DNA from: Sphingopyxis terrae subsp. terrae NBRC 15098
GTDB lineage: Bacteria > Pseudomonadota > Alphaproteobacteria > Sphingomonadales > Sphingomonadaceae
Length of the DNA stretch: 64,000 nucleotides
Assembly (NCBI RefSeq): GCF_001610975.1
Contig: NZ_CP013342.1
Location: forward strand, 2,427,001-2,491,000
Reading direction: 5' to 3'
Shown here: positions 1-64,000 of the stretch, piece after piece
Position numbering within the stretch: the first letter of the stretch is position 1
Layout: each line of letters opens with the position of its first letter
Notes under the pieces: model-generated
What the model was told of the DNA's origin: nothing
The model's input: the letters and a program-made list of their open reading frames with translations, nothing else
Databases searched by the model: none
Position numbers and translations under genes: made by a program

Positions 1-642
1 GAGCCGTTCGACCGCGCGCGGACCCAGGATCAGCACGCCATGCCCGCCTTCGCCGCCGAGCACTTTCTGCCAGCTGAAGGTCGCAACGTCGATCTTGTCC
101 CACGGCAGGTCATAGGCGAACACCGCGCTGGTCGCGTCGGCGAAGCTCAGCCCCTCGCGGTCTGCCGGAATCCAGTCGCCGTCGGGAACGCGGACGCCGC
201 TGGTGGTGCCGTTCCAGGTGAAGAGCACGTCGTTCGACCAGTCGACCTGGCCCAAATCGGGAAGCTGGCCGTAATCGGCGCGGATCACCGTGGGATCGAG
301 CTTGAGCTGCTTGGCGACATCGGTGACCCAACCTTCACCGAAGCTCTCCCAGGCCAGCGCCGTCACGGGGCGGGCGCCCAGCATCGTCCACATCGCCATT
401 TCAAAGGCGCCGGTGTCCGATCCCGGCACGATGCCGATGCGGTGCGTATCGGGCAGGCGCAGCATCTCGCGCATCAGGTCGATGCAATATTGGAGGCGCG
501 TCTTGCCGATCTTCGCGCGATGCGAACGGCCGAGCGATTCGGTGTTGAGCTTTTCGGGGGACCAGACCGGCGGCTTCGCGCACGGACCGGAGGAAAAATA
601 AGGACGCGCAGGCCGTGCCTGCGGTTTACGCACTTCAGTCAT
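1..642 (-). CDS. serC: Phosphoserine aminotransferase, 5' part (runs off window)
   Basis: PLP-dependent enzyme of serine biosynthesis that converts 3-phosphohydroxypyruvate plus glutamate to O-phosphoserine. The visible N-terminal ~214 residues read [20 protein letters not shown], the usual start of the alphaproteobacterial SerC form. They include [19 protein letters not shown] and end just after [15 protein letters not shown], where the Lys of SWQK is the expected Schiff-base lysine. The C-terminal part lies outside the window. The ATG at 640-642 follows an AGGAG sequence that sits in a hairpin (see the leader entry). In related genomes serA usually follows; that cannot be seen here. Confidence 0.93.
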
Positions 643-701
643 GTCAGACTCTCCTTGCAGAGAGCTCGCGCGGCGTTGGGACCGCGTGGCCCGGCGCCGC
701 G
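643..701 (-). promoter_or_regulatory. Candidate serC leader RNA structure
   Basis: On the minus strand, directly upstream of serC, CTCTC (664-660) pairs with GAGAG (653-649) across a six-base loop, so the Shine-Dalgarno GGAG is partly buried in a stem. A second stem upstream pairs CGCGGCG (701-695) with CGCCGCG (675-669). Two hairpins with the last one over the RBS fits my recollection of the 'serC motif' of Alphaproteobacteria. I assign it on position and shape only and have not run a covariance model. Confidence 0.45.
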
Positions 702-727
702 TTTAAGGCGGTGCGCGCAACTGTCAA
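700..727 (-). promoter_or_regulatory. Possible sigma-70-type promoter for serC
   Basis: On the minus strand a perfect TTGACA (727-722) is followed after 16 bp by TAAACG (705-700), about 58 bp ahead of the serC start codon. The -35 match is exact and the -10 match is weak. This placement would put both leader hairpins in the transcript. Inferred from sequence only. Confidence 0.35.
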
Positions 728-813
728 ACAAAATGCGCGGGACGTGCGAAATTTCCGGCAAGCCGCGCCAAAGCTTTACGCCCTGTTAACCAAGATGTCG
801 GTAAATTGACGCC

Positions 814-1515
814 ATGCCGATCCCGCCGTTCCTGAAGCCCCGGATCCTGGTCGCCGCAACCGCGGCGCTGACGCTCTCGGCCTGTTTCAGCACCCCCGAC
901 GTGATGAAGCGGAGCGATGCCAAACGCCCCGCCGCGACCAAGCAGCAGCGGCCGCAGACGATCGGCGCTGCATCCTTCAGCAGCCCCGAGGCGCAGCAAT
1001 GCGCCTTCGATCTCAAACAGGCGGGGGTGCGCTTCACGTCGCTGCCCGATCAGGATCATGGCGGCGGCTGTACCTCGATCGATTCGGTCAAGCTGCTCGA
1101 CATCGGCACCCCGGTGTCGAACCTCGGTCCGATGACCTGTCCGCTCGCGAAGAATTTCGCCGCCTGGGCGCAATATGCCGTCCGCCCCGCGGCGCGGAAA
1201 TTCTTCGGGCAAGAGGTGGTGAAGATCGAAACCTTCGGCACCTACAGCTGCCGCAACATCTATGGTGGCCGGTCGGGCCGTCTGTCGCAGCACGCCTATT
1301 CCAACGCGATCGACGTGTCGGGTTTCGTCCTTGCCGACGGACGCCGGATCATGCTCGATGGCGGATGGAAGGGCGACCGGGCGTCGCAGGACTTCCTGCG
1401 TGCGCTGCACAGCTCGGCATGCCGCCGCTTCGGCACGGTGCTCAGCCCCGATTATAACGCCGCGCATTACAATCATTTCCACATGGACATGAGCGGCAAC
1501 GGCTTCTGCCGCTGA
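814..1515 (+). CDS. Extensin-like C-terminal domain lipoprotein
   Basis: A 233-residue exported protein. The N-terminus has a hydrophobic stretch ending in a lipobox (LTLSAC, Cys about residue 24), so a lipoprotein is likely. From about residue 60 it matches the extensin-like C-terminal family: SQHAYSNAIDVSGF supplies a His and Asp, and HYNHFHMDM supplies a second His cluster, the arrangement of zinc ligands in LAS-type peptidases. Several Cys pairs (QQCAF, GGCTS, MTCPL, YSCRN, SACRR, GFCR) suggest disulfides. A cell-wall-related peptidase role is inferred from the fold, not shown. It is divergent from serC. Confidence 0.8.
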   Translation: MPIPPFLKPRILVAATAALTLSACFSTPDVMKRSDAKRPAATKQQRPQTIGAASFSSPEAQQCAFDLKQAGVRFTSLPDQDHGGGCTSIDSVKLLDIGTPVSNLGPMTCPLAKNFAAWAQYAVRPAARKFFGQEVVKIETFGTYSCRNIYGGRSGRLSQHAYSNAIDVSGFVLADGRRIMLDGGWKGDRASQDFLRALHSSACRRFGTVLSPDYNAAHYNHFHMDMSGNGFCR

Positions 1516-1572
1516 CCAAGCCCGCGCGCGGGCGTCTTGGCAAAGTCAACCGAAGCGGCTAGCCGTCCGCTA

Positions 1573-2445
1573 ATGACAAAAGATAAACAGACCCATCGTT
1601 CGCGTTTTCACAAAGCCAAAGACGACGCCCAATTCGCCCAGCAGGCGACCTCGACCCCGCAGACCGCAAGCGAAGCCTATAAGCTCGCATTTCAGGATAC
1701 CGACTTCCTGCTGCGCGAAGACCTGCGTCCGGTGCGCTTCCAGCTCGAACTGCTCAAGCCCGAACTGCTGCTCGACGAAGCGAAGATCGAATCGACGCTC
1801 GTCATCTACGGCTCGGCGCGTATTCCCGAACCCGATCAGGCGGACGGCCTTGAGGCCGCGGCGACCGACGATGCGTCGCGCAATATCGCGCGGCGTCTGA
1901 AGGCCAAGGCGCGCTATTATGACGAGGCGCGCAAGCTGGCGCGGCTGGCGAGCCAGGTTCCCGTCGATGCCAATGGCGATCGCAATTTCGTCGTCTGTTC
2001 GGGCGGCGGGCCCTCGATCATGGAAGCCGCCAACCGCGGCGCGGCCGACGAAGGGCGCGAATCGATCGGGCTCAACATCGTGTTGCCGCACGAACAGGCG
2101 CCAAACCGCTATGTCACCCCGTCGCTGAGCTTCCAGTTCCACTATTTCGCGCTTCGCAAGATGCACTTCCTGCTGCGCGCGCGCGCTGTCGCGGTCTTTC
2201 CCGGCGGTTTCGGCACCTTCGACGAAATGTTCGAGCTGCTGACGCTGATCCAGACTGGCAAGATCAAGCCGATCCCGATCGTGCTGTTCGGCAAGCAGTT
2301 CTGGAACCGCGTCGTCGATTTCGAGGCGCTGGTCGAAGAGGGCGTGATCAGCGCCCGCGACCTCAAGCTCTTCACCTTCGTCGAACATGCCGAAGAAGCC
2401 TGGGACGTCATCCAGAGCTTCTACGCCAACGCCGATCATCACTAG
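1573..2445 (+). CDS. LOG-family (TIGR00730-type) Rossmann protein
   Basis: A 290-residue member of the lysine-decarboxylase-like/LOG family. The diagnostic motif is FPGGFGTFDEMFELLTLIQ, the PGGxGTxxE signature, near residues 213-231. An earlier SGGGPSIMEAANRGA forms the nucleotide-binding loop. Characterised members hydrolyse nucleoside 5'-monophosphates (cytokinin activation, or general AMP/GMP nucleosidase activity); the substrate here is unknown. I prefer the ATG at 1573. A TTG 36 bp upstream is open in frame but adds residues with no family similarity that I can see. The N-terminal ~40 residues are polar and probably disordered. Confidence 0.85.
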   Translation: MTKDKQTHRSRFHKAKDDAQFAQQATSTPQTASEAYKLAFQDTDFLLREDLRPVRFQLELLKPELLLDEAKIESTLVIYGSARIPEPDQADGLEAAATDDASRNIARRLKAKARYYDEARKLARLASQVPVDANGDRNFVVCSGGGPSIMEAANRGAADEGRESIGLNIVLPHEQAPNRYVTPSLSFQFHYFALRKMHFLLRARAVAVFPGGFGTFDEMFELLTLIQTGKIKPIPIVLFGKQFWNRVVDFEALVEEGVISARDLKLFTFVEHAEEAWDVIQSFYANADHH

Positions 2446-2499
2446 GGCCAGGAACACCAAGGGCTTGGTCCCTGCGTAACGAACGCCGGACGGACCGGG

Positions 2500-2943
2500 C
2501 TATTTCGACTGGTCTTCGAGGTAGAGGATCAGCGCCTGGCGATCGGCAGCGTCGATGACCCCGGCAAAGGCCATGCGCGTGCCGGGGACGGTCTTCATCG
2601 GATCGGCAAGATAGATATCGAGTGCGGCGGCGTCCCAGACGCCGCCCTTTGCCTTCATCGCGCCCGAATAGGCAAAGCCCGGATGCGACGCGACCGGGCG
2701 GCCGACGATGCCGTGCAGGTTCGGGCCGATGCCGTTCGGGCCATCCTTGTCGATCGTGTGGCAGGCGGCACAGCGCTTGAAAATCTGTTCGCCCATCGCC
2801 GCCGTCGGCGCGACGGCAGGCGTTGCCGGAGCCGCGGTTTCGGCCACCGGTGCATCGCTCGCCGCCGTGTCCGCCGGCGGTGCGGCCTTGCCGCAACCGG
2901 CAAGCGCCAAAACGCCCGCCAGAAGGACGGGCGCGCGGCGCAT
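2500..2943 (-). CDS. Class I c-type cytochrome, lipoprotein-like
   Basis: 147 residues. It starts MRRAPVLLAGVLALAGCGKA, a signal with a lipobox-like Cys, then an Ala/Pro/Thr-rich linker and a cytochrome c domain. The haem attachment site is RCAACHT (about residue 57) and the likely distal Met ligand is in GTRMAFAG (about residue 124). The start codon shares one base with the stop of the upstream cytochrome gene (TAATG), so the two are translationally coupled. The likely role is periplasmic electron transfer on a membrane tether; the partner oxidase is not in the window. Confidence 0.85.
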   Translation of the reverse strand: MRRAPVLLAGVLALAGCGKAAPPADTAASDAPVAETAAPATPAVAPTAAMGEQIFKRCAACHTIDKDGPNGIGPNLHGIVGRPVASHPGFAYSGAMKAKGGVWDAAALDIYLADPMKTVPGTRMAFAGVIDAADRQALILYLEDQSK

Positions 2944-3596
2944 TATTTCTTGGCTTCGGTGGGCGCGGCAGCCGCGCCTTCGGCCGGGGCGGCGGCCTTG
3001 TCGCCTTCGGCGGCCGGTGCCGCGCCATCCTTGCCCTCCGCCGGAGCGGCGGCATCGGCAGCCGGTGCCGCTTCGGGCGCGGGCAGCGGCAGGTTCGAAC
3101 CTTGCGCGTTCAGATAGACGATCAGGTTGGCGCGGTCCTCGGGGCTCGACAGGCCGGCGAACGACATTTTCGTGCCTGGCGCGAACTTGCGCGGGCTGGT
3201 CAGCCAATGGTCCATCTTTTCGAAGTCCCAGTTGCCGCCGACGCTCTTGAGCGCGTCGGAGAAGGCGAAGCCTCCCTTGCCCTGGCCGATGGCTTCGCCC
3301 ATCGTGCCGTAAAGATTGGGGCCGATACCGTTGGCGCCGCCCTGATTGATCGTGTGGCAGGCGGCGCATTTCGCGAACACCGCTTCGCCCTTCGCCGGAT
3401 CGGCGGCTGCGAGCAGGTTGGGCAGCGGCACCGCCGCCGCGCCGCCGCCGCCACCGGCTTCGGCGTCTTCGATAGGAAATCCGGGCTTTTCAGGGGCATG
3501 GCTCGCACCCAGCATGCCGGTGCCGATCGTCAGGCCCAGCGCGCAGATACCGGCGAAGAGAGCCCAGCCGGCGATAGTATTGTTGCGGTCGTCCAT
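2943..3596 (-). CDS. Membrane-anchored c-type cytochrome (CycM/c552-like)
   Basis: 217 residues. An uncleaved N-terminal membrane anchor (AGWALFAGICALGLTIGTGM) follows a short cytoplasmic leader, then a Gly-rich linker and a cytochrome c domain. The domain carries KCAACHT and a distal Met in GTKMSFAG, both conserved in the mitochondrial-type cytochrome c family. After the haem domain comes an unusual ~55-residue tail made almost only of Ala, Pro, Glu, Gly and Lys. Anchored cytochromes of this type carry electrons from the bc1 complex to terminal oxidases in Alphaproteobacteria. It forms a two-gene operon with the cytochrome at 2500-2943. Confidence 0.87.
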   Translation of the reverse strand: MDDRNNTIAGWALFAGICALGLTIGTGMLGASHAPEKPGFPIEDAEAGGGGGAAAVPLPNLLAAADPAKGEAVFAKCAACHTINQGGANGIGPNLYGTMGEAIGQGKGGFAFSDALKSVGGNWDFEKMDHWLTSPRKFAPGTKMSFAGLSSPEDRANLIVYLNAQGSNLPLPAPEAAPAADAAAPAEGKDGAAPAAEGDKAAAPAEGAAAAPTEAKK

Positions 3597-3772
3597 GTCA
3601 GGCCCCGTTCGCTGGCGCCCATCCCGGGCGCATCGATTGATTTGGACGCTCCCTTACTTGGGCATGGGCGGGGGCGCAAGGGGATGAAATGTCCCGGCGG
3701 CATGCGCGCGGTCGGTTGCCTCGCCATCGCAGGGCCGCTATGCGCCGCGGCGCGGTTTTCTGGAAGGCGTTC

Positions 3773-4663
3773 ATGGGCAGCTATTCGGCTTCGGCACAAA
3801 GACTGGTCGACACGATGACGGCGGCGGCGCTCGCCGATCCCGCGCGGGGGCTGGCCTTTCAGGGCGCGCCCGGCGCGAACAGCGACCTTGCGGCGCGCGA
3901 GTTCGACCCGCAGGCGCTGCCGCTGCCCTGCTACAGCTTCGAGGATGCGATCGAGGCGGTCCGCGACGGGCGCGTCGACCGCGCGATCATTCCGATCGAA
4001 AACAGCCTGCACGGCCGCGTCGCCGACATTCATTTCCTGTTGCCCGAATCCGGCCTGTCGATCGTCGGCGAACATTTTCTGCGCATCCGCCACGGATTGA
4101 TGAGTCGCAATCTTGGCCCCGTCACGCGCGCGATGAGTCACGAACAGGCGCTGGGACAGTGCCGCCACTGGCTGCGCGCGCACCATATCTCGCCGATCGC
4201 GCATAGCGACACCGCGGGCGCTGCGGCCTGGGTTGCCGACAGCGACGAGGTCGGGCTCGCTGCCGTCGCGCCGCCGCATGCCGCCGATCTTTACGGGCTG
4301 ACGCTGCACGAATCGGGCATCGAGGATGCCGATCACAATATGACGCGTTTTGTCGTGCTGGCGCGCGAACCGCTTGTTGACCTGCCTGCCGATGTGCCGC
4401 GGATGACGACCTTCATCTTCGAGGTAAAGAATATTCCGGCCGCGCTCTACAAGGCGCTGGGCGGCTTTGCGACCAATGGCGTCAACATGACGAAGCTCGA
4501 AAGCTATCAGGACGGCGGCAGCTTTGCCGCGACGAAATTCTATGCCGATATCGTCGGCGCGCCGGGCGAGGAAAATATCGACCGCGCGCTGGAGGAACTG
4601 GATTTCCAGACCAAGACGCTGCGTCTGCTCGGCACCTACCCGCAGGCGCGCGTCCGCGGTTGA
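3773..4663 (+). CDS. pheA: Prephenate dehydratase
   Basis: 296 residues; converts prephenate to phenylpyruvate in phenylalanine synthesis. The N-terminal catalytic domain begins GLAFQGAPGANSDLAARE and includes PIENSLHGRV and the catalytic NMTRFVVLAR motif (TRF). The C-terminal ACT domain (TTFIFEVKNIPAALYKAL, then NMTKLESY, the phenylalanine-sensing ESRP-like region) implies feedback inhibition by Phe. No chorismate mutase domain is present. The ATG at 3773 is chosen because GGAAGG lies 6-7 bases upstream; the longer reading from 3689 adds an Arg-rich stretch that does not resemble the family. Confidence 0.92.
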   Translation: MGSYSASAQRLVDTMTAAALADPARGLAFQGAPGANSDLAAREFDPQALPLPCYSFEDAIEAVRDGRVDRAIIPIENSLHGRVADIHFLLPESGLSIVGEHFLRIRHGLMSRNLGPVTRAMSHEQALGQCRHWLRAHHISPIAHSDTAGAAAWVADSDEVGLAAVAPPHAADLYGLTLHESGIEDADHNMTRFVVLAREPLVDLPADVPRMTTFIFEVKNIPAALYKALGGFATNGVNMTKLESYQDGGSFAATKFYADIVGAPGEENIDRALEELDFQTKTLRLLGTYPQARVRG

Positions 4664-4670
4664 CCCGCCC

Positions 4671-5345
4671 TCAGGGTTCGCGGCGGGCCAGCGCGCGCGC
4701 CAGCGTCAGGCTCTGGATCACGAACAGCGTCACCAGAATGCTCGCCACGCCAAGCCCGAACAGGTCGAGCGGCGAGAAATGGCTGCCGAGAACGCGCTCG
4801 TCGCCGAGCGCAGGCATCGCGAGCGTCAACGCCATCAGCATCAGCCGCAATTCGGTCGGCCCGCCCGCAAGGTAGGAAAGGCGAAATTCGCCGACGACCT
4901 TCGCCGCAAGGAAAGTGTGGATCGACAGCAGAAAATAACCAACAACCCCCAGCAGCGCGACATCGAAGCGCAGGAAAGGGCTCATCCCCATGCTCGCGAC
5001 CATCAGGAAGGTCGCGATCGCATCGACGCTATGGTCGACGAAATAGCCATAGGTCGGCCGCTCGATCTTGCGCCACCGAGCAAGGCTGCCGTCGAGCGAG
5101 TCGCCGAACCAGTTGACGACATAGCCGGCGAGCGACAGCGCCAGCCAGCCGCTGCCGAGCCAGCTCAACAGATAGCCGCTCGCGACCATCAGGGCGCCCG
5201 CAAAGCCGAGCGCCGTGAGCTGGTCGGGCGTTACCCAGGCGGGCAAACGCGCGCATAGCCAGTTGAGCAGGCGGCGCTCGCCACGCGCGAGGATATTCTG
5301 CTGGATACGCGTTGCCACCGGCGCGCGCTTGTCCGCATTGCTCAT
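4671..5345 (-). CDS. CDP-alcohol phosphatidyltransferase family membrane protein
   Basis: 224 residues with about five hydrophobic segments. The complete family signature D-x2-DG-x2-AR-x8-G-x3-D-x3-D is seen as Asp82, Asp85, Gly100, Asp104 and Asp108 (GDSLDGSLAR ... GYFVDHSVD). These enzymes transfer a phosphoalcohol from a CDP-linked donor to an alcohol acceptor in phospholipid synthesis. The acceptor cannot be told from sequence, and the protein is not an obvious PgsA or PssA. It converges on pheA with only 7 bp between the stops. Confidence 0.83.
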   Translation of the reverse strand: MSNADKRAPVATRIQQNILARGERRLLNWLCARLPAWVTPDQLTALGFAGALMVASGYLLSWLGSGWLALSLAGYVVNWFGDSLDGSLARWRKIERPTYGYFVDHSVDAIATFLMVASMGMSPFLRFDVALLGVVGYFLLSIHTFLAAKVVGEFRLSYLAGGPTELRLMLMALTLAMPALGDERVLGSHFSPLDLFGLGVASILVTLFVIQSLTLARALARREP

Positions 5346-5495
5346 TGGATGTCCGCCTTTTCCGGCCCCATCACATGTCTGCGCCCTGTCATCAAATTGT
5401 CATAGGCTCCGCGCGGCGGCGCGCAAGCCTTAACCCGCGCGGCCGGGCGCAGGCGAAGCGCGTTTCGGCGCCCGTATCGCGCGGTCAGTGCGGTC

Positions 5496-5987
5496 TCAAT
5501 CCTGCCAGGGGCCGATTTCGCCGACGTCGCCGACGGTGCGAAAGCGCACCGCGCCATCGACCCATGCCACTTCCCACAACGGTGCCGGGCGCGCCCATTC
5601 GCCGATCACGAACAGCGGCAGCCGGTTCGCGGCGACGAAGGCCAGATCGTCCGCAGTCGGTCCGGGAATGATCGTTTCCATCCGTTGGTGCAGCCGCACC
5701 ACCGCCAGCGTCCCCGCCGGCGGCGCGGGCAGCGACTGCCGCGCCGGAAAGGCAAGGCTCGCCATGACCGCGGGATAGCCTTTGCCGTCGCGTGTAAGGA
5801 GCAGGATCTTGTCGGGATTGGCATAGGGCCCGCCAGTCGGCCGCCCTGCCACCTTGCGCCCGTCGATCGCCGCAAATTCGCGCAGATCCTGATCGGCGAC
5901 GGGGGACGGGGCCGCCGTCTCGACGCCCGGGGCTGTGGCTGCAGGACCGGCTGCCTGCACCGCGAAAAACAGGAGCGCAGCGATCAA
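5496..5987 (-). CDS. Hypothetical exported protein downstream of polA
   Basis: 163 residues. A short hydrophobic N-terminus (MIAALLFFAVQAAG) is probably a signal peptide. The body includes DGRKVAGRPTGGPYANPDK, a central VVRLHQRMETIIPGPTADD and a C-terminal WEVAWVDGAVRFRTVGDVG. The order 'xxH-x ... P-P-x-x-DD' faintly recalls JAB-like domains of secreted proteins, but the usual HxH is absent, so I assign no function. Its start overlaps the polA stop (ATGA, 4 bp), so it is co-translated with polA. Confidence 0.6.
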   Translation of the reverse strand: MIAALLFFAVQAAGPAATAPGVETAAPSPVADQDLREFAAIDGRKVAGRPTGGPYANPDKILLLTRDGKGYPAVMASLAFPARQSLPAPPAGTLAVVRLHQRMETIIPGPTADDLAFVAANRLPLFVIGEWARPAPLWEVAWVDGAVRFRTVGDVGEIGPWQD

Positions 5988-8797
5988 TGCGCGTCGCCCC
6001 AGCTCTTGCCGGTTCCGACCTCCACCTCCAGCGGCACCGACAGCGTCAGGACCGGCTCGGCGGCGGCGGCCATCACGCGGCGGATCACGGCGCCGGCGGC
6101 TTCGGCCTTGTCCTCGGGTGCCTCGAAGACGAGTTCGTCATGGACCTGGAGCAGCATCTTCACCTCATCCAGCCCCGCCTCGGCGAGCGCTACGGGCATG
6201 CGCGTCATCGCGCGCTTGATGAGGTCGGCGCTGGTGCCCTGGATCGGCGCGTTGATCGCCGCGCGTTCGCTGCCCTGGCGTTCGTTCTGGTTCGCCGCCT
6301 TGATGCGCGGAAACCAGGTTTTCCGGCCGAACAAGGTCTCGGTATAGCCGCGCTCGCGCGCGCGCTCGAGCGTGCCCTGAATATAATCGGAGATGCCGGG
6401 GAAACGCTCGAAATAGCGGCTGATCAGCGCCTGTGCCTCGTCGGGCGTGATTTCGAGCCGGCCCGCAAGCCCCCAGCGCGAAATGCCGTAGAGGATCGAG
6501 AAGTTGACCGTCTTCGCCTTGGCGCGGGTGTCGCGATTGACCTCGCCGAACAATTCGATCGCGGTCGCGGCGTGAATGTCCTGCCCCTGCGCGAACGCCT
6601 CCTTGAGTTCGGGGACATCGGCCATATGCGCGGCGAGCCGCAGCTCGATCTGGCTATAGTCGGCGGCGATCAGCACATGGCCCGGCGCGGCGATGAAGGC
6701 ATCGCGGATCTGGCGGCCGATCTCGCTGCGGATCGGGATATTCTGCAAATTGGGATCGGTCGACGACAGCCGCCCGGTCTGCGCGCCGACGAGGCTGTAG
6801 CTGGTATGGACGCGCCCGGTCTTCGCATTGATCTGTTGTTGCAGCGCGTCGGTATAGGTCGATTTGAGCTTGGCAAGTTGCCGCCATTCGAGGATCATGC
6901 GCGCGATCGGCACGCCGTCGCGTTCGAGCCGTTCGAGTTCATTCTGGTCGGTCGACCAGTCGCCCGACTTGCCCTTGCGCCCGCCCTTGAGGCCGAGCTT
7001 GTCGAACAATATCTCACCTAGCTGCTTGGGACTGCCGATGGTGAAGGGCTGTCCTGCCTCGGCATGGATCGCGGTTTCCATCCGCGCCATTTCCTGCGCG
7101 AATTCGCCCGACAGGCGCGCCAGATAATCGCGGTCGACCATGATGCCCGCGCGCTCCATCGTCTCGACGACGCCGGCAAGCGGCCGGTCGACCATCTCGT
7201 AGACGCGGGTGCCGCCTTCGAGCGGCAGGCGCAGCTTGAGCAGCCGCCACAGTCGCAGCGCGACGTCGGCATCCTCCGCGGCATATTCGGTCGCGCGGGC
7301 GAGCGGGACTTCGGCGAAGCTGATCTGCGATTTGCCGGTGCCGCACACCTCCTTGAACGACAGGCAGACATGGTCGAGATGCAGCTTTGCCAGCTCGTCG
7401 AGGCCGTGACCATGTTGGCCCGCATCGAGCGCGAAGCTCATCAGCAGCGTGTCGTCACAGGGCGCGACGCGGACGCCATGCTGCGCCAGCACGCCGATGT
7501 CATATTTCAGATTATGGCCGACCTTCAGCACCGCGTCGTCGGCGAACAGCGCGCCTAGGCGGGCGATGGCGTCGGCCATCGCAATCTGGTGGGGCTTTTC
7601 GGCGAACATGTCGGTGCCGCCATGGCCGAGCGGGATGTAGCAGGCCTGCCCCGGCGCGATCGCCATGCTGACGCCGACCAGCTCGCCGGTGACGCTGTCG
7701 AGGCTCGCCGTTTCGGTATCGATCGCAACGACATGCGCCGCCTTCGCCGCCGCGATCCAGCGGTCGAGCGCGTCGAGGTCGGTCACGCATTCATAGGCCG
7801 CGCGGTCGATCGCCGGCATGGCGGGCAGCACCGGCGTCGTCGGGCCGGTGGGCGCCGCCGCGGCGGGCGCAGCGCCGGCGCGCGGCAGCGTGGGCGGCCC
7901 ACCGGGGGCAACGCCATTGTCGAGCTTGGCGGAAAGCGAGCGAAAGCCATGTTCGTCCAGAAACAGTTTGAGCGGCGCCGGCGGGATCGCGTCGAGCTTC
8001 AGACTGTCGAGCGTGTCGGGCAGCGGGCAATCGCGTTTCAGATCGACCAGTACGCGCGACAGTTCGGCCATCGCCCGATGCTCGATCAGATTTTCGCGCA
8101 GCTTCGACGCTTTCATCGTCTCGGCCCCGTCGAGCGCCGCGGTCAGATTGCCATATTCCTGGATCAGCTTGGTCGCGGTCTTGGGTCCGACCCCGCGCAC
8201 GCCGGGCACATTGTCGACGCTGTCGCCCATCAGCGCGAGCACGTCGCCGACGAGGTCGGGGGAGACGCCGAACTTCTCGTGCACCGCGTCGATCCCCAGC
8301 CGGACATTCTTCATCGTGTCGAGCATGTCGACATGCGGTCCGTCGGCGGGTTCGCGGATCAACTGCATCAGATCCTTGTCGCTGCTGACGATGGTCACGT
8401 CCCACCCTTCGCGCACCGCGGCCTCGGCATAGGAGGCGATCAGATCGTCCGCCTCATACCCCTCCATCTCGATGCATGGCAGCGAAAAGGCGCGCGTCGC
8501 GTCGCGGATCAGCGGGAATTGCGGGCGCAGATCTTCGGGCGGCTCGGGACGGTTCGCCTTATACTGATCGTAAATCTCGTTACGGAACGACTGGCTCGAA
8601 TGATCGAGGATGACCGCAAGGTGCGTCGGTCCGTCCGCGTCGTGCAGATCCTTCGCGAGCTTCCAGAGCATCGTGGTGTAGCCGTAGACCGCACCGACCG
8701 GCACCCCGTTCGGGTTCGTCAGCGGCGGCAGGCGATGATAGGCGCGGAAGATGTAGCTGGAGCCATCGACCAGATAGAGATGATTCTTCTGTGACAT
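5984..8797 (-). CDS. polA: DNA polymerase I
   Basis: 937 residues; gap filling and Okazaki-fragment processing. Domain 1 (about 1-290) is the 5'-3' flap nuclease: LVDGSSYIFRAYH, EMEGYEADDLIAS, VSSDKDLMQLI and a helix-hairpin-helix VRGVGPKTATKLI. A Pro/Ala linker follows. Domain 2 (about 340-530) is a 3'-5' exonuclease with intact DTETASLD, HNLKYDIGVL and YAAEDADVAL, so proofreading is expected. Domain 3 is the polymerase: motif A ADYSQIELRLAAHM, the O-helix region RAKAKTVNFSILYG and motif C QVHDELVFEA. Length is normal for the family. Confidence 0.96.
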   Translation of the reverse strand: MSQKNHLYLVDGSSYIFRAYHRLPPLTNPNGVPVGAVYGYTTMLWKLAKDLHDADGPTHLAVILDHSSQSFRNEIYDQYKANRPEPPEDLRPQFPLIRDATRAFSLPCIEMEGYEADDLIASYAEAAVREGWDVTIVSSDKDLMQLIREPADGPHVDMLDTMKNVRLGIDAVHEKFGVSPDLVGDVLALMGDSVDNVPGVRGVGPKTATKLIQEYGNLTAALDGAETMKASKLRENLIEHRAMAELSRVLVDLKRDCPLPDTLDSLKLDAIPPAPLKLFLDEHGFRSLSAKLDNGVAPGGPPTLPRAGAAPAAAAPTGPTTPVLPAMPAIDRAAYECVTDLDALDRWIAAAKAAHVVAIDTETASLDSVTGELVGVSMAIAPGQACYIPLGHGGTDMFAEKPHQIAMADAIARLGALFADDAVLKVGHNLKYDIGVLAQHGVRVAPCDDTLLMSFALDAGQHGHGLDELAKLHLDHVCLSFKEVCGTGKSQISFAEVPLARATEYAAEDADVALRLWRLLKLRLPLEGGTRVYEMVDRPLAGVVETMERAGIMVDRDYLARLSGEFAQEMARMETAIHAEAGQPFTIGSPKQLGEILFDKLGLKGGRKGKSGDWSTDQNELERLERDGVPIARMILEWRQLAKLKSTYTDALQQQINAKTGRVHTSYSLVGAQTGRLSSTDPNLQNIPIRSEIGRQIRDAFIAAPGHVLIAADYSQIELRLAAHMADVPELKEAFAQGQDIHAATAIELFGEVNRDTRAKAKTVNFSILYGISRWGLAGRLEITPDEAQALISRYFERFPGISDYIQGTLERARERGYTETLFGRKTWFPRIKAANQNERQGSERAAINAPIQGTSADLIKRAMTRMPVALAEAGLDEVKMLLQVHDELVFEAPEDKAEAAGAVIRRVMAAAAEPVLTLSVPLEVEVGTGKSWGDAH

Positions 8798-8907
8798 GGC
8801 GCGGGGTGTAGCAGGGGGAAGGAAGGCGGCCTAGCTATGTCGGGGTGCCGGGTTGGGAAAGGTCTGCTTTGGGGTAGGAAGCGGACAAAACTGAAAGCCG
8901 GCTGCCT

Positions 8908-9228
8908 TTAAAAAGAAGCGTGCCGACGAAATGATCCCTCATAACTTTTAATCGCGGCCGATAGTTCGCGCTTCCTTCGCGCCAATGTGCGGCTCCTTAG
9001 GAATGCGATTGCGGCGAAAGTCAGCCCTACGCTGCCGAAGGTGCCGTCAAATCGGTCCAGTTTCGAGTAAGAATAGGCTTCGCCGACAATACCGACAAGC
9101 GCCGTTGCCCATGCGGCCCAAATCATGAAGCGCTCTCGATGCCACGAAATCGACTCTTCTGGTCGGCCACTCCGAGGATTACTTACATAGCCCTCGAACT
9201 CGAACAATGATGTCACAATCTTGAACAT
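8908..9228 (-). CDS. Hypothetical small membrane protein
   Basis: 106 residues with two likely membrane segments (about 36-58 and 66-84), a cytoplasmic-looking N-terminus (EFEGYVSNPRSGRPEES) and a basic C-terminus. The region has lower GC than its neighbours and I recognise no family. No strong RBS is evident at the ATG (9226-9228). It could be a recently acquired gene; the only support for coding is the open frame and the sensible hydrophobic pattern. Confidence 0.45.
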   Translation of the reverse strand: MFKIVTSLFEFEGYVSNPRSGRPEESISWHRERFMIWAAWATALVGIVGEAYSYSKLDRFDGTFGSVGLTFAAIAFLRSRTLARRKRELSAAIKSYEGSFRRHASF

Positions 9229-9285
9229 GGCTTTGAATTAACCGGGACCACGCACGTCCGCAACCGGTCACAACCCGCGCCCCAC

Positions 9286-10467
9286 TCACCCCGGATATCG
9301 GATCGCCAGCCTGTCCGCCGCCGCGACAGCGGCTGCCCGCGCGTCGTCAGTGGTGCCGCCCGCCACCTTTGCCAGTGCCACCCCCATGCGGCGATAGGGC
9401 CGCGTGACGGGTTTGCCGAAGAGGCGCGCGTCAACGGAGGTTTCGGCGTTCGGCGGCGTCAGGGCTTCGGCGAGGCCGGTGATCGCGAAATCACTTGCGT
9501 CGCGGTCGGCGAGCAGCACGGCGCTGGCGCTGGCTTGCGGCACGTCGACGGGCGGAATCGGCAATCCCAATATCGCGCGGGCATGAAGGTCGAATTCCGA
9601 ATATTGCTGCGAAATCAGCGTCACCATGCCGGTGTCGTGCGGGCGCGGGGAAAGTTCGGAGAAGATGACATCGTCGCCCTTCACGAAAAATTCGACCCCG
9701 AAAATGCCATGGCCGCCGAGCGCATCGACGACCTTCGTCGCCATCGCCTGCGCGGCTTGCAGCGCCGCCGCCGACATGGCCGCGGGTTGCCAGCTTTCGC
9801 GATAGTCGCCGCGTTCCTGCCGATGTCCGATCGGCGGGCAGAAGGCGACGCCGTCCTTGTGGCGCACCGTCAGCAGCGTGATCTCATAATCGAAATCGAT
9901 GAAGGCCTCGGCGATCACGCGCAGCCGGTCGCCGCGCATCCCGGCGGCCGCATAGTCCCATGCCGCGTCGATCCCGGCGGCGTCCTTCACCGTGCTCTGC
10001 CCCTTGCCCGAAGAGGACATCACCGGCTTCACGACGAGCGGAAAGCCGATCCGCGCCGCGGCGGCGGCGAGTTCTTCGCGGCTGGTGGCATATTCGAAGG
10101 TCGAGGTCGTCAGGCCCAGCTCGCTTGCGGCAAGGTCGCGGATCGCATCGCGGTTCATCGTGAGCTGGGCCGCGCGTGCCGAGGGGACGATGTGAAACCC
10201 TTCGGCCTCGAGTTCGGCCAGCACTTCGGTCCGGATCGCTTCGATCTCGGGCACGACATGGTCGGGGCGGTGCTTTTCGATCGCGGCACGCAGCGCGTCG
10301 CCATCGAGCATCGAGAAAACCTCGGCCTCGTCCGCGACCTGCATCGCGGGCGCGCCGGCGTAACTGTCGCAGGCGATCACATGGCAGCCGAGCCGTTTTG
10401 CCGAAATGACGAACTCGCGGCCAAGCTCGCCGGAACCGAGCAGGAGAATCTTTGCAGTGGGGGTCAT
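9286..10467 (-). CDS. purT: Formate-dependent phosphoribosylglycinamide formyltransferase
   Basis: 393 residues; ATP-grasp enzyme that makes formyl-GAR from GAR, formate and ATP in purine synthesis, an alternative to PurN. The N-terminal pre-ATP-grasp fold starts [23 protein letters not shown]-grasp landmarks include [18 protein letters not shown], an acidic [16 protein letters not shown] metal-binding segment and a C-terminal [13 protein letters not shown]. Its start overlaps the upstream GFA gene stop (ATGA), so the two form an operon. Confidence 0.94.
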
Positions 10468-10955
10468 TCAGGCCATCTTTCGGTATCGTGGTCGGGATGT
10501 TGATGATTGGTCGCCGCGATCGCCGCGACAAGATCGGCCATGGTTTCCTCGGTCGTGCCTTCGGCCTGGATCGGCAGATCGGCGAAGACGGGCAGGCGGG
10601 CCTCCAGCCCGAACTGGAAACGCGGCGCGAAACGGCTGGGGTCGTCGAACGATCCCGTCGTCAGATTGATATGCTTGCTCTCGAAATAATCGTAGAGCAG
10701 CGGCGTGCCGCAATCGGCGCAGAAGCCGCGCGCCGCCTTGTCCGAACTGTTGAAGGTCGCGGGCGTCCCGCGCGTCCAGACGATGGCATCGCGCGGAACA
10801 CCGATCAGCGCGATAAAGAAATTGCCGGCGGCCTTCTGGCACATGCGGCAATGGCAGATATGCGACGTATCGAGCACCGCGCTGACGCGATAGCGCACCG
10901 CGCCGCACTGGCAGCCGCCGGAGGCATCGACCTCAAGTCGTTCGTGGCTGCCCAT
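10464..10955 (-). CDS. GFA / CENP-V fold zinc protein
   Basis: 163 residues with the Cys pattern of the glutathione-dependent formaldehyde-activating (GFA/CENP-V) fold: [21 protein letters not shown] and [13 protein letters not shown]. The best-known member, Gfa, speeds S-hydroxymethylglutathione formation, but most family members have no proven activity. Gene order gfa-purT with a 4-bp overlap ties it to a formate-using enzyme. A link between one-carbon detoxification and formate use is tempting but is inference. A 13-bp perfect inverted repeat lies just upstream. Confidence 0.82.
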
Positions 10956-10972
10956 GATGCGTCACTCCCATG

Positions 10973-11011
10973 CAAATATTTATCGCTCCGTGAGGCGCCG
11001 ATAAATATTTG
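10973..11011. repeat. Perfect 13-bp AT-rich inverted repeat upstream of gfa-purT
   Basis: CAAATATTTATCG (10973-10985) and its exact complement CGATAAATATTTG (10999-11011) flank a 13-base loop, 18 bp upstream of the GFA start codon. The right arm is followed by an A8 tract on the plus strand. It could be an operator or a leader hairpin for the gfa-purT operon, or the edge of a lost mobile element, since the adjoining kilobase is decayed. Confidence 0.7.
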
Positions 11012-11516
11012 AAAAAAAATTGGTCAGAGTTGACCGACAGGCGCCTCGTCAGATTCTTATGCTTTTGAAAATGAGCGAAAATTTGCCGATTTTAAAGTCT
11101 CGCTTTCAAAGGCAATCGGTAGAGCTAGATGATGAATCCGGCTTTTTTTCCGGTCTCCGCCCTTCCAATCGAATCGCTGATGCCGGAGTTATTCTCTTAC
11201 ATCGACCAGTTCAATTGTTGCTTCACTGCCGGACTTGGGCAGCGATACCGCACATACCGTCAGTCGATCTGCCTTCCCCCAACTATTCTGGCATGCAACG
11301 TCCGCTTCGTGCCTCATGTCGGCCGTTCCGACATAGATTGGTGAGCGTCCGAAGGTGGACTTTGCACATGCGGCGGATTCAAAAGGTCCCTTCGGTCGGC
11401 CATATGAACGAACGAGCCGGTAGTATCTTAAAGCTCCAGCGGCGCCCTCTATGGATGTGCGGAAGGCGCGGCGTACGTTGTCGCAGGCCTGAATCGCAAG
11501 GAGATGAGGACGACTT

Positions 11517-11582
11517 TTGGGGCTGTTCGACCTCACAGGGAAGGTCGCGCTGGTGACCGGCGGCAATGGCTGTATCTGGCTC
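11517..11582 (+). pseudogene. N-terminal remnant of a short-chain dehydrogenase
   Basis: The frame from the TTG at 11517 reads GLFDLTGKVALVTGGNGCIW after the start residue, a classic SDR opening in which TGxxxGIG has decayed to TGGNGCIW. An AAGGAG lies just upstream (11498-11503). After about 22 codons the similarity ends. A neighbouring frame then reads IHRIAEEGYRIVLGG, which also looks like SDR sequence, so a frameshift or a fused second remnant is likely. It cannot encode a working enzyme. Confidence 0.5.
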
Positions 11583-11985
11583 GGTGATCCACCGCATTGC
11601 CGAGGAGGGCTATCGCATCGTGCTGGGCGGAGGGCATGTCAAAACCATTTGAGCAGCTTGTGGCTATCCGGACGAAGACCGGGAGCTTCGCCAAAAGCAG
11701 CGGCAGCGCGGCCTTGACGGGGCCTAAGATCAGGGAACATTCGTTCGCCTCGATATTTGCCACGCAATTTTCCTACGTGCCAAGGGGTTGGCGCGCGGTT
11801 CGCTGCGACGATCCGCGTGCTCTGCCAATCCACCCGGTGGCGAGGCAAAATTGATCATAATCGCGTGCTGCCTGCCCGCCGATCCAGGTGCATGGCGACA
11901 ACGTGCCGGGACGCGGTCATGTGGCGCAGCTCCTACCCTACCGATATTATATGGGGAGTCCGGCCTGGCGTCTTGCGCGCTGCTG

Positions 11986-12411
11986 TCAGCCTTGGCGCCC
12001 TTGCTTGGTCGCCCCCGCGGCCAGTCCGCCGGCAACGGCGCTGCGCAGGCAACGCTCGATTGTCTCGAGCCCCGCCTCGGTCAGCGAGAGGAGAACGACG
12101 CGGGCATCGCTCGCGGCGCGTCGGCGTTCGATCAACCCCAGTTCGGTAAGCTTGCCGATCCATCGCAGCGCCGTCGTCGCGGGTACGGCGGCCGCAATGC
12201 ACAGGCTGTGCACGCTGACCGCGCGCCGTTCGCCGCGCTGGATATAGAGATCGAGCAGCATGTCCCACGCCGGCTCGGCAAAAATGTCGAGACCGAATAT
12301 CTGCTCGCGTCGCCGCCTGAAGGCATATTGCGCTTGGGCAAAGGCGATCAGAGGGGCGTCGATGTCGCACTCGACGAGGCGCAATGTCGGTGTCTCGCGC
12401 TGCCAGCTCAT
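11986..12411 (-). CDS. MarR-like winged-helix regulator
   Basis: 141 residues. A winged-helix domain of MarR type: AEPAWDMLLDLYIQRGERR, recognition-helix region AAVPATTALRWIGKLTELGL, and wing IERRRAASDARVVLLSLTEAGL (about residues 46-122). Its ATG overlaps the stop of the RadC-like gene (ATGA), so the two are translated together. Autoregulation or control of the adjacent JAB-domain operon would fit, but no operator is evident. Confidence 0.75.
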   Translation of the reverse strand: MSWQRETPTLRLVECDIDAPLIAFAQAQYAFRRRREQIFGLDIFAEPAWDMLLDLYIQRGERRAVSVHSLCIAAAVPATTALRWIGKLTELGLIERRRAASDARVVLLSLTEAGLETIERCLRSAVAGGLAAGATKQGRQG

Positions 12412-13175
12412 AGCAGCCCCCTGGCGCGCATGCTCACGACGCGGCCCCCGCCGACGATCAGATGATCGTGCAAGCGAATATCGACCGCGGCAAGCAGTCC
12501 GCCGATCTTGGCGGTGAACGCCTCGTCGGCAGCGCTCGGCTCGCTCGATCCCGACGGATGATTATGCGCGAGGATCACCCCGTGCGCCTCCGCCTCGAAG
12601 GCATGCGCGAGAAGCGCACGCAGCGACGCGGAGACGTGGGTGATCGTCCCGTCGGCGATCTGTTCGTCAGCTATATAGTCGGAAACGCTGTCGACAAATA
12701 TCGCATGAAGTCGCTCGGTCGGAGCGTCGTTCAGTTGGATCAGCAAATAATCGTGCAGCCGTGAATCGCCGGCATGTACCGGGCTGCGCGCGCTTTGCTC
12801 GCGCAGCCCGGCCATGACAAGGGCCCGCGCCGCGGCGATTGAGCCGGCCAGGTGCTCGTCGCCGTCAAGAGCGCCTGACAGCTGTCGCGGCGAAGCAGCG
12901 AGGGCGCGGCCAAGGCCCCCGAAATGCGTGATCAGTTGGCGGGCGGCCGTGGTAGCGCGCTCGGCGGCGAAGGGGGCGAGGAGCTCCGCCAGGACGGATA
13001 CGGCCCGTGGCGTCGCTGTCGACGCGCGTGGCGCCAGATCCCGAACCCCAGGATCGGCAAGATGATATAAAAGGGAGCATAGACCATCAACCCGTAAGCG
13101 AGCTTTGGGAAGCTGGTGGTCAGTTCGCGCGAGAAATGCCCGATCACCGAGACGAGCTGGAAGGCGGCTAGCCAT
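12408..13175 (-). CDS. RadC/JAB-domain protein (start uncertain)
   Basis: The C-terminal half is a JAMM/RadC domain with an intact metal site: HNHPSGSSEPSAAD gives HxH and the distal Asp, and FVDSVSDYIADEQIADGTIT precedes it. An N-terminal helix-hairpin-helix-like part (ARQLITHFGGLGRALAASPRQL) matches the usual RadC layout. RadC proteins are widespread; a repair role is unproven. The only ATG in frame (13175) lies 244 bp inside the upstream membrane-protein gene. From codon ~51 on the protein looks native; before that it looks like the shadow of the other gene. A non-standard start near 13037 (CTG) or 13013 (ACG) is possible. Confidence 0.75.
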   Translation of the reverse strand: MASRLPARLGDRAFLARTDHQLPKARLRVDGLCSLLYHLADPGVRDLAPRASTATPRAVSVLAELLAPFAAERATTAARQLITHFGGLGRALAASPRQLSGALDGDEHLAGSIAAARALVMAGLREQSARSPVHAGDSRLHDYLLIQLNDAPTERLHAIFVDSVSDYIADEQIADGTITHVSASLRALLAHAFEAEAHGVILAHNHPSGSSEPSAADEAFTAKIGGLLAAVDIRLHDHLIVGGGRVVSMRARGLL

Positions 13176-13435
13176 AATGGATATATCCTGTTCGCCCAGA
13201 GCGCGACGGCAATGAAGCCCGCCGCCATCATGAGGTCGAATGTCAGGTGACCGATGTCGACCGATCCGTAGATCGCGCCATGGCCCGCCAAAAGGTGATA
13301 GACGGGGTCGGCGAGGGTCACGAAGCCAAGAATTGCCACGCAGATCTGTTCGGGTGCCGCTCCCCAGCGCAGTGCTGCTGCACCGAAGAGAAGCATCATC
13401 ACCAGATTTGCTATTTGAAGCCGGTCCATCGGCAC
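12932..13435 (-). CDS. Hypothetical multi-pass membrane protein
   Basis: 167 residues with four or five hydrophobic segments between residues 8 and 130 (ANLVMMLLFGAAALRWGA, ICVAILGFVTLADPVYHLLA, HLTFDLMMAAGFIAVALWA, LWLAAFQLVSVIGHF, YAPFYIILPILGFGIW). The last ~35 residues are Arg/Ser/Pro-rich and overlap the RadC-like frame, so the native end may lie earlier or the two genes may have been fused by a deletion. No family was recognised. It is first in the apparent operon with the JAB and MarR genes. Confidence 0.6.
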   Translation of the reverse strand: MPMDRLQIANLVMMLLFGAAALRWGAAPEQICVAILGFVTLADPVYHLLAGHGAIYGSVDIGHLTFDLMMAAGFIAVALWANRIYPLWLAAFQLVSVIGHFSRELTTSFPKLAYGLMVYAPFYIILPILGFGIWRHARRQRRHGPYPSWRSSSPPSPPSALPRPPAN

Positions 13436-13611
13436 AGCGTGGCGCGGCGCAGCGGACGGGTCAACGCCTGGGCGATTGTAAGGCGCGCCGAAGTCTCGTC
13501 GGCGCCGCGAATCTGGTGACGAGACCGCTCCATAAACTGAGTGTTGCCTTCATTGTCTTTCCCCTCGCAGCGGCGCCCGCGGCCGATGCATTCCAATGGA
13601 CAGGGGATCGG

Positions 13612-14154
13612 TCAGCCGTTCACGATATCCGCAAGCGCTCTGGCGACGCCAAGGCCGACCGCCAGACTGGCAAGGATCGCGAGCAGAATGATCGCGATCG
13701 CCGCACCGCGGGATAGCATGGCGTTGCTGCCATCGAGCATCCCCGGGACGACGCGCGGCTGCGGCATCTCCTCGGCCCAGGGCGCATCCAACCGAACGGC
13801 GATGCTGTCCCGAAGCCTGGCGGCCGTCTCGCCCGCATCGCTCCCGTCCCCGGTCTTCCCGAATGCAGCGCGTGCGCCTAGCTGTATAAATCCGTCATCA
13901 TTTTCTACACATGGTACGGAGGCCTCCGCATCCGGCGCCATGCGATTGCGCCAGTCGCGATAGCGCCGCACAAGCTCGTGTCGCGTAATGCCGCCGAGGC
14001 GCAGACGCAGCACTTCGATGCGCCGGTTGATCGCGGGCTCGCTGACCGCGAGCGCACCCGCGATCTCCTTGCTGGTACGATTATTGGCGAGCAGTTCGAG
14101 CACGGCCCGCTGCTTTTCGGTCGCAAATGTAAAATCGTCTTCGCTGTCGCCCAC
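13612..14154 (-). CDS. LuxR-type HTH protein with C-terminal membrane helix
   Basis: 180 residues. A LuxR/GerE-type HTH lies at the extreme N-terminus (about 8-70): FTFATEKQRAVLELLANNRTSKEIAGALAVSEPAINRRIEVLR. A linker of about 80 residues follows, then one strong membrane helix (AAIAIILLAILASLAVGLGVA, about 148-168). HTH-first, helix-last architecture suggests a membrane-tethered regulator with its DNA-binding domain inside the cell. There is no receiver or ligand domain. It shares its strand with the membrane protein/JAB/MarR operon 176 bp downstream. Confidence 0.8.
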   Translation of the reverse strand: MGDSEDDFTFATEKQRAVLELLANNRTSKEIAGALAVSEPAINRRIEVLRLRLGGITRHELVRRYRDWRNRMAPDAEASVPCVENDDGFIQLGARAAFGKTGDGSDAGETAARLRDSIAVRLDAPWAEEMPQPRVVPGMLDGSNAMLSRGAAIAIILLAILASLAVGLGVARALADIVNG

Positions 14155-14411
14155 GCGCTTCCCTCATCGGTGTTGAACCTAGCATAACCATCTGCGCTGA
14201 TCGCAATCAATGATCGGGAGTTTTTTGGTTGAATCGGGGCGTCGAAGAGCCGGGATGCCGATTATGAACCGCTGCACCTTTCAGGATATGAAACGCGTTG
14301 CCTGAAGGCGCTGGCTGCCTTCGGGTCACGCTTTTTTGTTGAGCGCTTGACGGATAGCCGCCGACGACCCACATTCCCCTTATCGTTCAACAACGGAAAG
14401 GAGGTGGTCTG

Positions 14412-14486
14412 ATGTCTCATTGTCATATGCCGCATGCGGCAACGCTGATGAGCTTGGCCTCCGCCATGGAGCGGCCGCTTATCTGA
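14412..14486 (+). CDS. 24-residue small ORF with near-perfect Shine-Dalgarno
   Basis: The ATG at 14412 follows GAAAGGAGGTGGTCTG, almost an exact complement of the 16S rRNA 3' tail. The peptide is MSHCHMPHAATLMSLASAME followed by RPLI and a TGA stop. It is rich in His, Met and Cys near the N-terminus, a composition that could bind metal. A TTGACG at 14347 lies upstream as a possible -35, and a hairpin terminator begins 27 bp after the stop, so this could be a self-contained small gene or a leader peptide. Too short to assign by family. Confidence 0.45.
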   Translation: MSHCHMPHAATLMSLASAMERPLI

Positions 14487-14512
14487 GCAAAGCCCCTGTT
14501 GGCTGACAATGG

Positions 14513-14540
14513 AAAGGCCGTCCCGCAAGGGGCGGCCTTT
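14513..14540. terminator. Hairpin terminator, probably bidirectional
   Basis: AAAGGCCGTCCC-GCAA-GGGGCGGCCTTT forms a 12-bp near-perfect stem with a tetraloop, an A-tract at its 5' side and a T-tract at its 3' side. It lies 12 bp beyond the stop of the TetR gene (minus strand) and 27 bp beyond the small ORF (plus strand), so it could serve both. Confidence 0.75.
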
Positions 14541-14552
14541 CACGTACCGCGA

Positions 14553-15116
14553 TCAGCGAGGACGACCGAGATGGGAGATAGCGCGCGCGGCGCGCGCCGC
14601 CAGATCGGGCCCGCGGCCGATGTCGATGATCGCGAGACCGTCAACCGCCGCGACGATCATCGCGGCGACGGCCTGCCGATCGGCGGCCTCGTCAATCGCA
14701 AGATGCGCCTCGACCCATGCCAGGAAGCCGGCCAGCATCGCTTCAGCGATGGCGGGGAAAGGGGCTTCGCCGCGGCCCGCCGCTGCAATCATCTGAACCC
14801 ATAGTCGCATATAGGGCCGGATTTCGGCGCGCGTGACGAGTGCCCCGGCCCGTTCGAGGAGGGCAAGCGGCGCGAGCCTCTCGCCTTCGCCGACCGCTTC
14901 GCCAATATGCCCGGCAAGGTCCGCGGCGATCCGCTGCGCGGCGCAGCCCAGCACCTCGGCCTTGTCGGTGAAATAATAAAGCAGCATCCGGTCGCTGACC
15001 GCCGCCGCGCGCGCGAGCTCGCGCAAACTCGTCTGCGCGAGCCCATGGTCGAGCAAATGCGCTGCCAGAGCGGCCTCGACCCGTGCACGCTGTTCTTCGC
15101 GGCTGACCATCTTCAC
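14553..15116 (-). CDS. TetR/AcrR-family transcriptional regulator
   Basis: 187 residues. The N-terminal HTH (about 10-55) reads ALAAHLLDHGLAQTSLRELARAAAVSDRMLLYYFTDKAEVL, the standard TetR helix arrangement ending in the YYFTDKxEVL tail. The remaining helices form the ligand-binding/dimer domain. It is divergently transcribed from three small membrane-protein genes. The 47-bp gap holds an 18-bp palindrome (15148-15165), the likely operator, so autoregulation and repression of the membrane genes is the simplest model. Confidence 0.88.
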   Translation of the reverse strand: MKMVSREEQRARVEAALAAHLLDHGLAQTSLRELARAAAVSDRMLLYYFTDKAEVLGCAAQRIAADLAGHIGEAVGEGERLAPLALLERAGALVTRAEIRPYMRLWVQMIAAAGRGEAPFPAIAEAMLAGFLAWVEAHLAIDEAADRQAVAAMIVAAVDGLAIIDIGRGPDLAARAARAISHLGRPR

Positions 15117-15147
15117 CTCTTGCGCCCGCTGCTAGCGATCGATATGA

Positions 15148-15165
15148 ATGTAGCAACTGCTACAT
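15148..15165. promoter_or_regulatory. Putative TetR operator palindrome
   Basis: ATGTAGCA-AC-TGCTACAT is a perfect 18-bp inverted repeat in the short divergent gap. Its last two bases are the first two of the ATG of the gene at 15164, so a bound repressor would cover that gene's translation start and probably its promoter. Assignment to the adjacent TetR is by position. Confidence 0.65.
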
Positions 15166-15607
15166 GGATTCGTATCTCATGATGTACGGACCTGACCATC
15201 AGCTGTTCGAGGTTGCGCCCATTGGCGCGGCGCTGGTCTTTATCGCTTTCATCTTCATCAAAATCGCGGGCCCGGCCAGAGCGCGCGGTAGCTGGCTATT
15301 GGCGGCGGCAACGTCATCGCTCTTCGCGATCTGGAGCGGTTATGCCGTGCTTACCGGCGGTTGGGCCGGCTTTTGGCCGCTTCATCAGGCCGGCGTTTGG
15401 GGCAATCAGATCTGGTTCGATCTGCTGCTCGCGGTCGGCACCGCCTGGTCGCTGCTCCTGCCGCGCGCGCGATCGGTCGGGATGCGGGTGGTCCCTTGGA
15501 CCCTCTTCGTCCTTGCGACCGGCAGCATCGGCCTTTGTGCGATGCTCGCGCGCTGTCTTTATCTGGAAGCATCGCCGCAGGGCGAATTGGGAGGGGATTT
15601 GGCATGA
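15164..15607 (+). CDS. Small membrane protein, first of three under TetR
   Basis: 147 residues, four predicted membrane segments (LFEVAPIGAALVFIAFIFIKI, SWLLAAATSSLFAIWSGYAVL, FDLLLAVGTAWSLLLP, TLFVLATGSIGLCAMLARCL). It begins at the ATG beside the palindrome. The stop overlaps the next ATG (ATGA). I recognise no family; the operon layout suggests the three proteins act together, possibly as a small membrane complex. Confidence 0.72.
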   Translation: MDSYLMMYGPDHQLFEVAPIGAALVFIAFIFIKIAGPARARGSWLLAAATSSLFAIWSGYAVLTGGWAGFWPLHQAGVWGNQIWFDLLLAVGTAWSLLLPRARSVGMRVVPWTLFVLATGSIGLCAMLARCLYLEASPQGELGGDLA

Positions 15608-15948
15608 CCTTGTTTCGGCTGTTTCTGGCGACCTGTTTGGTCGTCATCATCGCCTATACCGGCGTCACCATCGCGCATCACGGCTGGAATCTGCTGCCGG
15701 TCTTTTTCGGCGACATGGCGGCAATGCGTTGGCCCGGCCAGTTCAATCTCGACTTCTTCTGCTTCCTGCTGCTCTCGGGCATCTGGACCGCGTGGCGGGG
15801 GCATTTCAGCGCGGTATCGCTTCTGCTGGGCCTCGTCGCGGTTTTTGGCGGGATGCTGTTCCTGTCACTCTATCTCTTGTGGCTGAGCTACCGATGCCGC
15901 TGCGATGCGCGGGCGATGCTGCTCGGTCCGGTGCGCGCACAAGGCTGA
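15604..15948 (+). CDS. Small membrane protein, second of three
   Basis: 114 residues with three hydrophobic segments (LFLATCLVVIIAYTGVTIA, FCFLLLSGIWTAW, AVSLLLGLVAVFGGMLFLSLYLLWL) and a Cys-containing basic tail (SYRCRCDARAM). Translation is coupled to the preceding gene through ATGA. Unrecognised family; hydrophobic but with conserved-looking NLDFFCF and WRGHFS segments between helices. Confidence 0.72.
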   Translation: MTLFRLFLATCLVVIIAYTGVTIAHHGWNLLPVFFGDMAAMRWPGQFNLDFFCFLLLSGIWTAWRGHFSAVSLLLGLVAVFGGMLFLSLYLLWLSYRCRCDARAMLLGPVRAQG

Positions 15949-15951
15949 ACC

Positions 15952-16302
15952 ATGACGCCGATGCTTTACGTCTCGCTCCTGCTCAACGTCGCGGTCCTCA
16001 TACCGGTTTGCCTGGGTCTTGCGCGCGGCGCCCGCTGGGCCGACGAGGCATGGGGGCCGCCGAGTCCGGCGCGGGGCATATTGCTCAGCATCTATGCCGC
16101 GATCCTGATCCTGTCGGTGCTGCTGCTGTTGCTCGGCCAGCCGTTGCTCGCCGCGCCACTGCTCGCGGTGCAGATACTTTACAAGCTGATGGCGCCCTTC
16201 ATCGTGCGAGACTGGCGCAATCCTGTCATCCTGAGCAATCTCGCTATCGCGGCGGTTCATTGCGTGACGCTTGCCGGGCTTTGGTCTGGCTTGCGTCTCT
16301 GA
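15952..16302 (+). CDS. Small membrane protein, third of three
   Basis: 116 residues and about four membrane segments (LYVSLLLNVAVLIPVCLGLA, GILLSIYAAILILSVLLLLL, LLAAPLLAVQILYKLMAPF, LAIAAVHCVTLAGLW). It starts 3 bp after the previous stop. Unrecognised family. The gene ends ahead of a strong GC hairpin (16324-16355) that separates it from the convergent fasciclin gene. Confidence 0.72.
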   Translation: MTPMLYVSLLLNVAVLIPVCLGLARGARWADEAWGPPSPARGILLSIYAAILILSVLLLLLGQPLLAAPLLAVQILYKLMAPFIVRDWRNPVILSNLAIAAVHCVTLAGLWSGLRL

Positions 16303-16323
16303 ACATCCGCTTCGCTGTAAAGA

Positions 16324-16355
16324 GCCCCCCCGCCGCGCAGCGTGCAGCGGGGGGC
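16324..16355. terminator. GC-rich hairpin between convergent genes
   Basis: A run GCCCCCCCGC is matched by GCAGCGGGGGGC, giving a strong, slightly imperfect stem in the 61-bp gap between the membrane-protein operon (plus) and the fasciclin gene (minus). There is no long T-tract, so strength as an intrinsic terminator is uncertain. Confidence 0.55.
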
Positions 16356-16363
16356 GCATCGCT

Positions 16364-16909
16364 TTACGGCATCAGGACCGCGTCGATGACGTGAATGACG
16401 CCATTCGACTGCAGAACGTCGGCGGGACCGATCTTTGCCTTGCCGCCCTTGGCGTCGCTGACATACCAGCTTCCGTCCTTCTGCCAGACGGTAAGGGCTT
16501 CGCCCTCGACGGTCGTCAGAACGGCCTTGCCGCCGTTGGCCGCCGCCTTTGCCGCAATGTCGGCCGCAGTCAGGCGTCCGGGTACGACGTGATAAGTCAG
16601 GATACCGGTAAGCTTAGCCTTGTTTTCCGGGAGAAGCAGCGTGTCGACCGTACCGGCGGGCAGCTTTGCAAACGCCGCATCGGTTGGCGCGAAGACCGTG
16701 AAAGGCCCTGGCGAGGCGAGCGTGTCGACGAGACCGGCGGCCTTCACCGCCGCGACCAGCGTCTTGTGATCGGCTGAGGCTGCAGCATTTTCGACAATAT
16801 TCTTCGTCTCGTACATCGCGGCGCCGCCGACCATGGGATTTTTGGCGTGGGCGCCGGTGGTCGCGAGCGCGGCAGCGGCAAGGGCAAGAGTGATGTGCGA
16901 AATCTTCAT
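16364..16909 (-). CDS. Secreted fasciclin-domain protein
   Basis: 181 residues. A clear signal peptide (MKISHITLALAAAALATTGAHA) is followed by one fasciclin (FAS1) domain with both hallmark boxes: H1 SPGPFTVFAPTDAAFAKLP and H2 NGVIHVIDAVLMP, plus the central YHVVPGRLTA. FAS1 domains mediate adhesion or surface binding. It lies 84 bp downstream of an RskA-like anti-sigma gene, matching the sigK-rskA-fasciclin (MPT70/83) arrangement of mycobacteria. That suggests it is a target of the sigma factor. The ATG at 16909 is chosen because it starts the signal peptide and has GGAATG upstream. Confidence 0.9.
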   Translation of the reverse strand: MKISHITLALAAAALATTGAHAKNPMVGGAAMYETKNIVENAAASADHKTLVAAVKAAGLVDTLASPGPFTVFAPTDAAFAKLPAGTVDTLLLPENKAKLTGILTYHVVPGRLTAADIAAKAAANGGKAVLTTVEGEALTVWQKDGSWYVSDAKGGKAKIGPADVLQSNGVIHVIDAVLMP

Positions 16910-16993
16910 CGAACATTCCTTTCCTGAATTTTTCGCCCCGGATGGGGGAGGGGCAGTGAAGCTACGGAATGGCTCGGCGGGCGGATGCACCCG

Positions 16994-17662
16994 CTAGATA
17001 AAAATTATCGCGCCGCGCGCGAGTGGCGGTCCGCTGGGCCGGAGGTGCGGCGTCGTCGAAGGTGCCTCGATCGTGATCGCGAACTCGCTGCCGCTCTGAA
17101 CCAGCGGCCTGAGCGCGCGCGGCATGATCATTTCCGAACGCCCTTGCGGTGCAAGCTGGCCGAGCGACACCGGCGCCATGCCGGGCCGCAGGATCCAAAG
17201 TTCCGGGCGCCCCGGCCCCGGCAGTGCTCCCGCTATCTCGACGTGCATCCGGCCCGACTTGGCCGCATAGCGCGCTCCGACCACTAGGTCGGGACCGACC
17301 AACGTCGCGACCGCAAGGTTCGGTACACGGCGCGCCTCGGGGGAAGGCCAGACCAGAACGGTCAGCATCAGAAGGGCCGCTGCCCCCGCCATCGCCATCG
17401 AGGCGCGCGGCCAGCGGCTCTGCGACGCCTTCCGCGCATCAATCGCGACGGCGATGCGGGTCCAGACCTCGCGCGGTGGCAATTGGTCTTCGACCTGCCA
17501 GGCAAGCGCGCCGAAATGCTCTTCCCAGGCCGCGACCTCGGCGGCAAAGCGCGCGTCGCTTGCAAGGCGGGCGGCGGCGATTGCCTGCTCATCCCGCGAT
17601 AACAGGCCGAGCACCAGTTCCGCGGCGAGCACGTCGGCGGTGGCGGAACGACCGTCAGACAT
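16994..17662 (-). CDS. RskA-like anti-sigma factor
   Basis: 222 residues. The N-terminal cytoplasmic part (about 1-90) starts MSDGRSATADVLAAELVLGLLSRDEQ and contains FAAEVAAWEEHFGALAWQV, the anti-sigma domain pattern. One membrane helix (SMAMAGAAALLMLTVLVW, about 93-110) leads to a periplasmic RskA C-terminal domain (PELWILRPGMAPVSLGQL). It would hold the ECF sigma at the membrane until a periplasmic signal triggers proteolysis. The gene overlaps the sigma gene by 8 bp, typical of an equimolar sigma/anti-sigma pair. Confidence 0.88.
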   Translation of the reverse strand: MSDGRSATADVLAAELVLGLLSRDEQAIAAARLASDARFAAEVAAWEEHFGALAWQVEDQLPPREVWTRIAVAIDARKASQSRWPRASMAMAGAAALLMLTVLVWPSPEARRVPNLAVATLVGPDLVVGARYAAKSGRMHVEIAGALPGPGRPELWILRPGMAPVSLGQLAPQGRSEMIMPRALRPLVQSGSEFAITIEAPSTTPHLRPSGPPLARGAIIFI

Positions 17663-18245
17663 CGCCGAGGCAGGCGCGCAAGCGAACGAGCGAGCGCCGG
17701 ATGATGCTCTTGATCGTGCCGAGCGGCAGCGCTTCGCGCGCCGCAAGTTCGCGGTAGGAAAGCCCCTCGAAAAAGGCGGTCCGCAAAAAGCCCGCGGCGC
17801 GCGCATCGAGCGCCGCGAGGCAGCGGTCGATGGTCGCGCGGCTGTCGCGCTGGTCAAGCAGCGCGTCCGGACCCGCGCCTTCGTCGGCGCGCAGGCTCAG
17901 CGCGTCGTCGATCGGTTGCTGGCGCAGCAGGCCGCGTGCTTCGGCCGAGCGGCGCCAGTCGATCGCGGCATTGCGCGCTATCGCGGCGAGCCAGCTGATC
18001 GGGCTTGCGCGCCGCCGGTCGAAGCGCGCCGCATTTTCCCAGATCTTGAGATAGGCGCTCTGCAGCACATCTTCCGCCTGCGCCCTTTCGCCGCAGATTC
18101 TGAGGCAGATACCGAACAGCTTCGCCGAGGTCAGACGGTAGAGCGTGCGCATCGCCTCCTCGTCGCCGCGGCCGACCGCCTCGATCGCGCGCACCAGCCG
18201 CGCGCGCGCAATATTGACGAGCGTCTCGCGGTCGGCCTGCATCAT
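17655..18245 (-). CDS. ECF sigma factor (SigK/RskA-partner type)
   Basis: About 196 residues. Region 2: AMRTLYRLTSAKLFGICLRI, AEDVLQSAYLKIWENAARFD and WLAAIARNAAIDWRR. Region 4: FLRTAFFEGLSYRELAAREA and LPLGTIKSIIRRSLVRLRAC. No extra C-terminal domain. The start at 18245 (MMQADRETL) avoids overlap with the upstream crtI stop, 22 bp away; a start at 18296 would overlap crtI. It sits between crtI and its anti-sigma gene, so it may be co-transcribed with a carotenoid gene and drive its own operon plus the fasciclin gene. That regulation is inferred from gene order. Confidence 0.9.
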   Translation of the reverse strand: MMQADRETLVNIARARLVRAIEAVGRGDEEAMRTLYRLTSAKLFGICLRICGERAQAEDVLQSAYLKIWENAARFDRRRASPISWLAAIARNAAIDWRRSAEARGLLRQQPIDDALSLRADEGAGPDALLDQRDSRATIDRCLAALDARAAGFLRTAFFEGLSYRELAAREALPLGTIKSIIRRSLVRLRACLGDV

Positions 18246-18267
18246 GGGGATCGCGGTTGCCACGGCG

Positions 18268-19758
18268 TCAATCCGCGACCACGAGTGCGGCGGCATCGAG
18301 CATCAGCCCGGCGGTGGCCTTGGCGCTCGCGACGACGCCGGGAATCCCCGCGCCGGGGTGGGTGCCCGCGCCGACAAAATAGAGATTGTCGATCGCGTCG
18401 TCGCGATTGTGCGTCCGGAACCAGGCGCTTTGCGTGAGCGAGGGCAGCAAGCTGAAGGCGCTGCCGTGATGCGCGGCCAGATCGGCCGAAAAATCGCGCG
18501 GCGTATAGTGGAAGCGGGTGACGATCCGTCGGGAGAGATCGGGCAGCAGCCGTTCTTCGAGCTTGGCGATGATCTTGCGCGCGAGCTTCTCGCCTTCGCG
18601 GTTCCAGTCGATCGCGGCGTGGCCGAGATGGGGGGCCGGGACGAGCGCATAAAATGTGCTGCGCCCCGGCGGCGCGAGCGAGGGGTCCGTCGCGCTTGGG
18701 TGATGGAGGTAGATTGCGAAATCGTCGCTAAGCACGCCGCGGCGATAGATATCGTCCAGCAGTTCGCGGTAGCGCTCGGCGAACAGGATCATGTGATGGG
18801 GAACGCCGGGATAATGGCCCTCGACCCCGAAATGCAGAACGAACAGGCTCGGCGACCATTTCTTGCGGCCGAGCCGTCGCGCCATCTTTCGCCCCCGCCC
18901 GCCAGCGAGCAGGTCGCGATAGCTGTGCATGACGTCGGCGTTCGAGGCGATGGCGTCGGCGCGCAGCGAATGGCCGCTCGCGAGCGTCACCCCCGTGGCC
19001 CGGCGGCCTTCGCTGTGAATGCGCACCACCTTGTCGCCGAGACGAAGGCGGCCGCCCAGTCGCTCGAACTGGCGGACCAGTCCCGCGACGAGCGCGTTGG
19101 TCCCCCCTTGCGCGAACCAGACGCCGCCGTCTTTTTCGAGCTTGTGGATGAGCGCGTAAATGGCGCTTGTCGCCATCGGATTGCCGCCGACAAGCAGCGT
19201 ATGAAACGAAAAGGCCTCGCGCAGCCGCGCATCCTTTATATGCGAGGCGACGGTCGCATAGACCGATCGCCAGGCGCGCTGTCTGGCGAGCGCGGGCGCC
19301 GCCTTGAGCATCGAGGCGAAATCGAGAAACGGCACCGCGCCCAGTTTCACATAGCCTTCGGAATGAACCGCTTCGGAATAGCGCAAAAAGCGCTCGTAGC
19401 CTGCGACGTCGGCAGGGTTGAAGGCGGCAATCTCGCGGCGCAGCGCGGGTTCGTCATTGCCATAATCGAAATGGCTGCCGTCGGGCCATTGCAGGCGGTA
19501 GAACGGCGAAACGGGCAAAAGCGTGACATCGGCCGCCATATCGGCGCCGGTGAGCCGCCAAAGCTCCGCAAGGCAGGCGGGGTCGGTAATGACCGTCGGT
19601 CCCGCGTCGAAGGTGAAGCCGTCGCGCTCCCACACATAGGCGCGGCCGCCCGGACGGTCGCGTGCTTCGACAAGGTCGACGGCAACGCCGGCCGACTGGA
19701 GGCGAATGGCCAGCGCCAACCCGCCTATTCCGGCTCCGATCACGATTGCCCTGCGCAC
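18268..19758 (-). CDS. crtI: Phytoene desaturase
   Basis: 496 residues; FAD-dependent desaturation of phytoene towards lycopene in carotenoid synthesis. The N-terminal dinucleotide fold reads RRAIVIGAGIGGLALAIRLQ and GGRAYVWERDGFTFDAGPTVI. The C-terminal carotenoid-desaturase signature is LYFVGAGTHPGAGIPGVVAS. A GTG start at 19758 is chosen: AAGGAG lies 7 bases upstream and the flavin-binding strand begins immediately. The in-frame ORF extends far upstream but is non-native there. No crtB or crtY is in the window, so it is detached from the rest of the pathway and placed with a sigma factor. Confidence 0.92.
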   Translation of the reverse strand: MRRAIVIGAGIGGLALAIRLQSAGVAVDLVEARDRPGGRAYVWERDGFTFDAGPTVITDPACLAELWRLTGADMAADVTLLPVSPFYRLQWPDGSHFDYGNDEPALRREIAAFNPADVAGYERFLRYSEAVHSEGYVKLGAVPFLDFASMLKAAPALARQRAWRSVYATVASHIKDARLREAFSFHTLLVGGNPMATSAIYALIHKLEKDGGVWFAQGGTNALVAGLVRQFERLGGRLRLGDKVVRIHSEGRRATGVTLASGHSLRADAIASNADVMHSYRDLLAGGRGRKMARRLGRKKWSPSLFVLHFGVEGHYPGVPHHMILFAERYRELLDDIYRRGVLSDDFAIYLHHPSATDPSLAPPGRSTFYALVPAPHLGHAAIDWNREGEKLARKIIAKLEERLLPDLSRRIVTRFHYTPRDFSADLAAHHGSAFSLLPSLTQSAWFRTHNRDDAIDNLYFVGAGTHPGAGIPGVVASAKATAGLMLDAAALVVAD

Positions 19759-19881
19759 AGATAATCTCCTTGGATGGTCGAAGCTTAGGCCGCGATGGCG
19801 CGCCGGGCGACCTGTCCTTTGGGCGGTATGTGCCTCAAAGGGCAGCTTGCCGCCGCGCGCGGCCCATGCTGGACGGCGCGC

Positions 19882-20337
19882 ATGAAGCTGACCGCAATCA
19901 CCGTGTCGCCTGCTACGCGCCGTCTCGGCTTCGCCGGGCTGCTTCCTGCCGCGGCATGCCTCGCGCTCATGCTCGCCGGCGGTGAGGCCTGGCGCTGGAC
20001 CGCTCTCGCCATCGGCTATCTCTATGCCGTGCTTATCTTCTCCTTCCTGGGCGGCGTCTGGTGGGGACTCGCCGTTCTGTTCGCGGACGCGCCGCGCTGG
20101 ACTCCGCTCGCGGCGGTGATGCCGAGCCTCATCGGGCTCGCGAGCTTTGCCCCGTGGCTTTTCGGCTACCCTTGGCCGCGGCCGTCGCTGATTCTGGTCG
20201 GACTTCTGCTGCTGGTTTCGCCGCTGATCGATCGCGCCATCGTCGGCGCCGCGCCCGGTGGTGACGCGTGGATCATTTTGCGCGTCCAATTGTCGACCGG
20301 GCTTGGCGTACTCAGCCTGTTGATCGCGCTTCTCTGA
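19882..20337 (+). CDS. DUF3429-family membrane protein
   Basis: 151 residues, about five membrane segments. The central YAVLIFSFLGGVWWGLAV and the MPSLIGLASFAPWLFGYPW region match my recollection of DUF3429, a small family often placed near photolyase and other light-stress genes in Proteobacteria. The start is taken at MKLTAITVSP (19882), just before the first hydrophobic segment. It is divergent from crtI and overlaps the 3' end of the convergent FAD gene by 26 bp. Function unknown. Confidence 0.75.
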   Translation: MKLTAITVSPATRRLGFAGLLPAAACLALMLAGGEAWRWTALAIGYLYAVLIFSFLGGVWWGLAVLFADAPRWTPLAAVMPSLIGLASFAPWLFGYPWPRPSLILVGLLLLVSPLIDRAIVGAAPGGDAWIILRVQLSTGLGVLSLLIALL

Positions 20338-21304
20338 CGACCTCGGACGTCAGCTCGCTGCGCTCGGCGAAGGACGCAGCGATATGGCATCCCAGCCGAT
20401 CGCCGCGCTCCCACGCGGCTTCGACAAAGCCGTGCGCGAGCCAGTCGCCGCAGGCACCGAGGCCGATTGCCGGATTCCACAGATCGACCGGATCACGGCC
20501 GGACGGCTGGCCGAACAGCCAGCGATGCGCGTGGCTGTGGATGGGCTGGGGGAGAATGAGGTCGTGCGCGCGCGCGAGGTCAACCAGCAGCGCTTGGCAG
20601 ATTTGATCGGCCGGCCGCGTCAGATTGGCCTCGCTCCATTCCCAGCTGGCCTGAACCACCCAGCATTCGGCAGCGCTGCGCCCAGGGCGCGTGCCATTGC
20701 GCATCGCGAGCGTGACGGGACCGTCGCCGCGTATCAGATCGGCCGCCGCGCCGATCGGCCGCGCGAAAAGGAAAATTGCCGACCATATGGGGTGCGAGCG
20801 GATCGCCATTGCCGCGCGGGCCATGGTGAAATCGTGCAGCGACAGAAGCGGAGCGGCCTGTTCTGCCGGGATGGCGACGACGGCGGCATCAAAAGGCGCG
20901 AAGCGCCTGCTTTCGCTGTGTACCGTCCAACCCGCAGGGCTGCGCGTCAGCGCCGTGACAGGGGTCGACCAATGAATGGCATGTGCGGCGCCATAGGCTT
21001 TGAGCGGCGCGTTCATCGTCGGCACCCCGATCCACGCATCGCGGCCGGCAACGGGCCAGCGGGCTGCAAGCCCAGCGGCTTCCCACTGGCTGACAAGCGC
21101 CGAAAAGCCCGCCGACCGTGCGGTAAAATGCGTCGCGCCATGATCGATCGCGATGGTGCCTTGATCCGAGTCGATGCGGCGCGTCGACATGCGCCCTCCG
21201 GACCCGCGCGCCTTGTCGAACAGCACGGGTTCGTGGCCCGCCGCACGCAGCGCCGCGGCGCACGCCAGTCCGGCTATTCCTGCCCCGACGATCGCGACGC
21301 GCAT
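20312..21304 (-). CDS. FAD-dependent amine-oxidase/renalase-like protein
   Basis: 330 residues. The flavin-binding N-terminus is MRVAIVGAGIAGLACAAALR, then the amine-oxidase-type FDKARGSGGRMSTRR motif. IDHGATHFTARS follows, typical of the renalase-like NAD(P)/FAD proteins found in photo-oxidative-stress clusters. The C-terminal flavin motif is IGLGACGDWLAHGFVEAAWERG. The start codon shares one base with the folE stop (TGATG), so it is translationally coupled behind folE. Substrate unknown. Confidence 0.82.
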   Translation of the reverse strand: MRVAIVGAGIAGLACAAALRAAGHEPVLFDKARGSGGRMSTRRIDSDQGTIAIDHGATHFTARSAGFSALVSQWEAAGLAARWPVAGRDAWIGVPTMNAPLKAYGAAHAIHWSTPVTALTRSPAGWTVHSESRRFAPFDAAVVAIPAEQAAPLLSLHDFTMARAAMAIRSHPIWSAIFLFARPIGAAADLIRGDGPVTLAMRNGTRPGRSAAECWVVQASWEWSEANLTRPADQICQALLVDLARAHDLILPQPIHSHAHRWLFGQPSGRDPVDLWNPAIGLGACGDWLAHGFVEAAWERGDRLGCHIAASFAERSELTSEVVREARSTG

Positions 21305-21936
21305 CAATAGCCCATCAGGCTGAGCACTTCCTTGCGGCTGCGCTGATCTTCGAGGAAGCAGCCGAGGACGCGGCTGGTGACCATGCCGACGCCGGGGGTG
21401 CGCACGCCGCGGCCGGTCATGCAGCCGTGCTGCGCGTCGATCACCACCGCAACGCCATGCGGGTGCAGATTGTCCCAGATGCATTTGGCGACCTCGGCGG
21501 TCAGCCGTTCCTGCACCTGCAGGCGGCGGGCATAGCCGTTGAGCACGCGTGCCAGCTTGGAAATGCCCACCACGCGCTCGCGCGGCAGATAGGCGATCGA
21601 GGCCTTGCCGGTGATCGGCGCCATATGATGCTCGCAGTGCGACTGAAAGGGGATGTCGCGCAGCAGGACGATCTCGTCATAGCCGCCGACCTCTTCGAAG
21701 GTGCGCGACAGATGGACCGCCGGATCCTCGCCATAGCCGCTGCAATATTCCTTCCACGCCCGCGCGACCCGCTTGGGCGTGTCGAGCAGGCCCTCGCGCG
21801 CCGGATCGTCGCCGACCCAGCGGATCAGCGTTTCGATCGCGCGCGCGACGTCGGCGGGAACCGGAAGTTTGCCATCGTCCGAAACCGGAGGCACGTCCGG
21901 CGTGTCGAGAAAGGGAGGGCGGGCGACGAAGTTCAT
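21304..21936 (-). CDS. folE: GTP cyclohydrolase I
   Basis: 210 residues; makes 7,8-dihydroneopterin triphosphate from GTP, the first step to folates and other pterins. The zinc and catalytic residues are visible: QSHCEHHMAPITGKASIAYLP (Cys-His) and DAQHGCMTGRGVRTPG (His, Cys). QVQERLTAEVAKCI and TSRVLGCFLEDQRSRKEVL complete the family pattern. The N-terminal ~25 residues are variable as usual. Being in operon with an FAD protein near a photolyase suggests a second role in supplying an antenna pterin, which is inference. Confidence 0.94.
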   Translation of the reverse strand: MNFVARPPFLDTPDVPPVSDDGKLPVPADVARAIETLIRWVGDDPAREGLLDTPKRVARAWKEYCSGYGEDPAVHLSRTFEEVGGYDEIVLLRDIPFQSHCEHHMAPITGKASIAYLPRERVVGISKLARVLNGYARRLQVQERLTAEVAKCIWDNLHPHGVAVVIDAQHGCMTGRGVRTPGVGMVTSRVLGCFLEDQRSRKEVLSLMGY

Positions 21937-22073
21937 GGTGCGGTACCTCGGGTGGCGGCCCGGAGGGGAGGTGAGGGAAGAGGGCCGCCGACTATGACTT
22001 GCATTGCGGCGCTGCTTTGTCGCAACATGTCCATTGGGGCAGGTCGCTCCCCGAAGATGAAAGTCCGAATTGC

Positions 22074-22661
22074 ATGTCCCTCAAAGCGATGATCGCAACC
22101 AGCCCGATCGCGGCGGTCATCAGCGATCCGCGGCGCCCCGACAATCCGATCGTCGAATGCAACGATGCCTTTGTCGCGCTGACCGGTTATTCCGCCGACG
22201 AGATCATCGGACAGAATTGCCGGTTTCTGACCGGTCCGGGAACCGAGGCCGAGCTCAGCCAACAGTTGCGCAGCGCCATCCGCGAACGGCGTCCCGTGCT
22301 CGTTGAAATCCTCAATTACAAGAAGGACGGCACGCCTTTCCGCAACGCTGTTCTCGTCGCGCCGATCTTTGGAAGCGATGGCAGCCTCGAATATTTTCTG
22401 GGGTCGCAGATGGAAGTTGACGATGGTGTGCTTCTGCGCGGCGAGCGCCAGGCGGAGGCGCGCGCGCGCATCGACGCGCTTTCACCGCGGCAGCGCGAGG
22501 TGCTGCTGCTGATGGCCGAAGGCAATCTCAACAAGCAGATCGGCTACAGCCTCGGCCTTTCGGAGCGGACAGTGAAGATGCACCGCGCCGCGCTGCTGAA
22601 GGCGCTCGGCGTGGCGACCACGGCCGACGCGATTCGCGTTGCGGTCGAAGCCGGCTTTTGA
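22074..22661 (+). CDS. LOV-HTH blue-light transcription factor (EL222-like)
   Basis: 195 residues. The LOV/PAS domain (about 5-115) contains GQNCRFLTGPGTE with the photo-adduct cysteine (Cys49), and the flavin-contacting FLGSQMEV with its Gln. The C-terminal LuxR-type HTH (about 128-190) is LSPRQREVLLLMAEGNLNKQIGYSLGLSERTVKMHRAALL. This is the compact LOV-HTH layout of EL222, where blue light frees the HTH to dimerise on DNA. Position after NCRFL is Thr rather than the usual Gln. The start MSLKAMIATSP (22074) puts the LOV cap directly at the N-terminus; the longer ORF adds non-matching residues. Confidence 0.92.
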   Translation: MSLKAMIATSPIAAVISDPRRPDNPIVECNDAFVALTGYSADEIIGQNCRFLTGPGTEAELSQQLRSAIRERRPVLVEILNYKKDGTPFRNAVLVAPIFGSDGSLEYFLGSQMEVDDGVLLRGERQAEARARIDALSPRQREVLLLMAEGNLNKQIGYSLGLSERTVKMHRAALLKALGVATTADAIRVAVEAGF

Positions 22662-22730
22662 TGACCACAAGGGCAGACTGCACCAAAGGCGGTATCGCCT
22701 GAGCGCCGCCATCGTGCAAACCGCCGCGCG

Positions 22731-23474
22731 ATGAACGAAAGACGCGGGAGAGGGACGCCGCGCCGGGCCTGCGTGCTCGGCGCGAGCGGTGGTATCGGTT
22801 CGGCGCTGGTCGCGGCGCTTGAGCGTCGGGGCGTCGAGAAAATCTATGCCGGATCGCGGCGCGCGATTGCAGCGAGAAGCCCGGCGGTGACGTCCTTCAC
22901 CTTCGACTTCGCCGATGAAGTGAGCCTTGAAGAGGCTGCAACGACAATCGCCGCCGAAGAGCCGCTCGACCTCATTCTGGTCGCGACCGGCCTGCTGCAC
23001 CGCGCCAGCGCGGTAAGGCCCGAAAAATCGGTGCGGCAGCTCGACCCTGCATCGCTTGCTGAACTTTTCCACGTGAACAGTATCGGCCCGGCGATTGCGG
23101 CGAAGCATTTCCTGCCGCATCTCGCGCGCGATGGCCGCGCGGTCATGGCCTTTCTTTCGGCACGCGTCGGTTCGATCGGCGACAACCGTCTCGGCGGCTG
23201 GTACGGCTACCGCGCGTCGAAAGCGGCGCTCAATGCCTTCGTACGCGGCATTGCGATCGAGGCGAGCCGTATGAATCGCGAGAGCATCGTCGTGAGCCTG
23301 CACCCCGGCACGGTCGACACGCGGCTTTCGATGCCGTTTCAGCGCGGTTTGGCGGCGGGGCAATTGCAACGCGCCGAACAAAGCGCCGATCATCTGCTGC
23401 AGGTGATCGAGCGCCTGACAGCCGAGGATAGCGGCGGCTTCTTTGCGTGGGATGGGCAGCCAATCGTCTACTGA
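22731..23474 (+). CDS. SDR-family oxidoreductase (C-factor-like)
   Basis: 247 residues. The Rossmann start is RRACVLGASGGIGSALVAAL, the catalytic motif is WYGYRASKAALNAF (Tyr-x3-Lys), with HVNSIGPAIAAKHFLPHL and SLHPGTVDTRLSMPF. The last two features are typical of the CsgA/C-factor-like SDR group commonly placed next to cryptochrome/photolyase genes. It follows the LOV-HTH gene by 69 bp and overlaps the convergent photolyase stop by 7 bp. NAD(P) binding is expected; the substrate is unknown. Confidence 0.85.
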   Translation: MNERRGRGTPRRACVLGASGGIGSALVAALERRGVEKIYAGSRRAIAARSPAVTSFTFDFADEVSLEEAATTIAAEEPLDLILVATGLLHRASAVRPEKSVRQLDPASLAELFHVNSIGPAIAAKHFLPHLARDGRAVMAFLSARVGSIGDNRLGGWYGYRASKAALNAFVRGIAIEASRMNRESIVVSLHPGTVDTRLSMPFQRGLAAGQLQRAEQSADHLLQVIERLTAEDSGGFFAWDGQPIVY

Positions 23475-24448
23475 GAACCGTCTTCGTCCATCGCCGCCAG
23501 AAATCGACTTGCTTCGCTGCGGATCTGCCTCTGTTCCTTCTCGGCAAAACGGTTCCAGCCGCGCAGAACCGGTTGCATGCGGGTATTGGCGCCAAGCCGC
23601 ACCGCGTGCCGCGCGATGAAATCCCAATAGAGAAAATTGAAGGGGCAAGCTCCCGCACCGGTCCGCTTTTTGACATCGTAGCGGCAGCCGCGGCAATAGT
23701 CCGACATGCGGTTGATATAAGCGCCGCTCGCCGCATAAGGCTTGGATGCAAGTAGCCCGCCGTCGGCGAACTGGCTCATGCCCAGCGTATTGGGCAGCTC
23801 GACCCATTCATAGGCATCGGCATAAACGGCGAGATACCAGCGGTGGAGCTCGGCCGGATCGACTCCCGCCAGCAGCGCGAAATTGCCGGTGACCATGAGC
23901 CGCTGGATGTGGTGCGCATAGGCCTCATCACGCGTCTGGCGCACGCAGGCGGCAACGCACGCCATATTGGTATCGGCGGTCCAGTAGAATGCGGGGAGCG
24001 GCCGCGTGGCGCCGAGCCGGTTCTCATCGGCATAGCCGGGCATGAAATGCCAATATATGCCGCGCATACATTCGCGCCATCCGAGGATCTGGCGAATGAA
24101 GCCTTCGGCGGCGTTGATGGGTACGCGTCCCGCGCGGCAAGCCTCGTCGACGCTGGCGCAAACCCGGCGCGGATCGAGTAGCCCGCAATTGAGATACTGC
24201 GCGATCACCGCATGGTAGAGAAAAGGCTCGCCGGCGAGCATGGCGTCCTGATTGTCGCCAAAGCGCGCGAGCCGATGCGCGACGAAATCGTCGAATGCCG
24301 CTTCCGCATCGGCACGGGTGACGGCAAATCCGAATGGCGACAGCGCACCGAAATTATCGGGGAATCGGGTTTCGACCATCGCCATGACATCGCGTGTGAT
24401 GACGTCGGGTGATGGGGTGGACGCCCCCCGGCGGCATCGATGTGCCAT
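23468..24448 (-). pseudogene. C-terminal part of FeS-type photolyase/cryptochrome, cut by an IS
   Basis: The C-terminal ~312 residues, from PDVITRDVMAMVETRF on, of a cryptochrome/photolyase family protein of the FeS bacterial (PhrB/CryB) type. FAD-domain motifs are present: GWRECMRGIYWHFMPGY, FYWTADTNMACV, HHIQRLMVTGNFALL, EWVELPNTLGMSQFADGG and KPYAASGAYINRM. Cysteines for the [4Fe-4S] cluster are seen in YLNCGLL, YCRGCRYD and GACPFNF. The native frame is interrupted at the GATGGG repeat (24411-24416), and residues upstream of that are encoded by the inserted element. Without the N-terminal half no working enzyme is expected. Confidence 0.9.
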
Positions 24449-24484
24449 AGTGGAGGTGTTATCACACCACTAGAGGAGGCGTCC

Positions 24485-25516
24485 GTGTTGGAAGTTAGCA
24501 TAATCGGATTGGATATCGCGAAGAATGTTTTTCATGCGCACGGCGCGGATGCGAGCGGGCGAGCACTGTTCAGCCGCAAGATCGGCCGAGGGAAGCTGCT
24601 GGAGTTCTTTGCTGGGCACCAGCGTTGTACGGTCGCGCTGGAAGCCTGTGGGGGCGCGCACCATTGGGGCCGAGAGCTGACACGGCTGGGATACAAGGTG
24701 AAGCTGATCCCGCCCGCGTATGTGAAGCCGTTCGTGAAGCGGAACAAGAATGATGCGGCGGATGCGGAGGCGATCTGCGAGGCCGCCCAGCGCCCGAGCA
24801 TGCGGTTCGTGGCGATCAAGAGCGAAGAGCAGCAGGCGTCAGGCCTGGTGTTCCGGACCCGTGACCTGCTGGTGCGGCAGCGCACCCAGCTGATCAATGC
24901 CATCCGAGGTCATCTTACCGAATATGGCTGGGTAGCGCCCAAGGGTCCCTCGCACGTCGCGATGCTCGGCGATCTGCTTGAGGACGAGATGGCCTCGTCG
25001 CTACCCGAGGCAGCCAGGTCGATGTTCCGCACGATGCTCGACCTGCTGGAGGAGCTGAACGAGAAGATCGGCGATCTCGACAAGGAGATTGCGCGCCGGG
25101 CTCGTGAGGATGCCGTCGCGAGGCGGCTTATGACGATCCCTGGGGTTGGACCGATTACGGCCACCGCATTGGCGGCTCTGGCGCCTCCAGCAGAAAGCTT
25201 CACCAAGGGACGGGACTTTGCGGCGTGGCTAGGTCTGGCGCCAAGGCAGATGTCGACGGGCGGCAAGCAGAAGCTGGGCTCGATATCCAAAATGGGCGAG
25301 CGCACACTGCGGCGATTGCTCATCATCGGTTGCAGTGCGGTGGTCCTGCAGGCCAGCAAGCGAGGCGCGCCTCAAGGCTCCTGGCTCGAGCAGATGATGG
25401 CGAGGAAACCGCGTATGCTAGTCACGGTTGCCCTTGCCAACAAGACAGCGCGGATCATCTGGGCCGTGCTTGTAAAGGGAGAGGATTACAGAGCTCCGGT
25501 CGCAGCCGCGGCGTAA
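24485..25516 (+). CDS. IS110/IS1111-family transposase
   Basis: 343 residues. The N-terminal RuvC-like DEDD domain has GLDIAKNVFHAHG (first Asp), TVALEACGGAHHWGREL (Glu) and KRNKNDAADAEAICEA (Asp pair). The C-terminal Transposase_20 domain has TIPGVGPITATALAAL and GRDFAAWLGLAPRQMSTGGK, then KLGSISKMGERTLRRLLI, which carries the catalytic Ser. GTG start at 24485 is chosen because GAGGAGG lies 5 bases upstream. The gene looks intact, so the element may still be active. Confidence 0.92.
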   Translation: MLEVSIIGLDIAKNVFHAHGADASGRALFSRKIGRGKLLEFFAGHQRCTVALEACGGAHHWGRELTRLGYKVKLIPPAYVKPFVKRNKNDAADAEAICEAAQRPSMRFVAIKSEEQQASGLVFRTRDLLVRQRTQLINAIRGHLTEYGWVAPKGPSHVAMLGDLLEDEMASSLPEAARSMFRTMLDLLEELNEKIGDLDKEIARRAREDAVARRLMTIPGVGPITATALAALAPPAESFTKGRDFAAWLGLAPRQMSTGGKQKLGSISKMGERTLRRLLIIGCSAVVLQASKRGAPQGSWLEQMMARKPRMLVTVALANKTARIIWAVLVKGEDYRAPVAAAA

Positions 25517-25771
25517 GCCAAGGCGGACCAGAGGTCGCCGGAAGGCGTAGTCGGTCGAAGGAGAGTATGGCACAACAGTCGGCGAGACGGGGCCGGAAGA
25601 ACCAGGGCTTTCCACTGTGCCGCGAGCACGCTGTGGGTGATGTGGTTCCGGTCCGCGAACTCCCATACGGGCCCGCAGCCTCCGATGCTGCATTGCAAGG
25701 CCGGACAGATGGCCGCATCCGACTACGTGCACTACCTCCAAAAATCGCTTGCGTCTTTTGGGGCGTCCACA
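25517..25771 (+). ncRNA. Possible bridge-RNA region of the IS1111-like element
   Basis: IS110-family elements encode a structured non-coding 'bridge' RNA in their longer non-coding end; in the IS1111 group that end is downstream of the transposase. Here the only long non-coding part of the element is this 255-bp right end. No fold was computed and exact RNA boundaries are unknown, so this marks the region to examine, not a defined transcript. Confidence 0.35.
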
Positions 25772-26364
25772 GATGGGAAAGCGTGCGGGCGGGTCATCAG
25801 AAGATCGCGCTCGGCGGGTTTGCGGTTGTCGGCATCGAAATTCCAGCGGCCGCCGAGCGGGACTTCGCCATCCATCAGCAGCCCCGTCTCGCGGCGCATC
25901 ATGCGGTAGAAATATTCCATCCGCAGAGTCTTCCGACCCTCGGCCCACGCCGCGAATTGATTGGGTGCAGAGAAAAATCGGTCGTCGGCGAAGATGGTGC
26001 AGTTCGTCCAGGCACGCATCGCCTCGGCGAGGCGCCACTCGCCCGCTTCGGTCACGCGCAAGGGAAGGTCGCCATGGCGATTGCGTGCGCGCGCAACCTC
26101 GCCGCCGAGCGATCCGCTATTGTCCGGATCGTCGAGGCGGACATAGTCGACGCGCCATCCCTGTGCGCACATCTCCTCGGCAAAATGGCGCATCGCGGAA
26201 AAGAGAAAGGCAAGCTTCTTGCGGTGGTGGGGAACGTATCCCGCTTCTTCGGCGACTTCGGCCATCAGCAGAATCGTGTCGGCCGGCGACGCATCGCGGA
26301 GCGACGAGATGGCGGGGGTCAATTGGTCTCCCAATATCAGGACAATCTCGCTGGGTCTGGTCAT
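25732..26364 (-). pseudogene. N-terminal part of FeS-type photolyase/cryptochrome, cut by an IS
   Basis: The N-terminal ~197 residues of the same photolyase gene, from MTRPSEIVLILGDQLTPAIS to the codons for RPHAFPS. It contains the alpha/beta antenna domain (ILLMAEVAEEAGYVPHHRKK, LAFLFSAMRHFAEE) and the linker EVPLGGRWNFDADNRKP, conserved in the FeS type. After the GATGGG repeat the frame continues a few codons into the IS and stops at 25732. Joined to the C-terminal part at the repeat, the protein would be about 508 residues, the usual family length. Confidence 0.9.
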
Positions 26365-26382
26365 GGCACCGCGCGGCGGCAT

Positions 26383-26984
26383 TCGCTCGGCCCTCCGGGA
26401 CGGGACAGGGCTGACGGATGTGGATGATGGTCCATAAAACAGACGATGCAGCGCGCTTCGGGCTCCGCCAATATGGACTTTCGGCCAGCCATTTTGGCAG
26501 AGCAGCGTGTCTGGTTAGAGGCATCCGGCTAGAGCGCACCAGCCGGTTCTATGACCGGGAAAGCCATCCATTATGCCGTTCGTCGACGGGTGTCAGCCTT
26601 CGTCGGCGGCGCTGGTTACGCATTTTTCCTTTCCAAAATGAGTGGATTATAGCCGAAATCATTTGAGCGGACTGCCTCACCAATTTCCATTTTCCGTCGG
26701 GAACTCCGACCCGATAACCCGCGTATTGCCGCCGAGCTTCAAAACAACATTGGGTTGAATGCTTTTCACCGGGCTGCGCCGTCTGGCGCGGTCCGGAATA
26801 TCTCGTCAGCCCTGCATCGTTATCGATTGCAAAAGGCCATTCCGCCGCGACGTCCAGAGCGACCAAATCGACGGCGGCGCGCGCGCTATGTCGCGGCTGC
26901 GATTCCCACCCGAAAACGGACAGACCGCGATCCGCCCCAGGCGGCAACGCCTGTTTCGCCCAGGCCGCATCACTGCGATCTCGG
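26383..26984. other. About 600 bp with no recognised gene
   Basis: Lies between the photolyase start and the AraC-type regulator (both minus strand). The 179-codon minus-strand frame that crosses it and enters the AraC gene is compositionally random and matches nothing. The 100 bp next to 26383 should hold the photolyase promoter. I see no tRNA, repeat or clear terminator. Confidence 0.5.
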
Positions 26985-28058
26985 CTATTTTTCCGAGCGG
27001 ACTTCGTTGATCGTTTTGCCGGTCCACCTGCGGACGGCGCGGCGCAGGTTGGCGCTGTCGCTGAAACCGACCTTCCAGGCGACATCATCGACGCTCATGC
27101 GTGTTGTCTGCAGATATTCGATGGCGAGTTTCCGGCGGACATCGTCGACGATCTCGCCATAGCTCGTGTCTTCGGCGGCCAAACGACGGCGCAGCGTGCG
27201 TTCCTGCAGCCCGATTTGTTCGGCGATCGCCGTCATCGAGGGGAAGTGGTTCGGGGCGAGGAGCAGGAGTTGATAAACTTCCCCCGACAGTCCCGATGAT
27301 ATTCGCGATTGGCCGATCAGCCGGTCGCATGTCTCTTCGAGCATCGTGCGCGTCAACCGGTTGCCCAGTTCCGGCGTCTGTTCGAGGATGCCGATCGGAT
27401 AATGCAGTTCATTGGCATCCGCGGCGTAGAAGCAGGGGCAGGACAGTTCGCGTTCGTCCTCCGCCGAGCGCGCCTCTTCGGGCAGCGCGAACCGCGCGCG
27501 GACCGGAACATTGTCCGATCCCGCCGCATCGCGAATATGGGTGTAGGTCATCTTCATCTGTTGGCGGATGAGGAAAGTGCGCACGTCATTGCTCATCACG
27601 TCGCGATAGATTTCCTGAAATTGCCAAACGGCGACCTCTCCTTCCGTCCGCCAGCCAAGCCGTACCGTGGGGGTGGCGAGCGGCTGGTAGCGTACGGCGA
27701 AGTCGAAGAAGTCGCGCATCGTCGGCGAGCACATCAGCGCATAACCGTACATGCCATAGGCTGACAGATGCAGCCGCGACCCGATCGCGAAGGCGTCCGC
27801 GAACCGCGCACCGGCCACCACGATATTTTCGCAGGCGGTCAGATACTGGCCGATCGAGGTCAGCGTATGCGGATCGCGCACCTCGGCCAGCGTCAATCCC
27901 GTCCGTTCAAGTACGGTCGCCGCATCGATTCCACGCCCCGCCACCGTATCGATGACGGTCGCGATCTTGAAAGGGGCGAAGATGCGTTGATTAAGCGAGG
28001 GGAAGCCGGCGCGCGGATTGCGGCTGGTCAGCGTGCTCTGATCCTCGTCGACGGTCAT
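26985..28058 (-). CDS. AraC-family transcriptional regulator
   Basis: 357 residues. The N-terminal ~200 residues resemble the Arabinose_bd-type sensor domain used with AraC proteins (GIDAATVLERTGLTLAEV, YGMYGYALMCSPTMRDFFDF). The C-terminal double HTH reads FPSMTAIAEQIGLQERTLRRRL and MSVDDVAWKVGFSDSANLRRAVRRWTG. It is divergent from the TonB-receptor/ligase/MFS/esterase cluster across 160 bp and is the obvious candidate regulator of it; the inducer is unknown. Confidence 0.88.
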   Translation of the reverse strand: MTVDEDQSTLTSRNPRAGFPSLNQRIFAPFKIATVIDTVAGRGIDAATVLERTGLTLAEVRDPHTLTSIGQYLTACENIVVAGARFADAFAIGSRLHLSAYGMYGYALMCSPTMRDFFDFAVRYQPLATPTVRLGWRTEGEVAVWQFQEIYRDVMSNDVRTFLIRQQMKMTYTHIRDAAGSDNVPVRARFALPEEARSAEDERELSCPCFYAADANELHYPIGILEQTPELGNRLTRTMLEETCDRLIGQSRISSGLSGEVYQLLLLAPNHFPSMTAIAEQIGLQERTLRRRLAAEDTSYGEIVDDVRRKLAIEYLQTTRMSVDDVAWKVGFSDSANLRRAVRRWTGKTINEVRSEK

Positions 28059-28218
28059 AGCAGCCCTTTCGTGCGATCTTGTCCTCTAGAGACATAGCGA
28101 TGTCCGACAATGCTCTTACCAACGGCTCTGGCAAACCATAAGCAGCATAGCAAGCCGGCAACGTCCGGCCGCGGCAATGTCCGTGACCAAGACAAGAGCA
28201 GCAGGGAAGAGGATCATC

Positions 28219-30867
28219 ATGTCGACCAGATTCATTCTTACGGGGAGCCGCGCGCGCATGTTGTGCGGTTCGGCCATCTTCGCGGTCATGCTGGGTGCGG
28301 CCACCGCCGCGCAGGCGCAAGGCGCCGGCGCGAACGATGCGGTCGAGGATAGTGCGGCGGGGAGTGACTCCGAGATTATCGTCACGGGCTCCAGCATCCG
28401 CGGCATCCCGCCCACCGGCTCCGGCCTTATCAGCGTGTCGCGCGATGATGCCAAGTTGATCGGGGCCGCGAGCACCCCCGAATTGCTCGCGACCGTGCCG
28501 CAGCTCAACAGCTTCAACACCGCACCGCGCACAAGCAACGGCGGCCTCGGTTCCTTTGCGCCCGGCCTGCGCGGCTTGCCGCCGGCTGCAACCTTGCCGC
28601 TGATGAACGGCCATCGCCTGATCTCCGGCAGCACCCAGCAGACCAATCCGGACTATCCGTTCCTGCCCGAACTCGCGATCGAACGCGTCGAGATCGTCGC
28701 CGACGGCGCATCGGCGATTTACGGGTCGGATGCGGTCGCGGGGGTTGTCAATTTCATCACCCGCAAGCGCGTGTCGGGCTTCGAGGCCAATGTTCGCTAT
28801 GGCTTTGCAGACGATTATCATGCCTTCAACGCCGGCGCGATTTTCGGGCATGCCTGGGACAGCGGTTCCTTCGTCGCCGCGTATCAATATTCCGAAAACA
28901 GCAACATCACCGGGGCCGACCGCCGGTATCGCTCGCTCGATTTTCGTGCTGCGGGCGGCATTGATACGCGCTCGACCGTCTGCCCGGACGCGAACGTCAA
29001 TCTGTTCACCGGCACCATCTATGCTGCGCCGAGCCTGACGCCGGGGATCAACACTTGCGATCCGCGCGGACCCGTCGACCTGGTACCGCAGAACCGCACG
29101 CACAGCCTTTTCGTGTCGGCGCGGCAGGAGCTCTCCTCCGCGGTCACCGTGTGGGCCGATCTTCTCTATTCGGACCGCAAGGATATTGTCCAGGCGGCGC
29201 TGCCTGGTCAGACCTTCGTTCTGCTGACGGCGGCCAACCCGTTTTTCCGCCCCCCGCCGGGAACGGGAACGACTTATGAATATGTCGATTTCAGGCCCGA
29301 CAATCTGGTTGGCGACGATCATTTCGACCAAAGCTACCGTGTCCGGACGGGCAATGCGACGGCCGGTCTCGACGTCAAGCTGGCCGGCGATTTCAAAGCC
29401 AGCGTTTATGGAACCTTCAACTGGTCGCGGAACGACACGTTCCAGCCGGGCATCAACACGACGGCGCTGGCAACGGCCGCCGCCGGAACGACGGCCGCGA
29501 CCGCGCTCGACCCGTTCCGTACGGGGACGAGCTCCGCTGTCGTTGCGGCTATCCTGGATAATCCGACCGACTTCACCAATCACCAACGCACCCGGATCGG
29601 CGCGGTGAAAGTCGATGGCCCGCTGGCGGATTTGCCGGGCGGTGCGATCAAGGTCGCGCTCGGCGCCGAATATCGGCGCGAGACATATGATCAGCGCGGA
29701 TCGAGCGGCGGTGTGGGCTTCCCCGAGGACCTGAAACGCAGCGTCCAGTCGCTTTACGGCGAGCTGTTTGTGCCGATCGTGGGCGAGGGCAATGCATCGC
29801 CGATGATGCGCAGCCTCACGCTGTCGCTTTCGGGGCGCTACGATCACTACAGCGATTTCGGTTCGACGACCAATCCCAAGGTCGGCCTGACCTGGGAACC
29901 GGTCGAAGGGCTGAATTTCCGGGGTAGCTATGGCCGCTCGTTCCGCGCGCCGGGGCTACGCGATCTAGGGTCCACCGTGGGGTCCTATTATGCCGCGGCG
30001 GCGCTGGTCGATGCGTTCGGTGCGCGCGACCCGTCGCGCGGGGCGACGCAAGTAAACACAATTCTCCTCTACGGCGGCAACCAGGCGCTCAAGCCCGAAA
30101 AGGCGCGGACCTTCTCCTTCGGCGTCGATCTGCGGCCGCGGCTCGCGCCCGATTTCAGCGCGAGCGCGACCTTTTATGATATCAAATATGATGATGTCAT
30201 CGGAACCCCTTCGGGACTGGGCGCCATCCTGTTCAGCGACCCAACCTTCGCATCGCGGGTCATCCGCAATCCGACTGCGGGACAACTAACCGACGCGATT
30301 ACCGACACCGTGCCCTTTTTCTACACCTTCGCGGCCATCCCGACGATCGGCAACATCCTCGACCTGCGTCAGGGCAATTTCGGCATCCGCAAGACCAACG
30401 GGATCGATTTCGATCTGCGCTATCGGCACACGGCGGGTTTCGGCACCCTCTTCGGCGGCATCGCGGGCAATTATATCCTGAAATATCGCAACCAGTTGTC
30501 GCCGACGTCCGCGGTCAGCAACTCACTCGAGGCCGGGATACCGCGAACCACGCTGCGCACGACATTGGGCATCGCCGCGGGGCCGGTGACGCTCGCCAAT
30601 TTCGTCAACCATCGCAGCGGCGTGACGGCCGCCTATGCGACGCCAACCGGGTCGAGCCTCTACAAGGCCAAAGGCTATACGACGGTCGATCTGCGACTCT
30701 CGCTGAAGCTTCCCGACCTGCCATTCGCCAAGGGAACCGAGGTCGCGCTGCAGATCAACGATCTGTTCGACAAGACACCGCCTTTCTTCCCAGGCACGGA
30801 CGGCATCGGCGGCGCCTATAATGCGATCGGGCGTTATGCCGCCATGAGCCTGCGCACATCCTTCTGA
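28219..30867 (+). CDS. TonB-dependent outer-membrane receptor
   Basis: 882 residues from the preferred ATG (AGGGAAGAGG upstream); a start at 28177 is also open. A signal peptide ends near AATAAQAQG. The plug domain includes SEIIVTGSSIRGIPPTGSGLISVS (TonB box region and start), LNGH-like LMNGHRLISGST and VEIVADGASAIYGSDAVAGVVNF. The beta-barrel ends in YAAMSLRTSF, with terminal Phe. It imports a substrate across the outer membrane using TonB energy. First gene of a cluster with a CoA ligase, MFS carrier and esterases, so the substrate is probably an ester or organic acid rather than a siderophore. Confidence 0.9.
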   Translation: MSTRFILTGSRARMLCGSAIFAVMLGAATAAQAQGAGANDAVEDSAAGSDSEIIVTGSSIRGIPPTGSGLISVSRDDAKLIGAASTPELLATVPQLNSFNTAPRTSNGGLGSFAPGLRGLPPAATLPLMNGHRLISGSTQQTNPDYPFLPELAIERVEIVADGASAIYGSDAVAGVVNFITRKRVSGFEANVRYGFADDYHAFNAGAIFGHAWDSGSFVAAYQYSENSNITGADRRYRSLDFRAAGGIDTRSTVCPDANVNLFTGTIYAAPSLTPGINTCDPRGPVDLVPQNRTHSLFVSARQELSSAVTVWADLLYSDRKDIVQAALPGQTFVLLTAANPFFRPPPGTGTTYEYVDFRPDNLVGDDHFDQSYRVRTGNATAGLDVKLAGDFKASVYGTFNWSRNDTFQPGINTTALATAAAGTTAATALDPFRTGTSSAVVAAILDNPTDFTNHQRTRIGAVKVDGPLADLPGGAIKVALGAEYRRETYDQRGSSGGVGFPEDLKRSVQSLYGELFVPIVGEGNASPMMRSLTLSLSGRYDHYSDFGSTTNPKVGLTWEPVEGLNFRGSYGRSFRAPGLRDLGSTVGSYYAAAALVDAFGARDPSRGATQVNTILLYGGNQALKPEKARTFSFGVDLRPRLAPDFSASATFYDIKYDDVIGTPSGLGAILFSDPTFASRVIRNPTAGQLTDAITDTVPFFYTFAAIPTIGNILDLRQGNFGIRKTNGIDFDLRYRHTAGFGTLFGGIAGNYILKYRNQLSPTSAVSNSLEAGIPRTTLRTTLGIAAGPVTLANFVNHRSGVTAAYATPTGSSLYKAKGYTTVDLRLSLKLPDLPFAKGTEVALQINDLFDKTPPFFPGTDGIGGAYNAIGRYAAMSLRTSF

Positions 30868-30977
30868 TGCGGATGGCAGCGCGTCCGTGAGGGCGCGCTG
30901 CTGTTCCTTGCGGTCGACGTTCGTGAGCGCGCGCGAACCTCGGCTTCCTTCCGACATGAGATAAGGTTTGCCATTCG

Positions 30978-33008
30978 ATGCCAATTGCCAGCAACAGCGC
31001 GGCCATCGCGGCTCCCGCCCCGCAGATCCGCCTGTATCTCGAACAGCTCAAGGCCACGTGCGACCTAGAGTTCGCGCATTATGACGATTTGCACCGCTGG
31101 TCGGTGACCGATCTCGAAAGTTTCTGGCGCAGTATCTGGGACTATGACCGGATCGAATCGCGGACGCCCTTCTCCGCGATGCTCGGCGCAGACACGATGC
31201 CGGGTGCGCGCTGGTGCGAGGGCGCCGAGGTCAGCTATGCGCGCCATGTTTTCCGCCACGCCGCGGCAGCGGATTCTGCCGGGCAGCCCGCCATCGTGGC
31301 GGTGAACGAACGGGGGGAGCAACGAACCCTCGGTTGGGCCGAGCTCAAGCGGCAGAGCGCCTCACTGGCCTTGGAACTACGCCGGCGCGGGGTGGGGCGG
31401 GGCGATCGCGTTGCGGCCTACCTTCCCAATATAGCCGAGGCGGTGGTGGGCCTGCTCGCGTGCGCCAGCCTGGGGGCGATATGGAGCCTGTGCTCGCCCG
31501 ACATGGGGACCAATGCGGTGCTTGATCGGCTGCGGCAAACCGAGCCCAAGGCGCTCATCGCTGTCGATGGCGTCTTCTACGCTGGCAAAGCCATGGATCG
31601 TAGCGCCTGCGTCGCCGAAATTTGCGCCGCGCTTCCCTGTATCGAGGCATTGTTCGTCATCGAAAGCGGGTTCGGCGCTGGGGCGGTGCCGGGGGCGGTG
31701 GCGTTCGAAGCGGCCATCGCGCGGGACGATGCCGAGGTCGCCGGCTTTGAGCCCGAATGGCTACCCTTCGACCATCCGCTGTGGATCCTCTATTCGAGCG
31801 GAACAACGGGACTTCCGAAGGCGATCGTGCACGGGCACGGCGGGGTGCTGCTGGCAACCGCCGCGGGGCGACTCCATTTCGATCTCGGACCGAGCTATGA
31901 GTCCAATAATTTCGGCGACCGCTTCCACTGGTTCAGCGCCACGGGCTGGGTGATGTGGAACATTCAGGTGGGCGGACTGCTCAGCGGGACGACGATTTGC
32001 CTGTTCGACGGATCGCCGAGCGGTTCCAAGGCCGATCCTGACTGGACCCGGCTCTGGCGCTTTGCGGCAGAGAGCGGAGTGACCTGGTTCGGCGCCGGCG
32101 CTGCCTTCTTCGCGAGTTGCCGCAAGGCCGGGCTCGACGTCGCCGGACTCGACGGGTTGCACCGGGTGCGCGCGCTCGGTAGCACTGGCTCGCCGCTACC
32201 GCCGGACGTCCAGCGCTGGGGTTCGGCGCAGTTCGCCGCCATCGGACGGCCCGATATCTGGTGGTGCAATGTCAGCGGCGGTACCGAGATCGCCGCCGCC
32301 TTCATGGCCGGAAATCCCGAGTTACCCGACACGCCGGGGCGGCTTCAGTGCCGCCAGCTCGGCGCCGCCATCGAGGCTTGGGACGAGCGGGGACAGGCTG
32401 TGATCGGCGAGGTCGGCGAACTTGTCTGCACCCGTCCCTTCCCCAGCATGCCGCTCTATTTCTGGGGCGACGAAGACGGCAGCCGCTATCGCGACTCCTA
32501 TTTCGCCGAATGGCCCGGCATATGGCGTCACGGCGACTGGCTCACGATCGGGGCCGACGGCAGTTGCACCATTTCCGGCCGCAGCGACGCAACGATCAAC
32601 CGCCACGGCCTGCGCATGGGAACCGCCGAAATCTATGCTGCTGTCGAGCGCCTGCCCGAAATCGTCGACACGATGATCATCGACGTCGAGCGTGAAGACG
32701 GCGACAGCACGCTCATCATGTTCGTCGTGCCGGCGGAGGGGCGAGCCGTCGACCCTGCGATGGAGCAGGCGATTGCATCGGCCATACGTTCGAGTCTCTC
32801 GCCGCGCTTCGTGCCCGATCATCTGATCGAGGCACCCGGCATCCCGCACACGCTTTCTGGAAAGAAGCAGGAGCTCCCGATCAAGCGGCTGTTCGCCGGA
32901 TGGCCCGTTACCAAGGTCATCAGCGCCGACGCGACCGCGACGCCTGAGGTCTTGCCTTGGTACATCGATCGGGCACAGCGCTGGAACGGGGCGGGAGATA
33001 GGATGTGA
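30978..33008 (+). CDS. Acetoacetyl-CoA synthetase-like CoA ligase
   Basis: 676 residues. ANL-superfamily adenylate-forming enzyme: P-loop-like ILYSSGTTGLPKAIVHGHGG, WFSATGWVMWNIQV, VSGGTEIAAAFM, and GRSDATINRHGLRMGTAEIY hinge. The C-terminal catalytic Lys region is HTLSGKKQELPIKRLF. The whole layout, with an ~90-residue N-terminal ACAS_N-like region (DLESFWRSIWDY), fits acetoacetate-CoA ligase. It would activate acetoacetate, or a similar short acid, with ATP and CoA. It lies between the TonB receptor and an MFS carrier on the same strand. Confidence 0.85.
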   Translation: MPIASNSAAIAAPAPQIRLYLEQLKATCDLEFAHYDDLHRWSVTDLESFWRSIWDYDRIESRTPFSAMLGADTMPGARWCEGAEVSYARHVFRHAAAADSAGQPAIVAVNERGEQRTLGWAELKRQSASLALELRRRGVGRGDRVAAYLPNIAEAVVGLLACASLGAIWSLCSPDMGTNAVLDRLRQTEPKALIAVDGVFYAGKAMDRSACVAEICAALPCIEALFVIESGFGAGAVPGAVAFEAAIARDDAEVAGFEPEWLPFDHPLWILYSSGTTGLPKAIVHGHGGVLLATAAGRLHFDLGPSYESNNFGDRFHWFSATGWVMWNIQVGGLLSGTTICLFDGSPSGSKADPDWTRLWRFAAESGVTWFGAGAAFFASCRKAGLDVAGLDGLHRVRALGSTGSPLPPDVQRWGSAQFAAIGRPDIWWCNVSGGTEIAAAFMAGNPELPDTPGRLQCRQLGAAIEAWDERGQAVIGEVGELVCTRPFPSMPLYFWGDEDGSRYRDSYFAEWPGIWRHGDWLTIGADGSCTISGRSDATINRHGLRMGTAEIYAAVERLPEIVDTMIIDVEREDGDSTLIMFVVPAEGRAVDPAMEQAIASAIRSSLSPRFVPDHLIEAPGIPHTLSGKKQELPIKRLFAGWPVTKVISADATATPEVLPWYIDRAQRWNGAGDRM

Positions 33009-33038
33009 TAACGCAAATGGTCTGGGAGAGGACGCGAT

Positions 33039-34364
33039 ATGGACAATAGGACATTTGCGGACAGGTCTGACCTGGAACGATCGAAGCCGGCCGGGCATCA
33101 CGGCCTTGTGCTCGGCATGCTGTGCTTCGTCTATGTGCTGAACTTCCTCGATCGCCAGCTCGTCTCGATCCTCGCCAAGCCGATTCAGGACGGCTTGCAC
33201 ATCACCGACAGCGAACTCGGCCGGATCACCGGTTTCTATTTTGCGCTCTTCTATTGTTTTATCGCGATTCCTGTTGGTTGGCTCGCCGACCGCACCAATC
33301 GCGTAAAGGTGCTTTCGATCGCTTGCGGCCTGTGGAGCGCCGCGACCGCGGCATGCGGCATGGCGGCGAACTATGGGCAACTTGTGGCGGCACGTATGGC
33401 GGTTGGTGTCGGCGAAGCCGGCGGCGTTCCGCCGTCCTACGCGATCATATCGGACACGTTTCCGCGCGAGCAGCGCGGCACCGCGATGGGCATCTTCAAC
33501 CTCGGCCCGCCGATCGGTTCGGCGCTCGGGGTCGCGTTCGGCGCGTCGCTCGCGGCGGCCTATGACTGGCGCGCGCCTTTCCTCATCGTCGGCGCGATAG
33601 GCGTCGTTACCGCAGTCCTCGTCTATATCATCGTGCCCGAACCCGCGCGCGGCCGCTTCGACCCGCTTCCTGCGGCCGCGGCGGAACCGGCGCACAGCTT
33701 CGGGCAGGCGATCCGCGCCTTTTTCGGCAACAGGATATTGACGCTCGCGGCGCTAGCCAGCGGTGCCGCAAATTTCATCACCTATGGCGTCAGCAATTTC
33801 GCCACGCTTTTTCTCATGCGTGAGAAGGGGATGACGCTTGAGGAGGTGGCAATATGGTACGCGCTGGCGGTCGGCCTCGGAATGGGGGCGGGCATTTTCG
33901 TCTCAGGGCGGCTGATCGACCGGTTCGGCGTTACCAACAAGGCGGCCTATGCGAGCATCCCGGCCTGGTCGCTCGTTCTCGCCTTGCCCTTCTTTCTCGG
34001 CTTCGCTGCTGCCGACAGCTGGCAGGTCGCGCTCCCCCTCTTGTTCGTGCCGCTCTTCCTCAATTCCTTTTTCCTCCCTGCCACGGTGACGTTCGTGCAG
34101 AGCGAGGTCGATCCGGGCGCGCGCGTGATATCGGGCGCGCTGCTGCTGCTGGTCATGAACCTGATCGGCCTCGGTCTCGGGCCAACTTTCGTCGGCATGG
34201 CCAGCGACTTTTTCCGGCCGCAATATGGCGAGCACGCACTCCGCATGGCCTTTTATTCGCTGTCGCCAATGTATCTCGTCGCCGCGCTGCTCTTCGCCTG
34301 GCTTGCGCGAATGATCAAACGGTCGTCGCCAGCATCCGGCGAGCCGCGGCAGGCCGGCGATTAG
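33039..34364 (+). CDS. MFS transporter (Spinster-like)
   Basis: 441 residues, 12 predicted membrane segments. FVYVLNFLDRQLVSILAKPI in TM1 and GWLADRTNRVKVL in loop 2-3 are the major-facilitator signatures of the group close to eukaryotic Spinster, common in sphingomonad catabolic clusters. GEAGGVPPSYAIISDTFPREQRG follows in TM4-5. GGGAGAGG-type RBS (CTGGGAGAGGACG) precedes the ATG. It probably moves the cluster's acid substrate across the inner membrane; direction unknown. Confidence 0.87.
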   Translation: MDNRTFADRSDLERSKPAGHHGLVLGMLCFVYVLNFLDRQLVSILAKPIQDGLHITDSELGRITGFYFALFYCFIAIPVGWLADRTNRVKVLSIACGLWSAATAACGMAANYGQLVAARMAVGVGEAGGVPPSYAIISDTFPREQRGTAMGIFNLGPPIGSALGVAFGASLAAAYDWRAPFLIVGAIGVVTAVLVYIIVPEPARGRFDPLPAAAAEPAHSFGQAIRAFFGNRILTLAALASGAANFITYGVSNFATLFLMREKGMTLEEVAIWYALAVGLGMGAGIFVSGRLIDRFGVTNKAAYASIPAWSLVLALPFFLGFAAADSWQVALPLLFVPLFLNSFFLPATVTFVQSEVDPGARVISGALLLLVMNLIGLGLGPTFVGMASDFFRPQYGEHALRMAFYSLSPMYLVAALLFAWLARMIKRSSPASGEPRQAGD

Positions 34365-34437
34365 ACGAAAAATGCGCTTGGCGCGCAGCGAGGTTGCGCG
34401 GCGGAACTGGGCACCGACAAGAAGACGGGAGACAGAT

Positions 34438-36078
34438 ATGACGCGGAAATATGGCGCCGCTTGCCTTACGGCCCTGGTGGCCGGATTGTTGGTTCCTACG
34501 GCGGTAGCCACGGCGGCGGAAACGCCGTCGTCCGCCGACGCCGCACGGCGCTGCACCAACCTCGCCCGATTGCGCCTTGCCGACACGACAATCGAAAGCG
34601 CTGCGCTTGTCCCTGCAAAGGCCGCCGAGCTCGGCATAGCGGACGACATGCCTGGCTATCGAAGCTTCTGCCGCGTGGTTGCGCGCGTGCGCTCGGACCT
34701 AGATTCTGACATTGGCGTCGAGATATGGCTGCCGACCGAGCGATGGGCCGGCGTCTTCCATGGCAATGGCAACGGCGGCTTTGCCGGTGTCCTTGCCGGC
34801 GGCTATTCGGGAATGGTCGATGGTCTGCGCCGCGGATTTGCGACCGCGACGACCGATGCCGGAACCGCACCGGCGTCGCCGCTGGATGGTGAGGCACTCA
34901 TCGATCATCCCCGCAAATGGAGGGACTGGGGCCGGCTTTCGACGCATGTGATGACGATCACCGGGAAGGCGATCACCAAGGCTTTCTACGGCCGCGATGC
35001 AAGGCGTTCCTTTTATACCGGATGTTCGACGGGCGGGCAGCAGGGGCTCATCGAATCGCTCTACTATCCTGAAGACTATGACGGGATTCTGGTCGGAGCG
35101 CCGGTCATTAACCGCACATGGGGGCACGCCGCAGTGCTCTGGGACTATGCCGCTGCGCACCGCACGCCGGACAGCCTGCTATCCGATGCCAAGCTCAAGC
35201 TGCTCAACCGGGCGGCGGTCGCGACGTGCTGGCGGCAGGGCCATGGCCTCGCGGGCGACCGGTTTGTTTCGGACCCGCTGAATTGCAAGTTCGACCCGGG
35301 GGTGCTGCAATGCAGGGGCGCGGCGGGCAACGCTTGCTTGACCGAAGCCGAGGTTGCAACCGCGCGGGCCTTTTATTCGGGGCCCACGAACCGCGCGGGC
35401 AAGGCCAATTACTTCGGCTGGTTGCCGGGAAGCGAAACGCCCGACACCTTCGGCTGGTCCTTCCTTCAAAAGCCGATCAGGGATCAGCCACCTTTCGGGG
35501 CGCTGTTCAAATGGGTGTTCGGCGCCGATTGGGACTGGAAGGGATTCGATTTCGATCGCGACATGCCCACGGTCGATGCGCGCCTCGACCCGATCGTCAA
35601 CGACGCGACGCGCGGAAGTCTTGCGGCTTTTACCGCGCGCGGCGGCAAGCTGATCATTTTCCACGGCCTTGCCGATACGCTCGTGGCGCCCGGCCAGTCG
35701 ATCGCATTTTTCGATCGTCAGGCGGCCGAGGTCGGCGGCGATCACCGGCTTGCGGAGAGCGCGCGCCTGTTCCTGGCGCCCGGCATGATGCATTGCGGCG
35801 GCGGGACCGGGCCGGACAGCTTCAACGCCACGCTCGGGATCCCACCCCAGCCGCCCGGCTATGACGCAGAGCATGATCTATTTTCGGCGCTGATCGAATG
35901 GGCGGACGGGGGCGATGCGCCCGATCAGGTCATCGCTACGAAGTTCGCCAGCGACGACGCCGGCAGGATCGACATGCAACGCCCGCTGTGCGCCTATCCG
36001 CGGAAGGTCGAATATCGCGGTTGGGGGTCGACGCTGTCGGCGAGCAGCTTTCGGTGCGTCGCGCCGGACGATCGCTGA
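34438..36078 (+). CDS. Tannase/feruloyl-esterase family hydrolase
   Basis: 546 residues. The signal peptide (MTRKYGAACLTALVAGLLVP) ends near VATAAET. The alpha/beta hydrolase nucleophile is in YTGCSTGGQQGLIESL, the Asp in FHGLADTLVAPGQS and the His in APGMMHCGGG. A Cys next to both the Ser and the His is the CS-D-HC motif of tannase/feruloyl esterases, whose disulfide holds the triad. It cleaves an ester in the periplasm or outside. Start at 34438 has GGGAGAC upstream and begins the signal peptide. Confidence 0.88.
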   Translation: MTRKYGAACLTALVAGLLVPTAVATAAETPSSADAARRCTNLARLRLADTTIESAALVPAKAAELGIADDMPGYRSFCRVVARVRSDLDSDIGVEIWLPTERWAGVFHGNGNGGFAGVLAGGYSGMVDGLRRGFATATTDAGTAPASPLDGEALIDHPRKWRDWGRLSTHVMTITGKAITKAFYGRDARRSFYTGCSTGGQQGLIESLYYPEDYDGILVGAPVINRTWGHAAVLWDYAAAHRTPDSLLSDAKLKLLNRAAVATCWRQGHGLAGDRFVSDPLNCKFDPGVLQCRGAAGNACLTEAEVATARAFYSGPTNRAGKANYFGWLPGSETPDTFGWSFLQKPIRDQPPFGALFKWVFGADWDWKGFDFDRDMPTVDARLDPIVNDATRGSLAAFTARGGKLIIFHGLADTLVAPGQSIAFFDRQAAEVGGDHRLAESARLFLAPGMMHCGGGTGPDSFNATLGIPPQPPGYDAEHDLFSALIEWADGGDAPDQVIATKFASDDAGRIDMQRPLCAYPRKVEYRGWGSTLSASSFRCVAPDDR

Positions 36079-36124
36079 GCTGCCCCTTTCCGCCGGGCGT
36101 ATCGTCTGCCGACAGGAGGTACGG

Positions 36125-36592
36125 ATGCTGAATCGCAGGGAGTTCGCGGGCCTTACCGCCGCAGGGGCGGCCACCTCGCTGGCTACGCTATCGGCTCCTG
36201 CACCGGCGGCAGGCACTATCACCTATCATTCGCGCGCATCGTCGCTCGTCCCGGGCGAGGCGCGTGTCGCCATCTACCTGCCGCCGGGCTATGACGCCGA
36301 TCGAACCGACCCCTATCCGCTGCTGCTGCTGCTGCTCCACGGCGGAAACGGTAGCGAGAAGGATCTCGCCTTCTTCAAGGGCGTTTTCGACGGCGAGATT
36401 GCGGGGGGTCGGCTGCCGCCGCTCGTCATTGCCACGCCGACCGGGCGTCGCTCGCTCTATATGGATTTCCGGGACGGGTCGGAGCGATGGGAGAGTTTCG
36501 TTCTTTCGGACGTCCTGCCGTTCGTGCGCAGAAGCGCCCATGTCTCGAAGGGGCGCGAGCACAGCTTCATCGGCGGCCTCGCGGGTCAATAG
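36125..36592 (+). pseudogene. Truncated secreted esterase (EstD/feruloyl-esterase-like)
   Basis: The frame encodes 155 residues from an ATG with AGGAGGTACGG upstream. It starts with a twin-arginine-like signal (MLNRREFAGLTAAGAATSLA). The body is a putative alpha/beta esterase: VAIYLPPGYDADRTDPYPLL, LLHGGNGSEKDLAFF and VLPFVRRSAHVSKGREHSFI. It stops at SFIGGLAGQ, exactly where the family's GxSMGG nucleophile elbow should come. The Ser, Asp and His triad is therefore missing. DNA beyond the stop holds hairpins and no continuation in any frame, so a deletion or insertion removed the 3' half. Confidence 0.72.
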
Positions 36593-36609
36593 AACCCCAC
36601 CGCAAAAGA

Positions 36610-36631
36610 GCCTCGCATCTGTATGCGAGGC
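36610..36631. terminator. Hairpin after the truncated esterase
   Basis: GCCTCGCAT-CTGT-ATGCGAGGC is a perfect 9-bp stem with a tetraloop, preceded by CAAAA and followed by CCTTTC. It lies 18 bp after the esterase stop and would end transcription of the TonB-receptor cluster. Confidence 0.6.
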
Positions 36632-36652
36632 CCTTTCATCCTCTGCGGTCGT

Positions 36653-36684
36653 GACCAAAGGAAGCCCCATTGGCTTCCCTGGTC
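36653..36684. repeat. Second hairpin with interrupted stem
   Basis: GACCAAAGGAAGCC and GGCTTCCCTGGTC pair around a short loop with a one-base asymmetry, and a third partial copy (GGGAAGCCTTTG) follows at once. There is no T-tract. It may be part of whatever element truncated the esterase. Confidence 0.45.
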
Positions 36685-36756
36685 GCAGGGAAGCCTTTGT
36701 CATGGGGGCATAGGCCAATGCTAGGTGATGTCGAGCGTTATCGCAGCCGATCCTGT

Positions 36757-36963
36757 CTAAATCGCTGTGACCTGCTGCTGTGCATGCGCGCTGCTATAGC
36801 CGACAAAATCAGGTTGGAGCCCGCGTTTTTCGCGAAACATATTGATCCGCTGCGCATAATGGTTCGGCAGATCGAAGTGGGCCGGTGCTTCGCCTTTGTG
36901 GTGTGCTCGGTCGGCAGCGATCACGGCAAGTTGGTGATGGTAGAAGAGCTGGTTCATATCCAT
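36757..36963 (-). CDS. Small conserved-looking protein, 68 residues
   Basis: Encodes MDMNQLFYHHQLAVIAADRA and ends HAQQQVTAI. The 'LFxxHQ' opening followed by a helical stretch with a YAQRI-type motif (DLPNHYAQRINMFRE) resembles small alphaproteobacterial proteins of unknown function that I have seen in sphingomonads. It is polar, without signal or membrane helix. No strong RBS is evident. Together with the next two loci and the cold-shock gene it forms a run of short genes on the minus strand. Confidence 0.5.
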   Translation of the reverse strand: MDMNQLFYHHQLAVIAADRAHHKGEAPAHFDLPNHYAQRINMFREKRGLQPDFVGYSSAHAQQQVTAI

Positions 36964-37037
36964 TGAAATTATCCGGGTTCGGGTTCGTCAGTAATCAGGC
37001 GCGAACATCGCGCCTCGATTTTTTGCATCGCGCGACA

Positions 37038-37244
37038 TTATTCGAGGCATTGGGCGCGGACCGCATCTGCGAGCTGCTCTTTGACGGCACGGGCCTGTTC
37101 GGATTTGAACTGGCGGTTGGCCAGCGCGTGCCAGGTGGCAGCCGAACGAAGGTTGCGCTCTCGAACCAGCGTCAGGTCCGCTGCGGCCGCTTCGGCCTCG
37201 CATCGCTCGGCCTGCTCGCGATAATTGTCGCTGCTTGCTGCCAC
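37038..37244 (-). CDS. Small conserved-looking protein, 68 residues, GTG start
   Basis: A GTG at 37244 with GAGGAAA upstream opens MAASSDNYREQAERCEAEAA (initiator GTG), continuing DLTLVRERNLRSAATWHALA. The pattern 'YRxQAExCExEAxxA ... VRERxLRSAxxW' recurs in short helical proteins of Alphaproteobacteria of unknown role. The ORF is open further upstream (to 37349), but that part overlaps the degraded IF-1 copy in another frame, so the GTG is preferred. Confidence 0.6.
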   Translation of the reverse strand: MAASSDNYREQAERCEAEAAAADLTLVRERNLRSAATWHALANRQFKSEQARAVKEQLADAVRAQCLE

Positions 37245-37260
37245 GGCGTTTTCCTCTCGT

Positions 37261-37426
37261 TCAATCGACCGCGCGGACGTCGCCGATCGCTGGAGGGATG
37301 CGAAAGCATCGCATCCGTCCAGCGGTATGGGCGGTCGGCCGATGGCCATTTTCCAGGGTGACGCGGAAACCGCCGGTCGGGCAGAATTATCGCGATCGAG
37401 CCCTCGAAGATGAGACCTTCTTCCAT
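37261..37426 (-). pseudogene. Frameshifted second copy of translation initiation factor IF-1
   Basis: From the ATG at 37426 the frame reads [20 protein letters not shown] and then loses similarity. Skipping one C in TTTCCGCG restores [20 protein letters not shown] and FRIPPAIGD, ending at a TGA. The composite follows the IF-1 OB fold: FEG-x-I-x3[15 protein letters not shown]2-TAH-x-AGRMR-x-FRI-x4-GD. The normal last ~15 residues (VTVEL-x-PYDL) are missing. IF-1 is essential, so a working infA must lie elsewhere. It sits 20 bp downstream of the cold-shock gene on the same strand. Confidence 0.7.
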
Positions 37427-37446
37427 GCCATTGCGGAAGGTCCGGA

Positions 37447-37653
37447 TCAGGCCGCTTCTAGATTGACCCCGGAGATCTTGCCGTCGCGACCGGTTTCCAG
37501 CGCGTACGAGACCCGCTGGTCCTTGCCCAGCGTCGCCATTCCGGCGCGCTCGACCGCGGTCACATGGACGAAGCTGTCGCCCGAGCCGTCCTCGCTCGAG
37601 ATGAAGCCGTAGCCCTTATCGCTGTTGAAGAATTTGACTGTGCCGATCGGCAT
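37447..37653 (-). CDS. Cold-shock domain protein (CspA family)
   Basis: 68 residues: MPIGTVKFFNSDKGYGFISS (RNP1 KGYGFI), then DSFVHVTAVERAGMATLGKD, where RNP2 is SFVHV rather than the common VFVHI. Single OB-fold nucleic-acid chaperone that melts RNA structure. The start at 37653 is the family start, with GAAAGGAA upstream. The AT-rich stretch upstream suggests a long 5' leader, as in cspA genes. Confidence 0.93.
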   Translation of the reverse strand: MPIGTVKFFNSDKGYGFISSEDGSGDSFVHVTAVERAGMATLGKDQRVSYALETGRDGKISGVNLEAA

Positions 37654-38281
37654 TGGATGTTTCCTTTCACGAAAACAGAGTGTCCGCCGGCACAAGCGCC
37701 GACAGAGCTGGAAGCGTGAGAAGGGAAGAATCGCCCCGATTGGGGCATCAAAATTCCGTCGCAGGCGACGTTAGCAACTGGTACATGGGGTATCATTTTT
37801 GAAAAGTCAAGGATTTTCAATATATTTCGACATGGACTCTCATAGTATCCGTAATTATCTTAATTTCGAAATAGCGGAAGAGGCTTGTCGGGTTGGGTTT
37901 GATAAATCATTTTATTGGTATGTTTGTTCGCGTTATTTAAAATCCGGATAGATCATTCGACGCACATGAGCGCACGCCAGTATTCGCGGCTTATCGGCGA
38001 ATGGATGAGGGCGAGCCGCCCTGGATCGATCACCGCATTGCGGCTCGAAATGGGCGGCGCGGTCGGGCCTCATCCTGTCGGCGCTTAAACATGGTGGGCG
38101 AGGTGATTTCGCACCCTTTCCCCGTCCGGTTGCTGAAACGGCGCTTTTCGAAACGTCCGACGTCATGCGCTAAAGTCGCTGGGCACGCGCTTTTTCGTCG
38201 GCTGCCGTGCGCGGCGGTAGTTTGACAATCGTCTGCTGCGCGCTGATGTCGTCTAGAGTCGGCGTATTTTCGTGCCCGGAA
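37654..38281. other. About 630 bp non-coding, including probable csp leader
   Basis: The ~270 bp upstream of the cold-shock gene (37654-37925) include the most AT-rich stretch of the window and probably hold its promoter and 5' leader; TTGACT (37810-37805, minus strand) is a possible -35. The rest, up to the guaA stop, shows no credible gene: the short overlapping frames at 37933-38225 on both strands are low-quality. No tRNA was found. Confidence 0.5.
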
Positions 38282-39868
38282 TCATTCCCACTCGATCGTG
38301 CCCGGCGGCTTCGAGGTATAATCGTACACCACGCGGTTGATACCCTGCACCTCGTTGATGATCCGCGTCGCGCAGCGGCTGAGGAAGCTTGCGTCGAAGG
38401 GGTAGATGTCGGCGGTCATGCCGTCGGTCGAGGTCACGGCGCGCAGCGCGCAGACATGGTCATAGGTGCGCCCGTCACCCATCACGCCGACGGTCTTGAC
38501 AGGCAGCAGCACCGCAAAAGCCTGCCAGATCGCATCGTAGAGGCCGGCATTGCGGATCTCTTCCAGATAGACGGCATCGGCCTTGCGGAGGATGTCGCAG
38601 CGCTCCTTCGACACCTCACCGGGGATGCGGATTGCGAGGCCGGGGCCGGGGAAGGGGTGGCGGCCGACGAAGATGTCGGGGAGGCCGAGTTCCTTGCCGA
38701 GCAGGCGGACCTCGTCCTTGAACAGTTCGCGCAGCGGTTCGACGAGCTTCATGTTCATCCGCTCGGGAAGGCCGCCGACATTGTGGTGGCTCTTGATCGT
38801 AACGCTTGGCCCGCCGGTGAAGCTCACGCTCTCAATGACGTCGGGATAGAGCGTGCCTTGCGCGAGGAAGTCGGCGCCGCCGATCTTCTTCGCTTCCTCC
38901 TCGAAGACGTTGATGAATTCGGCGCCGATGAACTTGCGCTTCTTTTCGGGGTCGGTGACCCCTGCGAGGCCCGCCATGAAGCGTTCCTCCGCATCGACGA
39001 CGACGAGCGGGATGTTGTAATGGTCGCGGAACAGTTGTTCGACCTGCTCGCGCTCGTTCATGCGCAGCAGGCCATGGTCGACGAAGACGCAGGTGACCTG
39101 CTCGCCGATGGCTTCGTGGATCAGCACCGCCGCGACCGCGCTGTCGACGCCGCCCGACAGCCCGCACAGCACGCGCTGGTCACCGACCTGCGCCCGGATC
39201 TCGGCGATTTTCGTCGCACGGAATTCCGCCATCGTCCAGTCGCCGCTGCACCCGCAGACGTGGCGCACGAAATTGGCGATCAGCTTGGCGCCGTCGGGTG
39301 TATGGACGACCTCGGGGTGGAATTGGGTGCCGTAATAGCGCCGTTCGTCGTCCGCGATCAGCGCGAAGGGAGCGCCATCGCTCACCGCGACGATGCGAAA
39401 GCCAGCGGCGAAGCGCGTGACGCGGTCGCCGTGGCTCATCCACACCTGATGCCGTTCACCGACTTCCCACAGCCCGTCGAAGAGCACGCAGGGTTCGGTG
39501 ACGGTCAGGAAGGCGCGGCCGAATTCGCCGTCGCGCTCGCCATCGGCGCCGCCCGGTTCGACCTGCCCGCCGAGCTGCTGACTCATCACCTGCTGGCCGT
39601 AGCAGATACCGAGGATGGGAAGGCCGCTTTCAAATACCGATTGCGGGGCGCGCGGGCTGCCCGCCGCAGGGACCGATGCCGGTGAGCCCGAGAGGATCAC
39701 GCCCTTGGGCTTCATCCGTTCGAGCGCGGCCTCGGCGGCGTTGAACGGAACGATCTCGCTGTAGACGCCGGCCTCGCGGACACGGCGGGCGATGAGCTGG
39801 GTGACCTGGCTGCCGAAATCGACGATCAGGATCGATTCGGGGGCGGCGGAAGAGGCTGGAGTCGGCAT
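38282..39868 (-). CDS. guaA: GMP synthase (glutamine-hydrolysing)
   Basis: 528 residues; converts XMP to GMP with glutamine and ATP. The N-terminal class I glutamine amidotransferase has [13 protein letters not shown]-type nucleophile (Cys89) and [10 protein letters not shown]. The PP-loop ATP pyrophosphatase has [20 protein letters not shown]. The C-terminal dimerisation domain ends [20 protein letters not shown] and TIEWE, the invariant GuaA tail. Start at 39868 ([20 protein letters not shown]) is chosen because the longer frame adds unrelated sequence. Confidence 0.97.
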
Positions 39869-40087
39869 GGCTGGCCGATACGGATGCCGGGGCCGACTGT
39901 CTAGGGTCAAGCCGAGCGCTCGGGCGCTTCGTCGGTCCGGGACGGGCGTTGGTGGAAGCGCCCTCGCGATGCCATAGTGTTGCGACAATTGGCGAATAGC
40001 TGCCCGGCAAGACCGAAACTCGCTTCATCGTCGGTTCAATCGGGTCCGGCATGATGATCAAAAGACAAGATAAAGGTTCTCCCCACC

Positions 40088-42538
40088 ATGTATGTTCGAC
40101 CGCTCCTTCCCATGCGCGCCCTGTTGCTGACCGGCGCCGCGATTGTGGCTGTCCCGGCCGCGATGGCGCAGGATCAGGCGACCGTCCCCGTCGCTTCGAG
40201 CTCGGGCACCCCGACCGACGACGATATCGACTATGCCGACGAGATCGTCGTGACCGCGCCGCGGATCGCGGGGCAACTCGATACCGATATCGCGGCCGAG
40301 GCCGAACTCGATGAAGCCGCGATCGCCAGTTACGGCGCCTCGTCGATCGAGGAACTGCTGACGGCGCTCGAACCGATCACGCGGTCGGGACGCGGGCGCG
40401 GTAGCGGGCGGCCGGTGATCCTGGTCAACGGGCGCCGGATCGGCGGCTTCGGCGCGGTGCGCAACCTTCCGCCCGAAGCGATCGCCAAGGTCGAGATTTT
40501 CCCCGAGGAAGTCGCGCTGCAATATGGCTATGCCGCAACCGACCGCGTGGTGAATTTCGTGCTCAAGCCCGATTTCAAACAGGTGTCGGTGGAGGGCGAG
40601 GCAGGCCTGCCGACGCAGGGCGGGCAGTTCAAGAGCGAGCTGGAACCCGCGGTCGTCGCGATCGGACAGAATGGCCGCTTCAACCTCAACGGGGGGTGGG
40701 AGCATCAGACGATGCTGCTCGAACGCGAGCGCGACCTTGGCGACACGGGGCGCAGCCTGTTGCCCGCCAGCGACACCTATATCATCGACGGCACGATCGT
40801 CCGCAATCTCGACAAGGTCACCGACCTGTCGGCAAGCCTGCGGTTCGACCAGACCGACAGCCTCAGCCTTCTCGGCCCCGGCGCGGGCGGTGTCAGCGAT
40901 CCGCTGCGCCGCGACAGCCGGACGCAGAACTGGACGGGTTCGGCAAGCGCCAACGGCATGCTCGGCGCGTGGCGCTGGTCGGTTACGGGCAATTATGCCG
41001 ACAGCGATCAGCGCATCTTTACCGAACGTCTGAGTGGCGGGCGTGACCGTTTCGACAGCAGCCAGCAGAGCTTCGGCGGCAATGCCAATATCTCGGGCAG
41101 CGTGATCGAGGGATGGGCCGGCCCGATCCGCGCATCGATCACCGGCGCTTATACCGGCCTGCGTTATGATAGCCGCGCCGACCGCAGCGGCGTCATCACG
41201 ACGAGCGACCTCGCGCGCGACACGCCGAGCGTTTTCGGATCGCTGACCGTGCCGATCCTCGATCCCGACTATGATGTCGGCAAGATCGGTCGCATTTCGC
41301 TGACGCTGAACGGCCAGGTCGAAAACCCCAGCGATTTCGCCGCGCTAAAAAGCTGGGGCGCGACGCTTAATTGGGGGCTGACCGACAATCTGTCGTTGCT
41401 CGCAAGCTTCAATCGCGACGAGGCGGCGCCTTCGGTGACACAGCTTGGCGCGGCGCCGCTGGTTACCGACAATGTGACTTACTACGACTTCCGCACCGGC
41501 CAGACGGTGCAGATCCAGACGACGACCGGCGGCAATCCTTTCCTCCTCGCCGAACAGCGCCGCGATGTGAAGCTCGGGCTCAACTGGTCGCCGCCGATGG
41601 TCGAGGGGCTGAGCCTTTCGATCAACTACAACAGCAACCGCAGCGACGACACCAGCAACGGCTTCCCGCTGCTGACGCCAGAGATCGAGGCGGCTTTCCC
41701 GGATCGCGCAACGCGCGTCGGCGGCGTGCTCGTCGCGCTCGACCAGCGTCCGGTGAATTTCGACCGCGCAACCAATTCGCAAATCCGCTGGGGGATCAAT
41801 TTCGGCCGCAGTTTCGGCCAGTCGCAAGCGGGCCCGGGCGCGGGCCGCTTCGGTGGCGGTCGTCCGGCTGGCGGCGCCGAGCGGCGTCCGCAGCCGGCGC
41901 AGGGTGACGCCCCGCCGCCGCCCGACGGGCAGGCGGCAAAGCCTGCTGGATCGGGCGATGCGCCCGCCGCAGCGCCTGCGCGTCCGCGTGGCCCCGGCGG
42001 CGGCTTTCGCGGGGGACGCGGGGGGCGCGGCGGTCCTGGCGGCATGTTCGGCGGACCGCAGGGCGGGCGCTGGCAATTGTCGCTCTATCACACGATCAAG
42101 CTGACCGACCGCGTGCTGATACGGCCCGGCGTCCCTGAACTCGATCTGCTGAACGGATCGGCGATCGGCAATGGTGGCGGCAGCAACCGCAATCTGGTCG
42201 AACTCGACGGCGGCGTCTTTTACAAGGGCGTCGGTGCCCGGGTCAGCGCCAAATATGACAGCGGCAGCCGCGTCGTCGGCGGCGCCAACGGCGACCTGGC
42301 CTTCCACGATCTTGCGACCTTCAACCTGCGCTTCTTCGTCGATTTCAATCAGAAGCCCGAACTGACCAAGGCGCTGCCGATCCTGAAGGGATCGCGCCTG
42401 CGCCTGTCGATCGATAATCTGTTCGATGCGCAGCGCAAGGTCACCGACGCCAGCGGCGTCGTGCCGCTCACCTACGCGCCGGGCTATATTGACCCGCTCG
42501 GCCGCTATATCGAGCTGGAGTGGCGCAAGGCCTTCTAG
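40088..42538 (+). CDS. TonB-dependent receptor with Arg/Gly/Pro-rich insert
   Basis: 816 residues. Signal peptide ends near PAAMAQDQ; the plug carries DEIVVTAPRIAGQLDTDI, VILVNGRRIGGFGAVR and VALQYGYAATDRVVNF. The barrel closes with YIDPLGRYIELEWRKAF (terminal Phe). Between about residues 580 and 660 is a low-complexity block of Gly, Arg, Pro and Ala (GRFGGGRPAGGAERRPQPA, then FRGGRGGRGGPGGMFGGP). Such a block within a barrel strand pair would lie in an extracellular loop. A start at 40112 is also possible. Ligand unknown; divergent from guaA and convergent with the glycosyltransferase. Confidence 0.87.
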   Translation: MYVRPLLPMRALLLTGAAIVAVPAAMAQDQATVPVASSSGTPTDDDIDYADEIVVTAPRIAGQLDTDIAAEAELDEAAIASYGASSIEELLTALEPITRSGRGRGSGRPVILVNGRRIGGFGAVRNLPPEAIAKVEIFPEEVALQYGYAATDRVVNFVLKPDFKQVSVEGEAGLPTQGGQFKSELEPAVVAIGQNGRFNLNGGWEHQTMLLERERDLGDTGRSLLPASDTYIIDGTIVRNLDKVTDLSASLRFDQTDSLSLLGPGAGGVSDPLRRDSRTQNWTGSASANGMLGAWRWSVTGNYADSDQRIFTERLSGGRDRFDSSQQSFGGNANISGSVIEGWAGPIRASITGAYTGLRYDSRADRSGVITTSDLARDTPSVFGSLTVPILDPDYDVGKIGRISLTLNGQVENPSDFAALKSWGATLNWGLTDNLSLLASFNRDEAAPSVTQLGAAPLVTDNVTYYDFRTGQTVQIQTTTGGNPFLLAEQRRDVKLGLNWSPPMVEGLSLSINYNSNRSDDTSNGFPLLTPEIEAAFPDRATRVGGVLVALDQRPVNFDRATNSQIRWGINFGRSFGQSQAGPGAGRFGGGRPAGGAERRPQPAQGDAPPPPDGQAAKPAGSGDAPAAAPARPRGPGGGFRGGRGGRGGPGGMFGGPQGGRWQLSLYHTIKLTDRVLIRPGVPELDLLNGSAIGNGGGSNRNLVELDGGVFYKGVGARVSAKYDSGSRVVGGANGDLAFHDLATFNLRFFVDFNQKPELTKALPILKGSRLRLSIDNLFDAQRKVTDASGVVPLTYAPGYIDPLGRYIELEWRKAF

Positions 42539-42552
42539 AGTCCTGACTCACT

Positions 42553-43602
42553 CTAAACCAGGCGGGCCGAAACCGTGGCCGGCGCCGATGCGGATTCGGC
42601 GGGCACGAAGGTCAGTGCGCGCAGAAACTGCCGGGTGCAGTTCGGCCAGCTGTAGCGTTGGCCCAAGGCCGCGGCGCGGGCCGGATCGCGTGTCAGTGCC
42701 AGCGCGATCGCATGATCGAGATTGGTATCGAGAGCGCCAGCATCGTCGGTGACGATGTCGGCCGGGCCGGCAACGGGATAGGCCGCGACCGGCGTGCCGC
42801 ACGACAGCGCTTCGATGACGACAAGGCCGAAGGTGTCGGTACGGCTGGGGAAGACGAAGACGTCGGCCCCGGCATAGGCGCCGGCAAGACGCTCGCCGCC
42901 GAGCTTGCCGAGGAAGCGGACATCCGGAAAGCGGGCGCGCAGATCATCGAGCGCCGGACCGTCCCCTACGATCACCTTCGTTCCCGGATGTCGGGCTTCG
43001 AGGAAGGCTTCGATGTTTTTTTCCACCGCGACGCGGCCGACATAGAGCTGGATCGGGCGGGCGAGGCCCGCGAAATCGGGATGGGGCGTGCGATCGGGAT
43101 GAAAGAGGGCGTGATCGACGCCGCGTTCCCACATCATCGTCTGCCCAAGACCCTGCTCCGCAAGCTCGCGTTTCAGCGAGCGCGTTGCGACCATGATGTG
43201 CTGCGCGGGGCGATGGAACCAGCGGATAAAGCGCCACACGAACTGCGGCGACACCGGGATGCGCGCCGCGACATATTCCGGAAAGCGCGTGTGATAGGCG
43301 GTGGTGAAGGGAAAGCCGGTATCGATGCACCAGCGCCGCGCCGCAAGGCCGAGCGGTCCCTCGGTCGAGATATGAATCGCCTCGGGAGCGAAGGCGCGTA
43401 TGCGCCGTGCGACGGCGCGCTTGCCCGCAAAGGCCAGGCGGATCTCGCCATAGGTCGGGCAGGGGATTGACCGGAACAGATCGGGCGAGATCACCCCGAC
43501 GACATGCCCCAGCGCGCGCAACTCGGCGATCGTCGCCTGCAGCGTGCGCACGACACCGTTTACCTGTGGCTCCCAGGCGTCGGTGACGATCAATATCCGC
43601 AT
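42553..43602 (-). CDS. GT4-type glycosyltransferase
   Basis: 349 residues. GT-B fold, group 1: N-terminal RILIVTDAWEPQVNGVVRTL (acceptor domain), central PIQLYVGRVAVEKNIEAFLE, then KVIVGDGPALDDLRARFPDV and the donor-binding VFVFPSRTDTFGLVVIEALS (E-x7-E motif). Close in layout to alphaproteobacterial mannosyl- or sulfoquinovosyl-type transferases acting on lipids. It lies 7 bp downstream of the LpxH-like phosphoesterase gene on the same strand, a pairing that suggests joint work on a cell-envelope lipid. Confidence 0.88.
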   Translation of the reverse strand: MRILIVTDAWEPQVNGVVRTLQATIAELRALGHVVGVISPDLFRSIPCPTYGEIRLAFAGKRAVARRIRAFAPEAIHISTEGPLGLAARRWCIDTGFPFTTAYHTRFPEYVAARIPVSPQFVWRFIRWFHRPAQHIMVATRSLKRELAEQGLGQTMMWERGVDHALFHPDRTPHPDFAGLARPIQLYVGRVAVEKNIEAFLEARHPGTKVIVGDGPALDDLRARFPDVRFLGKLGGERLAGAYAGADVFVFPSRTDTFGLVVIEALSCGTPVAAYPVAGPADIVTDDAGALDTNLDHAIALALTRDPARAAALGQRYSWPNCTRQFLRALTFVPAESASAPATVSARLV

Positions 43603-43609
43603 GCGGCGC

Positions 43610-44491
43610 TCACGCGGCCTTGGCGGCAGCGGGTAGGCCGAGCGGTGCCGGCGATTCGCGTGCGGCGAATTCTTCGGCCCAGTGCAGGATTTCCATCCGG
43701 CCGTCATGATGTTCTACCAGCGCGGTGCAACCTTCGACCCAGTCGCCGTCGTTGTAATAATCGACGCCGTCGATCGCGCGCATTTCGGCGCTGTGGATAT
43801 GGCCGCACACTACCCCGTCGACCCCGCGCGAGCGCGCCGCATGGGCGACCACCTCTTCATAGTGACCGATGAACTGGACGGCGTTCTTGACCTTGTGCTT
43901 GGCGACCATCGACAGCGACCAATAGGGCAGGCCGAGGCGGCTGCGGACCGCGTTGACGACCACATTGCACTTCATCAGCGCGGTGTAGGCCGCGTCGCCG
44001 ACAAAGGCGAGCCAGCGGTGCGCGAGCATTACCGCGTCGAATTCGTCGCCGTGGACGATCAGCAGCTTTCGGCCATCGGCGGTCTCGTGAACCGCCTCCC
44101 GCCGGATTTCGACGCCGCCGAAATCGAAGCCGTCGAACGGCTTGACCATCTCGTCGTGATTGCCGGGGACATAGACGACGCGCGTGCCGCGCTTCGCGCG
44201 CTTCAGCACGCGCCAGACGACGTCATTATGCTCGGGCGGCCAGAAGTGCCGCTTCTTCAGCCGCCAGCCGTCGATGATGTCGCCGACGAGATAAAGCGTC
44301 TCGCAATCGACATGGTCGAAAAAGTCGATCAGCAGCCCGGCGTTGCAGCCGCGCGTGCCGAGGTGGATGTCGCTGACCCACACGGTGCGGTAATTGCGCC
44401 GTTCGCCGATAACCCGCTCGGGCACATGCGGTTCGGTGGTGAAGGGATCGGGAAAGCGGTTCGGGATCGGCAGGGTCGAGATCGAGGCCAT
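43610..44491 (-). CDS. LpxH-like metallophosphoesterase
   Basis: 293 residues, calcineurin-like fold: WVSDIHLGTRGCNAGLLIDF (D-x-H), LVGDIIDGW (GD), VYVPGNHDEMV (GNHD), LLIVHGDEFDAV and VVCGHIHSAEMRAI (GH-x-H). This is the UDP-2,3-diacylglucosamine diphosphatase family, in the longer subgroup common beside glycosyltransferases in Alphaproteobacteria. The exact substrate is uncertain, because a lipid A pathway LpxH or LpxI may exist elsewhere. First gene of the pair with the glycosyltransferase. Confidence 0.88.
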   Translation of the reverse strand: MASISTLPIPNRFPDPFTTEPHVPERVIGERRNYRTVWVSDIHLGTRGCNAGLLIDFFDHVDCETLYLVGDIIDGWRLKKRHFWPPEHNDVVWRVLKRAKRGTRVVYVPGNHDEMVKPFDGFDFGGVEIRREAVHETADGRKLLIVHGDEFDAVMLAHRWLAFVGDAAYTALMKCNVVVNAVRSRLGLPYWSLSMVAKHKVKNAVQFIGHYEEVVAHAARSRGVDGVVCGHIHSAEMRAIDGVDYYNDGDWVEGCTALVEHHDGRMEILHWAEEFAARESPAPLGLPAAAKAA

Positions 44492-44635
44492 GTCTCACTC
44501 CGTAGGCAGCCTTGGCTGCCCACGGCCTAGACACGAGTTTTGTTACATGCGGCGAATCAAAGCCGCGACAGTTTGAAGAATGTTTTGCGGCGGTTCGGTG
44601 ACTATTGGCCGTTTCCAGACGCAGTTTATCGAGGA

Positions 44636-46069
<1,434 letters not shown>

Positions 46070-46077
46070 TTCTTACT

Positions 46078-46155
46078 CCGTTCGGGCTGAGCCTGTCGAA
46101 GCCCTGTCCTTCCTTGAAGACAAAAACGGCCCTTCGACAAGCTCAGGGCGAACGG
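46078..46155. repeat. Sphingomonad-type imperfect inverted repeat
   Basis: CCGTTCGGGCTGAGCCTGTC (left) pairs with the complement of the right arm that ends CGACAAGCTCAGGGCGAACG. Arms of about 27 bases with a few mismatches flank a 22-base loop. The core CTTCGACAAGCTCAGG is a repeated intergenic unit of sphingomonad genomes. It lies between the ThDP-enzyme and dehydrogenase genes and could form a large mRNA hairpin. Confidence 0.8.
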
Positions 46156-46167
46156 GTTTCGCGACCG

Positions 46168-47820
46168 TCAGAGTTCCTTCGACAGCTTCTTGATGTCGAT
46201 GTTCAAAATCTGGTCATTCTCCGAATAATCTACCGGGCAATCGATCAGGTGCACACCGGGAGTATCGCGCGTATGCGCAAGAAGTTCCTTGAGGTGCGCC
46301 GCGCTTTCGACGCGGTGGCCGTGCGCGCCATAGCTTTCGGCATATTTCACGAAATCGGGGTTGCCATAGGTCAGGCCCCAATCCTTGAACCCCATATTCG
46401 CCTGTTTCCAGCGGATCATGCCATAGCTTGAATCGTTGAGGATCAGCACGGTCAGGTTGAGCCCCAAGCGGACCGCGGTCTCCATCTCCTGACTGTTCAT
46501 CATGAAACCGCCGTCGCCGCAGATCGCCATGACCTTGCGGTCGGGGTAGACCATCGCCGACATCATCGCGCTGGGCAGGCCTGCGCCCATCGTCGCGAGC
46601 GCATTGTCGAGCAGCACGGTGTTCGGGCGGTAGGCGGTGTAGCCGCGCGCGAACCAGATCTTGTAGACGCCATTGTCGAGGCAGATGATGCCGTCGTCGG
46701 GCATCGCGTCGCGGACCTGCTGCACCAGATGCGGCGGAAAGATCGGGAAGCGCGTGTCGGCGGCGAGCGGGGCGGTATGCTCGACCTCGGCTTTGCGATA
46801 AGCGAGCATATGGTCGAACGACCATCCGCCGTTCGGCACGATATCCTCCTTCATCTGCCAGATCGCATTGGCAATATCGCCAATGACCTCGATGCCGGGG
46901 AAATAGACCGGATCGACCTCGGCGGTCTTGGTGGACACATGGATAACGGTGGGCCCGCCGCGCTGCATGAAGAAGGGCGGCTTTTCAATCACATCGTGAC
47001 CGATGTTGACAATGCAGTCCGACGCCTCGACCGCGCGGTGCACGAAATCTCCGGATGACAGCGCCGCGCACCCGAGGAATTTCGGATGCCGCTCGTCGAT
47101 CACGCCCTTGCCGAGCTGGGTGGTCAGAAAGGGGATGCCGGTCTTTTCGATGAACTGCAGCAGCATCCGGCTGGTCATCGTGCGGTTCGCGCCCGCGCCG
47201 ATTACCAGTACCGGCGCCTTCGCACTTTCGAGCGCCTTCACCGCCTCGCGGATCGATTTGACGTCGGCGGTGGGGCGGCGGGAATGGCTGCGCTTCAGCG
47301 GCAGGCTTTCGGTATGTTCGTCGGCGATATCCTCGGGCAGTTCGATATGCACCGCGCCGGGTTTTTCTTCCTCCGCGAGGCGGAAAGCCTCGCGCACGCG
47401 GCTCGGGATATTGTCCGACGAGGCCATCTGGTGCGTATATTTGGTGATCGGCCCCATCATCGCGACGACGTCGAGGATCTGGAACCGGCCCTGCTTCGAT
47501 TTCTTGATCGGCTTCTGCCCGGTGATCATCATCATCGGCATGCCGCCAAGCTGGGCATAGGCGGCAGCGGTGACGAAATTGGTCGCGCCGGGCCCCAGTG
47601 TCGCAAGGCACACGCCGGTCTTGCCGGTGTGACGGCCATAGGTCGCGGCCATGAAGCCCGCCCCCTGCTCATGGCGGGTCAGGATCAGCTTGATTTTTTT
47701 CGAACGCGACAGGCTGTCGAGAAAGTCGAGATTTTCCTCGCCCGGAACGCCGAAGATATATTCGACGCCTTCTTCTTCCAGACATTCGATGAACAGGTCA
47801 GATGCTTTTTTCACGGTCAC
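46168..47820 (-). CDS. Acetolactate-synthase-like ThDP-dependent enzyme
   Basis: 550 residues. The N-terminal Pyr domain has FGVPGEENLDFLDSLSRSKK with the catalytic Glu in ILTRHEQGAGFMAATYGRHT. The central domain follows, then the PP domain with the ThDP motif GDGGFMMNSQEMETAVRLGL and NLTVLILNDSSYGMIRWKQA. Close to catabolic or orphan acetolactate synthase large subunits annotated as alsS-type; no small regulatory subunit gene is nearby. It probably condenses or decarboxylates a 2-oxo acid. Paired with the aldehyde dehydrogenase downstream. Confidence 0.88.
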   Translation of the reverse strand: MTVKKASDLFIECLEEEGVEYIFGVPGEENLDFLDSLSRSKKIKLILTRHEQGAGFMAATYGRHTGKTGVCLATLGPGATNFVTAAAYAQLGGMPMMMITGQKPIKKSKQGRFQILDVVAMMGPITKYTHQMASSDNIPSRVREAFRLAEEEKPGAVHIELPEDIADEHTESLPLKRSHSRRPTADVKSIREAVKALESAKAPVLVIGAGANRTMTSRMLLQFIEKTGIPFLTTQLGKGVIDERHPKFLGCAALSSGDFVHRAVEASDCIVNIGHDVIEKPPFFMQRGGPTVIHVSTKTAEVDPVYFPGIEVIGDIANAIWQMKEDIVPNGGWSFDHMLAYRKAEVEHTAPLAADTRFPIFPPHLVQQVRDAMPDDGIICLDNGVYKIWFARGYTAYRPNTVLLDNALATMGAGLPSAMMSAMVYPDRKVMAICGDGGFMMNSQEMETAVRLGLNLTVLILNDSSYGMIRWKQANMGFKDWGLTYGNPDFVKYAESYGAHGHRVESAAHLKELLAHTRDTPGVHLIDCPVDYSENDQILNIDIKKLSKEL

Positions 47821-48067
47821 TCGCCCCCTTCAGCAGCGCACCCCAAATCGGTGCGGCCCAAGCCCGTGCCGGCGACCATCGGCCCGTCAATCGGCGTAGC
47901 GAGTCCCGTCGTGGGGCTGCGAGTCCCTGCGGCGCCGGCGGCAATGTGTAACCGGCAGCGAAGGGGTTGTCACCAGCGCTCAAGCACATCCAAAAGTGAT
48001 TGAATTGCTCTTGTTGGTCACATCCCTTCGTGGCAATCGGCGCCTGTAAGTTTTTAAGGGGGATATT

Positions 48068-48922
48068 GTGGGGCGTTTTGCAAATTATCTTGCGGTTACT
48101 GGGTTGGTCATTCTTGCCCCCTATCCCGCCCAAGCGGAGACGCTGTCGAACGACACCATCGTATTGCTCCACAATGCCGGCATCAGCGACGAGGCGATCA
48201 TCGCAAAGATCGCGAATGAGGATGCGGAATTTGATACATCCACCGATGCGTTGATCCAACTTAGTGGCAAGGGCATTACCGGATCGGTAATCGCGGCGAT
48301 GATTGAACGGAATGCCGCGAAGGCGCCGCCACCTTCGTCACTGTCGCTCGACTCGCCTGATCCGATGATACCTCACCCTGCTGGGTTGTATATTCTTCAA
48401 AGTGATGCCGCGCCCCGGATGCACAGGATCGACTACACGGTCTCAAATCAAGCGAAGACAGGTGGCATTTTTGGGTATGCGCTTACCGGGGGCATCGCGT
48501 CCATGAGCATAAAGGTTGCGATCGCTAACGAAAGCGCGCGGACCATCACCCCTTCGAAACGGCCCATCTTCTACTTCTTTTTTGACGAGTCCAATCCGGC
48601 CACAGCCAGTAATGTCAGTCCGTGGGCGGGCGCCACGGTGGCCGCTGCGGCGTCGCCTAACGAATTTTCTCTGATCGGGCTGATGCCAAAGAAGGGGCGA
48701 CGTGAGGCAAGGGTCGGAAGCATGAATATCGGTGGCAGCAAAATGGGGGTAATGGACAAGGATCGTCTGTCTTTCGATTATGATCTGGTTCGTCCGGGCG
48801 TCTATAAAGTTACGCCGACAGTCGACCTTTCTCCCGGAGAATATGGGTTCATCCAAGCGATGCCTGGTGCTGCGGTCGGTGGTGCAATGACAGCTCGTGT
48901 GTTTGATTTCACGGTTAAATGA
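48068..48922 (+). CDS. Hypothetical secreted protein with SHOCT-like helical unit
   Basis: 284 residues from a GTG with AAGGGGGAT upstream. A signal peptide (MGRFANYLAVTGLVILAPYP) ends near AQAE. Next comes TLSNDTIVLLHNAGISDEAI, then IAKIANEDAEFDTSTDALIQ, a helical repeat-like unit seen at the start of many secreted proteins of unknown role. The C-terminal ~190 residues look like beta-rich sequence. GC is lower than in neighbouring genes, suggesting acquisition. Its stop overlaps the ATG of the next, damaged ORF (ATGA). Confidence 0.72.
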   Translation: MGRFANYLAVTGLVILAPYPAQAETLSNDTIVLLHNAGISDEAIIAKIANEDAEFDTSTDALIQLSGKGITGSVIAAMIERNAAKAPPPSSLSLDSPDPMIPHPAGLYILQSDAAPRMHRIDYTVSNQAKTGGIFGYALTGGIASMSIKVAIANESARTITPSKRPIFYFFFDESNPATASNVSPWAGATVAAAASPNEFSLIGLMPKKGRREARVGSMNIGGSKMGVMDKDRLSFDYDLVRPGVYKVTPTVDLSPGEYGFIQAMPGAAVGGAMTARVFDFTVK

Positions 48923-49377
48923 TGTTGCTTTTCCCTATTTTTTTTGATGCTCGCGGGAACCGGAGACCAGTTACCAGTAGATTTGGCGATCGAGGGTGAA
49001 CGCAAGGTAGGGGGCGTAAAAAAGGCTTGGTTTGCGTTCCGGCGGGAGCCCTTAAGGCGCGCGACATCGCGCTTCCGTCTCGACGCAATGTGGCTGAGCG
49101 TGTTGGCACGGATGACGCCCTCCCTAGCATTGTCAGTATCGAGGCAAGCGTGTGCACGGCGTACATGGGCATTGGGAAGGCGCCAAAATCCCAACTTAGA
49201 ATCCAGGTAGAATGGAGTTCCGCATCGGGGTCGTTGTGCGAAAAGTCGTGGGAAGGCGAAGCCAAAATCAAAGGGCGAGATTTGCGCGATGATCCAACCG
49301 TTATGCTTGAGGCAATAGACGTATCGTTCAAGCGGTGGGCAGCGGGGCGAGCGAGCTCTCCGGACTGCTCAGGCTAG
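48919..49377 (+). pseudogene. Secreted-protein gene with two compensating frameshifts
   Basis: Read from the ATG at 48919, frame 1 gives MMLLFPIFF, then jumps frame at a T8 run (about 48936-48943). The next frame encodes MLAGTGDQLPVDLAIEGERK and VGGVKK. At an A6 run (49018-49023) the original frame resumes with LVCVPAGALKARDIALPSRR and runs to the TAG at 49375-49377. With one T fewer and one A more, the product would be a single ~150-residue protein with a signal peptide. Causes could be mutation, length-variable homopolymers or sequencing error. No family recognised. Confidence 0.55.
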
Positions 49378-49396
49378 CGCCCCCCCTCCGCTACGC

Positions 49397-51220
49397 TCAT
49401 TCTATGTCGAACAACCCCGCCAATTGTTCGACCATCGTGCCGCCCAATTGCTCGGCATCCATGATCGTGACCGCGCGGCTGTAATAGCGCGTTACGTCGT
49501 GGCCGATGCCGATCGCGCACAGCTCGACCGGCGATTTCTTTTCGATCCAATCGATCACCTGGCGCAGATGCTGGTCGAGATAGGCGCCATGATTGACCGA
49601 CAGCGTGCTGTCGTCGACCGGCGCGCCGTCGCTGATCACCATCAGAATGCGGCGTTCTTCGGGCCGATTGACGATGCGGGCGTGCGCCCACATCAGCGCT
49701 TCGCCGTCGATATTCTCTTTCAGCAACCCCTCGCGCATCATCAGGCCGAGCGACTTGCGCGCGCGGCGATAGGGTTCGTCGGCGGGCTTGTAGATAATGT
49801 GCCGCAGGTCGTTGAGGCGGCCGGGGTGCGGTGGGCGTCCCGCGGCGAGCCAGTCCTCGCGGCTCTGCCCGCCCTTCCACGTCCGCGTCGTGAAGCCCAG
49901 AATCTCGGTCTTCACGCCGCAGCGTTCGAGCGTGCGGGCCAGAATATCGGCGCTGATCGCCGCAATGCTGATCGGCCGCCCGCGCATCGACCCGCTATTG
50001 TCGAGGAGCAGCGTGACGACGGTATCGCGAAAATCGGTATCGCGCTCGATCTTGTAGGACAGCGAATGGCCCGGCGACACGACGATGCGGGCAAGACGCG
50101 AGGCGTCGAGCTGGCCTTCCTCCTGATCGAAATCCCAGGCGCGGTTCTGCTGCGCCATCAGGCGGCGCTGCAACCGGTTGGCGAGCTTCGTCACCGCGCC
50201 CTGCAGATGCGTCATCTGCTGGTCGAGATAGGCGCGCAGCCGCGTCAATTCCTCTTCGTCGCACAATTCGGTGGCGGCGACGATCTCGTCATGCTTCTCG
50301 GTGAAGCGGACATAGTTGAAATCGGGAACGTCGGTGGGCAGGCGGTTGGGCCGCACGGGCAACATGCCCTCGTCGCCTTCGCCGCCCATCTCCGGCTCGC
50401 CGTCGGCTTCCATTTCCTGCGCGTCGGGATCGCTTTCGCCATCGTCGGCCTGATCGCCCGACATTTCGGCGCGCGCGTCGACCTGACTCTCGCCGGTGCC
50501 GCCGTCCTCGCTTTCCTGTTCTTCCTGGCTCTCTTCGGCTTCGGTCTGATCGTCCTCGCCGCCGTCCTCGGCGCCTTCCTCCAGCGGGTCGTCGGCCTGC
50601 ATCAGGTCGAGGTGGCGCAGCGCCAGCCGCGCGGTTTCGGCAAAGGCGGCTTGATCGTCGATCAACATCGCGAGCGCGGTCAGGTCGGCGCCGGCGTCCT
50701 GGCTGATCCACTCGCGCACCAGCGACAGCCCGGTTTCGGTGCCCTGCGGCGCCTGTTCGCCGGTCAGCGCCTCGCGCAGCATCAGTTCGAGCGCGCTCGA
50801 TATCGGGACTTCGCCGCGATCCTGCGCGCGGCTGATCGGGTCGCTGCGCATCCGCATGGCCAGGCTGGCGCGCAGATTGGCGCGCATACCCGCCATGCTG
50901 CGGGCGCCCAGCGCCTCGACCCGCGCGCGCTCCATCGCATCGAAGGCCGCGGCGGCGAGCGGTTCGACCGGTCGCGCTGCGGCATGCACCGTGTCGCTAT
51001 GATGCTTCATGCGCAGCGCATAGCTGTCGGCAAAGCCGCGCGCCTCGGCCACCTGATCGGGCGGAAGGGTGCGCGACGGGGTCGGCACCTTGATCTGCTT
51101 GCCGATCTGTACCGGCGCGTCAGCGGTGAAACCCACCTCGACCTCGGCATCGCGCGTCACGGCGCGCGCTACACTCGACAGCGCGGTCTTGAAATCGTCG
51201 AGGGGAGACTGGCCGGACAT
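49397..51220 (-). CDS. cobT: CobT-like cobaltochelatase subunit
   Basis: 607 residues. The N-terminal helical part is followed by a very acidic stretch (about 205-290, e.g. [17 protein letters not shown]) and a C-terminal von Willebrand A domain. The MIDAS motif starts at Asp407: [18 protein letters not shown]. In aerobic B12 synthesis CobS and CobT chaperone CobN to insert cobalt into hydrogenobyrinic acid diamide. No cobN or other cob gene is in the window, and many sphingomonads carry CobST homologues without the full pathway, so a B12 role is not assured. Confidence 0.9.
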
Positions 51221-51267
51221 CGAATCGGCTCTAACGGGCTTTCACCGACGAAGGAAGAGCATCGGCT

Positions 51268-52482
51268 CTAATCCGTGTCGCCATCGGGGAGACGGTTGCA
51301 AATCGTCTCGTCGAGCCGGCTCGGCACCTGTGGATCGGGGGCGAGGCGAAAGACATGGGCGAGATGCGTGGGCGTGCGTTCGGGCCGGCTGCGCTTGTCG
51401 CGGATCATGTCGACAAAATCCATACAGGCGAGCGCGCTGCGCAGGAAATCGCTGTGCCCCGTCGATCCGCGCGAAATGTCGGTGGTGTCGACGATCGTCA
51501 GGCCCGGAATGGCGGCGGCGTAGCAGCGTTCGGGCAGGCCCTTTGCGCGCAGATCGGCCGCCTCGAACGGATCGAAGCAATAGGGAGAGCCGAGCCGCGG
51601 ATAGCCGTGCAGCGCGCGCGATGCGGCCAGCGCCTTGTCGCTGCGCGACACATAGGCGGTGATGCGTCGGTCGCGCGCGACCCGCGCGGTGGCGAGTACG
51701 TCGTTCGCAATGTCGCGCTCGAACGTCTCGCGGTCGAAATCGGGCGAGGCGAGGATGATGTTGGAAATGTTGCTGCTGTCCGCGCTCGGCGCCGTCCGGT
51801 CGACATAGGCGATTGCGGGTATCACCAACCGCGCGCCGAGCGAGTGCGAAACGACGACGATTTCCTTTACCCACGGACGCTCGGCCAGCGCCTTCAGGAA
51901 CAGGCGGAAATTGCGCACGTCATGATACATGTTGGTTTCGTCGACGGCATAGCTCAGCAGCTTGCCCTGCGACGGCCAGCTATATTCGACGATCGGCCCG
52001 TCGAATCCCGTCATCCGCGCGATCTGCGCCGCATCCTTCGACGTCGTTTCGAACGTCTCGCGATAACCATGGACATAAAGGAGGACGCGGCCTTGGCGGC
52101 GATCGGTTTCGGCCTGCAGACCCGCCCACCAGTCGCCCGCCTCCTGAAACGCAAGCGGGGTCAGAAAGCGCGTCTTGCCGTCGACCTTTCTGTCGTGCGG
52201 CGCGGCGAAGCGGCCATAGCGGATGCGGTCGCCGCGATGGTTGGTCAGCCGGATGTCGGGCGTCCGGCAATCGGGAAGGCGGCTCGTGACGAAGAAGAGC
52301 GGCAACGCCGCGGTATCGACCTCCGCCCCGGCCTGCGCGGTGCAGCGTGCGTCGGCGACATAGGCCGAATGCGGAACCTTGCCATAATCGACCGCGGTCG
52401 CGCATCCTGCAAGCGGGAAGGCGAGAGCGAAAGCGAACAGGCGCTTGGGGAGGCGGGGCATGCGCGGGAATCGCCGGATCAT
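51268..52482 (-). CDS. Alpha/beta hydrolase lipoprotein (DUF900-like)
   Basis: 404 residues. Signal with lipobox (FALAFPLAGCATAV, Cys about residue 27). The DUF900-type esterase domain contains VLLYVHGYRETFETTSKDAA, IVEYSWPSQGKLLSYAVDET and the nucleophile elbow VVVSHSLGARLVIPA. Candidate His is in RGSTGHSDFLRS. It is likely an envelope-anchored esterase or lipase of unknown substrate, inserted between cobT and the divergent DUF5694 gene. Confidence 0.83.
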   Translation of the reverse strand: MIRRFPRMPRLPKRLFAFALAFPLAGCATAVDYGKVPHSAYVADARCTAQAGAEVDTAALPLFFVTSRLPDCRTPDIRLTNHRGDRIRYGRFAAPHDRKVDGKTRFLTPLAFQEAGDWWAGLQAETDRRQGRVLLYVHGYRETFETTSKDAAQIARMTGFDGPIVEYSWPSQGKLLSYAVDETNMYHDVRNFRLFLKALAERPWVKEIVVVSHSLGARLVIPAIAYVDRTAPSADSSNISNIILASPDFDRETFERDIANDVLATARVARDRRITAYVSRSDKALAASRALHGYPRLGSPYCFDPFEAADLRAKGLPERCYAAAIPGLTIVDTTDISRGSTGHSDFLRSALACMDFVDMIRDKRSRPERTPTHLAHVFRLAPDPQVPSRLDETICNRLPDGDTD

Positions 52483-52618
52483 GGCGGCGACGCTGGCAGA
52501 GCGCAGCGGGCTTTGGAAGCGCGAACTGCGGCTTCAGGCTGTATTGATGAATTAATACACGTTGTTATAGTGGCTCCGCTGCGCGCGGTTGGCCGTGCAG
52601 CGACAGGGAAGGAAAATC

Positions 52619-53692
52619 ATGTTCGCACTTGCCGCGCTGATGCTCGCTGCAACCGCCGCGCCCGCGGCTCCCGCCTATGAGCCGAGCTTCGACCCGAGCC
52701 GGCTCAAGCAGACTGTCGCGGGCGAGCCGGGGCAGGCGCTCGTGCTCGGATCTCCGCACCTGTCTGGCTTTCCCAAGGATTTCGATGCCAAAGCCCTCGA
52801 CCCGCTGCTGGCCAGGCTCGCCGCGTGGCAGCCGCAGATCGTCACCATCGAAGGGCTCTCGGGCCCCGATTGCGAGATGCTGCTGCGCTACAAGCCGATC
52901 TATCCCGGCGTGTATGACGATTATTGCTGGAGCCCCGAACCTGCGCGCGCGGCGACGGGGCTCGACGTTCCGGCAGCGACGGTCGAGGCGGAGCGGCTCC
53001 TCGCCGACTGGCCCGCCGAGCCCACCGCGGCGCAGCGCCGGCATCTCGCCGCGGTTTTGCTGGCCGGCGGCGAGCAGGCATCGGCGCTGGTCCAATGGCT
53101 GCGCTTGCCCGCGACCGAACGGCGCGCGGGCGACGGGCTCGATGCGGTGCTGGCCGAACGGCTGACGATGCTGACGACGCGTCGCAACGAAAATTTCCTG
53201 ATCGGCGCGGCGCTCGCCGCGCGGCTGGGGCTCGAGCGTGTCTATTCGGTCGACGATCACAGCGCCGATGCGGCGACCAATCGCGTCTCGGGTGAAGCGG
53301 GTTATGGCGAAGCGATCCAGCGCGCTTGGGACAATCCGGTGACCGCGAAGCGCAGCGCTATCGACGCCGACCTCAGAAAGCGGCTCGACGGTGACGGCGT
53401 GCTCGCCCTCTATCGCGCCTACAACAGCCCGGAGGCGACGCGGATGGCGTTCGACAGCGATTTCGGTGCCGCGCTCGCCGAGCCGTCGCCGCAGCATTAC
53501 GGCCGCTACTACACCGGCTGGTGGGAAACGCGGAACCTGCGCATGGTCGCCAATATCCGCGCCGCGATGGCGGCGCAGCCCGGTGCGCGTGCGCTCGTCA
53601 TCGTCGGCGCGTCGCACAAGGGCTATTTCGAAGCCTATCTGCACATGATGCACGACATCCGGCTCGTCGATGCCGAGGCGGTGCTGCGCTGA
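52619..53692 (+). CDS. DUF5694 / TraB-TIKI-like exported protein
   Basis: 357 residues with a short signal peptide (MFALAALMLAATAAPAAPA). Motifs of the TIKI/TraB/ChaN fold are present in order: LVLGSPHLSGFPKDF (GxxH-like), IVTIEGLSGPDC (ExxG), TRRNENFLIG (R-N-E) and VIVGASHKGYFEAYL (GxxHxG). Family members include putative metalloproteases and haem-binding proteins; function here is unknown. ATG at 52619 has AGGGAAGGAAAATC upstream. It lies between cobT/hydrolase and cobS on the opposite strand. Confidence 0.78.
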   Translation: MFALAALMLAATAAPAAPAYEPSFDPSRLKQTVAGEPGQALVLGSPHLSGFPKDFDAKALDPLLARLAAWQPQIVTIEGLSGPDCEMLLRYKPIYPGVYDDYCWSPEPARAATGLDVPAATVEAERLLADWPAEPTAAQRRHLAAVLLAGGEQASALVQWLRLPATERRAGDGLDAVLAERLTMLTTRRNENFLIGAALAARLGLERVYSVDDHSADAATNRVSGEAGYGEAIQRAWDNPVTAKRSAIDADLRKRLDGDGVLALYRAYNSPEATRMAFDSDFGAALAEPSPQHYGRYYTGWWETRNLRMVANIRAAMAAQPGARALVIVGASHKGYFEAYLHMMHDIRLVDAEAVLR

Positions 53693-53723
53693 ACGGGAGG
53701 GGAAAGGCGCGCGCTCTCTCGCC

Positions 53724-54713
53724 TTATTTGCCGACGACGCCTTCGGGCAGGTCTTCGCCGAACACGCGCTGATAATATTCGGCGACGATCATCCGTTCGG
53801 CCTCGTCGCACTTGTTGAGGAACGACAGACGGAAGGCGAAGCCCAGGCTGTGGAAGATCGCCGCATTCTGGGCCCAGCTGATGACGGTGCGCGGCGACAT
53901 GACAGTCGAGATATCGCCGTTGACGAAGCCCTGACGCGTCAGATCCGCAACCTTCACCATATTGGCGACGGTGGCATCGTCGGTACCCGGCACCTTCTTC
54001 AGGATGATCTCGCTCTCGGTCGCCGCGGGCAGATAGTTCAGCGTCACAACGATGTTCCAGCGGTCCATCTGGCCCTGGTTGATCTGCTGCGTGCCGTGAT
54101 AGAGCCCGCTCGTGTCGCCCAGCCCGACGGTGTTCGCGGTGGCGAACAGGCGGAAGTGCGGGTTCGGGCGGATGACGCGGTTCTGATCGAGCAGCGTCAG
54201 CTTGCCTTCGGCTTCCAGCACGCGCTGGATCACGAACATTACGTCGGGCCGCCCCGCGTCATATTCGTCGAAGACGAGCGCGGTCGGCGTCTGCAACGCC
54301 CAAGGGAGCAGGCCTTCGCGGAATTCGGTCACCTGCTTGCCGTCGCGCAGCACGATCGCATCGCGCCCGACAAGGTCGAGGCGGCTGATATGCGCGTCGA
54401 GGTTGATACGGATGCACGGCCATTTCAGCCGCGCCGCCACCTGTTCGATATGCGTCGATTTGCCGGTGCCGTGATAGCCCTGCACCATGACGCGGCGGTT
54501 ATATTTGAAGCCCGCGAGGATCGCGAGCGTGGTGTCGCCGTCGAAGACATAGGAGGGGTCGAGGTCGGGAACCCGCTCGTCGGATTCGCTGAACGCCGGC
54601 ACCTTCATGTCGATGTCGACCCCGAACAGCTCGCGCGCATCGACCTCGGTATCGGGCGCTGCCAGCAGCGTCGAACCATGATGGTCGGGAAGGCTGTTCG
54701 GAATATCGGTCAT
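53724..54713 (-). CDS. cobS: CobS-like AAA+ cobaltochelatase subunit
   Basis: About 329 residues. MoxR/CobS-type AAA+ ATPase: Walker [21 protein letters not shown], Walker [21 protein letters not shown], sensor 1 [20 protein letters not shown], arginine-bearing [14 protein letters not shown]. The typical CobS N-terminus [20 protein letters not shown] is seen. I place the start at [10 protein letters not shown] (54713); the ORF runs to an ATG at 54743, but that end lies inside an inverted repeat that also occurs elsewhere as non-coding DNA. Works with CobT in family members. Confidence 0.92.
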
Positions 54714-54737
54714 GATCGCGTCCATCAGTTTCATGCT

Positions 54738-54824
54738 CGTCATGCTGAACTTGTTTCAGCATCCATTCGGCGCACCGTCTGAAATGGAGCGCTGAATGGA
54801 CCCTGAACCAAGTTCAGGGTGACG
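54738..54824. repeat. Imperfect inverted repeat upstream of cobS
   Basis: The left arm (54738-54768) starts CGTCATGCTGAACTTGTTTC and ends ATCCATTC. The right arm (54794-54824) reads GAATGGACCCTGAACCAAG and ends TTCAGGGTGACG. They pair over about 31 bases with a handful of mismatches and a 25-base loop. It belongs to the same general class as the repeats near 46.1 and 57.9 kb. Confidence 0.78.
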
Positions 54825-54900
54825 GGGAAGAGGAGTCGGCGGGGTACCGCCGACCTTGGGAGCGCGGTATCGCGATGGGTTGCCCCATGCAACGCCTTAT

Positions 54901-55338
54901 TCAGAACAGATCAAGCGCCTTCATCACCGCCGACTGGTCGTAATAGGGGCGCTCGCAGACGATCCGGTCGCTGCCGGGGGCGAATTCGAAACTCGCCGCC
55001 ATGCGAATGCGAAACGCCTTGCCCGTCGGCTCGACGGTTCGTAGCCCCAGCTTCAGCGGGCCGAGGTGCGTGCCGGTCAGCCAGAATTCGACGAGCACCG
55101 TGTCGGTCGCTGCGTCGGCGGCGATCGCGATGATCTCGTTCGCCTGATCGGGAAAGGGTTCGCGCGACGCGGCGAAATAGGATCGCACTGCGGCCTCGCC
55201 GTCAAAGACGGTGCCGGGGCCGAGCAGTTCGTAACGTGGATGATCGAATGTCGCGATCACTCCGTCCCAGTCGTGGGTGATCTCCAGCGCCATATGGCGT
55301 TTCACCGTTTCGATCCGCGCCGCGTCGAGTTCGCTCAT
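54901..55338 (-). CDS. SnoaL/NTF2-like fold protein
   Basis: 145 residues: HMALEITHDWDGVIATFDHP, then YELLGPGTVFDGEAAVRSYF and VLVEFWLTGTHLGPL, the pattern of SnoaL-like polyketide-cyclase/NTF2 folds. These small cone-shaped domains bind or isomerise hydrophobic compounds; the ligand cannot be guessed. It lies 11 bp downstream of the DnaJ-domain gene on the same strand. Confidence 0.75.
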   Translation of the reverse strand: MSELDAARIETVKRHMALEITHDWDGVIATFDHPRYELLGPGTVFDGEAAVRSYFAASREPFPDQANEIIAIAADAATDTVLVEFWLTGTHLGPLKLGLRTVEPTGKAFRIRMAASFEFAPGSDRIVCERPYYDQSAVMKALDLF

Positions 55339-55349
55339 CCGTGCCTCTC

Positions 55350-55940
55350 CTATGCAAATGGCCTGGCCTTGCGCAGCAATTGATAGGCCGCGACGACTTC
55401 GCCCAGCCGCACCTCATGGCTGCGGTCGCCGCCGTTGCGGTCGGGGTGATATTTGCGCACCAGCTCGCTGTAGCGGCGGCGCAGCGCCGCGCGGTCGGCA
55501 TCGGTGGCGAGCCCCATCAGCTGCAGCGCGCGATGCTCCTCGCGGGTGAAGCGCGGGTCGGCGGCTTCGCGCCGCGCCTCGTCCATGCGCTGGCGAAAGC
55601 GCGCGCCGAGAGCATCCATCGGATCCTTGAAATCGGCCCAGCGCGGCGGCAGGTCGGCGCTGCCGGCAGCGCGAAAGGTGCGGCTTTCGGTCTCCCAACC
55701 CGCGGTCGGCGACTGCGCGGCCATGATCTGGTCGGCGTTCATGCCCTCGAAATAATTATAGCCCGCGTTGAATTCGCGAACATGGTCGAGGCACAGCCAG
55801 CGATAGGGTGGCGGTCCGTCGGGCGAGCGGTGCGGCGAAGCGGGGGCGCGAAATTCGCCGGGCTCTTGGCAGCCGGGAACCGCGCAAGGGGCCTCACGCG
55901 GAACGCGGCCGTGGAATCGGGGGGAGCGGGGGCTTGTCAT
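55350..55940 (-). CDS. J-domain (DnaJ-like) protein
   Basis: 196 residues. The J domain is at the C-terminus (about 130-192): QLMGLATDADRAALRRRYSE then LVRKYHPDRNGGDRSHE with the invariant HPD. The N-terminal half has Cys/His pairs (CAVPGCQEPGEF, CLDHVREFNAGYNYFEGM), a conserved-looking alphaproteobacterial layout. It probably stimulates DnaK on specific clients. Start at 55940 (MTSPRSPRFHG) lies 28 bp from the divergent bolA start. Confidence 0.86.
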   Translation of the reverse strand: MTSPRSPRFHGRVPREAPCAVPGCQEPGEFRAPASPHRSPDGPPPYRWLCLDHVREFNAGYNYFEGMNADQIMAAQSPTAGWETESRTFRAAGSADLPPRWADFKDPMDALGARFRQRMDEARREAADPRFTREEHRALQLMGLATDADRAALRRRYSELVRKYHPDRNGGDRSHEVRLGEVVAAYQLLRKARPFA

Positions 55941-55968
55941 GCTGGGTATCTGCTCCCAACATGGAGGC

Positions 55969-56247
55969 ATGACGCAAAAAGGTCCAGCCCAACGCGAAAT
56001 GGAAACGCTGCTCGCCGCGGCTTTCCCCGACGCCGATTTCACCCTGAATAACGACAGCGCGGCGCATCACGGCCACGCCGGCGATGACGGCAGCGGCGAA
56101 TCGCATTTCAGCCTGACGATCCGATGGGCGGGCTTCGCGGGCCAGACCCGCGTCGCGCGCCAGCGGGCAGTAAACAAGGCGCTCGGCGACATGCCGGGCA
56201 ACCGCGTTCACGCGCTGGCGATCCGGGCGCTCGCGCCGGGCGAATGA
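55969..56247 (+). CDS. BolA family protein
   Basis: 92 residues: [20 protein letters not shown], then [20 protein letters not shown] and [12 protein letters not shown] with [13 protein letters not shown]. This is the BolA class II KH-like fold; the FxGxxRVxRQRxVxxAL core is clear. A His-rich segment ([12 protein letters not shown]) may add ligands for [2Fe-2S] binding with a monothiol glutaredoxin, as known for the family. First of four tightly spaced plus-strand genes. Confidence 0.88.
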
Positions 56248-56254
56248 GGCGCGG

Positions 56255-56614
56255 ATGACCGAGCATCGCATCTATCGGATGAGCTTCGCGAAGGTTTACC
56301 CGCTGCTGGTCACCAAGGCCGAACGCAAGGGACGAACGAAGGCCGAGGTGGATCAGGTTATCGGTTGGCTCACCGGCTACTGCCAGCAGGAGCTCGAGGC
56401 TTTGCTCGCGGCCGGCACCGATTACGCCGGCTTTATCGCGGGCGCGCCGGCGATGAATGCGGCACGCACGCAGATTCGCGGCGTCATCTGCGGCGTGCGT
56501 ATCGAAGAAATCGACGATCCGCTGATGCGCGAGATACGCTATCTCGACAAGCTGATCGACGAACTGGCGAAGGGCAAGGCGATGGACAAGATATTGCGGG
56601 CGCCCGCGCCATGA
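56255..56614 (+). CDS. DUF2200 family protein
   Basis: 119 residues, start 7 bp after bolA. The opening [20 protein letters not shown], then [19 protein letters not shown] and [20 protein letters not shown] are the recognisable DUF2200 sequence. Cytosolic, function unknown. The stop overlaps the cupin start (ATGA). Confidence 0.9.
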
Positions 56615-56982
56615 CGATCGGCAAGGTCAACCTCGCCGCAGCCTTTGCGACCTTCCACGATCACTGGAACCCGCGTGTCGCCGGCGACATCAATGATTTT
56701 CAGGTCAGGCTGGTCAAATTCGAAGGCAAGTTCGACTGGCATCACCATGAAACGGAAGATGAATTGTTTCTGGTGGTGCAGGGCCGGATGAAGATGGGCC
56801 TGCGTAGCGGCGACGTGATCGTCGGGCCGGGCGAATTCATCATCGTGCCGCACGGAACCGAACATTGTCCCGAGGCGCTGGACGGCGAGTGCCATGTGCT
56901 GCTGCTCGAACCGGGATCGACGCGCAACACCGGCACGGTCGAAACCGACAAGACGCGCCACAGGCTGGAAAGGATCGGCTGA
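56611..56982 (+). CDS. Small cupin-domain protein
   Basis: 123 residues. Single cupin barrel: motif 1 [18 protein letters not shown] (His-His-Glu metal set) and motif 2 [20 protein letters not shown] with its His. Metal-dependent enzyme or binding protein of unknown substrate. Coupled to DUF2200 upstream (ATGA) and to the pirin gene downstream (TGATG). Confidence 0.87.
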
Positions 56983-57866
56983 TGTTCACCGTCATTACCC
57001 CCTCGACCCATGACATCGGGGCTTTCGATGTGCGGCGCACGCTGCCGAACAAGGAGCGGACGATGGTCGGCCCCTTCATCTTCGTCGATCAGTTCGGACC
57101 GGCGCATTTCGACATCGGGCAGGGGATGGACGTGCGCCCGCATCCGCACATCAACCTCGCCACCGTCACCTATTTGTTCGAAGGCGCGATCGACCATCGC
57201 GACAGTCTTGGTACGTGGGCGACGATCCGGCCGGGCGCGTGCAACCTGATGACCGCCGGGCGCGGCATCGTCCATTCGGAGCGCACGCCCGCGGCCGAAC
57301 GCGCGACCGGATCGCCGATCTCGGGCATGCAGACGTGGCTGGCGCTGCCCGACGGCAAAGAAGAGATCGACCCGGCGTTCGAACATGTCGCCAAGGAAGA
57401 TCTGCCGCTGATTGAGGACGGCAAGGTGTCGGCACGCGTGATCATGGGGACGCTATGGGGCGCGACATCGCCGATCACCCAGCACGCCGCGACCATCTAT
57501 GCTGACATATTGATGGCGGCGGGAGCCAGCCTGCCGATTGAGGCGGAGGCCGATGAGCGGGCGGTGCTGGTCGCGATGGGCGACGCGACCCTCGATGGCG
57601 AAGCGCTCGACCGTTACAGCCTCTATATATTGAAGCCGGGGCAGGCGATGACGCTGCGCGCCGCCACCGACGCGCGCGTGATGCTGCTCGGCGGCGAAGC
57701 CTTCCGCACCCCGCGGCACCTGTGGTGGAATTTCGTCAGCTCTTCGCGCGACCGGATCAATCAGGCGAAGCACGACTGGAAGGACGGCAATTTCCCGCTG
57801 GTCGCGGGCGACAGCGAAGAATTCATCCCGCTGCCCGACGCGCCCAAGACGCCGGGCTATCCGTGA
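56982..57866 (+). CDS. Pirin family protein
   Basis: 294 residues; bicupin. The N-terminal metal site reads VRPHPHINLATVTYLFEGAI and DHRDSLGTW, then CNLMTAGRGIVHSER, the Fe ligands of pirin. C-terminal cupin and WWNFVSSSRDRINQAKHDW complete the family. Some bacterial pirins have quercetinase activity; others modulate metabolic enzymes. Start shares a base with the cupin stop. The following 240 bp contain repeats. Confidence 0.9.
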   Translation: MFTVITPSTHDIGAFDVRRTLPNKERTMVGPFIFVDQFGPAHFDIGQGMDVRPHPHINLATVTYLFEGAIDHRDSLGTWATIRPGACNLMTAGRGIVHSERTPAAERATGSPISGMQTWLALPDGKEEIDPAFEHVAKEDLPLIEDGKVSARVIMGTLWGATSPITQHAATIYADILMAAGASLPIEAEADERAVLVAMGDATLDGEALDRYSLYILKPGQAMTLRAATDARVMLLGGEAFRTPRHLWWNFVSSSRDRINQAKHDWKDGNFPLVAGDSEEFIPLPDAPKTPGYP

Positions 57867-57924
57867 TCGATTGCGAGCTTGCAGGGCCTACCTTTCGCGG
57901 GTCGCGCCGAACGACTTTCTTCAC

Positions 57925-58000
57925 CGTCATCTCGGACTTGATCTGGGATCCATTCACGCAGCGTCGGAACAATGGATCCCGGATCAAGTCCGGGATGACG
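57925..58000. repeat. Imperfect inverted repeat after the pirin gene
   Basis: Left arm CGTCATCTCGGACTTGATCT through GGGATCCATT and right arm AATGGATCCCGGATCAAGTC through CGGGATGACG pair over 30 bases with two mismatches around a 16-base loop. It is positioned to act as a transcription end for the bolA-pirin operon. Confidence 0.82.
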
Positions 58001-58028
58001 AAAGGCGAATAGGCTCGCCTACCACACT

Positions 58029-58061
58029 CCGTTCACCCTTCTACAAGCTCAGGGTGAGCGG
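58029..58061. repeat. Short repeat unit of the CTACAAGCTCAGG type
   Basis: CCGTTCACCCT and AGGGTGAGCGG flank TCTACAAGCTC, forming an 11-bp stem with one mismatch. It is a single half-unit related to the 46.1 kb repeat, 29 bp from the larger inverted repeat at 57.9 kb and 43 bp from the hydrolase stop. Confidence 0.7.
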
Positions 58062-58103
58062 GTGGGGAAGTGGCAATGTCCGCATTCGATCCCAAAGCCG
58101 CCG

Positions 58104-58907
58104 TCAGCGCAGCCGTTCCAATATCCTTGCAAACAGCCAGTCCGCGTCGCCGCCCGCGAAGCTGTGCGACGCGCTGTCGAGACGCTTGACCGGGATGTTT
58201 GCGGGCCGGCAATGCGCGATGAATGCCTGCGCGGTGCGGTCGCCGGTCGCGAGCAGGATCGTCGCGGGGCAAGCCAGCGCGGTCATCGCCGCGTCGAGGC
58301 GCGCGGCGAGGCTGTCGGGTGCGGCGGCTTGCGGCGTCCGTTTCATCGCCGACAGGCCGCGGACCAGTTTGCCGATATCGATCTCGCCCTTCAGCAGGCG
58401 CAGCAGGCTTTTCGGATCCTTGATCCGCGCCAGATAGCGTGCGCGGATCGCCGAGGCTGGCGGCAGCGCCGGCTGTTCGCCTGCATCCGATTCCGCATCA
58501 TCATAAGTCCACGGATTGGCGAGGATCAGACCGTCGAGTGGGAGCGGCTGGTGCAGCAGCAGCGCGCTCGCGGCATCGCAATTGCCGAAGGCAATGATGC
58601 GGGTGACGTGCGGCGCGGCCGTGCGAAACGCGGCGATCGCGGCGGCGATGTCGGGGCCGCTGTGCATATAGCCGCCATTCTCGCCTTCGCTGTCGCCGAT
58701 CCCGCGGCGATCGAAGCGAAAGGCCGGGTGACCCGCCGCCGCGATCCGCTGTGCCAGCATCGCCATGCCGCGATGCGCGCCGCTGCGAATCTCGTTGCCG
58801 CCCGACACGATCAGCAGCCCGGTCGTGCCCGGCGCATCGTCGAAGCTTGCGGCCAGCGCCGCGCCTTCGCAGAGGAAGGTCAGCTGATGCCGCATGTCCG
58901 GCTCCAT
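58104..58907 (-). CDS. Exosortase A system-associated hydrolase 1
   Basis: 267 residues, alpha/beta hydrolase: GLLIVSGGNEIRSGAHRGMA, HPAFRFDRRGIGDSEGENGG, LILANPWTYDDAESDAGEQP and SASHSFAGGDADWLF. These strings, especially GGNEIRSGAHRG, are typical of the hydrolase-1 family (TIGR03100) tied to exosortase A clusters. The usual nucleophile-elbow position reads IAFGNCDAASAL, with Cys in place of Ser, as often in this family. It overlaps hydrolase 2 by 28 bp. Confidence 0.88.
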   Translation of the reverse strand: MEPDMRHQLTFLCEGAALAASFDDAPGTTGLLIVSGGNEIRSGAHRGMAMLAQRIAAAGHPAFRFDRRGIGDSEGENGGYMHSGPDIAAAIAAFRTAAPHVTRIIAFGNCDAASALLLHQPLPLDGLILANPWTYDDAESDAGEQPALPPASAIRARYLARIKDPKSLLRLLKGEIDIGKLVRGLSAMKRTPQAAAPDSLAARLDAAMTALACPATILLATGDRTAQAFIAHCRPANIPVKRLDSASHSFAGGDADWLFARILERLR

Positions 58908-59554
58908 GCGGCGATGTCGGCCGCCATCGCGTCAGCCATGGCGGCGTCTTCGCCCGGTTCGGCGCGCAGCCACAGCGGCGTGCCGGCAATCGCTTCGTCG
59001 CCGCTGCCCAGCGCCACAGTGCGCAGCGGCGTGACCGCCTGCGGCTCGCTTGTCGCGAGGGACGCGACCATCGCCGGCGACAAGCAATTGCCGGCGAGCA
59101 GCAAGGGCTCGCTTTTCGCCTGTTCCTGAAGGCTGTCGAGCGAAGATGTCACGCCCGCCTCGCGATCGGCGCTGACGCGCGCACGCAGCAGGGTGCGGAG
59201 CAGCGAGCTGCCGCCGACGGGCGCCAGCCGCCACCATGCGGCGGCCGCGGCCTGATGGTCGATCAGCGCGCCGCCGCGCAGCGCGACGATAATGATCGGC
59301 CCCTCTATTTCACCGGCCGTCTCGGCAAAGGCGCTCTGCCACCGGTTCAAATCGACATCGGCGAGCGCGACGGGGCTTTCATTCTGGCCCGGCAGGTCGG
59401 GAAGCACGGCGGCGAAACCTTGCGCCGCCAAGGCGCGCATCGCGCGTACGATAGTGCGGCGGCTGCGGTTCGCTTCCTCGAACAAGGGGGCCGCGACCAG
59501 GATCGTCGCGCGGGGCGTGCCGACGGGCGCGATGCGAAGCCTATGCTCGTCCAT
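58880..59554 (-). CDS. Exosortase A system-associated hydrolase 2
   Basis: 224 residues. PRATILVAAPLFEEANRSRR, TIVRAMRALAAQGFAAVLPD and LPGQNESPVALADVDLNRWQ are characteristic of the hydrolase-2 family (TIGR03101). The nucleophile-elbow region reads IIVALRGGALI, without an obvious Ser, so activity is uncertain. It lies between the acyl carrier protein and hydrolase 1 genes in a minus-strand operon. Confidence 0.87.
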   Translation of the reverse strand: MDEHRLRIAPVGTPRATILVAAPLFEEANRSRRTIVRAMRALAAQGFAAVLPDLPGQNESPVALADVDLNRWQSAFAETAGEIEGPIIIVALRGGALIDHQAAAAAWWRLAPVGGSSLLRTLLRARVSADREAGVTSSLDSLQEQAKSEPLLLAGNCLSPAMVASLATSEPQAVTPLRTVALGSGDEAIAGTPLWLRAEPGEDAAMADAMAADIAAWSRTCGIS

Positions 59555-59572
59555 TCGCCCCTCGCATGTCGG

Positions 59573-59839
59573 TCAGCCCTGAACCTTGCGTTCGGCGAAG
59601 CGCAGCAGATTGCCATAGGTTTCGAAGATTTCGCCGTCGACGTCGTCATCGTCGATCAGGATGCCGAGACGGTCCTCCATCTCGGTCAGCACGGTTGCGA
59701 CGGCCATGGAATCGAATTCGGGCAGTTCGCCGAACAGGCCGCTGTCTTCGGTCAGCGCTGCCGCGCGTTCGGCGCCAAGGCCGAGGACGTCGGCGAGCAG
59801 GGCGCGAAGGGTGGCGTCGACTTTATGGACTTCGGTCAT
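59573..59839 (-). CDS. Exosortase-associated acyl carrier protein
   Basis: 88 residues. Phosphopantetheine site ELPEFDSMAVATVLTEMEDR (Ser in DSM) and the typical ACP four-helix pattern ending FGIxxDDD-like RLGILIDDDDVDGEIFETYG. Dedicated ACPs with acyl-ligases and decarboxylases occur in exosortase A clusters. The start overlaps the stop of the GNAT gene (ATGA). Confidence 0.88.
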   Translation of the reverse strand: MTEVHKVDATLRALLADVLGLGAERAAALTEDSGLFGELPEFDSMAVATVLTEMEDRLGILIDDDDVDGEIFETYGNLLRFAERKVQG

Positions 59840-60837
59840 GGGTCTTTCCTGAGCAGCGAACGGGCAAAGGCCTTCAATGCCGGTCCCCATGCCGCGATGC
59901 GCCCGCGATTGAAAGCCTCCAATCGCCACAAGGGCTCGTGCCGGTTCATCCAGTCGCGCTTGTAGGCGTCGTTGCCCGTCCCGAAATCGATACGGCGCAC
60001 GCCATCGACCGCGATGACATGGCGAAACAGAGCCGCCGAAAGCAGGGTGCCGGGCGATGCCTTCAGACTGTCCTCGACATGCGCGAGCTTGTGGATGAAG
60101 GCGGTGCCGTCCTCCACCGTCCAATATTGCGCCGCCACCGCTTCGCCGTCGATCCGCGCCAGCCCCATGCGAAAGGTGCCGCGCGCGCTTTCTTCTTCGG
60201 CAAAGGCGCGGAGCAGAGCGGGGTTGCCCTCTTCGGGCTTCCAGCTCGCGGCGTAGATATGCTCATAGGCCGCCCAGGCATCGGCGTCGAATGCGGTCAG
60301 AATCTCGATCGCGACAATATTCTTTTTCGCCTTGCGCTGGACCGTGCTGCGCAGCGCGCCGGGGCGGGTGGCCCACCAGCCGTCATGATCGAGCCCCGTC
60401 AGGTCGAGCCAGTGGCGATCGCCCGCCGGCACCGCGCGCACCCACCATCCGGCGGCGCGCATCGCGGTTGCGATGCTGTCCTTTTCGGCATCGGGCACGG
60501 GATAGATCGTCAGGCGTGCGGCCTCGGCGCGGGCGCGTGCGAACAGGTCGCGCAGCGCCGCCATATGGTCGCCCTGGCCGGTATAAAGCGGGCGGATCGC
60601 AAAGCTGTACCAGTTGGCAAGCCCGGAAACCGCGCCCGATTTTTCACGCCGAAGCGGTAGCCACGCCGCGGTTTCGCCTGCGGAGCCCACCGCATCGATT
60701 CGGCCTTCTCCGGCAAATCCGTGCGCGGCGAGCAGGTCGAACCATTGGGGACGGTCGAACGGCGAAGCATGGCCCATGCCGCGTGCTGCGGCGGGCAGCT
60801 TGGCATCATTAGCGTGATGTTCACCGTTCCCATCCAT
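59836..60837 (-). CDS. GNAT/FemAB-like acetyltransferase of the exosortase cluster
   Basis: 333 residues of the CelD/BcsL-type GNAT group: FDRPQWFDLLAAHGFAGEGR near the start, TRPGALRSTVQRKAKKNI, then YEHIYAASWKPEEGNPALLR and RIDFGTGNDAYKRDWMNRHE. The last string is typical of XrtA-associated GNAT proteins. It may transfer an acyl group to a polysaccharide precursor, using the ACP encoded next (inference). The ATG at 60837 faces the ligase start only 35 bp away. Confidence 0.82.
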   Translation of the reverse strand: MDGNGEHHANDAKLPAAARGMGHASPFDRPQWFDLLAAHGFAGEGRIDAVGSAGETAAWLPLRREKSGAVSGLANWYSFAIRPLYTGQGDHMAALRDLFARARAEAARLTIYPVPDAEKDSIATAMRAAGWWVRAVPAGDRHWLDLTGLDHDGWWATRPGALRSTVQRKAKKNIVAIEILTAFDADAWAAYEHIYAASWKPEEGNPALLRAFAEEESARGTFRMGLARIDGEAVAAQYWTVEDGTAFIHKLAHVEDSLKASPGTLLSAALFRHVIAVDGVRRIDFGTGNDAYKRDWMNRHEPLWRLEAFNRGRIAAWGPALKAFARSLLRKDP

Positions 60838-60872
60838 GGTGCGGCGCTCTATCACCACTGTCCTAACAGCCG

Positions 60873-62402
60873 ATGACCAAAGCCGAAAACCCGCCCTCAT
60901 ACCCCCTCGACCATCTCGCGCTGCGCGGCGCGGCCGATGCGCCTGCGCTGCTCATCGGCGACGCGCCGATGTCGTTTGCCGATCTCGATGCGGGTGTCGG
61001 CCGGCTGGCGGCATGGCTGCGCGCCGCGGGCGCCCGGCCCGGCGACCGGGTGGCGAGCTGGAGCGCGAAGACGCGCGCCGCCTGCCTGATGCCGCTCGCC
61101 GCGGCGCGCGCCGGGCTGATCCATGTGCCGGTCAATCCGCTGCTGAAGGCGCCGCAGGTCGCGCATATTCTGGTCGACAGCGGCGCAGCGCTGTTGCTTA
61201 CCAATCGCGCGCGGGCCGACATGCTGGGCGACGGCCTTCCCGGCGGCTGTGCGCTGCGCGATCTGACTGCGGTCGAGGCGGCGATCGACGGCCATCCGGA
61301 GCGCTTGCCCCCTTCGGCGGGCGATCCCGGCGATCTGGTCGCCATTCTCTATACCAGCGGATCGACCGGGCGGCCCAAGGGCGTGATGCTCAGCCACGCC
61401 AATCTGTGGCTTGGTGCCGAGAGTGTCGCGACCTATCTGGCGCTTGGCGCCGATGATCGCGTGCTGGCGGTGCTGCCTTTCAGCTTCGATTATGGCCAGA
61501 ACCAGCTTCTTTCGGCCTGGTATGCAGGTGCGGCGGTGGCGCCGCTCGATTATCTGGCGCCGCGCGATGTGGTGAAGGCGGTGGCGCGGCACGGCGCGAC
61601 GACGCTTGCCGGGGTGCCTCCCTTATGGGTGCAACTGGTCGAGGTCGATTGGCCGGTGGATGTCGCCGCATCGCTGCGCCGCCTGACCAACAGCGGCGGC
61701 GCACTGACGCCGTCGCTGATCGACGCGATGCGCGCGACTTTTGTCGAGGCCGACATTTATCCGATGTACGGCCTGACCGAAGCGTTCCGGTCGACCTGGC
61801 TCGACCCGGCGCTCGTCGCCGCGCATCCAACCTCGATGGGCCGTGCGATTCCGCACGCCGAAATCCTCGTCTGCCGACCCGATGGCAGCATCACCGCCGA
61901 TGGCGAAGCGGGCGAGCTCGTCCATTGCGGGCCGCTCGTCGCGCAGGGCTATTGGCGCGACGCCGAACGCACCGCCGAGCGTTTCCGCGCGGCGCCTGCC
62001 GCATCGGCGTGGGGCGGCATCGCCGTGTGGTCGGGCGACACGGTGCGCCGCGATGGTGACGGCCTGCTCTATTTCGTCGGCCGCGACGATGCGATGATCA
62101 AGACCGCGGGCAACCGCGTCAGCCCGACCGAGGTCGAGGATGCCGCCGTTGCCACCGGCATGGTCTATGAAGCCGTCGCCTTCGGCGTGCCCGACGCGCG
62201 GCTGGGCGCTGCGATCCAGTTGATCGTGCGCGGCAAGGCCGATGCGGACCGCGAGGCGTTCGCCGCCGAACTGCGCCGGACGCTCCCCAACTTCATGCAG
62301 CCCAAGGCAGTCGAGTGGCGCGAGGCGTTGCCGCGCAATCCCAATGGCAAGCTCGACCGCGTCGCGATCGCGGCCGAATGGGGTGCAGGGGTGGCGGCAT
62401 GA
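60873..62402 (+). CDS. Exosortase A-associated acyl-CoA ligase (AMP-forming)
   Basis: 509 residues, ANL superfamily: LVAILYTSGSTGRPKGVMLS (P-loop), LPFSFDYGQNQLLSAW (characteristic of the PEP-CTERM-associated ligase), YPMYGLTEAFRSTWLDP, GRDDAMIKTAGNRVSPTEVE and the catalytic Lys in RNPNGKLDRVAIA. Its partner is probably the ACP or CoA, loading an acyl group for the pathway. Divergent from the GNAT gene; the stop overlaps the decarboxylase start (ATGA). Confidence 0.9.
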   Translation: MTKAENPPSYPLDHLALRGAADAPALLIGDAPMSFADLDAGVGRLAAWLRAAGARPGDRVASWSAKTRAACLMPLAAARAGLIHVPVNPLLKAPQVAHILVDSGAALLLTNRARADMLGDGLPGGCALRDLTAVEAAIDGHPERLPPSAGDPGDLVAILYTSGSTGRPKGVMLSHANLWLGAESVATYLALGADDRVLAVLPFSFDYGQNQLLSAWYAGAAVAPLDYLAPRDVVKAVARHGATTLAGVPPLWVQLVEVDWPVDVAASLRRLTNSGGALTPSLIDAMRATFVEADIYPMYGLTEAFRSTWLDPALVAAHPTSMGRAIPHAEILVCRPDGSITADGEAGELVHCGPLVAQGYWRDAERTAERFRAAPAASAWGGIAVWSGDTVRRDGDGLLYFVGRDDAMIKTAGNRVSPTEVEDAAVATGMVYEAVAFGVPDARLGAAIQLIVRGKADADREAFAAELRRTLPNFMQPKAVEWREALPRNPNGKLDRVAIAAEWGAGVAA

Positions 62403-63628
62403 AGCCGCACGGCCCGATCCCGCCCGGCTTTGCTGCCGACGCCGACGGCATGCTGCGCATAGGGGGCCGGCGTGCCGATGCCCTCGCCGAGGCGGCGGGC
62501 GACACGCCGCTCTTTGTCTATGACCGCGCGATGCTGACCGCGCGCGCCGCCGAATGGCGCGCCGCAATGCCCCGTGAGGTGCAGCTCCATTATGCGATGA
62601 AGGCCAATCCCTTCGCGCCGCTACTCGCGCATATGGCGACCATCGTCGACGGGTTCGACGTGGCATCCGGCGGGGAATTGGCGTTGGCGCTGGCGAGCGG
62701 CATGGTGGCCGAACACATCAGCTTCGCTGGCCCCGGCAAGCGCGACCGCGAACTGGAAGCGGCGATTGTAGCGGGCGCGACGCTCAATCTCGAATCGGCG
62801 GGGGAGGGGGCACGGGCGCTGGCCATTGCCGACCGTATCGGGACGCGGCCCCGGCTCGCAGTGCGCGTCAATCCCGATTTCGACCTCAAGGGATCGGGCA
62901 TGAAAATGGGCGGCGGCGCCAAGCCGTTCGGGGTCGATGCCGACGCGGTGCCGGCGCTGGTCCGCACGCTGATCGATGCCGGCGCCGATTGGCGCGGCTT
63001 TCATATTTTCGCAGGATCGCAGGCACTTGATGCCGATGCGATCGCCGATACGCAGGCGCAGACGGTCGCGCTCGCGGCGCGGCTTGCAGAGGCGGTCGGC
63101 GCCACGCCGCCGCTCGTCAACCTGGGCGGCGGCATGGGGGTTCCCTATTTCCCCGGCGACCGCGCGGTCGACGCTGCGACGGTCGGGGCGCGGCTCGCCG
63201 AAACGCTCGGCGCGCGAGGCGCCGCGCTGGCAGAGAGCGGCTTTGCGATGGAACTCGGCCGCTGGCTCGTCGCCGAGGCCGGGGTCTATCTCATGCGCGT
63301 CGTCGACCGGAAAGTCAGCCACGGCGAAACTTTCCTCGTCACCGACGGAGGACTGCATCACCAGCTCGCCGCGAGCGGCAATTTCGGGACGGTGATCCGG
63401 CGCAACTATCCGATCGCGGTTGCCGGCCGGTTCGGCCGCGAGGCCGTCGAAACCGTGTCAGTCGTCGGCTGTCTGTGCACCCCGCTCGACCGGCTGGGCG
63501 ATCAGGTTGGCTTGCCGCGCGCCGATGTCGGCGATCTGATCGCGCTGTTCCAGGCGGGCGCCTATGGCGCCTCGGCGAGCCCCGCTGCATTCCTCGGACA
63601 GGGGCCGGCGCTCGAGATGCTCGTCTGA
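62399..63628 (+). CDS. Exosortase A-associated PLP-dependent decarboxylase
   Basis: 409 residues, fold type III (ornithine/diaminopimelate decarboxylase family). Pyridoxal Lys in LHYAMKANPFAPLLAHM; GFDVASGGELALALASG; phosphate site LGGGMGVPYFPGD; catalytic Cys in SVVGCLCTPLDRL. This is the TIGR03099-type decarboxylase of exosortase A loci. It may provide an amine or amino-acyl group for the exopolysaccharide or for an attached acyl chain. Coupled to the ligase gene. Confidence 0.9.
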   Translation: MKPHGPIPPGFAADADGMLRIGGRRADALAEAAGDTPLFVYDRAMLTARAAEWRAAMPREVQLHYAMKANPFAPLLAHMATIVDGFDVASGGELALALASGMVAEHISFAGPGKRDRELEAAIVAGATLNLESAGEGARALAIADRIGTRPRLAVRVNPDFDLKGSGMKMGGGAKPFGVDADAVPALVRTLIDAGADWRGFHIFAGSQALDADAIADTQAQTVALAARLAEAVGATPPLVNLGGGMGVPYFPGDRAVDAATVGARLAETLGARGAALAESGFAMELGRWLVAEAGVYLMRVVDRKVSHGETFLVTDGGLHHQLAASGNFGTVIRRNYPIAVAGRFGREAVETVSVVGCLCTPLDRLGDQVGLPRADVGDLIALFQAGAYGASASPAAFLGQGPALEMLV

Positions 63629-63651
63629 ACCTTACCGAACGCGGTTAAATT

Positions 63652-63670
63652 TTGTGCCGAAGCGGCACAA
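63652..63670. promoter_or_regulatory. 8-bp perfect palindrome before the export gene
   Basis: TTGTGCCG-AAG-CGGCACAA lies 24 bp after the decarboxylase stop and 143 bp ahead of the export-protein start. There is no T-tract, so a protein-binding site for the eps genes is as likely as a terminator. Confidence 0.4.
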
Positions 63671-63812
63671 TGTGCGACAAGCGCGGACACAACTTATCCC
63701 AATACTAACGGTATGTTCACCCTTTTCCAGCATGGCTGACCCTGACGCATTGGCTGTTGCTGCGGGGATTGGCGCCGCGGCGGCACCCGTCCGCTCGAAA
63801 GGTGAATTGAAC

Positions 63813-64000
63813 ATGACGTCCTTCCCCTCGCTTCGCGCCGCCCGCGCCGCGCTGATTTCCGGCATCGCCGCGACCGCGCTGACCGGGTGCATGGGGGCCG
63901 GCACCACCGCGCCGCAGCTTCCCAGCGCCAATTTCGTCGCGAACCAGGAAGGGCCCGGCGAGGAATATATCATCGGGCCGCTCGACGAGCTGCAGATCTT
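63813..64000 (+). CDS. Polysaccharide export lipoprotein (Wza-like), 5' part
   Basis: The visible 62 residues start MTSFPSLRAARAALISGIAA and include the lipobox ATALTGCMG (Cys about residue 28), then EEYIIGPLDELQIF, the beginning of the polysaccharide-export (Poly_export/Wza) domain. In exosortase A clusters this gene encodes the outer-membrane export protein. The rest is beyond the window. AAAGGTG upstream serves as RBS. Confidence 0.85.
   Translation, partial: MTSFPSLRAARAALISGIAATALTGCMGAGTTAPQLPSANFVANQEGPGEEYIIGPLDELQI

Follow-up and report, generated by a model that had tools for sequence, protein, structure and literature searches.

The window, that is, the whole stretch of 64,000 nucleotides of Sphingopyxis terrae subsp. 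terrae NBRC 15098 analysed here, contains next to a cold-shock gene (csp) two short reading frames that together resemble translation initiation factor IF-1 (infA). These frames raise the question whether a functional IF-1 gene is present in disguise, through a sequencing error or a genuine +1 shift, or whether a csp-linked paralogue of an essential translation factor has decayed, all of which had been considered in an earlier note on this DNA. The two genes involved are the following:

37447-37653, minus strand: csp, intact, encoding a cold-shock domain protein of 68 aa (PF00313, 62.6 bits; dN 0.026 and dS 0.302 to the copy of genome G008)
37261-37431, minus strand: very probable infA (IF-1) pseudogene, the genome's third IF-1 copy; it extends from the ATG of the ancestral start (37431) to a TGA derived from gene X1 next to it, as aligned with the 85-aa copies of six genomes

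The infA remnant starts 15 bases past the stop of csp. Its first frame begins at an ATG at 37426 and reads 19 residues in line with IF-1, while the second frame reads 35 residues and is closed by a TGA at 37263-37261. The joined translation, with an X at the join, scores 94 against the genome's own infA, 138 against its own second infA and, against the G008 copy, 152. In each of these comparisons all 2000 shuffles stay below the score, with maxima of 48, 55 and 53, so that the expectation that the composite aligns to IF-1 better than shuffled sequence is borne out. By itself, the second frame lies above its shuffles in all three comparisons and the first frame for two of the three targets, its score of 27 against the housekeeping infA remaining below the shuffle maximum of 38. 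Like IF-1 (infA, PF01176), the composite can be aligned from near the N-terminus to just beyond the GD motif. Unlike IF-1, the remnant has neither a single frame nor a C-terminal part, and in a profile search of the own genome it reaches 19.3 bits to PF01176, under the curated cut-off of 30.2 bits. A single open frame across the whole OB-fold domain is absent from the remnant, the frame being broken twice and the C-terminal two fifths being deleted.

The same profile search reveals three IF-1 places in the genome:

C1:2505852: housekeeping infA, intact (PF01176, 93.2 bits)
C1:3644159: second infA copy, intact (65.3 bits)
C1:2464297-2464383: third infA copy, the remnant in the window (19.3 bits)

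The designation as a second infA copy in the earlier note is therefore correct in identity but not in number. The intact second copy also sits behind a csp gene, and its locus matches window positions 37265-37812 at 73%. To place the remnant among its relatives, window positions 37230-37700 were searched as DNA against 80 genus genomes, this one among them, and the best eight candidates per genome were scored. A match of about 88% identity over 429 bases is present in six of the 79 other Sphingopyxis genomes (G008, G075, G021, G063, G004 and G040), all with the gene order csp, infA, X1, X2 and start of X3. In these six genomes the infA beside csp is whole (85 aa), which is the intact orthologue that the earlier note proposed to look for in relatives, and the orthologue of G008 reaches 75.2 bits to PF01176.

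Comparison with these six relatives reveals three disabling lesions in the window copy, none of which occurs in the six closest copies:

37424-37428, minus strand: lesion 1, loss of one base right after the ancestral start codon
37367-37369, minus strand: lesion 2, gain of one base, TTT where the six closest copies have TT
37265-37268, minus strand: lesion 3, TCGA junction of a 255-bp deletion, TCGA being present at both ends of the missing stretch in G008 and G021

Because of the base lost in lesion 1, the ancestral infA frame now ends after 14 codons, and the ATG at 37426 is another one, in the IF-1 frame. This loss after the ancestral ATG (37431) went unnoticed in the earlier note, which named only the frameshift further on and ascribed it to one extra C. 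An extra base is indeed found there, but it is a T (TTT against TT) with respect to the six closest copies and a C only with respect to the more distant copy of G051, which reads TTT CGC, that is, TTT with one C fewer behind. Judged by the six closest copies an extra T is the more parsimonious reading, although sequence alone cannot separate the two. The absence of the normal C-terminus, also recorded earlier, is the result not of the frameshift but of the 255-bp deletion at about 37268-37265, which took the IF-1 C-terminus together with most of X1. The TGA that closes the composite translation is the stop of X1. The size of the deletion was counted against G008 and G021, and in the genome set, with one genome per species, it is seen in one strain.

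The remaining codons of infA differ from their counterparts in a pattern that is not shared by csp. Over 47 codons the remnant shows 15 protein-changing and 7 silent differences to G008 (dN 0.162, dS 0.21) and 16 and 6, respectively, to G021, whereas the same codons in the intact pair G008 and G021 differ by 1 protein-changing and 6 silent changes; these counts are small, pairwise rather than branch-specific, and cover the part of infA that remains, with the deleted two fifths left out. For the 68 codons of csp, the window shows 4 protein-changing and 12 silent differences to G008, and 5 and 10 to G021. Fisher tests distinguish infA from csp (p 0.020 for G008, p 0.023 for G021) and infA of the window from that of the intact pair (p 0.011). 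Compared with the neutral expectation from site counts, the protein-changing share does not differ for infA (p 0.63) but does for csp (p 2e-5). In X2 the comparison of the window with G008 gives dN 0.094 and dS 0.498. The protein-changing differences of infA thus lie close to the neutral rate, whereas csp and X2 are constrained.

Taken together, the whole orthologues beside csp in six genomes, the three lesions, and the near-neutral infA next to a constrained csp uphold the earlier suggestion of a decayed, csp-linked IF-1 paralogue. On this sequence evidence, the infA stretch is almost certainly the pseudogene of an accessory, csp-linked IF-1 paralogue.

A sequencing or assembly error that hides an infA gene which is whole in the cell is very unlikely. 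Errors of this kind seem to occur in the searched set, for example in the split housekeeping infA of G055, and either single-base lesion could be one, but homopolymer errors do not produce a 255-bp deletion with a clean TCGA junction. There are, in addition, roughly 15 protein-changing differences between the remnant and G008, and the genome itself (G000) is rated 100% complete in 2 contigs, with an intact housekeeping infA. Even less credence can be given to the idea that the TTT C site directs a programmed +1 shift and so yields a functional short IF-1. In other systems UUU-C is a known +1 slip site, and the second frame is open until a stop shortly past the GD motif, but the six closest copies read through in one frame without a shift, and neither the shift site nor the second frame is conserved in them. 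The product would still be without the C-terminal two fifths, and the near-neutral protein-changing differences also speak against such a function. Both explanations, which the earlier note had offered as alternatives to decay, could touch the single-base lesions only and leave the missing 255 bp unexplained.

A further alternative is that the remnant, or the 84-aa ORF of its first frame (37426-37172), has been retained, either as a new short peptide or as a leader coupling csp to X2. This ORF is open for 84 codons, and csp and X2 on both sides are constrained. However, the ORF overlaps the start of X2 in a different frame, Pfam gives no match for its first 65 aa (P0001), and open frames of this length commonly arise by chance, 65 ORFs of at least 40 aa being found over 34000-41000. 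Retention as a peptide or leader is accordingly highly improbable. As far as the sequence allows a classification, the infA remnant is an ordinary case of a redundant translation-factor paralogue turned pseudogene, located in a variable region at the 3' end of guaA.

The remnant and csp are part of a larger module, the further features of which are the following:

36597-37811, minus strand: whole csp-infA-(X1)-X2-X3 module common to relatives (blastn)
37038-37244, minus strand: X2, intact and constrained ORF of 68 aa with a presumed GTG start, part of the csp-infA module
36757-36963, minus strand: X3, open ORF of 68 aa, the last of the module (80 aa in G040, 87 aa in G008)
38282-39988, minus strand: guaA, the chromosomal neighbour, whose 3' end borders the variable region

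Neither X2 nor X3 has a Pfam match, and a search of Rfam over 36000-38500 with E up to 1 gives no match. X3 is perhaps shortened in the window, so that decay may extend beyond infA and X1. In the relatives examined, similarity to the window stops at or close to the module borders 36597 and 37811 (37932 for G008), and the DNA that flanks the module in the window is not found beside it in them (blastn). In a plasmid collection 83 records match part of the module, none of them more than 80%, and the 20 plasmid rows among the matches listed all fall inside query positions 37-367, corresponding to csp and its leader. The shared module starts directly behind the end of an esterase gene that is cut short (36124-36592; PF00756 is matched only over positions 4-120 of 251).

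Pairs of csp and infA are widespread in the genus. With a spanning match defined by a query start of at most 27 and an end of at least 405, csp and infA are spanned in at least 65 of the 80 genus genomes (own included) among the matches listed, and at least 14 of the 80 have two or more such matches. In the remaining 15 no spanning match is found among the matches listed; some of these are incomplete genomes or contig ends. Of the best 80 of 542 loci, 13 have csp upstream on the same strand at a distance of at most about 310 bases, and 3 further loci have it elsewhere or on the other strand. The csp-infA pairs of Sphingopyxis and other alphaproteobacteria resemble the window in having csp followed by infA on one strand, but differ from it in that the infA member is dead in the window while csp is alive. 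The split IF-1 match of G055 (L065, G055:C1:2130159-2130349) was considered as a second decayed copy and rejected. It is the housekeeping gene, split between frames in a genome that is 87% complete in one contig, and since an essential gene would not tolerate such a split it probably reflects a sequencing error. In G001, a csp-linked infA (L064, 4038-4208) shows a frame break at a different place, and the second csp-linked copy of that genome is intact.

In a tree of 35 csp-infA rows, the window is sister to G008 (support 97/83) within an eight-row clade (100/99). This clade is part of a set of 15 rows (96/98), separate from the other 20, among which the genome's own second pair clusters with that of G079 (100/100). 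The end branch of the window measures 0.17, against 0.024 for its sister G008. By guaA the closest genome is G079 (95%), whose best match to the window query is the other csp-infA pair (72%). The 3 kb behind guaA in G079 contain no csp-infA module; a phage-type integrase gene is located there. The genes that come after guaA in G049 and G061 sit at about 8.5-10.9 kb in the window. About 27 kb of the window (10960-38280, starting near 10.96 kb and ending at 38.28 kb) are thus missing from this place in both genomes and constitute a variable segment at the 3' end of guaA, an end at which GIsul2 is known to insert (PMC9376610). A search for an attachment-site repeat with the last 23 bases of guaA, allowing at most 3 mismatches, gives no second copy within the window, although an 8-base core would escape it. 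Elsewhere in the segment, a photolyase-related gene (PF04244 DPRP in 25732-26382, minus strand) seems to be interrupted by an IS110-type transposase gene (24440-25516, plus strand), on the other side of which a 326-aa ORF (23468-24448, minus strand) without Pfam match looks by eye like the rest of the photolyase-related gene. In G001 (L064, 1-4546) the csp-infA module adjoins genes like those at window 19310-23346, which sit about 13 kb from the module of the window.

The most likely history is the following. The accessory csp-infA module would have been gained or kept in this genome, where its IF-1 probably became superfluous beside two whole copies. Decay of infA may have been tolerated because the housekeeping infA and the second csp-linked infA are intact. 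It would have proceeded by small indels and a short-repeat deletion, the 255 bp presumably being lost by slippage or recombination between the TCGA repeats. Both csp and X2 seem to be still under selection in the window, and the remnant is now probably only a spacer in the csp transcript. Where the module is whole, csp and IF-1 may be made together and adjust translation initiation under cold or slow growth.

Sphingopyxis granuli TFA is reported to have three genes for IF-1, one of which, SGRAN_2506, is induced without oxygen; for the whole gene set, the authors explain the induction by slower growth (PMC6472365). The two genomes are alike in having three IF-1 genes in one Sphingopyxis genome, but in the genome of the window one of the three is broken. 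A literature search for csp-linked or duplicated infA found no paper on the pairing; it was a weak search, since the term infA also matched 'infant'. Only tentatively, it may be proposed that Sphingopyxis, and sporadically other alphaproteobacteria, carry csp-infA(-X1-X2-X3) as an accessory module whose gain, duplication and loss occur as one unit and which serves as a dedicated cold- or stress-linked spare IF-1, coupling the dosage of initiation factor to a cold-shock protein; in that case the window would hold a module that is dying from its IF-1, with csp and X2 still selected.

As a pseudogene, the infA remnant itself matters little. It identifies the dispensable part of the csp-infA module in a genome with spare IF-1 genes, and, if the proposal is true, the csp and X2 partners of the module work without their own IF-1. 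Of mild interest is how often, within the genus, an extra IF-1 is linked to a cold-shock gene. In Escherichia coli, cold shock raises the ratio of IF1, IF2 and IF3 to ribosomes by a factor of at least three (PMC6511841), and a csp-linked spare infA would be another route to raised IF-1 after cold shock.
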